A stretch of 64,000 nucleotides of DNA from Pratylenchus scribneri (lineage: Eukaryota; Nematoda; Chromadorea; Rhabditida; Pratylenchidae). The translations under genes were made by a program, and so were the position numbers. Numbering within the stretch: position 1 is the first letter of the stretch; every line of letters starts with the position of its first letter. Location of the stretch: contig JAQSEB010000177.1 of assembly GCA_030063045.1 (NCBI GenBank), positions 186,001 through 250,000 of the forward strand, written 5' to 3'. This document shows, one piece after another, positions 1 through 64,000 of this stretch. Below the pieces are notes generated by a model. That model was not told where the DNA came from. It saw only the letters and a program-made list of their open reading frames with translations, and made no database searches.

Positions 1-105
1 GAGTCATCCGGTACAGGGTTAGGGTCTTTAGGGGAGATTATCATCACACGTATCCTCCGTAACCCTAATCACCTATAGGGAGGACCCTTCATCCAGCACA
101 TAATA
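1..105. repeat. M5 inverted-repeat element, fragment
   Basis: The segment carries the blocks 'ccctaatc' and 'gggaggacccttca'. They recur near 9.9-10.1, 40.0-40.7, 45.0-45.3 and 63.8-63.96 kb. This copy is cut by the window edge. Confidence 0.5.
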
Positions 106-325
106 CCCAAAAATTCAAGATTTAAAGAGTTTAAATCCTATTTTTGATTTTTTGTTTATAAATTTTTTGGTTTTGATTTAAACCTGGACAAATCGTTAGG
201 CCAACCATGCATCTTGATGAGCTATATCGAATAGTATATATAGGTTATAGGGTTTAAGATCAGGCATTAAAAAATTATTAAACTTTCGGCAAAAAGATTA
301 AATTCTTTCGGCAAAAAAAATCAGC
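105..325. repeat. M2 element copy directly upstream of the bioB exon
   Basis: This is the right half of a palindromic element whose end reads 'ttaaactttcggcaaaa'. Related copies lie at 10.48-10.74, 21.67-22.02 and 36.28-36.58 kb. It contains a diverged form of the core motif shared by M1, M2 and M3. Confidence 0.6.
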
Positions 326-362
326 ATCCTTTAAATATTCTCTTCATCCCAATTTGTTGAAA

Positions 363-2922
363 GGTGCCCAATCTGTGCATGCCCAAAACCATGACCCATC
401 TCGCGTACAAATTAGCACTTTGTTGAGCATCAAAACTGGGGCATGCCCCGAAAATTGTTCATATTGTCCGCAATCGAGTTTCTACAAAACTGGCATCAAA
501 AAAGAGCCATTAATGGATTTGGAGTGAGTTTTAATAATAAATGGAATACCGTAAATTCTCTATTAGTAGCCCACGCTAAAGGGGCTCTGAAATTTGAAAG
601 TCCATTCTTTTGCTCACTCTCTGACCTTTTTATATCTTTAAATTCTATAAACATGTCTTGAATGGTAGAAACATGCTCTAATTTTGTAAAAAATGTAGTG
701 AATTTAAAAACATGTTTTCGAATCTTGAAAATATGTTCTTTTAGCAGAGACTTGTAGGAAATTTTATCGAATAAATTTAATTTTCATGCATTTTCTCTTC
801 TCTGAAATTTGTGGCTTCTGATAAATAATTTACAGTAAATGATAATAATGGCTAAATTAAACATTCTTTTTAATATTTAGTGAAGTGATTGAAGCGGCAA
901 AAAGGGCCAAGGCCGGCGGGGCCACTCGTTTTTGCATGGTTTGGAGGATTGCCTAATTTTAATTGGTCATTATAAATTTTCTAGGGAGCTGCTTGGCGAG
1001 GGCCAAACAATCGGGATTTGGAGAAAGTTTGCGAAATGATTGGCCAGGTGAAGGGAATGGGCCTGGAGACGTGCGCCACACTTGGCTTGTTGAGAAATGA
1101 ACAACAGGCGGAAAAATTGAAAAATGCTGGTGAACATTTTTAGGGAAATTTGAGAATAAAATTTAACCAAAAATAGGCCTCGATTTCTACAACCATAACA
1201 TCGATTGCTCCAAGGAATTTTACAGTAAAATAATCACAACTCGCCGTTTTGAAGACAGAATTTCGACACTGGAAAAAGTCCGGGCTGCGGGGATGAAAGT
1301 TTGCAGTGGTGGAATTTTGGGAATGGGCGAAACCAACGAAGACCGGGTGAAAATGTTGGTCACTTTGGCCAATTTGGAGCCAGCACCCGAGTATGAAATT
1401 TGCCCACTTTTGTGATTAAATTAATATAAATTAGATCTGTTCCAATCAATAAATTGATGCGAATTCCGGGCACACCGTTGGCCAATGTGGGCGAATTAGA
1501 TCCATTCGATTTTGTGAGGACAATTGCGACTGCCCGAATATTGATGCCAAAATCCTATATTCGATTGTCGGCTGGCAGAGAAGAAATGAGTGATGAATTG
1601 CAGGCGAGTGAATGAATGAAGACTACTCATAAATTTTGAAAATAATAATTTTATAGGCTCTTTTTTACCCAATTTTTTAATTGTTTACCCCTTATATAAT
1701 TTTTGACTTCTAATTAATCAGAAACCGGTTTTAGAGCCAACAACCTTACTTATACCTAGGGAGCGGATTTTTATTGATATCAATATTTTTCTTGCGAACT
1801 TAAAATAGCTTTAAACCAACATAAAACACGTTTTTATCAAGGTTTTAGTTGATTTGCATGAACTTTTATGTCAATATTCATCAATATTTTGCCATTTTTT
1901 GGCCATCAATATTGATATCAATATTTTGGCATTTTTTGACAAATTTTGGCCATTTTTGTCAATATTTTGAAGATTTTAGAAAAAAGTTGAAATCTTTTGA
2001 TAAAAATCTAAAAAAATTTTTTAAAAATTTTGAAAATTTTTAGAAAAATTTTGAGAATTTCTTAAAAAATTTAAGGAAAAAGTTCATTTTGTGATTTTTT
2101 TGAAAATAATTAATGAAAAAATTGATTTTGAAAAATTTTTTAAAAATTATTGATGTGTTTAAAAATTTTCAGGAATTGGATTTTGAAATTTTTGAATAAA
2201 AACTTTGAAATATGAATAATTTTTGATTGAGGATAATGAAAGAAATTTTTATAAAATATAGCGATTTTTTAAAAAAATTTTCATCAATATTTCATCAATA
2301 TTTTGCCTATTTTTGCAAATTATATCAATATTTTGACAATTTTATGTCAATATTTTATGCCTATATTTCGGGATTCTATATCAATATAAATCCGCTCCCT
2401 ACCTACTTATACCAATTTGTAAATCTCATCGAGACGCATCGAATGGTGTATAAAATGTCAGGTTGTGGCTCAAAATTTAAAGTGTTTAAAAATAAAGACT
2501 AGAAATATGGTTTAGACGGTTTAACTCGTTCAGTTTCGATTTAAACTAAGAAATTTATATGTCATCAAAACATGCTTATCGATGAGATCTATAAAATGGT
2601 ATATGATGCATAGGGTCTAACTGGTTTCTGATTTATTTTTTGATTTATTTGAAGTAAAAACTTTTTAGAGTAAAAAATAAATAATGATTTAAAAATATTT
2701 TATTTTTATCATAATTTTTAGGCCCTTTGCTTTTTGGCCGGTGCAAATTCCCTCTTTTACGGGGAAAAATTGTTGACGGCGGCAAACCCAAAACCGGAAA
2801 ACGATATTCAGCTATTCAAAAGGCTGGGAATGAAAGGGGAAGAACAAATTGATGGAGAAGAAAATCATCAAGAAATTGAGGACGATGTTCCTTTGGGGAA
2901 AACAATGGCAGAGACAATTTGA
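363..2922 (+). CDS. bioB: Biotin synthase, bacterial type with introns (5' end missing)
   Basis: Radical-SAM enzyme that inserts sulfur into dethiobiotin to form biotin. Exons: about 363-523, 881-938, 985-1129, 1177-1390, 1435-1603 and 2722-2922; they join in one frame to give about 314 residues. The 4Fe-4S motif CPENCSYC is intact. So are the expected 2Fe-2S ligands: Cys in TRFCMGAAW, Cys in ETCATLG, Cys in KVCSGG and Arg in LSAGRE. The YNHNID substrate loop is also present. Homologues are about 345 residues, so roughly 30 N-terminal residues are missing; they must lie on an exon upstream of the M2 element or outside the window. The last intron (1604-2721) starts with GC rather than GT and holds nested repeats. 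Animals normally lack this gene, but transferred copies are known in cyst nematodes. The introns argue against bacterial contamination. Confidence 0.93.
1702..2660. repeat. M1 element in the bioB intron, split by a nested insertion
   Basis: The M1 start ('tttttgacttctaat', 'cagaaaccggtttt') is separated from the rest of the element (resuming near 2403 with 'cttataccaatttgta') by a second element at about 1758-2401. The end reads 'aactggtttctgattt'. Confidence 0.75.
1758..2401. mobile_element. Nested M8 inverted-repeat element rich in 'tcaatatt'
   Basis: The left end TAGGGAGCGGATTT is matched at the right by an inverted AATCCGCTCCCTA. The stretch 'tacttatacc' sits on both sides, consistent with a target duplication of about 9-10 bp inside an older M1 copy. 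A related half-copy lies at 23163-23550. Confidence 0.7.
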
Positions 2923-3024
2923 ATCGAGGGAATTATCCTCAAATTTTAATATTAGGTGATTAAAAAGAAAATGAATTTAAATGCTTTTTGTAATGGGAAT
3001 AAATATTTAAAATGATGAAAAACA

Positions 3025-3245
3025 TTGAAAATGGCGAAAAGATTACTTACGGTTCACTGGTTTTATCTTAGACCCCCAAACTATATATCCAATCGATAAA
3101 TGTTGTTGAGAACAATCATGTGAAAATGATTTGGCTTAGGTTTTTAATAACCAATATTGAATAAGTTTCAAACCATTAATCAAAAGATAGTTCAAACGGT
3201 TTAATACTCTTACATTTTTTTTCATATCATAACTAATTAGGTATA
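3025..3245. repeat. M3 element copy, left part
   Basis: It begins with 'gaaaatggcgaaaagatt' and 'acggttca', followed by 'ccaatcgat', as in the copies at 9.67, 11.39, 12.63 and 28.67 kb. The right half is eroded, and the 23-bp satellite starts about 120 bp downstream. Confidence 0.55.
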
Positions 3246-3366
3246 TACAAATCGACTAGTCTTGAATTCTTCATTGTATATTCTTCTTAGCATTCGTTAG
3301 CATTCAAAGCTTTCCTAGAAATCCAAAATCGTAACAATCAATGCTTTCTTAGAAATCCAAATAATC

Positions 3367-5905
3367 ATGTCCAAATCCTTGTCTAGTCTTTGCAATCATG
3401 CTGGTCTGGTCTTTGCAATCATGCTTGTCAAGTCTTTGCAATCATGCTGGTCTAGTCTTTGCAATCATGCTTGTCAAGTCTTTGCAATCATGCTGGTCTA
3501 GTCTTTGCAATCATGCTTGTCTTGTCTTAGCAATCATGCTTGTCTTGTCTTAGCAATCATGCTTGTCTTGTCTTAGCAATCATGCTTGTCTTGTCTTAGC
3601 AATCATGCTTGTCTAGTCTTAGCAATCATCCTGGTCTAGTCGACGCATTCATCCTGGTCTAGTCGACGCATTCATCCTGGTCTAGTCGACGCATTCATCC
3701 TGGTCTAGTCGACGCATTCATGCTTTTCTAATCGATGCATTCATCCTTGTCTAATCGATGCATTCATCCTTGTCTAGTCGATGCATTCATCCTTGTCTAG
3801 TCGATGCATTCATCCTTGTCTAATCGATGCATTCATCCCTGTCTAGTCGATGCATTCATCCTTGTCTAGTCGATGCATTCATCCCTGTCTAGTCGACGCA
3901 TTCATCCCTGTCTAGTCGATGCATTCATCCCTGTCTAGTCGATGCATTCATCCCTGTCTAGTCGATGCATTCATCCTTGTCTAGTCGATGCATTCATCCT
4001 TGTCTAATCGATGCATTCATCCTGGTCTAATCGATGCATTCATCCTTGTCTAATCGATGCATTCATCCTGGTCTAATCGATGCATTCATCCTTGTCTAAT
4101 CGATGCATTCATCCTTGTCTAGTCGATGCATTCATCCTTGTCTAATCGATGCATTCATCCTGGTCTAATCGATGCATTCATCCTTGTCTAATCGATGCAT
4201 TCATCCTGGTCTAGTCGATGCATTCATCCTGGTCTAGTCTTTGCAATCATGCTGGTCTTGTCTTTGCAATCATGCTGGTCTTGTCTTTGCAATCATCCTT
4301 GTCTAGTCGATGCATTCATCCTGGTCTAGTCTTTGCAATCATCCTTGTCTAGTCGATGCATTCATCCTGGTCTAGTCGATGCATTCATCCTGGTCTAGTT
4401 TTTGCAATCATGCTTGTCTAGTCTTTGCAATCATGCTGGTCTTGTCTTTGCAATCATGCTGGTCTTGTCTTTGCAATCATGCTGGTCTAGTCTTTGCAAT
4501 CATGCTGGTCTAGTCTTTGCAATCATGCTGGTCTTGTCTTTGCAATCATGCTGGTCTTGTCTTTGCAATCATGCTGGTCTTGTCTTTGCAATCATGCTGG
4601 TCTTGTCTTTGCAATCATGCTGGTCTTGTCTTTGCAATCATGCTGGTCTTGTCTTTGCAATCATCCTTGTCTAGTCGATGCAATCATGCTGGTCTAGTCT
4701 TTGCAATCATGCTGGTCTTGTCTTTGCAATCATGCTGGTCTTGTCTTTGCAATCATGCTGGTCTAGTCTTTGCAATCATGCTGGTCTAGTCTTTGCAATC
4801 ATCCTGGTCTAGTCTTTGCAATCATGCTTGTCTAGTCGATGCATTCATCCTGGTCTAGTCGATGCATTCATCCTGGTCTAGTCTTTGCAATCATGCTTGT
4901 CTAGTCGATGCATTCATCCTGGTCTAGTCGATGCATTCATCCTGGTCTAGTCTTTGCAATCATCCTTGTCTAGTCGATGCATTCATCCTGGTCTAGTCGA
5001 TGCATTCATCCTGGTCTAGTCTTTGCAATCATGCTTGTCTAGTCTTTGCAATCATGCTGGTCTTGTCTTTGCAATCATCCTTGTCTAGTCGATGCATTCA
5101 TCCTGGTCTAGTCGATGCATTCATCCTGGTCTAGTCGATGCATTCATCCTGGTCTAGTCGATGCATTCATCCTGGTCTAGTCTTTGCAATCATCCTTGTC
5201 TAGTCGATGCATTCATCCTGGTCTAGTCGATGCATTCATCCTGGTCTAGTCTTTGCAATCATGCTGGTCTTGTCTTTGCAATCATGCTGGTCTTGTCTTT
5301 GCAATCATGCTGGTCTTGTCTTTGCAATCATGCTGGTCTAGTCTTTGCAATCATGCTGGTCTAGTCTTTGCAATCATGCTTGTCTAGTCTTTGCAATCAT
5401 GCTTGTCTAGTCTTTGCAATCATGCTTGTCTAGTCGATGCATTCATCCTGGTCTAGTCGATGCATTCATCCTGGTCTAGTCTTTGCAATCATGCTGGTCT
5501 TGTCTTTGCAATCATGCTGGTCTAGTCTTTGCAATCATGCTGGTCTAGTCTTTGCAATCATGCTTGTCTAGTCTTTGCAATCATGCTTGTCTAGTCTTTG
5601 CAATCATGCTGGTCTTGTCTTTGCAATCATGCTGGTCTAGTCTTTGCAATCATGCTGGTCTAGTCTTTGCAATCATGCTTGTCTAGTCTTTGCAATCATG
5701 CTTGTCTAGTCTTTGCAATCATCCTTGTCTAGTCGATGCATTCATCCAGGTCTAGTCGATGCATTCATCCTTGTCTAGTCGATGCATTCATCCTGGTCTA
5801 ATCGACGCATTCATCCTGGTCTAGTCGATGCATTCATCCTGGTCTAATCGACGCATTCATGCTTTTCTAATCGATGCATTCATGCTTGTCTTTTCTTAAC
5901 AATCA
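3367..5905. repeat. 23-bp satellite with two alternating monomer types
   Basis: About 110 tandem 23-bp units. Monomer A contains TCTTTGCAATCATGCTGG and monomer B contains TCGATGCATTCATCCTGG, joined by TCTAG or TCTTG. They form runs: A-like at the left, a B block at about 3640-4230, then mixed A/B blocks to the right. Both flanks carry 'ctttcttagaaatccaaa' (near 3340 and 5908), suggesting growth from a single unit. A 23-bp period shifts frame at each unit, so the three overlapping open frames inside it are not genes. Confidence 0.97.
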
Positions 5906-6210
5906 TGCTTTCTTAGAAATCCAAAGTCAATCATTCATTCCTAGAAATGTCTTACGCCTATTACAAAATCTCACAAATCACAATACATTTATGAAATAGA
6001 ATCAAAATCCCACACCTAATAGTAATTTTTGTAATGGCCAATGAAAGCGCAAATAAATATTAAAATTATTGGACATGTTTAAAGCCATAATTTATCTAAT
6101 ATTTCCCGCAAAAGAACGAAACAAAAAAGATTATACTCTTGAATTGAATTGGACAACAAAAAAAAAACATGGATATTTTTAATCATGAGATTAGCCCATC
6201 AATCAATCAT

Positions 6211-9200
6211 TTATTCATTATTATTTCCTTCTCTTCCATTTTCCATTATCAATTTTGGGTCAATGTCCGCCAATTTTGCGGTTTGCAAATTCGCATCCGG
6301 CAGAGCGAGATAATTTTCGAGTCGTTGAACAAAACGTTGCTTCACAAAATTGAATTCCATCACAGATTCGGGCCTTTCCCATTTCCAATAATCGGCAAAC
6401 AATTTGAAAACATTGCCTTAATTAGAATTAAATTAAACAAATTAAATTTTATTTAAAAATTAAAATATTTTTGTGTTTTCTTAACAATTTTGAGGTTTTT
6501 GTTATTTTCCCAAACATTTTGTGTTTTTGTTGTTTTCCTAAACATTTTGTATTTTTGTTATTTTCCCAAACATTTTGTGTTTTTGTTCTTTTCCTAAACA
6601 TTTTGTATTTTTGTTATTTTCCCAAACATTTTGTGTTTTTGTTGTCTTCCTAAACATTTTGTGTTTTTGTTGTTTTCCCAAACATTTTATGTTTTTGTTT
6701 TCACGAATATTTTGTGTTTTTGTTTCCCAAATATTTTGTGTTTTTGTTTCCCAAACATTTTGTGCTTTTTACTTTTATTTCATTTTTTAATTTTTCAAAT
6801 TAATGAAAAATATTATTACTATTTTATGGAATCACCTAACACTAAAACAAATGAAAATAGCCAAAACTCACAATAAACTTGATGAAAATGATCCATTTTG
6901 AGTGGAGGCTGATCAATGGCATTGTAGAAATGATTTTTGAGTAGATCATCAAAAAGTAGCTCCTTGCAAAGTGCCTTTAAATTAAATTGATATTATTTAA
7001 ATGCATATTGTATTACCGTAATTGTGATGCCACAAATGGCAAATGGAAAACCATAAACGGGATGATTGGAAAGGGTAAGAACATGGAGGCAATTGTTCAC
7101 ATCGAATTGGGCAAAGAACACCAATTGGTCGAGGCCAAGCATTCCCATCCCACGGAAGTCGGTCTAAAATGAACAATTCCGTAAACAGGCTTGTTAGACT
7201 AGCTAATTTTGTAAATTTCGGTTTATAGGCTTAGTAGAGACTCTAGAGTAGGCTCATTCGATTCGGCAGGGTCAGGGTCGATTTAGTCTATGAAATTTAA
7301 ATCTCAAATCGATTTGAGTTTGTTTTGAAAAGCTGAACTGTTGTTTAAGCCCAAACCGGTTTTGGTTTATTAAATTTTGCCTAGACATTATTTCAAATCT
7401 GAAATTGAAATTTCATAGACCAAATCGACCCTTCCGAATCTAATGAATTCATTCTCTAATTTCGGGGGTCTCCTAGAAGCCGAGATTTCCTAAAATTGAC
7501 TAGCCTAGCATTTAGCCAATTCCAGAAATGTCCTATTTCCGAAATTGTCAGTAAATATAAACCAACCGCTGGATCATCTCCTTGGAATCCAATTTCCTGC
7601 CATTGATTGGATATTCTTGCTCGTAGCGGCACATCATCCGTTTTGAGCAATTTCCAAAGACGCAGCAATTCGCGTTCATGTTCTTCACAAAAACGGGAAT
7701 ATGATTCAAGTCGACGATTTTCAACCTAAATAATATAAACAATTTATAGAAGTGAGTTCTTCACTTTTTTTTGGGGGGGGGGGAAGGCGATGAGGAAGAA
7801 GATGATTATGATGAGGAGGTAAATGTAGATGAAGAAGAAGGTGATGTTGTTGAAGAAGATGAGGAGGAGGATGATGATGGTCAGGATGAAGAAGATGATG
7901 AGGAGGAGAATGAAGATGAAGAATAAGATGAGGAGAGGGATGAAGATGAAGAAGAAGATGAGGAGGAGGATGTTGATGAAGAAGATGAGGAGGAAGAGGA
8001 GGATGGTGACGATGATGATGAAGAAGATGAGGAGGATGATGATGAAGATGAGGGTAGAGAGTGATGAGGAGGATTTTGATGCTGATGAGGCAGATTATGA
8101 TGATGAAGAAAATGATGATTATTATGATGAGGAGGTAAATGTTGATGAAGAAGAAGGTGATGTTGTTGAAGAAGATGAGGAGGAGGATGATGATGGTCAG
8201 GATGAAGATGAAGAAGATGATGAGGAGGAGAAAGGTGATTAAGATGATGATGAGAAGTATGAAGATTATTAAGATGATGATCGTATGAATATAAAGATGA
8301 TAATGAGGATGATGATGAAGTCAACATCTTTTTCTTCATCGTCTTTCCCCCATCCCCCCACCCCCGCGATAACAGGAAAATACTGAGAATTGAACTTATT
8401 TTCACAAAATGACTCACCTCAGTGCACAATTTTTGATATCCTTTGATTTGGCGCATAGATCGTGCCAATGCTTTCGATAAATCCAACCGTTTTTGTTCAT
8501 CTGAGATCGATTCCTCCAAAATTGCTTCAGCCGCCTCAGTTTCATCGCCCGTGTCCCATCCCAGCGTTTGGACCAATTCATTTGGATATTCCTTCAACAT
8601 TTGTTCAATTTTCTGATTTTGCAATGCTCTCGGTGTTGATCCATTCTTTAGGATCTGAAAATTGTGGTTAAAATTTATAAAATAAATTAATTAAAATTGG
8701 AAAAATCTCTTTTTATCAAATTTTATTTATTTATCCCAAAAGCCAAAAAGTAGTTTTTGATTTCTAATAAGTTAGAAACTGGTTGATACCCTTTTACAAA
8801 CCTTAGAAAATGGGTTTCATACCCTACAAACCTTATACCATTTTGTAGATCTAATGGAGACGCGTCGTTTTGTATATAATTTGTCATGGTTTGTTAAAGG
8901 GTATTAAACCGTTTAAACCATTCTAGTTTTGGTTTTAAACACTTTAATTTTGGACCAAAACCTGACATTTTATACACCATCGATGCGTCTCGATGACATC
9001 TACAAATTGGTAATTGGTATATGGTTTGTAGGGTTTAAAACCGGTTACTGATTTAATTAAAGTCAAAAACTACTTTCGGGATTAAAAAATTGACTTTTAA
9101 TATAAAATTCCTTACAATATCTTCCAATTGTGGATTTGGCCAAAATTGAGCCATAACAATTTGATAAATTCGATAAATTAAATTGTAGAGGGAACGAAAA

Positions 9201-9226
9201 AGAGCATTGATGAAATCCAACAACAT
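6211..9226 (-). CDS. ELMO domain-containing protein (ELMOD family)
   Basis: ELMOD proteins act as GTPase-activating proteins for Arl/Arf-family GTPases. Exons on the minus strand: 9226-9116, 8654-8418, 7725-7567, 7163-7017, 6974-6872 and 6416-6211; all splice phases agree and give 320 residues, close to vertebrate ELMOD2. The N-terminus is a short hydrophobic and aromatic segment. The ELMO domain fills roughly residues 115-320 and shows ARISNQWQEIGFQGDDP, TDFRGMGMLGL, SNHPVYGFPFAICG, DHFHQVYC and VMEFN. The donor of exon 5 was set at GTGAGT because that restores the conserved HFHQ-aromatic-C. Introns hold M1, M7, a GAA/GAT element and a 28-bp minisatellite. The gene starts 262 bp downstream of DAD1 on the same strand. 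Confidence 0.93.
6483..6765. repeat. 28-bp T-rich minisatellite in the last ELMOD intron
   Basis: About ten imperfect units carry 'cccaaacattttgtgttttt' with variable spacers. The open frames in it are periodic Cys/Phe artefacts. Confidence 0.9.
7262..7440. repeat. M7 inverted-repeat element
   Basis: The left end GGTCGATTTAGTCTATGAAA is matched at the right by an inverted 'tttcatagaccaaatcgacc'. Related copies lie at 18.41-18.64 and 31.56-31.74 kb. Confidence 0.75.
7770..8375. repeat. Purine GAA/GAT-rich element between G and C tracts
   Basis: A run of 10-11 G opens about 560 bp of GAT/GAA/GAG trinucleotides and ends in C-tracts followed by 'gataacagg'. The same end sequence closes a related element at 14.06-14.27 kb. 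It lies in an ELMOD intron, and the long acidic and Ser-rich frames in it are composition artefacts. Two copies of 'gaagaagatgaggaggagga'-like blocks show an internal duplication of roughly 300 bp. Confidence 0.8.
8746..9075. repeat. M1 element in ELMOD intron 1
   Basis: The end 'agtagtttttgatttctaa' and its inverted counterpart 'agtcaaaaactacttt' enclose two copies of the shared core, 'atggagacgcgtcg' and 'gatgcgtctcgat'. Confidence 0.85.
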
Positions 9227-9488
9227 TTTTTATAATTATAAAACTGATAATGATAAAATTAAATTAAATATTAATTTAAAAAAAAAATAATCAATAAATA
9301 TTTAAATTGCTTTTTGTTTAGCAAAAAATTAAATTCATCAAAATGTGAAGAATAAATTTAATAATTTTTATGCAACAATTCAGCAAAAATAATTTAATAA
9401 TTAATTCATTTATTTTGGATAAATTCCTCATCATTATTGATTGTTTTCCCATTTTTGTATTCAATTTAATCCTTCTCCAAATCCAGAT

Positions 9489-10438
9489 TTAGCCAATAAA
9501 GTTCATGACGACCAAATGTAGGATAACATGTGCAAAAATGAAGTCAGCAAATGCACGTTCCGGGCTAATATTCAGGAATTCCGACTTGTTTTCCGGATTC
9601 ACTTGAATGCGAAGATTGGCTGCAATATTTTTTGATGGGTAATATTTAATTTTGCAAAAAAAAGCATTGAAAATGGCGAAGATTATAGCATTTCAATGGG
9701 TTGTCCTACACATCCAAACCATATACCCAATAGAAAGATCTCATCAAGAAAATTTAAAATTGGTTAAAGCTAAGCCGATTCATTATCAAACTTCGTCTCA
9801 ACGAGATCTATTGATTGGATATATGGTTTGGTGGTCTATAACAACCCACTGAAACATTATGAACGAAGAACCGGTATTTATCGACATTGGGTGTTGGGTC
9901 CGCTATTTAGAAAGTGAACCCCACCCCACCCCCCTCCCCATTAGGGCATCAGGATTATGGGTAAGGTCATTCGGGGATAAGTACGGATATGATAGGGTAA
10001 AAATTATCTCACGTAACACCTAATCATAAGTCATAACACCCGGAAGAAGGGACCCTGCACTTTTACGCTTCTCACGAAAAAGCGGGCCCAAGTTGGTCGA
10101 TAAACCTTGACTGATGAGAACCATTATAAACTTTTGGCCATTTTCAATTGATTTTTTTTTTGCCATTTTAATACATTTTTCGTCATTTTAAATATTTTTC
10201 TTTATTTGTTTATTACATAAAAGAATAAACCTGCCAAAACAAAGCTGGCAACGCAAGAGATGAAACCGGCCAGAAAAGCATTGAATGGAAAAGTGCCAAC
10301 CAGCAAGCAATAAATGAATTGAATAATTCCCGTCATTAAAATGTAGAACATATAAGCATCAATCAATTTGAGTCTTTTGGGCGTTGTTCGTTGATAATCG
10401 GTGTACAATTTGGAAAGTGCGTCGAAAACTTCAACCAT
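9489..10438 (-). CDS. dad-1: DAD1, oligosaccharyltransferase subunit
   Basis: Small membrane subunit of the ER oligosaccharyltransferase, needed for N-glycosylation. Two exons: 10438-10231 and 9619-9489, giving 112 residues, almost exactly the family length (112-113). Exon 1 encodes [19 protein letters not shown] and [18 protein letters not shown]; exon 2 encodes [10 protein letters not shown] and [18 protein letters not shown], ending NFIG. Three hydrophobic segments are visible. If the first exon is read without splicing it stops early at 78 residues; the second exon restores the family C-terminus. The 611-bp intron holds an M3 and an M5 element. It sits between the OTUD6B-like gene (548 bp upstream) and ELMOD (262 bp downstream). 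Confidence 0.97.
9668..9860. repeat. M3 element in the DAD1 intron
   Basis: It starts 'gaaaatggcgaa' and 'tttcaatgggttgtcctaca', and its inverted end reads 'ggtctataacaacccactga'. Confidence 0.7.
9865..10115. repeat. M5 element in the DAD1 intron
   Basis: It shows the M5 blocks 'gacattgggtgttgggtccg' and, inverted at the other end, 'aaaagcgggcccaagttgg', with 'ggtcattcggggata' in the middle. Confidence 0.65.
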
Positions 10439-10477
10439 TTTTCCTTGAATTAATTGAATGTGGTGTTATCTAAAAAA

Positions 10478-10740
10478 TCGGATTTTTTGCCGAAAGTTTA
10501 ATAATTTTTTTAGTGCTTAATCTTAGACCATATAAATAAACCTTAAAAAACAATAAATAGAGCTCATCCCTCATCGAGATGCATCGATTGGCCTACGATT
10601 GTCTTTGTTTAAATCAATACCAAAAAGTAAATGTGGTTTAAACAATTTATACCTTTTAATTTTGGTCAAACCATGAAAATGAAAATCAATCAATGCTTCT
10701 CGAATCTCGATAAGCTCTATTTAATGCTAAAAGGTTTTTA
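10478..10740. repeat. M2 element between OTUD6B-like and DAD1 genes
   Basis: The end 'ttttgccgaaagtttaataa' and the core 'catcgagatgcatcgattgg' identify it. The opposite end is eroded. Confidence 0.65.
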
Positions 10741-10986
10741 TCGTTTAAGAAAGGCCATGCATTATGCAATTATCCTAAAACTAAATTAACCAATGCTTCT
10801 GCAAAAAAAAAAAATTCACGAAATGAAGCGCTAAAATAACATAACATAAATGATAAAAAATTGGAGGTAAAAATGCCAATAAAAATTATATGGCTAATCA
10901 TGAAATGTGAAAATTAAAATTAAACATTTTATTTATTCAATATTATAATCTTTATTTTTTTTGAGTTAAAATATCATTAAAAAAAA

Positions 10987-13508
10987 TTAAAATTCATCCT
11001 CTTCCGGTCCCATCATTGGCTCTGTTGAGTTGTAATGTTCACCGAGGGTATATGCTTGAGTATGGTATGTGATTAGCAAAGGTGGGCCATTGGCTTCCCC
11101 AAAAACGGATTTTTGTCCATTTGCCCGTAACACTTCAATTTGATGGCCCAATAAAGTGCTAATTGCGTGAAGCTGGAAATAAATTGGAATCAATTAATAA
11201 ATATAATATTTAATTTAAGTATTGAAAACAGAAATTGGTAGAAACCAATGAAAAACTTGAGCTGGGTTTCGAGTCAACATTCATGGTTAAGTCAAGTTAG
11301 AAATTCAAAGCCTAAGTCAAGACCAAGGCGGCTCAAAAGATCAAGTTGGAAAATTTAGGGTCTCCTAATATCTGATTGAAAATGTTTGAAAAGATTCTAA
11401 CGGTTCAGTGGTTTGTAATTTGTACTAGAACTTCAAACCTAATACCCAATCGATAGATATCATCAACGCATCGAATAATATTAATTTGTCATGGCTTGTC
11501 AACATTACAATTTATTAAACCATCTAAATCTAAACCGATTTAGGTTTAAAACTACTTTTTAGATTTATTTATGCCAAATCATTATCATATCAAATGATAC
11601 ATCTCGTCGGTCGTCGATAGCTATCGATTAAGTTTTGGATTTGTAGATGATATAGGACAAATTACTGAACGCTCTACGGTTACAATCTATTTGACATTTT
11701 CAATATTTTTTCCGACAAATTAAATACTTTTGGATAATTTAATTATTAATATATTAATTATTAACCTCGGGTTCTCCGCCCCAATTTCCTCCTTCCGAAC
11801 ACATTTTGGCAATTTTATTATCACAATAATCCAAGAATTCTTCTTCTTTCAATGGATTTCCATCCGGGTCGACCAAAAATGGCAAAAACTCGTCTTTGTG
11901 ATGTTTTATATGGTCGGCGGCCAATTGACGAAGTTTTTTCATTGAATACTACACAAAATAAATAAATAATGAAAGGCAATTTTTTACCCTATTTTTCCCC
12001 AAAAAAGTAGTTTTTGATTTCTAATAAATCTGAAACCGGTTTTTGTACCTTACAAACCTTAAATCATTTTGTTAGGTCTCAACGAGACGCGTCTTTTGGT
12101 ATATAAAGTGTCAGGTTTTGCTCCAAAATTAAAATGGTTTAAAACCAAAAACTGGAAAAAATTGTTTAAACGGTTTAACTCGCTCAATTTCGGTTTAAAC
12201 TGAGAAATTTATATGTCAAAATAGGCGTCTCGATAAGATCTACAAATTGGTATGAGGTTTGTAGGATCTAATCTAAAACCGGTTTCTGATTTATTAGAAG
12301 TCGATAACTACTTTTTTGGGTAAAAAATGGGGTAACAAATTTGCATAAAAACAAACATTTCCTCCTCCCAATTGCCGTAGATCACATTGATGTGCCAGCG
12401 CACTGAAAAGACAATCTCCATCCGGCGGAATTTCGTGAATTTGTAATCCCCGTTGGGTCAACAATCTTTGCAGTGCATTTCGTTCTTTACGGCCTTCACT
12501 GGACTCCGCATTCCTTTGATCCTCTGCTTCAGCCGCTGCTCGTGCCAATGCCTGCTTTTTGCGTTTTTCTTCCTTAATTAATTGATATTAATTATTTATA
12601 ATTAATTTAAAATGGAGAAAAAACAATGAAAATATGGAAAATATAGCGGTTTAATTGTTTGTTCTAAACCTCCAAACCATATAAAAATCAATAGATCTCT
12701 TCAAGGCGCATCCTAGTTTTTAACCAAAAACCGTTAAGGGTTTAAATATTTTTGATCAAACTATGCCAAATTTTACACCAATTGATGCTTCTTGATGGGA
12801 TCTATCGATTGCAGGCCCGGCGCCAGGGGGGTGCAACTTGGGGCCCGGGCTCCCCCGAAATCGGGAAAAATCCGGAAAAATAGGGGTAAATTGGAAAAAA
12901 AAGAGGAGAAAAAATAGGAAAAAAATGTCGAGGAACCCCTCCAAAAACCCTAATAAGGATCCCCCAAAAAAAATCCTGGCGCCGGGCCTGATCGATTGGG
13001 TAAATAGTTTGGTAGTCTGGGCCAAACCAATGAACCGCTAATCTTTTCGCCATTTTCATTGCTTCCCTTAAAATTATCGTTAATTTTACCTTCTTTTTCT
13101 GTGCTTTTGTCAGTTGAATTTCCTTGAATTTTAAGCTGGGCATTACGTCTCCTTTATCCACATTATTTTCTTCATTTTGACTTTGCTTCATTTCATCATT
13201 TAAATTTGTTTCATTTCCATTATTTATTCCAATTTTCTCAATAGAATTTGTCAATTTTTCCAATTCTTCTTTGTGCCGTTCACTTAATTCCTTCTCCAAA
13301 TTCTCAATTTGTTGTGCAATTTCCTTTTTCTTCTTTTTGTCATTTTTCTGTATTGAATGCTTCATTGCAGTTATTTTAGCTAAAAAATTTAAAAGTTGAA
13401 TTTTTAGAAGAGCCAAAAACCTTGTAAATCCTTGCGTTCTTTGTTTTGCGTTGATTTCAGCTTTTCCACCGGATCAAATTCTTTATCAAAATTTTCACTA
13501 TCGGTCAT
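10987..13508 (-). CDS. OTU-domain deubiquitinase, OTUD6B-like
   Basis: Cysteine deubiquitinase of the OTU family. Exons: 13508-13421, 13379-13090, 12572-12357, 11948-11766 and 11172-10987, giving 320 residues with all phases consistent. Residues 1-126 form a charged coiled-coil region with KDLQAKITAMKH and QKNDKKKKKE, the OTUD6 signature. The OTU domain spans about 165-310: the catalytic loop IPPDGDCLFSAL puts Asp at about 177 and the nucleophile Cys at about 180, and the catalytic His lies in TLGEHYNS (about 305). Exon 4 carries DEFLPFLVDPDG. The first intron is only 41 bp. Introns hold M1 and M3 elements, the latter carrying a nested 8-bp-TSD element. The start codon lies 249 bp downstream of the MATH-BTB A stop. 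Confidence 0.94.
11385..11705. repeat. M3 element in an OTUD6B-like intron
   Basis: 'gaaaatgtttgaaaagattc' and 'ggttcagtggttt' mark the left end. A diverged inverted end is visible near 11660-11700. Confidence 0.6.
12003..12317. repeat. M1 element in an OTUD6B-like intron
   Basis: A near full-length palindrome from 'agtagtttttgatttctaa' to 'ttattagaagtcgataacta', flanked by 'ttttaccc' and 'gggtaaaaa'. Confidence 0.9.
12625..13065. repeat. M3 element split by a nested element
   Basis: The outer palindrome starts 'caatgaaaatatggaaaa' and ends 'atcttttcgccattttcatt'. It is interrupted at its core by the element at 12812-12990. Confidence 0.75.
12812..12990. mobile_element. hAT-like non-autonomous element with 8-bp TSD
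   Basis: Perfect 16-bp terminal inverted repeats: CAGGCCCGGCGCCAGG at the left and its complement at the right. The element is flanked on both sides by the exact duplication ATCGATTG (12804-12811 and 12991-12998). Its 179 bp have no coding capacity. The CAG start and 8-bp duplication fit hAT elements; this is inferred because no transposase is present. Confidence 0.88.
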
Positions 13509-13757
13509 CTTTATTATTTATTTTATTGTTCAAAGCTTAATATAGCAATTCCTTAATAATTGAATTGTCATAACATAAAATTGGATGATTTTTAGATAAA
13601 AATGTGTACAAAAACATTCAGAAAAATATTTATAATTTTTTGAGTGCATTTATTTTATGCAAATGCAAAATATGAAAAATTGATCAAAAATTTAATAAAA
13701 TAAATGGAGAAAAAAATGTTAATCAATCCTCAAATATTTAGCTATTTTTTGTTGAAT

Positions 13758-16118
13758 TTATGCCATCAATATTTGCTCCACCAATTGTTTGTCAGCTAAA
13801 ATTGCTTCCCATCCTTCCGTTTCCTTCACCTTTAAAATTATCCAAAATATTTATTTTCGGTAAAATGTTTATTAACCTCATTCATGTGCTGTTTAATAAA
13901 GTTGATTGCATGGGCCTTGAGGTGCTTGGCTGGATATTGATTTGCCAATAGCAACAACGCGCAAACATTTCCACTCGCCATTGAATTGACCAATTTGCGC
14001 TCACAGAGAAGCTTAAAAAATTAAAAGTGAAAAGAAAATAATTTAAAAATTTGATCCTTTCCTGTTTCATCGGGAGAGGGGGGAGGCAAGTCGATTAAGA
14101 ATAAGATGATAAAAAGATCCTATTCGTCATATTCTTCATATCCTCATCATCTTATTCTTCTTCTTCATCATCATACTCATTATTTTCTTCTTCACATCCT
14201 CATCATCATCACTCTTCTTCATTTATTCTTCTTAATCGCCTTGCCCCCCGATAACAGGAGTACCAAAAAATTAAATGTTTACCTTCAAACGAGTTAGCTC
14301 ATATTTGTCGGCGGCAATCAGCAAATCTTCAGCCATTCCTTCCTCCAAATCGGGTTCTTTTCCGCTATATCTAAAAATCAATATTTAAAAAATTGAAGAA
14401 ATCCGATGAAACCGTACATGAAGCGGAGCATTTTGTCGATCACAGCACCCTTAATGTCCACAATTTCGATAGTATTGCTGTTTCTCTCGAGCATTTCATG
14501 CTAGAACATTGCCGCAAAAACTGGCGATCGACATCCCAAAATGCATTTGTGGACCTAATAAAATTGATTTGAAATTGTTCAATGTTTCTTGAACCTTATA
14601 TTCTTTCTCATCTTCCGAATTGATTTTGCAGTCGGTGAACAAACTTTTCTCATACAAATGGCTCATATCCTCCAATGCTCGGCATTCCGGCACTTTGACA
14701 TCCGGCAATGGGGCCTTTTCAACCTTTTTTATAATTATAAATTAATTGTTTGTTCTTTTTCTGTAAATTTTGTTATTGGGGGGGGGGACAATGATTATCG
14801 CTTATCGGGGGGGGGGGGGGGGGGTGAAGAAGAAGAATAATGATGATAATGAGTGATGATAATGAGGAGGATGATACTGACGAAGAGAATGAAAATCATC
14901 CTCATTTTTAACCATCGTCTTCTTCTTCCTCATCTAAATCATCATCACATCTGACATCTTCTTCACCCTCATCTTAATTATCATCCTCATAAACTATGTA
15001 AAACTTCTAATAGAAGCCCCCGCTCTAGTAGAAGCCCCCGCTCTAGTAGAAGCCCCCGCTCTAATAGAAGCCCCCTTTCCATTGAAAATTTTTTTTTCGC
15101 AAATAACCAATTTTAGGTGAAATTAAGCTGAAAAGCCGATTTTAAGCCGAAATAAGCATTTTTTGTTTCACAAAAATTTCCAGCCTCGGAGGGTCTCTGA
15201 AATTTATAGGCCCCGGGGCTTCTATTAGAAGTTTTACGGTAATTTGATTTTTTATCTACAAAAAATATACCAATTCTTGTTGGACTATCAGTTGGCATAT
15301 GATTGTGAGTCGATCACCGTCAAGGTATCCATTTTCCTCCTTGAATAGGTCTTCCTTTTTAATCAAATCATTTCCCCATTGGTCATCTCGGTTGAATTTA
15401 AGATATTCTTTTTGTACTAAAAAATGTAATTTTCACAAAAGAAAATGCAGCATTACCGGATATCAGCTCAACTTCTTCACCGTTTGATGCAAGTATTGAA
15501 ATCTGGTATTTCGCTTGCACTTCCTCATTATTAGGGTTGACGATGTATAATAGGTAAAGCGAAACACAATCCTTCGATTCTTCTTCATTTCCATTTGGAT
15601 AAATTTGCATTCGCCATTTTAAAAGTTGGCGATTTGGCGCCGTGGCACTTTTTATATGAAAAAATGGATTAAGTAAAACATACTATTTAATTTATATTTT
15701 GTTTTATAAATATATAGGTAATTTACTACTTATTGGATTATAAAAATTCCAGCATTAAATTTGAAAAATTCTAAGGACCGCAAAATTCCTATATTAAATA
15801 TTAGGATGACAAATATGATTCAGGACTATATTTAAGTAGTATACTTGGGATTCTTTATTATGAAGTAAAAAAAATACGTGAATTCCGTAGAGAGAATATA
15901 TTCGCCATTTTTATTCTGCCGTTTGGAAAAATTGTCTATCTTTAAATTGACTGAATTATAAAAAACTAATAGAAATATACAACCATCCAGACAAATTTTT
16001 CACTGAAAAAATTAAGAAAATATTAGGTATTTAAAAAGTATTTTTACGTTGTAGTTTTCAGTTGGTTGGTGCAGAAATTGTATTTGGTTGCACTTTGATT
16101 TTGATTGTTGTCCGACAT
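13758..16118 (-). CDS. MATH-BTB protein A (SPOP-like), with an in-frame stop
   Basis: SPOP-type substrate adaptor of cullin-3 ubiquitin ligases. Exons: 16118-16048, 16002-15984 (19 nt), 15939-15878, 15647-15457, 15416-15271, 14723-14595, 14554-14418, 14370-14283, 14011-13877 and 13829-13758, 350 codons in phase. The MATH domain covers about residues 25-160 (EKFVWM, IDNFS, WRMQIYPNG, LKFNRDDQWG, DGDRLTIICQL). The BTB domain follows (VPECRALEDM, FTDCKI, VHKCILGCRSPVFAAMF, FIYSGKEP), then a BACK-like tail. A TAG at 14503-14501 (about codon 224) replaces the residue after AAMF inside the BTB fold. The reading frame resumes cleanly afterwards, so this is a recent null allele, a pseudogene or a base error. 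Paralogue B lies at 61591. Confidence 0.85.
14055..14265. repeat. GAT-rich inverted-repeat element in MATH-BTB A
   Basis: The left 'gggaggcaagtcgattaaga' is mirrored by the right 'cttaatcgccttgcccccc' and then 'gataacagg', with trinucleotides between. It belongs with the element in the ELMOD intron. Confidence 0.7.
14760..14995. repeat. Poly-G tracts followed by GAT/GAA repeats
   Basis: Runs of 10 and 18 G near 14780-14822 precede imperfect GAA/GAT and TCATC trinucleotides, with a dyad around 14900. Same composition class as the two preceding GAT elements. Confidence 0.65.
14996..15238. repeat. M10 inverted-repeat element with an internal 18-bp tandem
   Basis: The left end TAAAACTTCTAATAGAAGCC is inverted at the right ('cttctattagaagtttta'). 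Inside are three and a half copies of 'tagaagcccccgctc'. A diverged relative is at about 39060-39290. Confidence 0.75.
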
Positions 16119-16911
16119 AACTGGATGTTAATTGTTTTAAAATTTGTGATTTTTGAGCTGAGAATTATTAAATGTGTTTTAGTGAAGAAATATGAATACT
16201 AGAAAAAATATTGTTGAAAATTTTATGCGGAAAATACGATGCCGTTGTTAGTTATTATGAAAATTGATGGTTCTAGCGCGTTTCACCGAAAAAGGTTCGC
16301 AAAAGACATTTTATCCAAACCGGTTTTCGGCTATTTACAGGAGTTAACCAAAAAACCAATGATGTTTTCGGATTTAGCATGTAGTAAAACCCTTAAAACC
16401 AGTTTCCTGGCAAAAACATGGTTTGATTGAAATGTTTTAACAGACTTTTTCAGTGAAACGCGTAAACACGAAAATTGACCTTTATTATAGTTTTCAATAT
16501 TCACAGAGATTAGGTATAAGTGTACTTCTTATAATGCTTTCTTAAAAGTTAACGATCCAACATTCTGCTACACTACACTATTAGTACATTGGATCATATA
16601 GTGAAAAAAATCAAATTATCCTAAATCTGTGAAAGTTAAAATTTTAGAAGGCATAGATATTTTCGGGGAAAAATATCTAAGTTAAAAAAATATCTAGAAA
16701 AAATTTTAAATTTTTTGGCGTTATGTTTGTTTACATAGATTAGATTATTGAGTTTTTTTCTTTTTTGTCAAAGAAAAATTGTTAACCAATAACCATAACG
16801 CATAACCATCATTCCTTGTTCCCTTAAACTAACTGAATTAATAAAAACCTCCAAACGGAGTATTAATAAATTAGTTTTTTAATTTTCAGCATTATTTTAT
16901 CAGAATAAAAA
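16119..16911. other. Shared upstream region of two divergent genes
   Basis: About 790 bp lie between the MATH-BTB A start (minus) and the rsr-2-type start (plus). It holds one inverted-repeat element at about 16276-16463, with ends 'gcgcgtttcaccgaaaaag' and 'ctttttcagtgaaacgcg' (M12). I see no gene. Promoters for both genes are expected here but no motif stands out. Confidence 0.6.
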
Positions 16912-19900
16912 ATGTATAACAATATTGGTCTGGCCACTGCACGTGGTTCAGGCACAAATGCCTATGTTCAATCCAATGTTGCACATTTGAACTTTTCACG
17001 GGTATAAAGAACAAATTAATTCTAATTCCTATAACATTTTCAGAACAAAATTGTTTACAATGCGGAGGAGGATATTGCAAAAGCGGAAGCTGAAGTGAAC
17101 AAGACACCGAATTTGGAATTGTTGGACCATGAATACAAACGTTTAATCGAGATAAAATGCGTTGAATTTGAGGATTTGATGGAGGGCAAGGTTTGTAAAA
17201 TAACAAATAATATTAAAGTGAGAAATTATACGAATAATAAGGAAGTTTAAGAGCACACTTTGTAAAGGTGCAGGGAGGTCCTTTACATTATTAGTTGGTT
17301 TTGCAGCCTTACTCTTAAAAGGTTATGATTTAAGATTAGATTAGTGTTAGGCTTATAAAAAACCAAGAATGCTAGAGTTTATCAGTTTATAATTAAATTT
17401 TACCCAAAAGATTTTCAAAAATGTCTTATAAACAGTTCCTTTACTTTTGCTAATTGCGAACTTAAACTTATAGCAAGTTCCGAATAATTTAATATTTAAA
17501 CGTTCACTTTCTAGTTATATTTGTATATTAACCTATTATTTTATCAACAGGATATTCCTGGGATAAATTTAGAGTTTATAATTTTACTTTATCATTTTCT
17601 TCTAAAATATGGGAAATGGGATCAACCCAAAAATTCTGGCAAAAAAAATTGAAAAATTAAGTCAGGATGTCATAGCTTAGTCTAGAGCCATAACTAAGAT
17701 TTGGATCACCGGTTATAGAGAGTATAGTTAGAGTTTTAAGAAATTTTTTCTAAGCAGTTTGAAATAAATTCTAAAATAACCCAAAAATTTGTGCAGGGAT
17801 TTAGCGAGGAAGAAATCGATGCCAAAGTGAATGAATATCGCAAATTGCTGTTCAATGAATTCGAAAATGGTCGACTGAACATGGATGAACAGCTGGATTT
17901 ACGGAACACCCATTCACGGGCAAAAGTGGCCAAAGACTCGCGGGAGAATATGCGATGGGCGCTGGGAATTGATGCGGCATTTGTGGACGGATCCTCGCTG
18001 GAAAAGTTGAAAAAAGCCGGTGAAACTGTGATTAAAGAGGCGGCGGCCAAATTGGAAGGAAAAGATAAAGCGGAAATGGACAAAGAGATGGAAAAATCGC
18101 TGATGGAAAAGTTGTTGGAGAAGATCAAAAAGAAGAAGGAGAAAAAGAAGGAAATTCAGCGGATGAAGAAGGCAATGCGAAAAGGCAAAAAGGCCGAAAG
18201 TAGCAGCAGTAGCAGTGAAACCACCGGTAAAAATTAGGAAAAATTGTTAGAAAAATTATTGCAAATTAGTTGGAAATTTATAAATTCCGGGATTTATTAA
18301 TTGCTGGCCTTTGGCCTAGTAAAATTTTGGAATCTCGGAATTTAGGCTGCTGGCCTGGCAGCCTAGAGAATCGAGAATTGTCTCACTCGACTCGGGAGTC
18401 GGGACTCGTAATGATCGATTTAGTCTTATGAAATTTCAATTTTAAACCGATTTGAGCTCGTTTTGAAAATTTGAACCGTTGTTTAAACCCAAAATGGTTT
18501 ACTTGTATTTAAACTAAAACTAAATCCTAACTAGTTTAGTTGTTGTTTAAACCCAAACCAGTTTAGGTTCACTAACTTTTGCCTAAGTCATAATTCTGGG
18601 TTGAAAATGAAATTTCATAGACAAAATCGACCTTGCCGAATGGAATGAGCCAATTCTCAAGCCTTTAGGTTGCCTAGAAAGTAGAAACCGAATTTTCAAA
18701 AAAATTTGTTAGCCTAGCATTTAAAAATTCCGGAATTTTACTCATTTCCAATATTTACTGCAAAAAAATGAATTTAAATTATCCATTTTAACAGTGGCGT
18801 AACCAGAAAAAAATTTCGGGGGTTGCAAAAATTTTTGAGAGGGGGCAATTTTTGCGAAATGGCCCCGCAGGGAAAATTTTTTAATAAAAAAAGGCCGCGC
18901 AGCGTAAAATTTGAGCTAAAAATTGCCGCGCAGCGAAAAATTTGAGCTAAAAATGGCCGCGCAGCGAAAAATTTGAGCTAAAAATGGCCGCGCAGCGAAA
19001 AATTTTTTCTCCCAAAAGGGTCCCCCCTTTACTTTTTTTTTTCCCAATTTTTCATTTCGGGGGTTGCTTGCAACCCCCTAAATCCTTTTCGGGGGTTGCA
19101 CGTGCAGCCAATTCAACCCCCTGGTTACGCCACTGCATTTTAAGATTCATCCACCGATTCTTCATCATCCGGCTCCGATGATTCTTCCTCATCCGATTCA
19201 TCATCCAGTTCATCCTCTGAAGAAGAGCGAAAAAGGAAGAAGAAGAAATTGGCGACAAAAAGGAAGAGAAATGAGTCAAACGGGAAAACCAGTGATGGGA
19301 AAAAATTGAAGAAGCCAAAGAAAGAAGAAAAAGATTATGAGGAAGAATACAAAAGGTTTGCATTGATATTATAGCCCAAATTTGTTTTTCAAATACCCAA
19401 CCAAAAATAGTAATTTAATTTGTGACCAATGACCATATCAGCTTCAAACATCATTGAGCATTAATTTATTTGCTCATTCGATTCAGAATAGTAGATTTAG
19501 ATAGGAAAATGTTAATTCTGACCCAGCTCAGATTTAATTCATTCCAAAAATGTAAAACCATTCTAAAGACCGAAAGAAACTACAGGTAGTCCTAGGGTTC
19601 ATGATTTTGATTTGAAATTAAAATCTTATAAACGATAAACCAAACCAACTCTTAACGAATCAATTGAGCAATAGATTTATGCTCTATGGTAAATTAGAAT
19701 TAGAATAAGCCGAAAATGGGAATGGCTGAGACTGCAACATATAAGTAAATTGGGAATTGGAATTGGACATAGCAAAATATGTTACTAATGGTTTTTGTCC
19801 CCTACAAGGGAATGATGATGAAGAAGATAACTTCAGCTTCATCCTCGTCTTTATCATTATCTTCATCCTTTCCCTCATAAGGGACAAACTCCATTACTGC

Positions 19901-21404
19901 CCAAAAAATTTTAATTTAGAATTAGCTTTAGATTAGGGCTTGATAGGAATCTTAAATAAGCTTAATTTGGTCAAGTTTTATGGCCTTGAAAAATGTTAAT
20001 TTTTTGAGAAAAATAATTTTGATTAATTGAAAAATTTATTCAAAATTCAAATTTCCATTTTCAGTCATCGCCATGAAAAATCGTCGAAAAAACATTCCAC
20101 CTCGAACACCAAAGCATTGTTGGAGCCAAAACAAGAACCACCGGAGACTCCCAGAGAAGAACTTTATCATCATCATCAACAAAAAATGTTCGCCCCACCG
20201 CCCCAATCAAGACGAAATGAACGGGAACAACGGGAATGGGTGGACCGCAGTGGCAGAAGGGAAGGAAGGGAAAGGGATGATGAGGGGGATAGACGAAGAG
20301 AAGAACGGAGCAGCCGAGGAGGTCGAGAATGGAAGGATGAACGAGGTGGAGGTGGCAGACATAATCAGCACCAACAGGTTTTGGCTGAAAAAAATAAATA
20401 TTATTTGTTTTAAACCGAAAAAGGCAATTCGGAATTCGGTGCCTGATGGGTCATTCTTTTGGCCATAGCTTATAAAAGAACTACTAATAATGAGAAGGCA
20501 ATATACCATTTTAAAGCCAAAAGTCTTTTCTACAAATTATCTTAGTAAAAATTAAAATTTCGTTTTAAAAAAACAGCTTTTCCTCAAAAATTTGGCTATA
20601 TTCCTATTAAGATATAGCTTTTATAAATAAAATTTTAAAAAATTTATAGAAAATACAGGAAATTTTGAGTTTTTGAATGGTAAATCGCTTTCTCAGATTA
20701 GTTAATTTTATTAATTATTTGTTGATAGAAAGCTATGGCCAAAGAATACCCAGACTAAAACGGGGGGGGGGGGTTTTACTTGCCAACCTGTCGCAGTTTA
20801 TAATAACTCATCAAGGATTAAATCAATTTTGATGATTTTAGTATCAAATTAAAGAGCAGACTTTTGGCTATCAAATGAATATTAATATTATTTAAATTGG
20901 TTCAAAATTGATGGAATTATGGACAAAAACCATTTAAAATGACCTTTACTATGGATTTGCCAAATTTTCTTTGGTTTTTTGAGCATAACTTAATCAATTC
21001 TGAACCAATTTAAATAAAATTAATATTCATTTTATAGCCAAGAATCTGCTCTTTAATTTGGTACCAAAATCATCAAAATTGGTTCAGCCTTTTATGAGTT
21101 ATTTTTAATGGCGCCGAGTTGGGATATATCTCATTGAACTCGGCCATCTCTAATCGATACCCGCCTTTAATTTAAATAAAACCATAAATTGCAGAGAAGC
21201 ACGGCGGCCGATTTTTTCGATGAAGATTTGCCCATAAAAAGAGGAGGAAGAAGAGGACGAGATGATAGCCATGGTCGAAAAAGGGAGGCAGACCGACGCG
21301 ATCGACAATACGACCGCGGGGGACGACAAGGCGGAGGCGGAAGATCGCGAAGTCGAAGTCCGGCAAAGCCAACAAATCGACGATCAAGAAGATCACGTTC
21401 ATGA
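16912..21404 (+). CDS. rsr-2: SR-related splicing factor, SRRM2/CWC21 type
   Basis: Component of the catalytic spliceosome; the Cwc21 N-terminus binds Prp8 and Snu114. Exons: 16912-17001, 17044-17190, 17797-18226, 19145-19355, 20065-20377 and 21195-21404, giving 466 residues with consistent phases. The start [20 protein letters not shown] is the family's most conserved stretch. The Cwc21 box follows ([20 protein letters not shown]), then a helical charged region, Ser-rich and Lys-rich tracts, an Arg/Glu/Asp-rich segment, and a C-terminal RS tail ([19 protein letters not shown]). The intron before exon 4 contains an inserted element whose target duplication abuts the acceptor. Introns also hold M4, M6 and M7. 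A polyadenylation signal lies 132 bp past the stop. Confidence 0.95.
18408..18642. repeat. M7 element in the rsr-2-type gene
   Basis: 'gatcgatttagtcttatgaa' at the left, and inverted 'tttcatagacaaaatcgacc' at the right. Confidence 0.7.
18792..19135. mobile_element. hAT-like non-autonomous element next to a splice acceptor
   Basis: Perfect 15-bp ends (CAGTGGCGTAACCAG and its complement) are flanked by the exact 8-bp duplication CATTTTAA (18784-18791 and 19136-19143). The interior has four copies of a 31-bp unit carrying GCCGCGCAGCGAAAAATTT or a close variant. The right duplication plus the next base (g19144) form the 'ttttaag' acceptor of rsr-2-type exon 4. Confidence 0.93.
19795..19895. repeat. 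Short GAT-rich hairpin element
   Basis: 'tttgtcccctacaaggga' at the left is mirrored by 'tccctcataagggacaaa' at the right, with GAAGAT/CATCTT trinucleotides between. Confidence 0.6.
20440..20755. repeat. M6 inverted-repeat element
   Basis: 'attcttttggccatagctt' is mirrored by 'aagctatggccaaagaat'. Possible relatives are at about 42.2-42.46 and 50.1-50.5 kb. Confidence 0.6.
20770..21140. repeat. M4 inverted-repeat element
   Basis: Mirrored blocks 'tcaaattaaagagcaga' and 'tctgctctttaatttg', with 'aataactcatcaagg' at the left end. Copies occur at 22.37-22.79, 31.8-32.05 and 34.84-35.2 kb. Confidence 0.8.
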
Positions 21405-21535
21405 AGAATATATTTGGAGTGGATGAATGAATGGATATGGATCATATATAAATGATGATGATGACGATTATTTTGGATTTGATTTAAACACAAAAAATGT
21501 AACCCGTAAAGTTGATGATAATTTTTTATTTATGG

Positions 21536-21541
21536 AATAAA
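21536..21541 (+). terminator. Polyadenylation signal of the rsr-2-type gene
   Basis: AATAAA, 132 bp after the stop codon, in a T-rich stretch. Confidence 0.55.
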
Positions 21542-21671
21542 ATTTGTAATCATCAAACTTATATATTGGCATTGGAAATATTTTTAATTGATAAGTAAAA
21601 ATCTTCGGATTGCTTTTTTAATATCTATTAATTTTTATAATTTTACTATTTTACAAAATTATGAGAAAACA

Positions 21672-22015
21672 TTTTAATGCCGAAAGATTTACATTCTTTT
21701 GCCGAACAATTGGTTTTTCTTGGATAACTTTTTAATGATTGATCCCAGATCTTATAGTAAATCTTTTACCCTTTTATAGATTTCGTCTAGATGCATCGTT
21801 TGAAATATAATTTCATGGTTTGGCCAAAATTCAAGGTTTTAAACCACCCAGTTTTATTTTTTGAACTTTTTGGTTTTTAAACCAAACCCCCGACAATCTA
21901 TAGGCCAATCGATGCGTCAACGAGCTCTATCGAATTGAATAAGGTTTATAGGATCTAATTGTAAGATCCAAGTATTAAACTTTCAGCAAAAGAATGCAAA
22001 TCTTTCGGCAAAAAA
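21672..22015. repeat. M2 element upstream of the TGT gene
   Basis: 'attttaatgccgaaagattt' at the left and 'aaatctttcggcaaaaaatt' at the right, with the core 'ctagatgcatcgtttg' and 'cgatgcgtcaacgagctc'. It ends 65 bp before the TGT start codon. Confidence 0.8.
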
Positions 22016-22079
22016 TTGGCACCCCTAATTATATATGAATAAACAATTCAAATATTTTATCAGCAGAGGACTGCGGACT

Positions 22080-25811
<3,732 letters not shown>

Positions 25812-26046
25812 CATGATTTTTTCCAATTTTTCAATTAATTTTGAGCTTATTCATATTTTTGTTGGTGGAGTAGGATCTCATCAATTTTTGTTATATTTGT
25901 TGTTTTCTTTTTGTTTTATTATTTGGGAATAAAATGATATTTTTTGCTTTTGAATATATAAATGAAAAGGTCGCCAATTTTTACCGAAAGATTAATATAA
26001 CTTGTGTATTTTATCTTAGAACTTATAAACCTAATAACATTCGGTA

Positions 26047-27010
26047 GAGTCTTGTTGACATGCATTCATAATTGTCTTGTTGACATACATTTATTATTGT
26101 CTTGTTGACATGCATTCATAATTGTCTTGTTGACATGCATTTATTATTGTCTTGTTGACATGCATTTATTATTGTCTTGTTGACATGCATTTATTATTGT
26201 CTTGTTGACATGCATTTATTATTGTCTTGTTGACATGCATTTATTATTGTCTTGTTGACATACATTTATTATTGTCTTGTTGACATGCATTCATAATTGT
26301 CTTGTTGACATGCATTTATTATTGTCTTGTTGACATACATTTATTATTGTCTTGTTGACATGCATTTATTATTGTCTTGTTGACATGCATTCATAATTGT
26401 CTTGTTGACATGCATTTATTATTGTCTTGTTGACATACATTTATTATTGTCTTGTTGACATGCATTTATTATTGTCTTGTTGACATACATTTATTATTGT
26501 CTTGTTGACATGCATTCATAATTGTCTTGTTGACATGCATTTATTATTGTCTTGTTGACATACATTTATTATTGTCTTGTTGACATACATTTATTATTGT
26601 CTTGTTGACATGCATTTATTATTGTCTTGTTGACATACATTTATTATTGTCTTGTTGACATGCATTCATAATTGTCTTGTTGACATGCATTTATTATTGT
26701 CTTGTTGACATGCATTTATTATTGTCTTGTTGACATGCATTTATTATTGTCTTGTTGACATGCATTTATTATTGTCTTGTTGACATGCATTTATTATTGT
26801 CTTGTTGACATGCATTTATTATTGTCTTGTTGACATGCATTTATTATTGTCTTGTTGACATGCATTTATTATTGTCTTGTTGACATGCATTTATTATTGT
26901 CTTGTTGACATGCATTCATAATTGTCTTGTTGACATGCATTTATTATTGTCTTGTTGACATGCATTTATTATTGTCTTGTTGACATACATTTATTATTGT
27001 CTTGTTGCAA
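26047..27010. repeat. 25-bp satellite
   Basis: About 38 units of CTTGTTGACATGCATTTATT plus ATTGT. Only three variants occur: 'tgcatttattattgt', 'tgcattcataattgt' and 'tacatttattattgt'. Units are nearly identical, which points to recent expansion. It lies 240 bp beyond the TGT stop, without coding capacity. Confidence 0.97.
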
Positions 27011-27321
27011 TTTGGACGGCTAGAAATGTCTTGGGGGTTTTCGATGCGAGGAATTCTATATTATCAGTTTTTTAATAGGAAGCGAACTGCTGATTTGCAA
27101 ACCGGTTAGTCCATTCCTAATTTTTGCTCCTACAATATTTAAAGGAGCAAATCAAAAAAAACGTTTGACAAGGACGCGCATAACGCGCTTTATTGTGGAC
27201 TAATGTTTGTTTTAGGCGCGATTTTCTTAATTTTTGATGAGTGTTTTAAAGATGGTGATGGACACATCAATTATGCGCCAATAAAAATTAGCAAAATTGT
27301 GTGAATTTATTCCTTTTAAAT

Positions 27322-27732
27322 TAAATTACAATTGGCCAGGATGTGAATATCAGACAAAAAAAAGACAATGATAGAATGTCCTCACATTGGCGTACACATT
27401 CCGGGGAAAGGCCATATGTTTGTGCCGAATGTGGCAAATCATTCAAACAAACAACGGCATTGAACAGACATGCACTTATCCACACTGGCGAAAAGCCCTA
27501 CAAATTTGATATATGTGACAAATCATTCAATCAGTCCAATTCATTGAAAAGGTATGAACTCACCCATACAGACGAAAGGCTCAGACAGTCTTGGTCATTG
27601 GCATATCATAAAGGGACTACTCATAAAGGAGATTCAATCAATGTAATATATAAAATTAGGAGTCAACCCAATATTGTTATCCAAAAATTTCTACAAAACA
27701 GGAACGAAAAATGCCAACACTTGATGAGATAA
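27322..27732 (+). pseudogene. Decayed C2H2 zinc-finger exon
   Basis: The first finger begins YNWPGCEY near 27328 but falls out of frame at a run of eight A (27357-27364). It resumes as SSHWRTHSGERP. Finger 2 is intact (CAECGKSFKQTTALNRHALIH). Finger 3 has lost its first Cys (YKFDIC) and its first His (LKRYELTH). The arrangement CxxPGC plus TGERP linkers matches the C2H2 genes at 36686 and 42669, so this is a related, degenerating copy. The frameshift could also be a homopolymer sequencing error. Confidence 0.7.
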
Positions 27733-27733
27733 G

Positions 27734-28029
27734 GCAGAGGAGGAAGAAATAATAGAAATTACTGACGGAAATACATCGATGACTTCGGTGACGGGTGATG
27801 GCAGAGGAGACAAACAATTGTTCAAGAGAGGAGGAACAATGCGTTTTGGACAGGTAGCTGGAATTAAAATCAAAATTACGATCAATTTAGAATTATTTAA
27901 TCAAATTATTAATTTATTTTTGCACATTTTAGGCCTCTCAGTCTTCATCAATTACTTCTGCTGCCACAGATTCAATTTTGCTGCCATCTACCCTTCGATC
28001 TTCGCCTCCAATTCCGCCCATTTTGAATG
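27734..28029 (+). other. Possible exons of an unrecognised gene
   Basis: An open stretch to 27853 reads acidic (EEEEIIEITDG), then Gly/Arg-rich, and ends at a CAG|GTAGCT donor. An acceptor before 27933 leads to a Ser/Pro-rich segment (SSSITSAATDS) ending at a GGTGAG donor near 28030. The frames are compatible but nothing is recognised. These may be parts of the decayed zinc-finger gene. Confidence 0.3.
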
Positions 28030-28376
28030 GTGAGAAGAAAAAATTACTCGTGGCATTCAACCGCAGGCAAGAAATTTAAATTTATTTAAAATATTTTCAA
28101 TTGCATAATAATTATTTTTTTAATTAAATTTAATCAAATCACTTATTTCGCAAAAGAATTGTGTCCCAAAATTTTTTTTAATTTTTCAATAATTTCTGGA
28201 GGTTTCGGGGTTGTAGAACACGAATCTAGCATCCGTTTTGTCATATATTTCCGTCTTGCTAAGATAATAAATGCCGACTTTTACAATGAAAAAGCAAAAG
28301 GGGGAGGGCACTTTTGGTGGAAATTTTTACAATGCGCCGAAGAGTGAAAAAATATAAAATTTTCGTAATTCTACAG

Positions 28377-29125
28377 ATGGAACATAATCACGGTCCAAAT
28401 CAATGCTGTTGTGCCAATGTTCAGCAGGCTATGGCCGAGCGAAATGCTGCACTCGCCGAAAGGGACACGGCTATTTGAAATGCCCAAAATGGGAACATCC
28501 AAGTGAGGATTTTTATTAAATTATAAATTAATTTATAACTAATTATATAAATTAAAGAATAGCGATTATGACAAATTGGCGCGTGAATGCAAAGAATTGG
28601 AACCGACAATAAATAACATCACGGAAATGATGGACCAGGTAAATTAAAAATAGATTAGCATTTAATTTGAAAAAAAAAAACATTGAATATGCAGAAAAGT
28701 TTATATTGGTTTAATGGATGTCCTAGACCCCCAAATCTTATATCCAATCGATACTCGATGACGAGATGCATGAATGGTATTATATATAATTTGATATGGT
28801 TTAATCAATAATTATTAAAGCAATTAAACCATATCAAATTATAAACCATTCATGCATCTCGTCATCGAGATATATCGAATGGATATATGATTTGGGGGTC
28901 TAGGACAAACCACTAAAGTATAAACTTTTCTCCAATTTCAATATTTTTTCCGCAAATTAAATATTGCCATTTTTTCAGCAAAATCAATTCAGCCCGTCAA
29001 ATGTTGTAAAAATACTCAAAGATTGCAAGAAATCACAAGCATTTTTGCATAATTACAAGAACAGCCCAACAGTGAAAATGGAAAGACTTCAGCTGGAAGC
29101 GACTTTGAATAAGAAGATGGAATGA
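28377..29125 (+). pseudogene. Small coiled-coil gene with an in-frame TGA
   Basis: Three exons, 28377-28502, 28558-28638 and 28979-29125, join in one phase to 118 codons with consensus splice sites. Visible segments: MEHNHGPNQCCCANVQQ, AMAERNAALAERDTAI, DYDKLARECKELEPTI, then a Lys-rich helical tail ending KKME. A TGA at 28476-28478 (codon 34) interrupts it; one C-to-T change from CGA would explain it. No family recognised. An M3 element occupies the second intron. Confidence 0.5.
28665..28955. repeat. M3 element, long palindrome
   Basis: Left 'gtcctagacccccaaatctt' is mirrored by 'tgatttgggggtctaggac'. Inner 'gacgagatgcatgaatgg' is mirrored by 'catgcatctcgtcatcgaga'. Confidence 0.85.
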
Positions 29126-29484
29126 ATTCATTATTCATGGAAAAAGATTAAAATAACTTTAATAATATATATTATTTTGTTGCCAATATTTTTAATAAAT
29201 TTATTAATTTGAATGGTTGCTTGCATTTTTGATCAAAAACATTAAAAAGTTTTCATAAACAAAAAAATTCAAATGTTTGGAGAAACAAAAACATTCAAAT
29301 GTTTGTGGTTTAGTTAACAAATAAATTAAAATAGAGAATGTTTTTTTTTACAACATATTCTAACGATTATCTTTGAATTGAAGTTGCTATTTATTTATTA
29401 AATTAAAAGCATTTATTATCATTTGTTTTCAACAATATTATTTATCTTCATTCTTCTTTCATATATTCTTTATTATCACATCGC

Positions 29485-29745
29485 TCATTGTTGCCCATCT
29501 TGCTGATCACGGTTCCGGCGGTTGCGTGTACATCGGCGCCATTGTTCCCGTCGCCGATCTCGTCGACGACGTTCTTCATCCTGCCTTCGCCTCAATTCTT
29601 CTTTCCGTTGCCTCACTTCTTCATCCCTTTGTCTATTTTGCTCTTCCCGTCGACGATTTTCTTCTTCGAGTTGAGCCAACACTTCCTGCCCACGTTCAAT
29701 AAGTTGTTCCTGTCGTCGAATATGTTCGCGTTCAGAATTGGACAT
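29485..29745 (-). CDS. Small Arg/Glu-rich coiled-coil protein
   Basis: Single-exon frame of 86 residues starting MSNSEREHIRRQEQLIERGQ. The middle is a continuous Glu/Arg/Gln helix with heptad-like spacing, and the C-terminus is Arg-rich (RRCTRNRRNRDQQDGQQ). There is no signal peptide or membrane segment. No family recognised. An unspliced 261-bp frame in such AT-rich DNA and the more balanced base composition favour a real gene, but low-complexity translation cannot be excluded. Confidence 0.5.
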   Translation of the reverse strand: MSNSEREHIRRQEQLIERGQEVLAQLEEENRRREEQNRQRDEEVRQRKEELRRRQDEERRRRDRRREQWRRCTRNRRNRDQQDGQQ

Positions 29746-30667
29746 ATTTGATTCAAATTTGTGCTGAAAAAGAGATTTTGGTTGTTTAAAGGATAAAAAT
29801 TATAAAAATATGCTTCTTAACTCTTAATATAATCCAAAATAATAGAGAAAAGATTATGAATTATGATAGGTTTGGGGTAGAGACCTTATTGGAATTAAAT
29901 AACAATTTTTGAACCCTATAAAAATGTTTTTTTTCCTAATTAAATTTAAATGTTTTTTTTCCTAATTACATTTTTTATTGCTTTTATAGCTTCAAAAGTA
30001 ATATTATTTAAAATTGTTTGGATTGGATTGAAAAGATTGAATTTGTCGAAATCAATCTCAGAGAATTTTATGGAAAATATAATGATAAATTCATTACACT
30101 TGGATGGTGAAATTGAAAATATAAATAAATTCGTCGTCATCGAATGTATGGGTGAGTGTGGATGGGATAAAATGAATAAATCAGCGATTGAAATTTGAGA
30201 AATTAATGAAAAATGAGGAATAAAAATTAGTTGGAAAGAAAGACAAAAATTTCAGAAAAGGTTTATTATTTCTTAATCTTATATTATTCAAATTCACAAC
30301 ACTACTCTTCTGGTTAATCGATAAAGGATAAACCATTCAAAACATTAAGCGTTCTTTTAAATTTAGTCGATTTTATTAAGAATGTAGTACCCGAAGTTTA
30401 TTCTACAAAATTGTTTGGAAATTTTTCGAAAAAGTAGAAAAATTACTTAGAATTTTAGGCCTTTCAAATATGGCTTATCTATTTCTCGGCCTAATTGCTT
30501 TTTTGGGTTAGGGTCAAAAGAACGACCCAGGCCCCCAATCAGAAGCAATACAAATTTTTTTGCCATTTTTCATTATGAATTATATCCGCAAATTTTATTT
30601 ATTTAAAAAAAGATAATATACAAGGAATAAACTATGTTTAATGAATAATGGTGAATGAAGAATATTC
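29746..30667. other. AT-rich intergenic stretch
   Basis: No convincing gene or repeat seen. An 82-codon plus frame at 29950-30198 starts with a hydrophobic, signal-peptide-like segment (MFFFLITFFIAFIAS) and is then featureless. It is probably chance. Confidence 0.4.
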
Positions 30668-32137
30668 TTATTTTTTGCCTTCTATCGATTTTCGATATTC
30701 CTCTTTGCATAGTTCCAAAAAGCGGCCAACCCTTCCATCTTTGATATATTTTGGCGGTTTCAAGTCCAACGCGGCTTTGGCTCTGTAGAAATTGCGAATT
30801 GAGAAACGAGCCGCTTGCCGAATTGGTGCAGAATCGGCTAACTACAATATTTGGAATTAATTTATGTAAATATATCCGTTGTTTATTCATATATACAATT
30901 TTTATAATAGTATTATTTAGATTTAAATTATCCAACAAATTGTTTATTTTATGTCCAATTCCGGTAAAATATAGACTTCGTACAGATTCGAGAATAGGTT
31001 CATTCGGCTCGCCTAGTCGATTTGGCACTATCTTAAAGAATGGAGTTTTTGGAAAATTTTGGAAAATAAATTCTTTATAGCTTTTTTTATTATTAGAGCC
31101 GGTCAGATCGGGGTTGGGAACTATATAAATGCGACATTTCTTCAGTCAGTCTCAGTCTCAGATTTTGATCTAACTAATGAACGATGAGAAAGAGCAGCAC
31201 TCGATAGAAAGAGTATAAACATGAATATTGGTAAGGAATTTACCGGTATGACCGGAAACATTAACCAGTATAACCGGCTATATAGAGGGAATTTTAATAA
31301 CTGTATCGGTAAGACCGGTCGGACCGGTGGCGAAATTAATATATAAAGGCTCCTTTTTCTCAGTCGCAGTCATGATGAATGACATGGCCTCAAAAAAAAT
31401 GAAAAGAGCAGCGCTCATATAGAAATATAATTTTTGGCAAAAAGAACTGTTCAAAAATAAGGTTAGGGCTAGGGGTTAGGGTTTAGGGTTCGGAGGATGG
31501 GATTGAACGGAGTGAATATAGCGGAGCGAAGCGACCAAAAAATTCAAAAACTCCATTCTTGCAGATAGCGTCGTCGATTTAGTTTATAGAATTTCAATTC
31601 CAGACCTGCCACATCTGCTGAACTGTATCATAACTTACAATTTAATTGTAAACCAAATCGGTTCATTTTCAACAGTTCACTTTCTGTTAAGCTCATATGA
31701 TTTGAAATTTCTTAGAATAAATCGGCCATCCGGCGGGTGGAAAGAACATATTCTCGATTTTGTACGTATTCCATTATAATTGTTTTTAATGTTTAAAAAC
31801 CGAAATATCTCAACTTGTTGTGAGCGCTTATAACTTTAAAAAGAATTGAAGCAATTTTGATAATTTTTGATGCTTATCCAATGATTGGAGTAAAACTATG
31901 ATGGATTTTTGAGTATAATTACAATTCTGAACCATTCCAAATAAAAAATCAATACTGGATAGGTATCAAATTAATTTTTAATTTGGTGTGGGTTACACCA
32001 CCACAATTGGTTCAATTCTTATTCTTTAAGAAAGAATTGTTTATTTTATAGTATTTTTAATTTAATTTACTGGAAATTCAAACCTTTCGAATGAATTGTT
32101 CATTGTTGAGAAATTGTCGAATCCATTGGTCAATCAT
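30668..32137 (-). CDS. Small NCBP2AS2-like protein
   Basis: Two exons, 32137-32084 and 30841-30668, give 71 residues. The N-terminus QWIRQFLNNEQFIRK followed by LADSAPIRQAARFSIRNFYR resembles the small eukaryotic NCBP2-AS2 family (pattern LADS.P.R.AAR near residue 20). The tail is charged (LCKEEYRKSIEGKK). The protein's role is poorly known. The start codon is 174 bp downstream of the OSGEP stop on the same strand. The 1.24-kb intron holds M4 and M7 copies and a dispersed repeat. Family assignment rests on a short match. Confidence 0.6.
31092..31420. repeat. Two-copy dispersed repeat with ACCGG blocks
   Basis: Two related blocks each run from 'tatataaa' through 'tctcagtc' to 'gaaaagagcagc..tcat' or 'gaaagagcagcactcgat'. 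Between them are several ACCGG-containing words, including 'agaccggtcggaccggt'. Origin unknown. Confidence 0.5.
31562..31735. repeat. M7 element copy
   Basis: 'gtcgatttagtttatagaat' at the left, diverged inverted 'atttcttagaataaatcggc' at the right. Confidence 0.55.
31795..32045. repeat. M4-related element
   Basis: 'gaagcaattttgataatttt', 'aaaactatgatgg' and a mirrored 'accaattggttcaattct'-like right side; a diverged M4 copy. Confidence 0.45.
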
Positions 32138-32311
32138 CGCCGCTTACTTCAATAATTTCTTCTTATTATTTAATTTAAATAATAATAAAATATTAATAAA
32201 AATGTTAAGTAAAAATTGGAAACCGTAAAAAATACAAATGGATGAAAATAAAATAAATAACAAATTTATTCAATTGATAAATAAACAATGAAATAATTTA
32301 TATAAATGAAA

Positions 32312-35300
32312 TCAATTTCTCCAAAGAACATTCACTTGGTCTGTCCTATATCTTTGCGTATATGTGCTATCCGCCAAATCGGCCCGAAGTCCGGCTTGAA
32401 ACATTTCCCATCCAGCCTTAATTTATTGAATGAGATTATTTAAATAATTAATGGATTTTTTACATAGAAAGTAGTTTTTGACTTCTAAATCAGAAACCGG
32501 TTTTGACCCTACAAACCTTATACCAATTTGTAGATCTCATAGAGACGCATCGAATGGTTTAAAAATGGCAAGTTTTGGCCGAAATTTAAAGAGTTTAAAA
32601 ACAAAAACTGGAAATATGGATATGGTTTAGACGGTTTATAAACTAAGAAATTTATATACCAATCGATGCGTCTCGATGAGCTCTACAAATTGGTATAAGG
32701 AAGGTGAGTAGGGTCTAAAACCAGTTTCTGAATTATTAGATGTCAAAAACTACCTTTGATGCAAAAAATTTTTATTCTGAATTTATTTTAGGATTATTTA
32801 AATTTGGGATCGTCCATGTATGTCGGTCAGGGTTATCGGATCGGGGTAACCCGAAAAAACACGGACCCAAAAAACCCGGGTGAAAAATCTCTGGTTTCGA
32901 GTCGAGTTTGCGGTTTTTCAAAAACGATGAAAAGAAAGGAAAAATTTTTAGTAGAAAAATGTTTATAAATAGTAAAAAACAATTTAAACGAACAATATTT
33001 TAATAGATTATTACTCATGGGCTTATTTTTATTAGGTAATTTGTGATTAAGAAATATCATTTCAGAATTTGATGTCACGAAACCCAAAAACCCGAACGGA
33101 AACCCGAGTTGCGAAAATTCAGAAAAATTCTTCGGTCGGTTTTTCCCGAATCAAACGCGAACAAGAATCCGAACTGTCCGATCTCTAATTTAAATAATTA
33201 ATTCCCCGTCCATGTTCCCAAACCTGCGCAATCATTGCTCCATTATCGATGCAGAATCGTTCGTCAGTGGCGAATAGCCGTGCGCCTCGTTCCTCCGCCA
33301 TTATTCCCATCATTTCCTGTAGTCGCTGATTGCAGCCAACTCCGCCCACAATCAACACTTCGGCGGAACCACTGTGCGCCATTGCTCGTTCGGTTATTTC
33401 GATTAACATCGCAAAAACTGTTTCCTTTAAAATAATAAAATTATATAAAAATCATTTAATTTTTTATAATCCAAAAAATTAAGTTCTCAATTGCAATTTA
33501 GACGATCATTCACCGTTTAAACGACCTTTATTAGTTTAAAAGCGGCCAATTATTAAAAGTTTTGGCGACCATTCAAAGCTATGCAGAAATTTATCAATAG
33601 AAAAGTTTATTGACAGAAAATGCCCATCCAGCAGCCCTGAACCTAAACCCTATAATAGCCTAACCAAAACCTTCTATTAACTAAGTAGGCTTGCTATTAT
33701 AAACTAAATCTTTAAGCCTAATTCTAATTTGACATTTATTTTATCAAATAAAGAAACAAATTTGACTAAAATTTTAAAGACATGGTGAAATTGTTTTATG
33801 TGAGATAATACCAAATTTAAATGCAAGGCTAGATTTAATTTTGAGCTCAAAGTAGAAAGAAAAGTTGCCTAAGCCAAGACTTTTTTCTTGGCTATTTATT
33901 GACTTTGGGTCCCTTTTTTATGAATTTTTGCGTTGATAGTCTAATGTTCAGCTAAAATTTCAATTGGTCGCTTAAGGCTTAAACTTGAAAAGTCGGCTAA
34001 ACTGCAATTAAGCCCAAAAGTTAAGGTTAAAAAAGCTCGGTTTTAGCTTATTTTGCTCTTCTTTTGGCGGCCAAAATTGTTTTTATTATCCGAATAACAT
34101 TTGATTTTATTTATGTGATCCAAAAAACTATTGTTTTTATTACAAAAAATCTTCATTTTTTCTTAAAAAACTTAAAATAAACTTTTTCCATGATAAAAAA
34201 CCTGTAAAGAAAAGCACAGATCGGCCGGAGTAAATTTGCCAGATTTTATCAAAGCCGGTGCCTCCTTCTCAATGTGCGAGAGAATTCCCGACAGAGAAAT
34301 GTCCATCCCCTTGACGCCATAAGGCAATGGATACAATTTGGTGCCGCCCAGTTTTGCCAACTGTTCAATTTGATAGCCTGGACTGGGCTCATTCGAAAGT
34401 TTGAGACATCGAGCAAATCTGTCCAGGCAATTGCCAACTGCAATGTCCAGCGTTTCTCCAAAAATTGCATAACAATGATTCAAATAGGAAATTACCTATA
34501 ATTTAATTTTTAATTATCGATACTATGTAATTTAGTTTTTGACTCCTAATAAATCAGAAACCAGTTTTAAACCCTAAAAACGTTTACCATTTTTGTAGAT
34601 CTCATCCAGACGCATCTTTTGACATATAAATTTCTTATAGTTTAAATCGAAACTCAGCGAGTTAAACCGTTTAAACCACATTTCCATTTTTTGGTTTTAA
34701 ACATTTTAAATTTGGGCCAAAATCTAACATTTTATATACTATTCGACGCGATACGATGAGATCTACAAATTGGTATAAGTTTAGAGAGTTTAAAACCATT
34801 TTTTCTAATATATTAAATGTCTAAAATAGAGGTATGCTCCAACTCGTCGCCGTTTAAAATAGTTCATTTAGGACAAGACCAAAATTTATGATTTTGGTAT
34901 CAAGTTAAAGAGCAGAAGCTCCGCTATCCAAGGATACTAATTATATTTAAATTGGTTAAAAAATGATAAAGTTGTGCTTAAAAAGCCATTTAAAACTACT
35001 TTTACTAGGGATTATCGGAATTCTTAGTGGTTTTTTGTGCATAATTTCTCAATTTTTTAGCAACTCAAATAAAATTAATATTTATTTGATAGCTAAGCTT
35101 CTGCTCTTTAATTTGTGAGCAAAATCATAAAGTTTGGTTTAGTCTTTTAGTCCTTAATGAACTATTATAAACGGCGACAAGTTGAGCCAACGACAAGTTG
35201 GGCTACTCCAAAAAAAAATAGTATCATTTTTAATTAAAATAGTATAAATCACACGAACTTGAGTATTTCCACCGCTCACATATAAAATGACTGGATTCAC

Positions 35301-36162
35301 AGCTCCCGTGATCAATCGGCCCATTTCGATGTGTCCAATGCAATGATTGACCGGAAGCAATGGTTTCTCCCACAATTGTGCCAATGTTCTGGCCACAATC
35401 GCGCCCACTTGCAGCGGTGCACCCATTCCCGGTCCTTTGGTATAGGCAATGGCATCAATTTCCACTTTTGGATCCTTCACAATAATTTAACATTATTTAA
35501 AGGTATTTTTTTTGCTTCAAAATAATTTTTTGCTTCAAAAATAGTTTTCGACTTCTAATAAACTCGAAACTGGTCTTAGACCCTACAAACTTTAGACCAA
35601 TTTGTAGATCTCATCGAGACGCATCGAATGGTATATAAAATCTCGGGTTTTGGCCAAAAATTAAAGAGTTTAAAAACCCAAAAAACTATTAAATGGTTTA
35701 AAGTTTAACTGGTTCGGTTTCTATTTGAACTAAGAAATATATATGTCAAAAGAAGCATCTCGATGAGATCTACAAAATTTTATAGGCTTCTTAGGGTCCA
35801 AAACCGGTTTCTTATTTATATAAGTCCGAATTTTTTGATTAAAAATTCTATTTTGATGCAAAAAAAAATTATTTCTCTTATTTAAAATAATTTCGCATAA
35901 ATTATAACCTGAATTTTGGCCTCTTGGAGTGCCTCAACCACAAGTGCAATCACATTTTGACGATGATGAATAGCAGTTTCGGTTGGTCGAAAACCTTCGC
36001 CTGGCGGTGCATGGAATGTCCGTCTTGGATTGCTGAGCACCGCACCATCATTGATAATTCCCACACCAATTTTGTTTGCGCCTAAATTAGTGTAAAATAA
36101 TTGTCGTTTTGGAATAGAAAAATTAACACTTAACTGCCTTCAATGCCCAATATGCAAACCAT
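32312..36162 (-). CDS. osgep: tRNA t6A37 threonylcarbamoyltransferase OSGEP/Kae1
   Basis: Catalytic subunit of the KEOPS complex that makes t6A37 in ANN-decoding tRNAs. Exons: 36162-36135, 36081-35909, 35474-35259, 34495-34202, 33424-33224 and 32416-32312; 338 residues against 335 in human, all phases consistent. Motifs in order: [35 protein letters not shown], the metal-binding [66 protein letters not shown] and [17 protein letters not shown]. The last exon encodes AGWEMF and a short tail; without it the frame would stop just after MIAQ. Introns hold three M1 elements and one M4. It may be co-transcribed with the small gene 174 bp downstream. Confidence 0.96.
32467..32757. repeat. M1 element in the last OSGEP intron
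   Basis: 'aagtagtttttgacttctaa' at the left, mirrored 'attagatgtcaaaaactacc' at the right. Confidence 0.85.
34530..34826. repeat. M1 element in OSGEP intron 3
   Basis: 'tagtttttgactcctaataa' and 'aaccagtttta' at the left; the core reads 'gacgcgatacgatgagatc' on the mirrored arm; the right end is diverged. Confidence 0.75.
34835..35215. repeat. M4 element in OSGEP intron 3
   Basis: 'tcaagttaaagagcagaagc' mirrored by 'gcttctgctctttaattt'; ends 'caactcgtcgccg' and 'cggcgacaagttg'. Confidence 0.85.
35538..35840. repeat. M1 element in OSGEP intron 2
   Basis: 'atagttttcgacttctaata' at the left, core 'ctcatcgagacgcatcga' and mirrored 'gaagcatctcgatgagatc'. Confidence 0.8.
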
Positions 36163-36277
36163 TTTCGCAATCTATCTTAAATGTTTCTTGCCGTTATTCT
36201 TGCTTTTTATTTAAAAATGAAAAATTTTAAAAGTAGAAACATTGTCTTTTTTACATCTTTTATAATAGGTGCTAATT

Positions 36278-36575
36278 TTTTTTTGCCGAAAGCTTAATAA
36301 CTTATTAATACCTAATCTTACTTAAACCATATAAACCTTATATACCAATCGATAGAGTTCGAAAAGACGCATCGATTGTCATATAAATTATTGTGATTTG
36401 GCTCAAAACTAAGAGTTATAAACCAAAATTGGGTTTAGACGGTTAATTATTGAATTTTGGCCAAACCGAGCCAAACAATACATCAATATCGATGCATCTC
36501 GATGAGCTTTATCGATGGTATAAGATTTATTAGGTATATGATCAAGTATAATGTGATCTTTCGGCAAAAAATGCT
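36278..36575. repeat. M2 element upstream of OSGEP
   Basis: 'tttttttgccgaaagcttaa' and 'gtgatctttcggcaaaaaat' are the mirrored ends; core 'agacgcatcgattg' and 'cgatgcatctcgatgagc'. It fills most of the gap between OSGEP and the next minus-strand gene. Confidence 0.85.
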
Positions 36576-36685
36576 TTCTCTTTATTAAAATGATGAATTT
36601 AATTTATAATCAAAACCAAGTAAAATTATTTTATGGTAAAATATCAGCAGATCAATCAAATATATTCCTCTCCACTTTTCTTCAT

Positions 36686-38047
36686 TTATTCAATATTATG
36701 CGCTCTTTTGAGATGTCTCTTCAAATTGCCAATTTGCGTGAATGCCAGGCCACATTGTTGGCAGACGAATGGCCTTTCGCCCGTATGGACTCGTTCATGC
36801 ACTTTCAGGGCGCCCAATTTTTCGAATGTTTGGCCGCATTCCTCGCACAGATATCCGGCTTTTTCGCCAGTGTGAATTCGGATATGGTCGGTCATTCGGC
36901 TGGTAAATTTGCTTCGAAAACGGCAGCCGGGCCATTTGCATTTTTGCTGGAAATTATTGATTTTCTAATTCGCCGATTTTTGTTTATTTCTTTATTGGAA
37001 ATTTCGTTTAATTTTTGCAAATTTAAATGAGATCAAGAAATAAAAAATTCAGAAATTACATTATGTTATTCCTAAAATTGGTCGCCCCAAAAATCATCTA
37101 AAATCATGTTTTTTCACCGTTTTACAATCAAATATGAGTAATAGAATAAATCTCAAAAAAATTTTCAAATCTTGATCTGCATCCAGAGAACCGAAAAATA
37201 CCGGTTTCTTTCAAAAATAAATGGCATCTTCGATTTTTATTTGTTTTTCTATTAGAGTAAAAATTTCAAAAAAAAATCATACCAATTGTTTAAATTTCTT
37301 ATTTGTCTGTTGTTGCAATTGCTGCCTGTGGTTTGATGAGCCTTTTTGTGGAGCATTTTGGGTTCTAAAATTTTAATAAATGTTTTTTCTCCTCCTTTTT
37401 GAAATCTAATAATGATCATAGGACCATTAAAAATGGGAATAATACTAATCAATATGACAAATTTTGTTGGGTCAACCAATTAAAAACTTTCTTTCTATTG
37501 GTTTATTAAACTTTTTATTTATATCCAAAAGATTATCAAAATATGTTGACCAGAAAATTATGGGCATAAAAAACAGTTTGGGCTTATTTTTATTTATATT
37601 TTTTACAAAAATTAAATCAAAAACTATTTCTCAATCCTAATCGAAGTATAAAATAGTATCAAATTTGCTTACTTGTAAGCAAATTTAATTCCACACTTTT
37701 AAATTGTTTAATAAAAATTCAAACCTTTTCTTCTCATTGCCATTGCCGCCACCAACCAAAGTGACCAGATCATCCGTCACTGCCTCATTCATTTCCATTT
37801 GTTCCCAAGCCCAATTTGGATTACTTTCGCTGCTTCCAAAATTCATTGGGTTTGCATTTGCCATATTCTGATGCCCCGATCCGGATGGATAATTTCCGGC
37901 AATATTTTGGCGAATATTAGGTGTATTTTGGATGCCATTTTGCTGCCCATTCTCCAATTTAATCGCCAACCATTCAATGCCATTCTCTTGAACTCCTTCC
38001 AAAATTGGTGGTGGTCGATTTTGTTGACTTTCTTGTGTTGTTACCAT
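36686..38047 (-). CDS. Three-finger C2H2 zinc-finger protein
   Basis: Exons 38047-37725, 37364-37283 and 36946-36686 give 221 residues. The first 135 are Gln/Asn/Gly-rich and of low complexity. Three C2H2 fingers follow: CKWPGCRFRSKFTSRMTDH (C-x4-C type), CEECGQTFEKLGALKVHERVH and CQQCGLAFTQIGNLKRHLKR, with TGEK and TGERP linkers. A sequence-specific DNA-binding regulator is inferred; targets are unknown. The fingers resemble those encoded at 42669-43095 and 27322-27732. The integrase/coiled-coil gene ends 387 bp upstream on the same strand. Exon 1 might be preceded by further sequence. Confidence 0.8.
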
Positions 38048-38116
38048 TCCTTCCTTAAATATTTATTTGAAGCTATTTTTTTAACGAATTATTTTAAACC
38101 CATTTTTATTTTTCAC

Positions 38117-38390
38117 CACCAAAGTAGTTTCTGACTTCTGATAAATCAAATTGTAGATTTCATTGAGACGTATCTTTTGACATAAAAATTTCTTTGTTTA
38201 AATTGAAATTGAGCGAAATAAACCGTTTAAACAATTTTCCAGTTTTTGGTTTTAAACTCTTTAATTATGGGCCAAAACCTGACATTTTATGTAGTATTCG
38301 ATGAGTTTCATGAATCTACAAATATATATAAAGATTTTGTGCTCTAAAACCGGTTTCTGATTAATTGGAAATAAAAAACTATTTCACTTC
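38117..38390. repeat. M1 element between two minus-strand genes
   Basis: 'aaagtagtttctgacttctg' at the left, 'aaccggtttctgatt' and 'aaaaaactattt' at the right. Confidence 0.75.
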
Positions 38391-38433
38391 ATGGAGTGAA
38401 AAAATAAAATTTTGGGTAAAAAGATATTTTTCA

Positions 38434-39878
38434 TTACATTTTTCCTAATTTTTCTTTAAATTTTCGAACCTCGTTTCCGACGAATTCCATTGAATTTTTG
38501 ATTTGCCATTCCAAAATTCGATTTTTCTCATTCAACGTGCTAATTAGTCGTTCAAATTTGCCAACTTTTTTGGCCATTTCCTCCTTCAATTCGGCATTCT
38601 CTTTCCGTAATCCGGCAATTTCCATTCCAAGATGGGCCAATTCCTTTTCGAATTTTCCAAATTTTTCGGCCATTTTCCAATACAATTCACTTTTTAATGA
38701 CACAAATTGTTGGTCTTCTTCTTCTTCTTGGTCCATTTCAACAAAATTTCTGTAAAAAATTATTAATTTTATTAAAATTTTGGAATTTTAACGTAGAATT
38801 GTAAGTGGTGGGCACAGGCAATCGATCGATTTCATTTGCGATTGGCGATGCATTCGGGGTCGATCCAGCAGCAGCAGAACAAATACTGTAATAAAAAAAT
38901 AAGGCCAACCCAATCTATTTAACCTTTAACCACATCAAAAACCCCTAGACCCAAAATTCCAACATAGAAATTTATTTTATCGATTAGAGATTAATCTCAT
39001 TAATGCTAACAGAGCTACGGAACATTGGAAAAAGGGGTGAAACACCATTCCTCTATTAGAAATCCAGTCTTTAATGTAGAAACCCACCGCCCAACCTCCA
39101 ATAAAAGCCCACTCCATTAAAATTTTTGTTAAAATTTACTTGATTTTAGGTGAAATTATGCCGAACCCGATATAAGCATTTTTTGTTTCAAAAAGTCTTC
39201 ACCTCGGAGGAAATTTATAAGCCCACCCTATAGAAAAGCGGCTCTGAAACTTAAAGCCAATGGGGCTTTTAATAGAGTATTTATGGTAACTTTAAAAATT
39301 TTTTTATCTCTAAGGTGTAGAGATTTTTAGAGTATACGGATTTTGATTTGACCAGCAGTTCAAAAATACAAACTCAAAAACCTATTCAACCTAAAAGCAC
39401 TGACTTGCGACAATGATTTTTCTTCTTCTGTTGGCAAATTTCACATAAATCAATGTAGGTCTCAATTTGTTGGATTGTGACATTGGCATAGAGATCGCTC
39501 AATTTTGGGTGCATTTTTCTGGTTCCGCCATGACCACATTCCAAATGGGCTTGTTCAATTATGCCGAAAAGTTCCTATGTTTTAACATTTTATAACTATC
39601 AAAATTAGCCTATTTAATTAAACCTCTTTTGTCACGAATTGCAATTGGGTATCTTTTTTGACCAATTTCCGATATTTTTGGCCTTCGTGAATTACTTCGA
39701 TAATATCATAGCGTTCTAATAATTTGTAATCCCTCTTCTCCTTTTTTATGGTCCTATCATTTGCGAGTTGAACAAGTCGTCGTAGAATTGTTGAATATTC
39801 GTTCTTTGAAAGTAGAAATGAATTTTTACTAGTCGACGAAGCATAAGCAGATAATTTTTCGATGAATGTTGCTTCCAT
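38434..39878 (-). CDS. Integrase zinc-binding domain fused to a coiled coil
   Basis: Exons 39878-39624, 39574-39405, 38885-38793 and 38749-38434 join in frame to 277 residues. Residues about 30-142 resemble the N-terminal part of KRBA2/Ginger-type integrase proteins and end in an HHCC zinc-binding module: AHLECGHGGTRKM with His-x4-His, YANVTIQQIE, and CEICQQKK with Cys-x2-Cys. The DDE catalytic core is absent. A linker (NEIDRLPVPTTYNS) leads to an acidic patch and a long coiled coil (KFGKFEKELAHLGMEIAGL, LRKENAELKEEMAKK). The coiled coil is clearly related to that of the gene at 41534. This looks like a transposon-derived domain recruited into a host gene; the function is unknown. Confidence 0.75.
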
Positions 39879-40029
39879 AGTCTTTTAAATGAATATATTT
39901 AAATAATCTTAAAAAGTATAAGAATAATTAAAATAATTGCTAATAGGCTTTTAAGCTTGCAATGTAATGAGAGAAATTATTAATATTTATGAAATTATTT
40001 ATTTTTATTAATTAATTATTCATTTTTTT

Positions 40030-40730
40030 GGTACTTATCCAGTTTACTCCCTTTTTGAAAAGTGCTTGGTCCCCCCCATGGGTCATCAGGTTTAGGCAGG
40101 GTTGCCAGAATGTCCCCCCACGGGGGGCATTTGCCCCCTTTTTGAGATTTTGCCCCCTTTTGTGCCCCCCGAGCCGAGTTGCCCCCCAAATGCCCCCTTT
40201 TTAAAATTTTGTCATTTTTTTCCCTTTTTTATTCTAATTTTTCGCTGCGCGGCAAATTTTTGGTCTAATTTTTCGCTGCGCGGCAAATTTTTGGTCTAGT
40301 TTTTCGCGTGCGCGGCAAATTTTTGGTCTAGTTTTTCGCGCTGCGCGGCAAATTTTTGGTCTAATTTTTCGCTGCGCGGCAAATTTTTGGTCTAGTTTTT
40401 CGCTGCGCGGCCATTATTGGAAAAATTTTTGCATTTTTGGCACTTTTTAAAAATGCCCCCCAAAATGCCCACTTTTTTACTGAAAATGCCCCCCAAATGC
40501 CCCCTTTTTTTCCAAAATGCCCCCCAAAGTAAAAATCCATCTGGCAACCCTGGGTTTAGGGTTGGGGTCATTCAGGGATATGTTAGGGATTTGATTAGGA
40601 TGATGTAAAAATCATCTCAAATGTATCCTAAACCCAAACCCTAACCCTAACATCAAAGGGGGACCCTTCACTTTTTCCTCACTTTTTCCAAGGTGACCCA
40701 AAAAGGGGACGTAAACTGGATACGTACCTA
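40030..40730. repeat. M5 element split by a nested element
   Basis: Outer mirrored blocks: 'ggtacttatccagtttactc' near 40030 and 'gtaaactggatacgtacc' near 40710; inner parts include 'aaaccctaaccctaac'. It is interrupted by the element at 40097-40552. Confidence 0.8.
40097..40552. mobile_element. hAT-like non-autonomous element nested in M5
   Basis: 13-bp ends CAGGGTTGCCAGA and complement, flanked by the exact 8-bp duplication GGTTTAGG (40089-40096 and 40553-40560). The interior has about six copies of a 30-bp unit with TTTTTCGCTGCGCGGCAAAT, the complement of the unit in the rsr-2-gene element, within 'gccccc'-rich arms. Confidence 0.92.
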
Positions 40731-40747
40731 TTTGGGATGTTAAGTAT

Positions 40748-41008
40748 TTGCACATTAAAATTTTCACAAAAGTACAAATTCAGGGACAACCCATCGAATT
40801 CAATCAAAAATTTGAGGAATTTGTCGGAACATTCATAAATCATAAATTCCTCCTTTTGCAAATTTACAAATTTTTAGAAAATATTTTTGGAATTTCTAGG
40901 AAAGAATTGGTCAATCAATGGCGAAATTATTTTAGGAAATGTGCATTAAGAAGTAAAAAAGTTGGAAATTTTGAGCAGCAGATATTACAAAAATCATTAA
41001 TAGAGTAG
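40748..41008 (+). CDS. Unrecognised open frame, 86 residues
   Basis: The frame starts within a repeat edge (MHIKIFTKVQIQG) and encodes hydrophobic and basic helices (FEEFVGTFINHKFLLLQIYK, GISRKELVNQWRNYFRKCAL). No family recognised and no splice partners evident. It may be an exon of a lost or unseen gene, or chance. Confidence 0.2.
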   Translation: MHIKIFTKVQIQGQPIEFNQKFEEFVGTFINHKFLLLQIYKFLENIFGISRKELVNQWRNYFRKCALRSKKVGNFEQQILQKSLIE

Positions 41009-41533
41009 GGTAGGGCAGCAGGCATAAGAATTATAAAAGGAGCGAGTGTTATTATTCTCAGCTTTTGACAATTCTCAATATTTCGGCATAACATGGGAAA
41101 TGGAATGGGCAATGGGGAAAAGCGAAACGGGAAAAGCAGACAGAGTGGTCGATTGTCGTTTAGCATTGGCGTAATGCTCAAATTGATTGTTTATTCATTG
41201 ATTAATTAAAAAATATAATTAATTTAATTTTAATTAGTTGCCCTAACCCAAATAGGTGACCAAAAATTAGCCGCTGCAAAATTTGGAGATAATTAAAACC
41301 ATTTAGATAGATTTTGTTTCTTATAAAAAGAGCCAAGTTTGGCCATCGTTTGGCACATTTGGTTCAACTTTTTCTGATTAGATTTAAAAAATAAATTAAG
41401 TTAACCCATCTTCCTTATTTTTTGGAAATTTTCATAAATTTCCGAATTTTAAACTGATCCAAACAATTTTATATTTTTTTCATTTCATAGATTTAATAAT
41501 AGCAATTTTTCGGATAAATTTTAATAATCAAAA

Positions 41534-43095
41534 ATGGAATCAACAACATCATCCAACAACATAGATTTGCAGGATCAATCGGCGGCAACAATGATGAAAA
41601 TATGCCGGGAAATGGGTGAAAAATATGGAAAATTGGAAAAGGAATTTGCCGGAATGGGCAAGGAAATGGCCGAATTGCGCAAAGAAAATGCGGAATTGAG
41701 GAAGAAGGTCACGAAAAATGAACAACAAATTTCTACGCTGAACAGGGAAATGGCCAAAATTAACAATGAAAATCGAATTTTGGGATGGCATCAGAGGATA
41801 AATGGCGGAGAAAATTTGGTTTGATCAATTTTTTGTGATTTTAACATTTCAAAAATTCATCAGAATATTGAGGGCATTGAGAAAATCGACGTTATTGTAA
41901 AGCACGAAAGTGAAGAAAATAATGATGAAATGAATGAAATTAGTGAACCGCCACCAAAATTAGACAGGCAAGAAACTTTTCTAAATGGCCAAATGGAAGA
42001 AGAAGCTGACAGTGATATGCCATCAGCTGAACTTGTTGAAGAATTTGATGAAGCAAATAATGTTGGGATGAATGTGAATGAGGAAGAGGGATTGTTAAAT
42101 GGCCAGATAATGAGGTGAACATTTTGAAAAATACAGGTTTAAATAAATGCGCAAATTCGAAAATAATCGATTCAGTTCAGTACCTGCTGTTCCATTATTT
42201 TAGTTTTAGTCATAACCCTTAATTCAAAAAGGAAGCTACAAAAATAGGAAAATGATATATCATTAAAAATGCCAAAGTTTCCTCTACAAAAGCTTTATAC
42301 AATTTTATTTAAAATTATACACCATTTCATGGAAAAAGCGGCTTTTCTTCTAAGAAATTTGAGTCTCTAACACTCAATGACAAATTACTTTTTATAAAAT
42401 TGTATTTCATAAAATCAAAAAATGCTAAATTATAGGAGGTACTTTGGGCTTTCGAATGATATATCGATTCCCAGATTGGTTATTATTTCGATCAGCTATT
42501 GGTCAAAAATTAAAATCAACGAATGTACGGACGTCCTTTAAGGACATTGAGCTTGGTTTAAAAAATAGGAAAAAAACCGAAAATATTAGATTAATAGAAA
42601 TAGAAATGGCCAAATATTCGAACAAAATAATATTAGTAAAATAAATATTCAATAAAAATTTAATTTAGCCCTTTGCAAATGGAACAACCGCCTCCTCTGC
42701 AATGCAATATTAACAATGTCAACCAAAATGATGATAATTGGCAATTCAACATCCAATTTTCGCCAATTCGAATTGGTCCAAATGTAAATTATAAAAAATT
42801 ACCAATTAAAATTTGTCCAATTTTACAGTTAAAATGCAATTGGCCCGGTTGCGAATTCAGCACATTCTACAAATATCGAAAAAGCATTGGCCGTCATTGG
42901 CTAACACACACCGGCGAAAGGCCAGAAGTTTGCCCAATTTGTGGCGAAACATTCACTCATGTTGAGAACCTCTATGCTCATTTGCAAGATCACGGTGTCG
43001 AAAAACCCTATTATTGCGGAGAATGTGGCCAACAATTCAAGCGGCTGGACCATTTGAAGAGGCATCAAATAGCATTCCACAAAGTTAAGTTGTAA
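41534..43095 (+). CDS. Coiled-coil plus C2H2 zinc-finger protein
   Basis: Exons 41534-41818, 41864-42114 and 42669-43095 join in phase to 320 residues. Residues 20-95 form a coiled coil (EKYGKLEKEFAGMGKEMAEL, RKENAELRKKVTKNEQQIS) closely matching the one encoded at 38434-38749. Exon 2 is strongly acidic. Exon 3 ends with three fingers at about 237-315: CNWPGCEFSTFYKYRKSIGR (C-x4-C type), CPICGETFTHVENLYAH and CGECGQQFKRLDHLKRHQ. A nuclear DNA-binding role is inferred. Order coiled coil, acidic, fingers parallels the two separate minus-strand genes at 38.4 and 36.7 kb. An M6-like repeat sits in intron 2. Confidence 0.82.
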
Positions 43096-43366
43096 TGAAG
43101 AGGGGGTAAAAAGCCAAAAATGTGTTAGAATATCATTTAAATTACCTAAAAATAAAAAGGACACCGGTAAACTATTGCAGAGTTTACCGGATGGAAGTGA
43201 AAAGGGATAAGGATGACGATGATGAAGAAGAAGAAGATGATGATAATGATGATTCATCCTCAGCTTCATCTCCTCTTCGTCAATCTTAATCCACAACTTT
43301 TTCCCTTCCATCCGCTAAACTCCAATAGTAGAAGGATACCTAATAGGATACCTAATAAGCTTAGGG

Positions 43367-43681
43367 CAGGCACGTATCCAGGATTTTTGGATGGGGGGGA
43401 GGGGCACCCATGTAAAAAATTTCTAGGCGGGGTACGCATGTAAAAAAATTTTCCAAAGTAAAAATTTTTGTACAAAAATTGGCCCCGCAGGGTAAAATTT
43501 TGACCAAAAATTGCCCCGCAGGGTAAAATTTTGTCCAAAAATGGCCGTGCAGCGAAAAATTTTGGCCAGTTTTGGACTACAGAAGGGTCCCCCCTTTACT
43601 TTTTTTTCCTTCCACTTCCCCCAATGGGGGGGGGGGGGTACGTACCCCGTGTACCCCCCCCCCCCCCTAAATACGTGCCTG
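43367..43681. mobile_element. hAT-like non-autonomous element
   Basis: 11-bp ends CAGGCACGTAT and complement, flanked by the exact 8-bp duplication GCTTAGGG (43359-43366 and 43682-43689). The interior has G and C homopolymer arms, three units related to GCCGTGCAGCGAAAAATTTT, and 'agggtcccccctttactttt', which the rsr-2-gene element also carries. Confidence 0.92.
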
Positions 43682-43873
43682 GCTTAGGGCCAAAATGACT
43701 CTAGTGTCTAGTGATTTAAGACTTTAAGGGTTTGTCCTACTTTCTCAAACTAAACCATACCATTGAATAGAGGGAAAATTTTACGAATATGGGTCAGAAA
43801 AACTTTCACATAAAACCTATCTAAAATGTTTTATAAAGCAAGCAAATGAAAAAAATTATCAAAAATAAGCATA

Positions 43874-45480
43874 ATGTTTTTAGAACTTTCACAAAAACCC
43901 GAATATTATGGATTAATAACAAATGATGCGGATGCCGAATCGAAATGTTGTGTTTGCCAGCAAAATTACCAAGGAAGCCAAAGCTGTTCAACGTGCAATT
44001 TATCCTGCCATCCATTTTGTGCAGAGGAAGAATCGGCTGAAGATGAGGAAAAAGACCAAGAAGACGAAAAAATTGGTACCAAAATGATTTGCTTTAATTG
44101 CAAAAAATTGGCACTGGGCCGAAAACGAAGTTTTGATGTTGTGAAAAAGTTGGAAGTGATTGAATGGGCCAGGAAAAATTCACTAAAATCGGCAGCGAAA
44201 AAATTCTTCATTGGAAGGAAATCAGTCCGAGATTGGATGAATGCTGAGGAGAAATTGAGAAGACAATTGTAAATATCAATTTATATATTAATCTAAGGAA
44301 GGCAATAGGCAATCCCCAATTTTTTTTTATCTTAAAAGTAATTTTTGACTTCTAATAAATTAGAAACCAATTTAAGACCCTAAAAACCTTATACCAATTT
44401 GTAGATCCCATAAAGACGCATCGAATGGAATATAAAATGTCAGGTTTTGGCCTAAAATAAAAGTGTTTAAAACCAAAAACTGGTAAATATGGTTTAAACG
44501 GTTTAACTCGCTCAGTTTCGATTTAAATTAAAAAATTTATATGACAAAAGTAGCGCTCGATGAGATCTACAAATTGGTATAAGGTTTGTAGTGTCTAAAA
44601 CCGGTTTCTGATTTATTAGAAGACAAAAACTACATACTTTTTGGGAAACAATAGGGTAAAAATATATTATAGCTTTATTCAATTTTAAATAAAAATAATT
44701 AAGGAATTTACCGGGTGGAAGCAAAAGGAAACGTCTTGGCGGCGGAGGAAGGCCAGTAATGCATCCGGAAATTGACAATTTATTGACAAATTGGATCAAA
44801 GAAATGGGAGAGAACAAAAAGCCCGTGTCCAAAAATATGATCCGAGATAAAGCGACGGAATTATTCGCAAACACTGGGATGAAGGTAAGCAACAATATTA
44901 TTTGGGGTGACCGGCAGAGCTTTTTCATAGTTTTTTAAAGAAAAATTAAGATTAAGACGATGATTTTAAATTGATAATTTTAATCCCAGGATGGATTAAT
45001 AAATATTGAATATTTTTTTACAGTATTTATAGTATAAGTCCACTTTTTACCTCACAAAGGAAGAAGTGGGGAAAAAGTAAAAGGACCCCCTATGTATGGG
45101 TGTTGGCTGTTATGGGATAGGGTAGGTCTTACGTGACGATTTTAAACAATTATATCCTAATCTATCTATCCCCTAATGACCCTAACCCTATCCCTGATGA
45201 TCTAAGGGGCCCCCTTCACTTTATTACCTTGTGAGAAAAAAGCGGACCCAAACTCCATAAATACCTTTTTTCCTACAAAATAGCAAAAAAAATTTGTTAG
45301 ATTTATTTTAATAATGCAAAAATTCAACAACAGGTTTCAAATGGATGGCTACACAAATTCCTAAATCGAAACAATTTCATTTTTCACCGACAATCCACCG
45401 CAGAGGGGCAAAATAATGTGGAAAATGGACAAATTGAAGATATTGGAGAGGATGAAGAATTGATTTTTGAAAATAATTAA
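43874..45480 (+). CDS. Zinc-finger, psq/Brinker-type and CENP-B-type HTH protein
   Basis: Exons 43874-44268, 44704-44884 and 45334-45480 give 240 residues in phase. Order: a Cys/His cluster (CCVCQQNYQGSQSCSTCNLS, CHPFCAE, then CFNCKK) that may bind two zinc ions in PHD-like fashion; an acidic spacer; a psq/Brinker-type HTH (FDVVKKLEVIEWARKNSL, SAAKKFFIGRKSVRDWMNAE); and a Tc5/CENP-B-type HTH (VMHPEIDNLLTNWIKEM, VSNGWLHKFLNRNNFIFHRQ). The pogo/Tc5 DDE transposase part is absent, which suggests a domesticated DNA-binding fragment. Acidic C-terminus. The start codon is uncertain. An M1 element fills much of intron 1. Confidence 0.78.
44333..44642. repeat. M1 element in intron 1 of the HTH gene
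   Basis: 'aaaagtaatttttgacttct' at the left, 'ttattagaagacaaaaacta' at the right, with both core arms. Confidence 0.85.
45030..45270. repeat. M5 element in intron 2 of the HTH gene
   Basis: Left 'aagtccactttttacctcac' mirrored at the right by 'cttgtgagaaaaaagcggac'; inner 'ccctaaccctatccctga'-like block is split by 'atgac'. Confidence 0.75.
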
Positions 45481-45652
45481 ATATAATTTGTTTGAATAAT
45501 TATATATGTTTCTTTGTTTCTCATAATTTTATATGGAATAATTATTTGAATATTTTTAATTTAAAATTTTAATTTAATTTGATGTTTTGTCAATAAATTA
45601 ATATTTTCAAATTTTTTTTTGTATTAATCACAATTTTTTAAATAACAAGAAA

Positions 45653-46460
45653 ATGGCATCAGAAACACCTTCGGCCTATCCTAAAATTGTTGGCATCGAT
45701 TGGAGCATTTTGAGTGTTGTGGAAGTGAGTTTAATTTGTAATATAATTAATTTATTGAAAAAAAAATTAAATTGATGGGATTAATATGTCGAAAAAATAT
45801 TGGAAACTATTTAAAAGGTCTAAAATTGTTAAAAGATTGATTTTTTGTTTGTTTTTAAATGCTAAAGTATTATAAAATTGATTTAGGAAGAGAAGGAAGG
45901 TTTAATTCTTTTTATTTTCGCCACTCCTTTAAATACCCTATATAAATTATTTCGCATTCGTCTTTTTTAGTAAATTAAGTAAAAATTAAATCTTTTTGAG
46001 GCCATATAACTTGGCCGTTATTAAATTTTAGAGCTTATTTTATTAGTTTTATTGTTAGTATTATACTAGTTTAGGCTTTATTAGGCAGGATATAATTTAA
46101 AATGGAGCTTAATTTGAACTAGTTTATGGCTTCAAAAATGACCTAGAATTTTTCAACAATATTTTTTTTTTGGCAAATTAAAACACTTCAAAATTAAAAA
46201 TTTAATTAAAATTATAAATAAATTTTAGTCCAGTGAACAGCGAGATGAAATTGAAGAGCCATTAGCTGAAATTTCATTTGCAACAGCATCCGAAAATAGC
46301 CAAGAAACGATGAAATTTTTGTGCAACAAAAATCAACTTCAGGCAAGCCAAAAAAATCTCACAAAATAATTGATGTCTTTTCTAGGATTTCTATGCCAAG
46401 GTCAAAGAAGCTTACAATTTCCTGCAAAAGATAGCCCAACAGCAACAGAAATCAAAATAA
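45653..46460 (+). CDS. Small COMM-domain-like protein
   Basis: Exons 45653-45724, 46229-46342 and 46386-46460 give 86 residues. The pattern of a conserved Trp after a Gly/Asp (VGIDWSILSVVE), a middle beta segment (EEPLAEISFATA) and a C-terminal helix (QDFYAKVKEAYNFLQKIA) fits the C-terminal COMM domain of COMMD proteins, which assemble in the Commander endosomal recycling complex. The usual N-terminal HN domain is absent. The second intron uses a GC donor (CAG|GCAAGC). It starts 172 bp after the HTH gene on the same strand. Family assignment is tentative. Confidence 0.5.
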
Positions 46461-46885
46461 TTCGAATTTTCTACAAATTTTATTTGTTCAATTTTCCATT
46501 AAATTATATATAATTAAGTAAAAATTATCATGCCAAATTTTTAATAATAATAATGAATAAAAATGCAAAATCGTCTCTCTTAAATCCTCTTAAAAACTCT
46601 CTTATAAGGAAAAAGAATTATTAAAAAAAAATAAAATTACCATCAACTCTTTTAAGGTACTCTAAACTCTCTAATGATTAATGAAAGGAAAAAGCAATGG
46701 AATTAAAAATTTTAAAAAAAAATGAATTATTTGCTTTCAAAACAATCATTTTACCCAATTTTATTTTAAAAATGAACTGGGTTAATATTCTTATTTTGAA
46801 TGAAAATAAATGCCTAGATTCCACAATTTTAAATTTCTCAGATTTATGTTTTTTTTTTTAAAAATGTAATTTGTTCATTTGATAA

Positions 46886-47527
46886 GGTAAGACTAGCGTT
46901 TATATTGTAACGTATTTTTTGGTTGTATGACGGTATTTCTTCTAGAAATATATTGTAATACGTCTAAAAATATACAAAAGTGACTACCAAGCCCGAAATA
47001 AAAAGTTGAAGTTGCGCAAAGGAAATACGGATTGGAACTGCTCCGGTGGGCATTTCAGAAGGGACTCCTACGTGTGCTCCGCCTTCGCTCCTCACGGCTC
47101 ACTTAGCTCGCTAGCGCTCGCTAAGCTCGCCGCCGGACCGCTCCGCGGTCCGGGTCGTCGCTACGGCTACGCCACTCCGGAGTCCCTTCTTACATTCCTC
47201 CGCAGTTCCAACACATTCCAGCGAGATTAAAATGACCATAACTTTCTTAGTTTTGAGTTTTATGCGAAACCAATGACAGATTCATGTTCCTCTCATCGAG
47301 ACGCGTCGATTGAGGTATGATTTGACCGAAAAAAATTTTCAAAAATTTTTTCGCTTTCCGACCCATAGGGGGGACCAAGCACTTTTTCGATTTTCATGAA
47401 GTCATAACTTTTTTGTATGAGCTCGGTAGTCACTTGTATACATTTTTATAGATTTTATAAGGCATTTCTAAACGAAATATACTATTCGGATCAAAAAACA
47501 ATTTACAATATAAACGCTAGTCTAGCC
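46886..47527. mobile_element. Inverted-repeat element with 8-bp TSD and GC-rich palindrome
   Basis: Ends share AGACTAGCGTTTATATTGTA (inverted at 47504-47523) and are flanked by the exact duplication TTTGATAA (46878-46885 and 47528-47535). The outermost four bases read GGTA and AGCC. The centre (47040-47190) is GC-rich and palindromic, with GGGACTCC mirrored by GGAGTCCC and nested 'agctcgct' and 'gcggtccg' dyads. It also carries the core 'tcatcgagacgcgtcgat'. Superfamily undetermined. Confidence 0.85.
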
Positions 47528-47761
47528 TTTGATAATAATAAATTTAATAATTTTATCATTTATTCTTCAAAATTCAAATTGCTTTTACAAATTAAATAAG
47601 GACTAATAAGGAGGAGGGAAGAATAATTAAGTGATTTTGCGACGAATTATGATTTAAGTAAATAAGACTCATTTTTGGGATAAAATTCGAAAGGGAATGA
47701 ATAATTAAAATTGCCATAAAAATTGTACTATTTTGGCATTTTTTAAGTCCATGATCCATCT

Positions 47762-50700
47762 CTATTTCCTTTTGGCCAACATTGAATCAATCCATTGTTG
47801 AGGAATCGATTTTTGGGCCACAAATTGTGAAACTTCTTTGCTGGTAATCTGTGAAAGAATGGAAATTATTTTGATTATATTTTATCAATGGAATTTAATT
47901 TTTAGCCGAAATAATTAGATAATGTCTTTTCTTATTGTGGTTTTAGAATGATTTAACTCATTTTCTAAAAAATCGATTTTTATGCGAAAATATATAGTCT
48001 AATGAGCCGCTTGAAATCAGCTTTAGACAAATCCTTAACAACCTTTAGATCCCAAAACCCTTATAATAAGATTTGAAAGAGTTCATCGAAATCGAGATGC
48101 GTTGATTGATTTATTATAGCCCTTGCCTTAAATTTTTATTGAAAGCTATTTCAGAAAAAAAAAACATTTTTAAAAGTTGGGGCCCCCGGAAAATTGCATT
48201 TTTTAGGGTTGGGGGTCCCCCAGAAAATTGCATTTTTTAGGGTTGGGGGGTCCCCCAGAAAATGCATTTTTAGGGTTGGGGGGTCCCCCAGAAAATGCAT
48301 TTTTAGGGGTAACATGCATTTTGAAATAACATTACATGCATTTTAAAATAACGTTACATGCATGCATTTTTTAGCTTCGGGGGGTCCCCCAGAAAATGCA
48401 TTTTTAGGGTTGGGGGGTCCCCCAGAAAATGCATTTTTAGGGTTGGGGGGTCCCCCAGAAAATGCATTTTTTAGGGGTAACATGCATTTTGAAATAACAT
48501 TACATGCATTTTAAAATAACGTTACATGCATGCATTTTTTAGCTTCGGGGGGTCCCCCAGAAAATGCATTTTTAGGGTTGGGGGTCCCCCAGAAAATGCA
48601 TTTTTAGGGTTGGGGGGTCCCCCAGAAAATGCATTTTTAGGTTCGGGGGGTCCCCCAGAAAATGCATTTTTTAGGTTCGGGGGGTCCCCCAGAAAATGCA
48701 TTTTTTAGTTTCGGGGGGTCCCCCAGAAAATGCATTTTTTAGGTTCGGGGGGTCCCCCAGAAAATGCATTTTTTAGCTTCGGGGGGTCCCCCAGAAAATG
48801 CATTTTTTAGGTTCGGGGGGTCCCCCAGAAAATGCATTTTTTAGCTTCGGGGGGTCCCCCAGAAAATGCATTTTTTAGGTTCGGGGGTCCCCCAGAAAAT
48901 GCATTTTTTAGGTTCGGGGGGTCCCCCAGAAAATGCATTTTTTAGGTTCGGGGGGTCCCCCAGAAAAATTGCAATTTATTGAAAATAAAAATATTTTTCT
49001 TTGAAATTAATTACAATTTAATATATACCATTGCCACTCCGAGTTCATCAAATTCCCGTTTTGTGCGTTCAATGCTGCCAAAATCCAATCCTTTGCTACA
49101 ATCCGTGATGACGGCAGTAAGGAAGCCGGCTTTGACCGCATCCCGGGCCGTCCATGCCACACAAATATCCAAAGCCAGACCACAAATAAAAACCAATTTT
49201 ACGCCATTTTTGTGCAATTCCTCCTCCAATTCAGTTCTAAAAATATTAATAAAAATTCATTTAAAATGAAAATCAAATTTACTTATTTTCGCCTTGATTA
49301 TCCACAAATGCGGAATAGGATTCAGAAAATTTGGATGTTCCTTTCCGAATGTATTTGGCCCCTTGTACTTGCTTTAATTTTGGATAGATCTGGAAAATTT
49401 TTGCCATATAATACTTTCATAAGTGAGATTAATTGGATATTTACTGTTTATTAGAGAATCCGAAAATTGGAATGCATTTAAATTTAGTAACTTTTGGAAC
49501 CATTTTATAGCCTTGATTTGGATGAATCGATGTAAGAATTAGTGAATTTGATTGGAAATTATTGCAAAATGGTATTTCCAAAAAAAGTAAAAAAAATGGG
49601 CCAAAATCGGCAGTTTAGATTTTTGGGCGTTTCTTGACCATAACTTACTGGCCAATTATATTTTGAACAATTAATTTTGATATTGAAATGGTCTGCATAA
49701 AAAGATTTACTAATAATATTAAAGTTTTATTAATATGATGGAAAAATGTTGAAATATTTGCCCAAAATGCGAAATTTGTCTGCCCCAACATATATTGAAT
49801 GTCGAAATTTTTGCAGTAATTTACCTCGGCTCCCCATGTTCCCTGTACACAATGTGTCGGATATAAAGCCTTAAAAAATGAATTTTCTAATTTTTCCATC
49901 TTATTTTTAATTAACCTGTTCAATTGGAGGAATCTCAAATTTCAATGTTTCTCCAATTTGGATTTTTTCCTTTTCACAGTCAATTTTTGTCAATTTACGA
50001 TCAGGGTCATGGCGATTTTCGATGAACGAAATGTGATTTGGTGGATGCCTGAATATATTTTTTAAAATGTTTTTTCGACATTGATGCAAAAATATGGCCT
50101 CGATATTCCAATATTGAAATTAAATTGAATGAACCGTACCCTCTCAAAAAATCTAATCGGGTTTTGGGCCATAGCTCTGGGAAATAATATTCAAAAACTT
50201 TAAAGTGCTATCTACAAAGGAGCTTTTCAAATTTCATTAAATCCAAATTTAAAAAATTAGTATATATATTTAAGTATAATAACTCGAATTTTTTTTTGAA
50301 GGAAAAGAACTTTAATTTTCTACAAGGTTTATTTTTTTAATAAAATTTAATAAAGGCCAAACGCCAAATGATAGAGGAAACTTATTAGAACTTTCGGAGG
50401 TATATATTTTTTCATATTGGTTATTGCTTTTTTGGGCTATGATCAAATACAAAAACCAATCCTGGTACCAAATTGACTCTTTTCCTTAATTGGAAACTCT
50501 TTCTGTCCTCTTTTTTCTTCAAATTTTCAAAAATAGAGGATGAATCTACGAAATAACCTAAATATCCAACGAAAAAACATTTGAAAATGTTCGAACCTAG
50601 TCCCTGGTTAATTAGATGGTAAATTTTAATTTCATTATATTATTGATAATTTTATAACAATTAAAAAAGTAACCAATCCATTGTGTAGAAAATGGTGTTA

Positions 50701-50900
50701 AAGCTTTCGGCCTGAGAAAGAAGCATATTTAATGGTTCAACGGCCTCATCCGGATCCTGGCCGGCCGGTCCATTCTAAAAATAATTTTAAAAATTTATTA
50801 AAACTGTCGAATATTTTGGCCATGCCTTAATTGACAAAGAACCGTTGACAAAATCATTCTGGAAATCAACCACAATAATCGCCGAATTTTTTAACTCCAT
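47762..50900 (-). CDS. pnc-1: Nicotinamidase (PNC-1 type)
   Basis: Hydrolyses nicotinamide to nicotinate in NAD salvage; invertebrates use this instead of NAMPT. Exons: 50900-50826, 50774-50674, 50048-49916, 49869-49825, 49389-49283, 49236-49029 and 47848-47762; 251 residues, in phase. Catalytic residues are all present: Asp12 in VVDFQNDF, Lys134 in IRKGTSK and the nucleophile Cys179 in GLALDICVAW. The metal-binding motif is DWHPPNH (about 58-64), and YPTHCVQGTWGAE is also conserved. Intron 1 uses a GC donor (AAG|GCATGG); it is supported because the joined residues align with family spacing without a gap. The last intron holds a GC-rich minisatellite. C. elegans pnc-1 encodes longer isoforms; no signal peptide is seen here. 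Confidence 0.93.
48180..48968. repeat. 33-bp minisatellite with GGGGGGTCCCCC palindrome
   Basis: About 20 units of GGGGGGTCCCCCAGAAAATG plus 'cattttttaggttc'. Two copies of an inserted block of about 70 bp ('ggtaacatgcattttgaaat') lie at about 48307-48375 and 48475-48543, so the first two-unit block was itself duplicated. Located in the last nicotinamidase intron. Confidence 0.95.
50120..50470. repeat. M6-like inverted-repeat element in nicotinamidase intron 2
   Basis: 'gttttgggccatagctc' at the left, mirrored by 'gcttttttgggctatgatc' at the right, with mirrored 'ggagcttttc' and 'gaggaaactt'-like interior. Confidence 0.5.
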
Positions 50901-51110
50901 TTTAATATGGAACTGATTAATCTATCTCTGCTGAACTGAAAATTAAATAATTTCGGGTAATTTAATTATTAAAAAGCTCCAATTTTATTTGTTTTTAATT
51001 TAAAAAACTCATGCCCTCTATTTAATTGGCAAACGTTTTATTTAAATGCCAATGCCAACTAGCATGTTGTGAAAATAATGGCAATAATTTGTTTTTTTTT
51101 TATCATATAT

Positions 51111-52645
51111 ATCGAAAACGGGAGATTGGGAAGTTGTGTTATCCTAGACTTTTATTTGCCCAAATTAATTCAAGTTAAATTTGCCTAAGGCAAATTTAAA
51201 TATGTGAATTGATTGGCAATTTGGTTGACTCAATAAATGGCAATTCACAATCCCTTAGGTTCTTTTTCGGTTGCAATGGCCCAATTATTCAAATAAATAT
51301 AGCAATACTGGATGGGGATAAAAGGGTTGATTGGATATTACTGTGGGCGATGATTCGCCTATTAATTGCTTGGGGAATGGGTTGAAAGATTTAGGATGGA
51401 AGGTCAACAATTAAACAAATTATTTGGCGATGATTCGCTAATAATTGTTTATAGGGAATTGATATCAAGGCTGGGGAATTATCGAATATTCAGGGGAACG
51501 GATTTGATAATCCGACAAATTGGTAAATGAAATATAAATGGGAAATGGAAAAGCGAAGATTCGCTTTAAGGATTGATTGGGGAATAAGGATATGAACGTC
51601 GATATAAACAATGGCAGAATATGCAGGCGAAGATTCGCCTTTACGCGATCTTAGTTATGAAATTGAATGTGAATTTGGGGGAAAAGATATTTGTTGTGAC
51701 CGCGCAAATTCGATGGAAATTTGCTATTAAAACCGAGCAAATTAAATGGTAATTTGCAATTGAGACCGCGCAAATTTGATGTTAAATTTGCTGTGAATGA
51801 ATTTGGGAAATCCGCGCAAATTTGATGGTAATTTGCTGTTGTTGACTTAATTAAACAATTCAGAGTAGTTCGTGAATTGTCCCGCGAAGATTAGATAATC
51901 TTCTTAACCGCGCAATTTGATGTTAAATTGCTAGGATATAATTCTATTTCCTTAACCCAAAAAGTCAGAGTAGTTCGTAACTAATTGAGGCTAATTCTAT
52001 AGGCTTAAATCCTTATTCTAAAGCCTAGAGCTGAGTCGTTTGGCTAAAGAATGTCCTAAAGCTTAGAGCTGAGTCGTTGAGCTATAGGGTCCCTATTAGT
52101 AGAGCTGAGTCTTTGCTAAAGGGGTAGGAAATAAATTAACAATTTATTTTCCAAAACGCTGAAGCGAATATTGTTGATTGAAATTGGAATGAATAATGGA
52201 ATTGGATGGGAATCGTTTATTGTGGATGTGGGCGTTGCCTTTCTCTTCCTCTTCCATCTTCTCATCCTTCTTTTTTGTTGTAACATTAGGCCAAGTCGCC
52301 ATGGGGCACAGACACATTGAAGGGGGCAAATATTTGGGGCGGATGAGGGCAAAAAGGCATTTGAATGGGAAGAGCATTGTTGGGGGCAAGGAGGTGAAAG
52401 GATCGGCCGATGATGGGAAGAGATGTTGTTGGTCGGGGGCGCATTGGGGCATATGCGAAGAGGCCAATATTGATGGGAAAATGACGCTTTAATCTTGAAA
52501 GGGAATGGATGGATTAAAGGTGGAAGATTCCACCGGCAATAATAGAAATGAAAATGGAAATTGAATGGGCAAAGAATTGCCAATCGATGGGAAGAATTGG
52601 ATGGGCCAAATTAAATTATGAATAAAATCGCAAAGATTTGCGACA
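51111..52645 (-). repeat. 3' LTR of the Bel/Pao element
   Basis: Minus-strand ends TGTCGCAAA and TTTTCGAT. It contains a chain of short hairpins (for example GGCGATGATTCGCC at 51346-51359) and three 'gagctgagtc' motifs near 52030-52100. Frames inside it of up to 155 residues, duplicated in the other LTR, are not considered genes. Confidence 0.95.
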
Positions 52646-52657
52646 CTCCCACCAAAG
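52646..52657 (-). other. Polypurine tract of the Bel/Pao element
   Basis: Minus-strand CTTTGGTGGGAG directly before the 3' LTR. A second copy sits 75 bp further inside at about 52721-52732, within a 25-bp direct repeat that includes the LTR edge. Confidence 0.75.
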
Positions 52658-52689
52658 AAAAATTCATGACGGCCGAGACAAAATAAAAT

Positions 52690-53667
52690 CTAGAAATGAA
52701 AATCGCAACGATTTGCGACACTCCCACCAAAGAAATTCATAACTTCATTTATCTCGCTGTCATTCAAGTGCTTCATTGACGGTTGTCGTATCGCCTTTGT
52801 AGAATATTCATCCTTTGATGATTCTGTTGTTCTTGACTGTTGCTTTGTAGAATATTCATCCTTTGATGATTCTGTTGTTCTTGACTGTTGCTTATGAACA
52901 TTTGACCATTGTTTCGTTGCTTGTTTGATTGGCTCCAAATCAGAGTTGATACTGGGTATATCGATAGACATCGACCCTCCCGACTTCAAAAAAATGAGAA
53001 TTGTCGGCATTGCTTTGTAGTGCCATTGACTTGAAAGTAATGATCGTAATTGCTTCAACGATTCTGATATTGTTATGATTAACATTTCATTGATTTGAAT
53101 ATTCGTATTCGGAGATCCTTCAGAGCATACTTTATTTTGAAATTCAATTTTTTCGATGTTTTCTTTTAACAAGGATTCTCCAGAAAACTGATTGACTTGA
53201 TGCATTTTGCCATCCATCATGATATTGGTGTGCTGGCGCAATTCGTAATCACCTTCTTTACATTTTGGGTGGAAAACAAAAATTATTGATTCAAGAAATG
53301 CCAAGATTGGCTCAATTTCTGCAAGTGTGACATTCGCTGGGATGAACTTAAAATATTTTCCGTTGGATGGAATAAAACCAAAGGATTTTGGTTTTGAACA
53401 TTTCCAATATTCCAGAATCGTATGTGAGATCCACCTTACTTCCAGATATTCGATATTGACTAATTTCCTAATAAAAATTGTATGATTCAGATGTGTGAAA
53501 TCATTGCTCAAGAATGAGTCCGAAATATAATCCCAAATCAATTTCGAATAAGACTGGAAAGCCTGCTTGGTCAAAGAATAGAAATTTATTTTGCAATTGT
53601 GATTCAAGCTGAGAAGTTCGTACTCTACCGTCAAGATTGACAGAAAATTCTCTTTCAAAGATTGCAA
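52690..53667 (-). CDS. Bel/Pao downstream frame, env-like or accessory
   Basis: A 325-residue frame overlaps the 3' end of the main polyprotein by 167 bp in another frame. It shows Cys-poor mixed hydrophobic segments and a 16-residue tandem duplication (QQSRTTESSKDEYST twice). No recognised domain. Its position after the polymerase region suggests a remnant env-like or accessory product; whether it is expressed by frameshift, splicing or its own start is not evident. Confidence 0.5.
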   Translation of the reverse strand: MQSLKENFLSILTVEYELLSLNHNCKINFYSLTKQAFQSYSKLIWDYISDSFLSNDFTHLNHTIFIRKLVNIEYLEVRWISHTILEYWKCSKPKSFGFIPSNGKYFKFIPANVTLAEIEPILAFLESIIFVFHPKCKEGDYELRQHTNIMMDGKMHQVNQFSGESLLKENIEKIEFQNKVCSEGSPNTNIQINEMLIITISESLKQLRSLLSSQWHYKAMPTILIFLKSGGSMSIDIPSINSDLEPIKQATKQWSNVHKQQSRTTESSKDEYSTKQQSRTTESSKDEYSTKAIRQPSMKHLNDSEINEVMNFFGGSVANRCDFHF

Positions 53668-56600
53668 ATCCTTGTTGGATTATGACCAAATCCTTGGAAC
53701 ATGATGCTACAAATTCGAGTTTGTCTTTGAAGGTCAATGATAATTCTGAATGAGAACTAAGCCATTCCTTCCTATACAATATTCCGTTCATAGATATGAA
53801 CTTTTTGAATGTGTAATTTTCATCAGAATACCAAATACTAGTTCCTTGCGAATTTGAGACTGGCCAAATAAGCAAAGATTTGCTTTTGAGTTGGCAATTT
53901 CCATTGGAAGATTGACAATGGTTCAAATCGTCAACGGATAACACCACAATTTCGTTGCCAGGTTTGCTGATCAATATGATGTTCCTCATTTGTTCAAATT
54001 CAAATATGTGTCTGGCTGTTATTGTTCCTTCGGGATTTCCAAATAATATGTTTTGTTCATCACAGTTCTTTGTTTGATTCGTTTCTTCCCTATCTTCTTT
54101 TGTTTTAGGAACGATTTGCTCCTTCGATGTATCGAATGGATCATTTAATAGATTCATCCAACAAATGACTGAGCTTTCTATAACTGTGCTTTCGGAATTT
54201 TGGAATTGATATTCCTTCCGTTCCGGTCTATATAAAATCAATTGTAATTCTTCCGATCTATCCACAAAGATTTGCGATAAGTTTGAATATGCGTTAATTT
54301 CTCGAGTAAATTGAATGATATGATTCGTTTGTTCCTTTTCTTTAATCTTCTGATCACAAAATTCTACATCATGATTGAATGTTTGACTTTTCGCATTGCC
54401 TTTTAACTCCAAATTTTTCAAGTGATTGACAGTGCGTTCAATTTCCTGTTTTTCTTTGATAAGAAACTTTTCAGCTGCGCTCCTTTTATCAAATGATAAT
54501 TCAGGCACTTCTTCAATCAATTTCTTGATCTGTTCTTTGTGGCTTAATGGAAGACCTGTAGTCCAATCCAACTCAAGATTGAGCGCCTTCAATGTTCCCT
54601 TTTTTGGGTTCTTAAAATGTTCTACTGCTCTTAGTACATAAGCCATAGTATTTCTGATTCTTCTGAATTGTGAAAATCTTTCCCATTGGATAATGGGTTC
54701 AGGCTGTTCTGTTTTTATGGCTAAGCTCATTTCCAAACAAGTATTCTTAGGCTCTTCAAGCTCAAATTTTTCGGGATCGAATTCTTTGATGCTTGTGGGC
54801 CATTCTTCTTTCTTCTTTGAAAGCCAAGCTGGGCCTTCAAGCCAAATTTTATCCCAACATAGATCTGTTGGATACTTTCCTCTATTGGCATAATCCGCGG
54901 GGTTATCTTTTCCTGGAACGTGCGAAATTCGGAATTGCTTTTTGCGGATTGTCTTGATTCGATTGTTTACGAATCTTTCCTTCTCTCTCTGAGAATTCAG
55001 AAAGTCATTAACATCCGCACTGTCTGACCATAACCGAATTTCATCAATCTTGATTTCCCTTTCCAATTCCTTCTTGACAAAACTGATGTTGTCCGTGCAG
55101 ATTTTCATTGCATGCAGTTCAAGTTTGGGAATGGTTCGTTTGCTTTTTGGAATCGATGCAGGCACCATTAAACTTTTTACGAATGCTATATAGCTGTGGA
55201 TGATTCCATCTTCTTCGATGATTCGAAGATAAAATACTAATCCAATTTTGGAAGCATAAGCAAATTCATGCAACTCATATTTCAAACTCTGCTTTCTGGA
55301 ATAATTTCCGTAGCGACGAGTGAAATCAATTCGTTGCTCTTTCCAAGTTTTCATAATTCCATGCCATTCTTTGGAATGTTCTTCACTCACAACCGTATCC
55401 CAGTCCAACTTCTTTTCTGCTTCCACCTTTTGACGCAACAATTTGCATCTCAGTACCACCGGACTGATTATACCCAATGGGTTATATGGGCGAGCAGTTT
55501 GGGACAAGATTGTCCTTCTTGTGACTGGTTTATTCTTGGGAAATTCTGGTAGCTGGATAGCTAATGAGTCCATGACTGTGTTCCAAATTAATCCCAATAA
55601 TTTGGTTTCTTTCTTATCTCTTCGATTGCATTCCGGTATTTGTTTGATTTCTTGCCAAGCATTGCTTGTGAATTCTCTCACATTCATTGTTGCTTCCTTG
55701 CAAACCCCTTTCAAGAATTCATACGTTTCATAAACTTTGACTGGTTCGTCCAGTCCAATAAGCATATTGTCCAAATATGTGTCACTTTCCAGTTGGCGAA
55801 TGATTTCGCTATCATATTTTTCGTAATGTTTATTTAGGACGATCCCTAAATGAGCTGGGCTACATATGACTCCAAAAGTGACTCGATTAAATCGATATTC
55901 TGCGACTGGACTTGATGAGTTCATGGGATCAGTGTACCAGAGGAATCTAAGCACGTCTCTGTCCTTTTCATTAATTGCGATTTGTAAGAAAGCCTTCTCT
56001 ACATCACATGTCATCAAGAATGGCTTTAATCTGGCTCGCAGGAGGATTCCCGCTAAATCATTATAAGTCTTTGGTCCCTTTTTCAAGCATTGATTTAAAC
56101 TTGGGGTTCCTTTTTTCGGTTTTGCGTTCGCAGCAAAGACAATACTTAGCTTTGTAAATTCTTTGTCCTTCCTTTCCACAAAATGATGGGGTAAATAATG
56201 GAGTTTGTTCTCGAAATTTCCGTTACGATTAACGGGCGGAACTCTCTCAATGATTCCCTTCTGAAGTTGGTCCTGAATGATTTCATCATACTGCTTCAAT
56301 AGGGCAGGCTTTTCAGCTAATTTCTTGTGAATCGACTTCAATCTATACAATGAATTGAAGTAATTGTCGGGATGATTTTCAGCTTCTTCATTCCAACACA
56401 ATTTCACTTCATATCGTTCTCCATTGAAGACAAGATTATCTTCAAACTCTTTCCTTTCCAACTCATCATCATCTGCCTTCGCATCTCCAAGTCCTATAGT
56501 CTCTAGTTTCTGATGTCGATCGACGATTCGATCAAGTTCAGAATCTTTCAACTCTTTCATTCCGGGAAAGTTCCCTTCGAATTCAATTTCGTTTTCCTCT

Positions 56601-58264
56601 GTGGAAGCTGATGCGAAAGTTGAGTTCATATTTTGATCACATTTCTCAACCTTTCCTTCACCGGAAATGATTTTCCCTAATTTCGAATCCGAAATCCAAA
56701 ATCCATTAGCTAATTGGATCTCCGGCTTGATTCCCATGCGATTATAGAAATCGCCTCCAATCAACAATGCTGGTTCACTCATAACCGGAGGAATCCGGAT
56801 TTTATTTGCCAACAATTTATTCAAGTCACGCTTGCTGAATGGTACATGTGGCAATTTTGGCATAACCTTTTCCATTCTGTGAGCTTTCATGATCATGTCT
56901 ATCTTTTTTCCTTTTAATCCGAATTCGACTACAGTAGTTTGAAAGTTGCCCAATTTTACACCACCTAGACCTGTGGCTTCAAACTTGACTTCTCCGATCT
57001 CTCTTAATTTCAACTCTTTGATAAGAGTCTGGGAGATGTAGCTTTTTTCGCTCCCATCATCGAGAAAAACGTGGACTTTTCTCTTCAACTTCGGATTCTC
57101 AGTATTGTAGATTGTCACTTTTGCGCATTTCAATAATGATCGAGTGGACTTTGGATCTTTCAGACAACTTCGATAAGTTAGAACTGAAATCGACTCTTCA
57201 ATTTCCGATGATTCGGAATTCTGATCGAAAGCGGAAGCTGTGATTTTCGTTTCTTCTTCAACCGTTGATACGGTTTGAGTTTCTTTCGATCGATCCTTTT
57301 CTTGTTTTCGACAGATGGCTGGATTATGTTTTGGACGGCTGCAAAGAAAGCATCGTTTCCGATAATCAAAACAATCCTTCGAAACATGTCCTTCTTTCAA
57401 ACAACAATAGCATAAGTGGAGTTCTTCCATCCGCTTTTTTCGATCTTCGACACCTTTGTATTGGTCACAGTCTATTGCAAAGTGAGATCCTTTGCAGAAT
57501 TGACAAGTGTTTCTAAACTGACTTCGGCTCTGACTTGAAGATCGGCTTTTGGTTTGACTGCCTTCAGGATGTTCTTTCTTTTCATTCGTGCAGGATGAAC
57601 TTTGCCTTCTAGATGAATTAGAATTTTGACTTGCGTTATTTCCGTTTGACTGGGATGATCGAGAACTTGACGGATGATTCCGTGACCTCGAATCATTTGG
57701 GCTTAGACCGGGGTCCTCACTCGATTCTGTTGATCGAGAATTGGGCCGAGGAATCGGTGATCTTGAAACTGTTGGACTTCGGCTTATGCTATTTCTATTC
57801 TGGCTTGATTGAGATGATCGAGAGTTGGACCGATGATTCGGTGTTCTCGATCTATTTTTTCTACAGTCGGTCTTGAAAATTGATCGACCTATTAATAAGA
57901 GATAAATATTCTCTTTCAAAACTTGATATTGATTTAAGCGATGATTCGCTTTTGAAAGGAATTTTCTTAGCTCGTTTCCATCTATAGCTAGTCGGTAGGC
58001 TAGTTGAAAGTCAGCCTTTTCTTCCAGGGGTAAACTGTCCAACATTCTTGCATAACCTAATTTGCCTGCTTCGATTTCTTCAATTTGGACTTCGATTTCA
58101 TCAATTATTTCTTTGATAGTTTCATATTTGACGGAGAAAAAGTGCTTTTGTTCCGGAGTGGTTATTTGATCAGGAACCTCAGGAACGTCGTGTTCGAAAA
58201 CAATATCTATTGCATCTCTCGCAGTGAGGATACGGTCAACAAAATCGTCGGGTATAAGTGGCAT
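53501..58264 (-). CDS. Bel/Pao Gag-Pol polyprotein without integrase
   Basis: One open frame of 1587 residues. Order: short Gag (to about 140) with helical Glu-rich segments; a Ser/Arg-rich linker; three zinc knuckles at about 250-316 (CQFCKGSHFAIDC, CYCCLKEGHVSKDC, CFLCSRPKHNPAIC); aspartic protease with LDDGS near 404; reverse transcriptase at about 680-900 with CDVEKAFLQI and active-site YLDN near 830; RNase H at about 1000-1130 with KLELHAM, WSDS and NPAD. The first RNase H acidic position reads FAYAS, with Tyr where related elements have Asp. After about 1270, where integrase should begin, the sequence passes into an unrelated Cys-containing region that may be env-derived. No integrase motifs were found. 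Confidence 0.92.
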   Translation of the reverse strand: MPLIPDDFVDRILTARDAIDIVFEHDVPEVPDQITTPEQKHFFSVKYETIKEIIDEIEVQIEEIEAGKLGYARMLDSLPLEEKADFQLAYRLAIDGNELRKFLSKANHRLNQYQVLKENIYLLLIGRSIFKTDCRKNRSRTPNHRSNSRSSQSSQNRNSISRSPTVSRSPIPRPNSRSTESSEDPGLSPNDSRSRNHPSSSRSSQSNGNNASQNSNSSRRQSSSCTNEKKEHPEGSQTKSRSSSQSRSQFRNTCQFCKGSHFAIDCDQYKGVEDRKKRMEELHLCYCCLKEGHVSKDCFDYRKRCFLCSRPKHNPAICRKQEKDRSKETQTVSTVEEETKITASAFDQNSESSEIEESISVLTYRSCLKDPKSTRSLLKCAKVTIYNTENPKLKRKVHVFLDDGSEKSYISQTLIKELKLREIGEVKFEATGLGGVKLGNFQTTVVEFGLKGKKIDMIMKAHRMEKVMPKLPHVPFSKRDLNKLLANKIRIPPVMSEPALLIGGDFYNRMGIKPEIQLANGFWISDSKLGKIISGEGKVEKCDQNMNSTFASASTEENEIEFEGNFPGMKELKDSELDRIVDRHQKLETIGLGDAKADDDELERKEFEDNLVFNGERYEVKLCWNEEAENHPDNYFNSLYRLKSIHKKLAEKPALLKQYDEIIQDQLQKGIIERVPPVNRNGNFENKLHYLPHHFVERKDKEFTKLSIVFAANAKPKKGTPSLNQCLKKGPKTYNDLAGILLRARLKPFLMTCDVEKAFLQIAINEKDRDVLRFLWYTDPMNSSSPVAEYRFNRVTFGVICSPAHLGIVLNKHYEKYDSEIIRQLESDTYLDNMLIGLDEPVKVYETYEFLKGVCKEATMNVREFTSNAWQEIKQIPECNRRDKKETKLLGLIWNTVMDSLAIQLPEFPKNKPVTRRTILSQTARPYNPLGIISPVVLRCKLLRQKVEAEKKLDWDTVVSEEHSKEWHGIMKTWKEQRIDFTRRYGNYSRKQSLKYELHEFAYASKIGLVFYLRIIEEDGIIHSYIAFVKSLMVPASIPKSKRTIPKLELHAMKICTDNISFVKKELEREIKIDEIRLWSDSADVNDFLNSQREKERFVNNRIKTIRKKQFRISHVPGKDNPADYANRGKYPTDLCWDKIWLEGPAWLSKKKEEWPTSIKEFDPEKFELEEPKNTCLEMSLAIKTEQPEPIIQWERFSQFRRIRNTMAYVLRAVEHFKNPKKGTLKALNLELDWTTGLPLSHKEQIKKLIEEVPELSFDKRSAAEKFLIKEKQEIERTVNHLKNLELKGNAKSQTFNHDVEFCDQKIKEKEQTNHIIQFTREINAYSNLSQIFVDRSEELQLILYRPERKEYQFQNSESTVIESSVICWMNLLNDPFDTSKEQIVPKTKEDREETNQTKNCDEQNILFGNPEGTITARHIFEFEQMRNIILISKPGNEIVVLSVDDLNHCQSSNGNCQLKSKSLLIWPVSNSQGTSIWYSDENYTFKKFISMNGILYRKEWLSSHSELSLTFKDKLEFVASCSKDLVIIQQGFAIFEREFSVNLDGRVRTSQLESQLQNKFLFFDQAGFPVLFEIDLGLYFGLILEQ

Positions 58265-58649
58265 ATTTCAATTAATTTAAATTTAGAAAATGATTTTTCA
58301 AATTTAAACTTTCAAGCAAGAAAAATTTTAAATTCAATCAGGAAAATTTCTTGGAAAATGATTTTTCCAAATTTAATATCAAATTGAAATTTTTTATTCA
58401 AATTTTTAGCGCAGGCTGTGGTCGATGGATTTTATATAGAATTTATTCAAAGGATTTCAAATTGTTGAGAAGATTCTCAATTTGAAATTTGTCAATTTTT
58501 ATTTATTCCTTTGTCCTTTGGATTAGAAACTGGATTTGATTTGACCAAATTGATTAAAGAATTTCTAAAGATTTAAAAATTCTTTAAATGTATTGATTGT
58601 TTTCAACAAGCAACCCTCCCCACTAAAAAAAGCTGGGTTAGCAACCTAT

Positions 58650-58662
58650 CCAAGGGTCGCCA
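58650..58662 (-). other. Primer-binding site of the Bel/Pao element
   Basis: Minus-strand TGGCGACCCTTGG starts 2 bases after the 5' LTR. TGGCGACC is the usual Bel/Pao primer site and suggests a tRNA ending in GGTCGCCA (tRNA-Arg type; inferred). Confidence 0.7.
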
Positions 58663-58664
58663 CT

Positions 58665-60199
58665 ATCGAAAACGGGAGATTGGGAAGTTGTGTTATCCTA
58701 GACTTTTATTTGCCCAAATTAATTCAAGTTAAATTTGCCTAAGGCAAATTTAAATATGTGAATTGATTGGCAATTTGGTTGACTCAATAAATGGCAATTC
58801 ACAATCCCTTAGGTTCTTTTTCGGTTGCAATGGCCCAATTATTCAAATAAATATAGCAATACTGGATGGGGATAAAAGGGTTGATTGGATATTACTGTGG
58901 GCGATGATTCGCCTATTAATTGCTTGGGGAATGGGTTGAAAGATTTAGGATGGAAGGTCAACAATTAAACAAATTATTTGGCGATGATTCGCTAATAATT
59001 GTTTATAGGGAATTGATATCAAGGCTGGGGAATTATCGAATATTCAGGGGAACGGATTTGATAATCCGACAAATTGGTAAATGAAATATAAATGGGAAAT
59101 GGAAAAGCGAAGATTCGCTTTAAGGATTGATTGGGGAATAAGGATATGAACGTCGATATAAACAATGGCAGAATATGCAGGCGAAGATTCGCCTTTACGC
59201 GATCTTAGTTATGAAATTGAATGTGAATTTGGGGGAAAAGATATTTGTTGTGACCGCGCAAATTCGATGGAAATTTGCTATTAAAACCGAGCAAATTAAA
59301 TGGTAATTTGCAATTGAGACCGCGCAAATTTGATGTTAAATTTGCTGTGAATGAATTTGGGAAATCCGCGCAAATTTGATGGTAATTTGCTGTTGTTGAC
59401 TTAATTAAACAATTCAGAGTAGTTCGTGAATTGTCCCGCGAAGATTAGATAATCTTCTTAACCGCGCAATTTGATGTTAAATTGCTAGGATATAATTCTA
59501 TTTCCTTAACCCAAAAAGTCAGAGTAGTTCGTAACTAATTGAGGCTAATTCTATAGGCTTAAATCCTTATTCTAAAGCCTAGAGCTGAGTCGTTTGGCTA
59601 AAGAATGTCCTAAAGCTTAGAGCTGAGTCGTTGAGCTATAGGGTCCCTATTAGTAGAGCTGAGTCTTTGCTAAAGGGGTAGGAAATAAATTAACAATTTA
59701 TTTTCCAAAACGCTGAAGCGAATATTGTTGATTGAAATTGGAATGAATAATGGAATTGGATGGGAATCGTTTATTGTGGATGTGGGCGTTGCCTTTCTCT
59801 TCCTCTTCCATCTTCTCATCCTTCTTTTTTGTTGTAACATTAGGCCAAGTCGCCATCGGGCACAGACACATTGAAGGGGGCAAATATTTGGGGCGGATGA
59901 GGGCAAAAAGGCATTTGAATGGGAAGAGCATTGTTGGGGGCAAGGAGGTGAAAGGATCGGCCGATGATGGGAAGAGATGTTGTTGGTCGGGGGCGCATTG
60001 GGGCATATGCGAAGAGGCCAATATTGATGGGAAAATGACGCTTTAATCTTGAAAGGGAATGGATGGATTAAAGGTGGAAGATTCCACCGGCAATAATAGA
60101 AATGAAAATGGAAATTGAATGGGCAAAGAATTGCCAATCGATGGGAAGAATTGGATGGGCCAAATTAAATTATGAATAAAATCGCAAAGATTTGCGACA
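58665..60199 (-). repeat. 5' LTR of the Bel/Pao element
   Basis: 1535 bp matching the 3' LTR with one substitution noticed. It should contain the promoter; no clear TATA or initiator was assigned. Confidence 0.95.
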
Positions 60200-60204
60200 T
60201 ATAT

Positions 60205-60656
60205 GAATATGAGTGAAAAGGTTGGGAATATTCGAGTTTATTTAATCTAGATTTATTTATAAAGAATGAATAAGACGCGGATTTTGCAAATGCATATTTT
60301 TTATGCATTGGCATATTTTCTTACTTTTTTGGCTAAAATTCTACTTCAAAAAATGCAATAAAAATAGAAAAATTTAATGGTTTTTGTCCAAAAATTTGCA
60401 TATTTTAGGAAATTTTTCAGAAATTTGCATATTTTGGCACTTTTTTAGTGCATATAAATCCGGTCACTAATAATGAATGTGGGTTCAGAAAAGAAAGAAA
60501 GGCATCCATTTTTGTAAATTATAATGCCAACACTTTTTTCGGCACAAGTAATAACGTATTTACATAAATTTTTATCAAATGGGATAAACGAACACTATTA
60601 TATTACCCATAATTTTGGCCTTTTTAATTAATTTATCACAAATTTTTAGTACCAGC
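60205..60656. other. AT-rich intergenic stretch next to the retrotransposon
   Basis: No gene seen. Several repeats of 'tttgcatattttgg' and an end 'tataaatccgg' hint at a diverged M8-like remnant around 60270-60470. Confidence 0.35.
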
Positions 60657-61502
60657 CAGTGTTTTCCTGTTCCAACTTTTTTCAATCTGTTCTGTTCCTG
60701 TTCTGTTCTCGGAAAATGGAACAGTCCAATTGTTCTGTTCCTGTTCTCTGTTCCAACTTGGAACAGGAACAGGAATAGGAACAGGAACAGAACAGATTTT
60801 CTGTTCTTAAACTGTTCCAAAGGACAAAATTTTTTCAAAAAATTTTAGAGAAAATTTTATTTTTTTTATTTTTTTTTTCAATTCTTAATAAAAACGTCAA
60901 AGAGAAGTAAACGAAGGCAAGTACCAACTAAAAAGGAGTATCATTTCATACTACATATCATCAAGCATAAATCTTGCGAAAATTTCTTTTTTGACCAAAA
61001 ATATTCGGCGTAAAATGAACGATTCGGGTCTCTCTTTGATAATAAATTTCACAAAAAAAATTCAAGTCCTTAATTAAAGCTTTTCAGGAACTAAACAACC
61101 AATCGATGGGGTTGGGTGGGTGAATTCCCTTTCCCTAAACGAAAAATGTAAAAAAAGTAAATGGTGATCCTTTAGTTTTATGTATTTAGATCCAAATTTT
61201 TGTTGGCATCGGAAATTTGAGAAAGAACAAAATAAAAGCCCCCAAGAAAATTCAAAAATTTTATTCCCTCCCCGGTAATTTCCCCTTATTTACGAGTCCC
61301 TCAGGAACAGTCTAGGAACAGCCAATTCTGCACTGTTCCTGTTCTGTTCCTGTTCCAAAAAAATTTTCAAACTGTTCTGTTCCTGTTCTGTTCTAAATCA
61401 TGGAACAGGAACAGGGACAGGAACAGGAACAGAACAGGAACAGGAACAGGAACAGGAACAGGACAGGAACAGAACAGAATCAGAGGAACAGGGAAAACAC
61501 TG
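60657..61502. mobile_element. hAT-like element with GGAACA-repeat arms
   Basis: Ends CAGTGTTTTCC and complement are flanked by the exact 8-bp duplication GTACCAGC (60649-60656 and 61503-61510). Both arms carry tandem GGAACA/TGTTCC hexamers (60685-60830 and 61305-61495) in opposite sense, so the whole 846 bp can fold on itself. No transposase frame. Confidence 0.9.
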
Positions 61503-61590
61503 GTACCAGCTGAATTCTTATAAATTAGTTTTAAATTTATTTCCAGCACAAAAATCAAAAAAAAACTTAATCAATTAAACCAATAAAATT

Positions 61591-63304
61591 ATGCCCAATA
61601 ACCATCATCATCAAAGGACGCCACCCAAAAAATACAATTTTTGCACCAGCAAATTGAAGACCACAACGTAAACATAGAATTTATTTACAAATAATTTTCC
61701 GACTTTTTACAGTGAAAAATTCGTTTGGACGGTTGGATATTTTTTTTATTAAAGTTTATTTTTATTTTTGAACATTTTAAAGATTGACAACTTTTCCAAG
61801 CGACAGAAGAAATGTGGCGAATATTTGCAATCTACAAAATTCATGTTATTTTAATTTAAATATATATCAAGCTTTAATTTTTGTTACATTAACATAAGCA
61901 TTTAGTATTGAATTCTTGCTTCCCAAACCCAAGAAATAATATTTTTTTATTGCCGCATTTTCTAAATTTGTTTTTTAAATTACTAGAGATGATAAATCTA
62001 AATGGCCGGGGACATTTCCGTCTCGGCAATTTTGACGAACCATAGCTAATCAGCCAAATATCCAATCTATAAATGAAAGTGCATTTAAAGTCATGAATAT
62101 TGGCTTATACATTGATATAACAATGAAAAGTTTCGGCCAAGATATGGTAATAAATATGTACTAAAATGGCCAAAATTTTACAATCGGAAAATCAATATAT
62201 TAATGAATAGCCAATATTCGGGCTATTAAATGCACTTTAAATCATTTCGATTGTTACTGATGAAGTAAAAAATCGCTGAGACGGAAATGACCTTAACCTA
62301 ATCTTTATGCTTTATCTAATAAGTGGGTAAATGATTATGGACAATTTTAGTATTTTACGATTAAATAATTTAATAATTAATAACTATTTTTATTTACATT
62401 AAGTTCTACGGCACCAAATGGCCAAGTTTTGAAATGGCGAATGGAAATGTATCCCAATGGATTTGATGAGGAATTCAAGGATTATATTTCGCTATATCTA
62501 ACTCTGATCGACCCTAATCGTGAGGAAGTGGAGGCAAAATTTGGCATTTCAATATTGGCACCGGACGGTGAACAAATTGAGCTAATGTCGTCCCGTAATA
62601 TATTACATTTTCTTTATGTGTATTTAAAAATAAATAAATTCAGTGGAAGGAGAATGCCTCAAATTCAACCGAGTTGAGAACAAATATGGCCATGAGAAGT
62701 TGATCAAAAGGGAAGAAATATTCACAGAGGAAAATGATTTCCTTGATGACGATCGATTAACAATTGTTTGCAAACTGATTGTCCAACAGGAATCGGTATA
62801 TTTTTTTTTTGTTATTTCATTGATGAAAATCACAATAAGAGATTAATGAGCACTGGGCATTCAAGCTATTAATAAAACTTCGATCCTTTGTATTAGACTC
62901 TTTCTGGAGGGTATTTTTTTTATCAAAATAATTGGTCAAAGACAATTGGCCTGGAAAGTTATGGCCAAAACAGCGAAAACTATCAGAGATTTTGGCATAT
63001 TTTATCGTTATTTTTGGTCATAAATTTTGAATAATTTCCAATAAAATCTAACTATAATCAATTCTTGGCCAATCAGTAGGCGCAATGGTACCAAAATTGA
63101 TAAAAAAAAATGTTTTCAATTCATAAATGAATAATAAAAATTTAAAAAAATAATTAATTAATAACAAAATCACAGGTTAAAAAAGCCAAATTGCCGGATG
63201 TCGAAGTGCCCGAATCTCGAGCAGTGGAGGATATGAGCAATTTGTATGAGAAAAGTTTGTTCACTGATTGCAAAATTATTTCGGAAGATGAAAAAAAATA
63301 TGAG
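61591..63304 (+). CDS. MATH-BTB protein B (SPOP-like), continues past the window
   Basis: Paralogue of the gene at 13758. Exons: 61591-61667, 61713-61731 (19 nt), 61783-61844, 62404-62594, 62644-62795 and 63176-63304, 210 codons in phase. Exons 2, 3, 4 and 6 have exactly the lengths of those in copy A (19, 62, 191 and 129 nt). The MATH domain is complete (EKFVWT, IDNFSKRQKKCGEYL, WRMEMYPNGFDEEF, GHEKLIKREEIF, DDDRLTIVCKLIVQQES). The BTB domain begins with VPESRAVEDMSNLYEKSLFT and stops at a GAG|GTACAG donor. Its remaining exons must lie beyond position 64000, after the M1 and M5 elements. No internal stop up to this point. Confidence 0.88.
62005..62300. repeat. Inverted-repeat element in an intron of MATH-BTB B
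   Basis: Left 'gacatttccgtctcggc' is mirrored by right 'gctgagacggaaatgacc'; inner 'aaagtgcatttaaagtcat' is mirrored by 'aaatgcactttaaatcat'. Confidence 0.75.
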
Positions 63305-63388
63305 GTACAGCATAGAATATATATTAAGACTTTTCGGTTATCTGGGTGCAAATGGTTTTGATGAAATTTGAATGGGAAAATATTTTAA

Positions 63389-63785
63389 ATGCCACTAAAA
63401 TTTCTCTAAATGCCATTAAATATGCTTTTTTTGCCACTAAAACAGTTTTTGACTTCTATTAAATCAGTAACCAGTTTTAAACCCCACAAACCTTATACCA
63501 TTTTGTAGATCTCATTGTGACGCGTCGAATGGTGTATAATTTGACATGGTTTGGCCAAAAATTGAATTAAACCGTTTAAACCGGTTTCCAGTTTTTGGTT
63601 TAAAATTCTTTAATTTTGAGCCAAACCACGACAAATTATATACAAATCGATGCGTCTCGCTGTGATCTACAAAATGGTATAAGGTTAGTAAGGTCTAAAA
63701 ACGGTTTCTGATTTATTAGAAGTCAAAAACTGTTTTAATGGCAAAAAAACCATTTTTAATTGCATTTAGAGAAATTTTAGTGGCA
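63389..63785. repeat. M1 element with extended outer inverted repeat
   Basis: The M1 palindrome (about 63438-63737) is enclosed by further mirrored sequence: 'tgccactaaaatttctctaa' at the left and 'agagaaattttagtggca' at the right. This makes one hairpin of nearly 400 bp in the last visible intron of MATH-BTB B. Confidence 0.8.
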
Positions 63786-63809
63786 AAAAAAATAGTAACC
63801 ATTTGAAAG

Positions 63810-63965
63810 GTCCCCCTAGAGGTGTTGGGTTATGGATATGTGAAATGATAGCCTATCCCTGAATGACCCTAACCCTATACCGGATGACCATGGCGGTTAA
63901 GATTACCTTTCCCTAGTTGACCCAAAAAATCAGCACTCAGATAACCGAAAAGTACCTATAAATAA
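63810..63965. repeat. M5 element copy
   Basis: 'aggtgttgggttatgga' and 'gaatgaccctaaccctatac' match the other M5 copies; the mirrored end is near 63920-63950. Confidence 0.6.
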
Positions 63966-64000
63966 ATATTTTTTATAATAACACTTTTTAAGGTGCATAA

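Follow-up and report, generated by a model that had tools for sequence, protein, structure and literature searches.

The window, i.e., the whole stretch of 64,000 nucleotides analyzed here (C177:186001-250000), comes from the root-lesion nematode Pratylenchus scribneri, not from a cyst nematode, and carries a bacterial-type gene for biotin synthase (bioB). The predicted gene has seven exons, six of which (exons 2-7) fall within window positions 364-2922. Its splicing, inferred from sequence, comprises six introns with phases 1, 2, 0, 1, 2, and 0, of which five are GT-AG and the last GC-AG. The first-pass annotation had counted at least five introns, and this holds: five lie wholly inside the window, and a sixth crosses its left edge. 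The predicted gene and its surroundings are as follows, with positions counted in the window unless a contig is named:

C177:185643-185748 (window -357 to -252, counting 0), upstream of the window: bioB exon 1, with the start codon.
1..363, + strand: 3' end of the 615-base bioB intron 1, which has its GT donor directly behind exon 1 and its AG acceptor at 362-363.
364..523, + strand: bioB exon 2, containing the radical-SAM cluster motif CxxxCxxC.
524..880, + strand: bioB intron 2, phase 2, GT-AG; 357 bases on C177, 49 and 51 in the gene's two further copies.
881..938, + strand: bioB exon 3.
939..984, + strand: bioB intron 3, phase 0, GT-AG; 46 bases on C177, 690 and 868 in the two further copies.
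985..1129, + strand: bioB exon 4.
1130..1176, + strand: bioB intron 4, phase 1, GT-AG.
1177..1390, + strand: bioB exon 5, containing the YNHN substrate loop and one 2Fe-2S cluster ligand.
1391..1434, + strand: bioB intron 5, phase 2, GT-AG; 44 bases on C177, 480 and 466 in the two further copies.
1435..1603, + strand: bioB exon 6, in which the BATS domain begins.
1604..2721, + strand: bioB intron 6, phase 0, with GC-AG sites in each of the three copies; 1118 bases on C177, 199 and 442 elsewhere.
1757..2401, no strand assigned: element inside bioB intron 6, bounded by terminal inverted repeats of 24 bases (96% complementary).
2722..2922, + strand: bioB exon 7, with the end of the BATS domain and the stop codon.
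3375..5846, no strand assigned: tandem array downstream of bioB, 23-base unit, 107.5 copies.
17740..18237, + strand: gene piece with a cwf21 match below the Pfam cut-off; taken as 17741-18394, it has copies on C8 and C21.

The predicted BioB protein has 350 residues and contains neither an internal stop nor a frameshift. It passes the NCBIfam bioB model (TIGR00433) with 407.1 bits against a cut-off of 225, and aligns to E. coli BioB (1r30) with 437.8 bits and 60.2% identity over 309 columns, a match far beyond chance. The residues aligned to E. coli C53, C57, C60, C97, C128, C188, and R260 are all conserved. We take three of these cysteines to be the 4Fe-4S ligands of the E. coli enzyme, and the other three, together with the arginine, to be its 2Fe-2S ligands. 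All 12 of the cluster-ligand and substrate-loop positions checked are kept, in agreement with the earlier description of an intact bacterial-type bioB. Likewise, BioB keeps 140 of the 141 columns that are near-invariant in 116 database relatives, a set selected for similarity to the query, which favors such a result. The window bioB appears to be a functional nuclear gene for biotin synthase.

The gene is not alone in the genome. A BATS-domain search of the assembly (227,248,964 bases in 276 contigs) returned six matches, two exons each on C177, C21, and C8, and the bioB genes on these contigs are three homeologous copies. They share an identical seven-exon order, uninterrupted frames, and splice sites of the same kinds, and their intron lengths vary greatly. 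The gene piece with the cwf21 match lies ~14-15 kb from the bioB stop on C177, C8, and C21 alike, so the three bioB segments are collinear. An array related to the one in the window also follows bioB on C21 and C8. Synonymous divergence (dS) is 0.164 between C177 and C21, 0.169 between C177 and C8, and 0.082 between C21 and C8, with dN/dS of 0.037, 0.066, and 0.151, respectively. With ratios this far below 1, the copies appear to be held by purifying selection. Within intron 6 of the window copy, the element at 1757-2401 splits another, dispersed repeat into two parts (1693-1748 and 2406-2637), i.e., the transposons are nested.

These features bear directly on whether the window gene might come from a contaminating bacterium or be a pseudogene in decay, a reading for which its bacterial-type sequence speaks, and nothing more. 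Six predicted introns common to three copies, nested transposons, dN/dS, and a nematode sister group (see below) are all at odds with it. The intron and selection evidence refutes this reading, and we give it practically no credence.

The four best database matches to BioB are all from nematodes, namely Meloidogyne graminicola (79%), Heterodera glycines (75%), Meloidogyne hapla (79%), and again H. glycines (74%). We performed a phylogenetic analysis of BioB on 53 rows chosen from a larger 87-row set, for which the best 80 of 312 bacterial bioB loci were used. The seven nematode BioB rows form one clade (support 100/99.6), which joins P. scribneri BioB with HgBioB, the biotin synthase of H. glycines (Bekal 2015, PMC4699853; Kwon 2019, PMC6909392), at 74-75% identity. 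Within this clade, the sister group of the P. scribneri BioB is the Meloidogyne BioB (99/95), comprising the sequences of M. graminicola (PMC7593179) and M. hapla (UniRef entry) at 79% identity. The nematode BioBs are in turn nested in a 40-row clade (100/99), rich in intracellular bacteria, of seven nematode and 33 bacterial rows, four of the latter being Helicobacter; its bacterial members include Rickettsiales, Holospora, Midichloria, Legionellaceae, Bartonella, Francisellaceae, Helicobacter, and proteobacteria. This topology fits a single bioB transfer that would have preceded the split of these nematode lineages and been followed by vertical descent. The horizontal origin and naturalization with introns proposed in the first-pass annotation are upheld, the protein grouping with other nematode BioBs within a bacterial clade and its gene having six predicted introns; the phylogeny it had named as a check places the protein in the bacterial/nematode clade and does not refute the reading. 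Published active and inactive forms of HgBioB are told apart by two positions, and by eye all three P. scribneri copies match, at both, the form that complements E. coli. The presence of bioB in cyst nematodes and in M. graminicola is already known, and the P. scribneri gene adds a lesion-nematode member.

The assembly also contains other genes of the pathway. We searched all of it exon by exon, which is less sensitive than a gene-level search. Both bioD matches lie on contig C105; of 19 bioF matches, four are exons on the same contig; and the bioA search returned 27 matches, all below cut-off, one of which is a C-terminal piece on C105. The genome search for bioA, bioD, and bioF that the first-pass annotation had recommended thus found bioF and bioD with a remnant of bioA on a single contig:

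C105:634298-634657: last (C-terminal) piece of bioA, 78.7 bits.
C105:634907-635102: first piece of bioA, recognized by eye, without an NCBIfam match.
C105:635218-636359, - strand: predicted bioD, three exons, two predicted introns, 219 residues.
C105:636972-639086, + strand: predicted bioF, five exons, four predicted introns, 455 residues.

The bioF and bioD genes stand head to head, with start codons ~610 bases apart. The bioA pieces are just 249 bases apart and mismatched in phase as modeled, so the catalytic core is absent from this site, and two end pieces are found in place of a full-length BioA with its core (TIGR00508). No bioA core was recognized among the 27 sub-cut-off matches, of which those on C39 and C50 were looked into. 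The C39 match belongs to the class-III aminotransferases and, among solved structures, has ethanolamine-phosphate phospho-lyase (6tor) as its best relative; the C50 match was judged by eye to be the same gene, and both were set aside. Further bioA-like matches, all sub-cut-off, lie on C54, C2, C93, C117, C92, C1, C58, C32, and C4, and, since single exons are hardly able to reach the cut-off, a core may still lie elsewhere. A bioD-bioA fusion of the plant and fungal type was rejected because bioD has its own stop and the first bioA piece its own start.

The spliced BioD model passes TIGR00347 with 129.7 bits (cut-off 83.3). BioF scores 324.6 bits against TIGR00858, short of the cut-off of 426.45; five of the five bacterial BioF relatives tested also fall under it, at 392-412 bits, so the cut-off seems not to cover this branch of BioF. 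Among NCBIfam families, bioF nevertheless ranks first for this protein, ahead of 5-aminolevulinate synthase (227.8) and glycine C-acetyltransferase (203.2). The nearest solved structures are 5-aminolevulinate synthases and 8-amino-7-oxononanoate synthase/2-amino-3-ketobutyrate CoA ligase, so its assignment to the bioF family depends on how the NCBIfam families rank and on the tree described below. BioB and BioD likewise have sequence matches to solved structures of their families. At intron 3 the bioF model has an 11-residue insertion compared with six relatives, and the acceptor there is uncertain. The remaining bioF-like matches (C31, C8, C59, C23, C92, C58, C1, and C117) are presumably genes for related animal enzymes, glycine C-acetyltransferase or serine palmitoyltransferase.

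Of the columns near-invariant in 120 relatives each, 82 of 85 are kept in BioF and 41 of 42 in BioD, which would be hard to reconcile with long decay. This conservation, found on long branches and in predicted exons that are open, weighs against regarding bioF and bioD as relics being lost, like bioA, with bioB alone at work, as reported for the soybean cyst nematode. Such a course would suit the reduction of bioA to two end pieces and the single-copy state of the cluster, and has a precedent in the cyst nematode, for which Kwon et al. 2019 (PMC6909392) report a partial pathway that includes the last enzyme. We consider it distinctly unlikely for P. scribneri.

Whether C105 is nematode DNA was assessed from its repeats and flanking genes. 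One C105 repeat matches its copies in the window, C21, and C8 with a mean identity of 84.2%, vs 84.3% for those copies among each other, and another is 93-97% identical to sequences on at least nine other contigs. Intron 3 of bioF holds a dispersed repeat for which 40 of 103 candidate relatives in the assembly were scored, and ferroportin exons (Pfam FPN1, 53.9 and 91.8 bits) lie ~9 kb from the bioA piece. The cluster is single-copy, and, repeats and one gene family excepted, neither it nor its flanks have a second copy. Were C105 a contaminant or a chimera, with partner genes foreign to the worm, its lower GC content (0.295 in the C105 region vs 0.337 in the window) would be accounted for; the worms came from carrot cultures, and the ferroportin flank, unlike the bioB segment, has no second copy beyond short repeat-like matches. 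However, repeat families shared with the bioB contigs at the divergence seen within the genome, the 93-97% repeats, the dispersed repeat inside a bioF intron, the ferroportin flank, and introns of spliceosomal type are not what such an origin predicts. Contamination of C105 is unlikely, and we rate the whole contaminant-or-chimera account as very improbable.

Two other genes near the cluster deserve mention. One had been taken by eye for a 7TM receptor, an assignment we dropped when the tested piece gave no Pfam match, and it is described here as a member of a multi-copy family. The other is a Fic-like piece that scores 23.0 against a Pfam cut-off of 24.

Biotin genes of the type found in intracellular microbes go by the name BOOM (PMC9084900), and the partner genes were compared with these. 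In the BioF tree, built from 41 of 43 bioF-matching loci (two were removed by a length or match filter), P. scribneri BioF and 23 BOOM-linked bacterial BioFs form a 24-row clade (100/100) apart from 18 other BioFs; the tree carries warnings for long branches and for odd composition in 15 rows, mostly outgroup. The BioD tree, with 26 of 120 database BioDs and six of seven loci, groups P. scribneri BioD with 28 BOOM-type BioDs against four others (94/91), two outgroup rows being very long. BioD is probably of BOOM type, and we treat this placement as suggestive only. Larger database trees of BioD and BioF were discarded, as they had no outgroup and left the placement unsettled, and as BioF met another long branch there. 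BioF and BioD both have long branches with no resolved sister, which leaves a donor shared by bioF/bioD and bioB hypothetical.

Gene order in bacteria offers a second line of evidence. Among 38 BOOM-clade bacterial loci, bioF lies within the 1.5-kb flanks of bioB in 24 (24 of 29 non-Helicobacter and none of nine Helicobacter loci), and bioD does so in three others. As bioF is common in the flanks of bacterial bioB, it is plausible that several biotin genes were acquired together. Alternatively, bioB may be an old acquisition shared by nematodes, and bioF, bioD, and bioA may have come later and separately from another BOOM-bearing symbiont. The distribution of the genes is as this two-step history would have it, bioF, bioD, and bioA being together on C105 and bioB on C177, C21, and C8. 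Similarly, no nematode appears among the named BioD (22 of 120) or BioF (16 of 120) matches listed, whereas four nematodes head the BioB list. On the other hand, the long-branched BioF and BioD fall, at weak resolution, outside the Wolbachia and Cardinium groups; the introns gained by bioF and bioD, along with the long branches, suit an old arrival; and bioF commonly neighbors bioB in these operons. We regard a separate arrival as possible but somewhat doubtful.

On the sequence evidence, P. scribneri carries nuclear bioB in three homeologous copies, a BOOM-type bioF, a bioD probably of BOOM type, and a coreless bioA. We consider it probable, for the account as a whole, that these genes serve the use of biotin precursors and, with less certainty, that they entered jointly as an operon. 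In general terms, the chemistry would comprise three reactions. (i) BioF would condense a pimeloyl thioester with alanine to give KAPA. (ii) BioD would convert DAPA to dethiobiotin, closing the ureido ring with ATP and CO2. (iii) BioB would convert dethiobiotin to biotin, inserting sulfur by radical SAM chemistry. All three are established functions of these enzyme families. Given BioF, BioD, and BioB activities, here assigned by family, the worm could use biotin precursors, whether its own or plant-made. The four genes would have entered together as one BOOM operon, a step less certain than the enzyme roles, and cyst and root-knot nematodes would later have retained bioB alone.

The pathway has gaps. 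In the exon-by-exon search of the assembly, neither bioH nor bioW was found, and bioC gave only two weak pieces below the cut-off; with bioA broken as well, the pathway as assembled is incomplete. No enzyme for the KAPA-to-DAPA step was recognized in the assembly, where this step and the source of the pimeloyl group have no assigned gene. The biotin/lipoate ligase domain gave two matches, as expected of an animal. The assembly had its haplotigs purged and is missing 32.8% of BUSCO genes, so an uninterrupted bioA could lie elsewhere in the genome. P. scribneri seems to keep more of the biotin pathway than has been reported for cyst nematodes, with the gap at bioA. A bolder scenario is that the whole operon passed from an intracellular bacterium to an ancestor shared by lesion, root-knot, and cyst nematodes, that lesion nematodes run most of it from nuclear, intron-bearing genes with a bioA intact on a haplotype purged from the assembly, and that their sedentary relatives trimmed it to bioB. 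We think this rather unlikely; if true, lesion nematodes would be animals capable of making biotin out of a pimeloyl precursor.

Animals are generally regarded as dependent on dietary biotin. Cyst nematodes have been described with only the last enzyme of the pathway, which raises the question of why a lone last step should be kept. The persistence of bioF and bioD in a relative suggests that the lone bioB is what is left of a larger acquisition, a proposal that can be tested. PMC6909392 describes for H. glycines a partial pathway that includes the last enzyme, whereas P. scribneri has three bioB copies in addition to bioF and bioD. PMC11817004 places fabG, a gene other than bioF or bioD, under biotin synthesis in two Heterodera species. 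Similarly, the accessible part of PMC7593179 reports a single acquired vitamin gene in M. graminicola, bioB, and names neither bioF nor bioD. In the literature searched, outside which most subscription journals and preprints fell, we found no bioF and bioD in a nematode nucleus. The first-pass annotation had located the novelty of this locus in its intron gains and repeat context; we place it less in the intron gains than in the occurrence of bioB in a lesion nematode and in the accompanying bioF, bioD, and bioA remnant.

Compared with BOOM bacteria, P. scribneri has BioB and BioF in the same clades, and probably BioD, with bioF, bioD, and the bioA remnant still adjacent; in contrast, the genes of the worm are nuclear, intron-bearing, and spread over contigs. 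The BOOM set of six (bioA, bioB, bioC, bioD, bioF, and bioH) is incomplete here, in the three members already discussed. A parallel in an animal is the whitefly Bemisia tabaci, with nuclear bioA, bioB, and bioD from bacteria according to PMC12842512. Both animals have nuclear genes of bacterial source for the late steps of biotin synthesis, in different phyla, and a nematode thereby joins the whitefly as an animal with several such genes. The two sets differ in that the whitefly genes named in PMC12842512 do not include bioF, present in P. scribneri, and in that the whitefly BioD groups with three Wolbachia BioDs (98/98), which P. scribneri BioD does not. As a minor observation, BioF and the first bioA piece of P. 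scribneri begin with basic, acid-poor N-terminal stretches, which BioD does not have; our impression is that these stretches may resemble mitochondrial presequences.

The bioB (biotin synthase) segment of P. scribneri is present as collinear copies on three contigs (C177, C21 and C8), which are separated by dS values of 0.08–0.17, and a gene piece at window positions 17400–18400 has three extra relatives (85–87%), on contigs C33, C4 and C7. Although the species is described as diploid in its genome paper and in a karyotype catalogue, these three collinear segments and additional relatives make a polyploid or hybrid past worth testing.

The GC-AG boundaries of bioB intron 6 are common to all three copies; GC-AG introns are reported as abundant in Globodera (PMC11817004). 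In the window copy, this intron contains a dispersed repeat that is interrupted by an element of 645 bases, whose ends form 24-base inverted repeats. The dispersed repeat has ten matches within the window and further ones on C105, the contig carrying bioF, bioD and a bioA remnant, as well as on C21 and C8. The repetitive features of the window include:

1693–2637, nested elements inside bioB intron 6
26049–27007, tandem array of a 25-base unit, 38.4 copies
48179–48967, tandem array of a 34-base unit, 23.5 copies
52116–60164, LTR retroelement of the BEL/Pao type on the minus strand, matching Peptidase_A17 and reverse transcriptase

Both protein matches of the retroelement fall in its long frame, and a 164-residue frame occurs in two near-identical copies, one on either side, that may represent its LTRs.

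C105 also carries a member of a multi-copy gene family:

L094 (the C105 stretch), 7000–8000, multi-copy gene family member

At least 20 relatives, with 72–90% identity, are spread over many contigs among the matches listed; the one piece of this family searched had no match in Pfam.

Two BioD (dethiobiotin synthetase)-like database proteins, P0135 and P0215, are annotated in the scale insects Parthenolecanium corni and Kerria lacca. Both are encoded on contigs exceeding 20 Mb and group together in the BioD tree (98/90), away from whitefly BioD, and may represent separate insect acquisitions.
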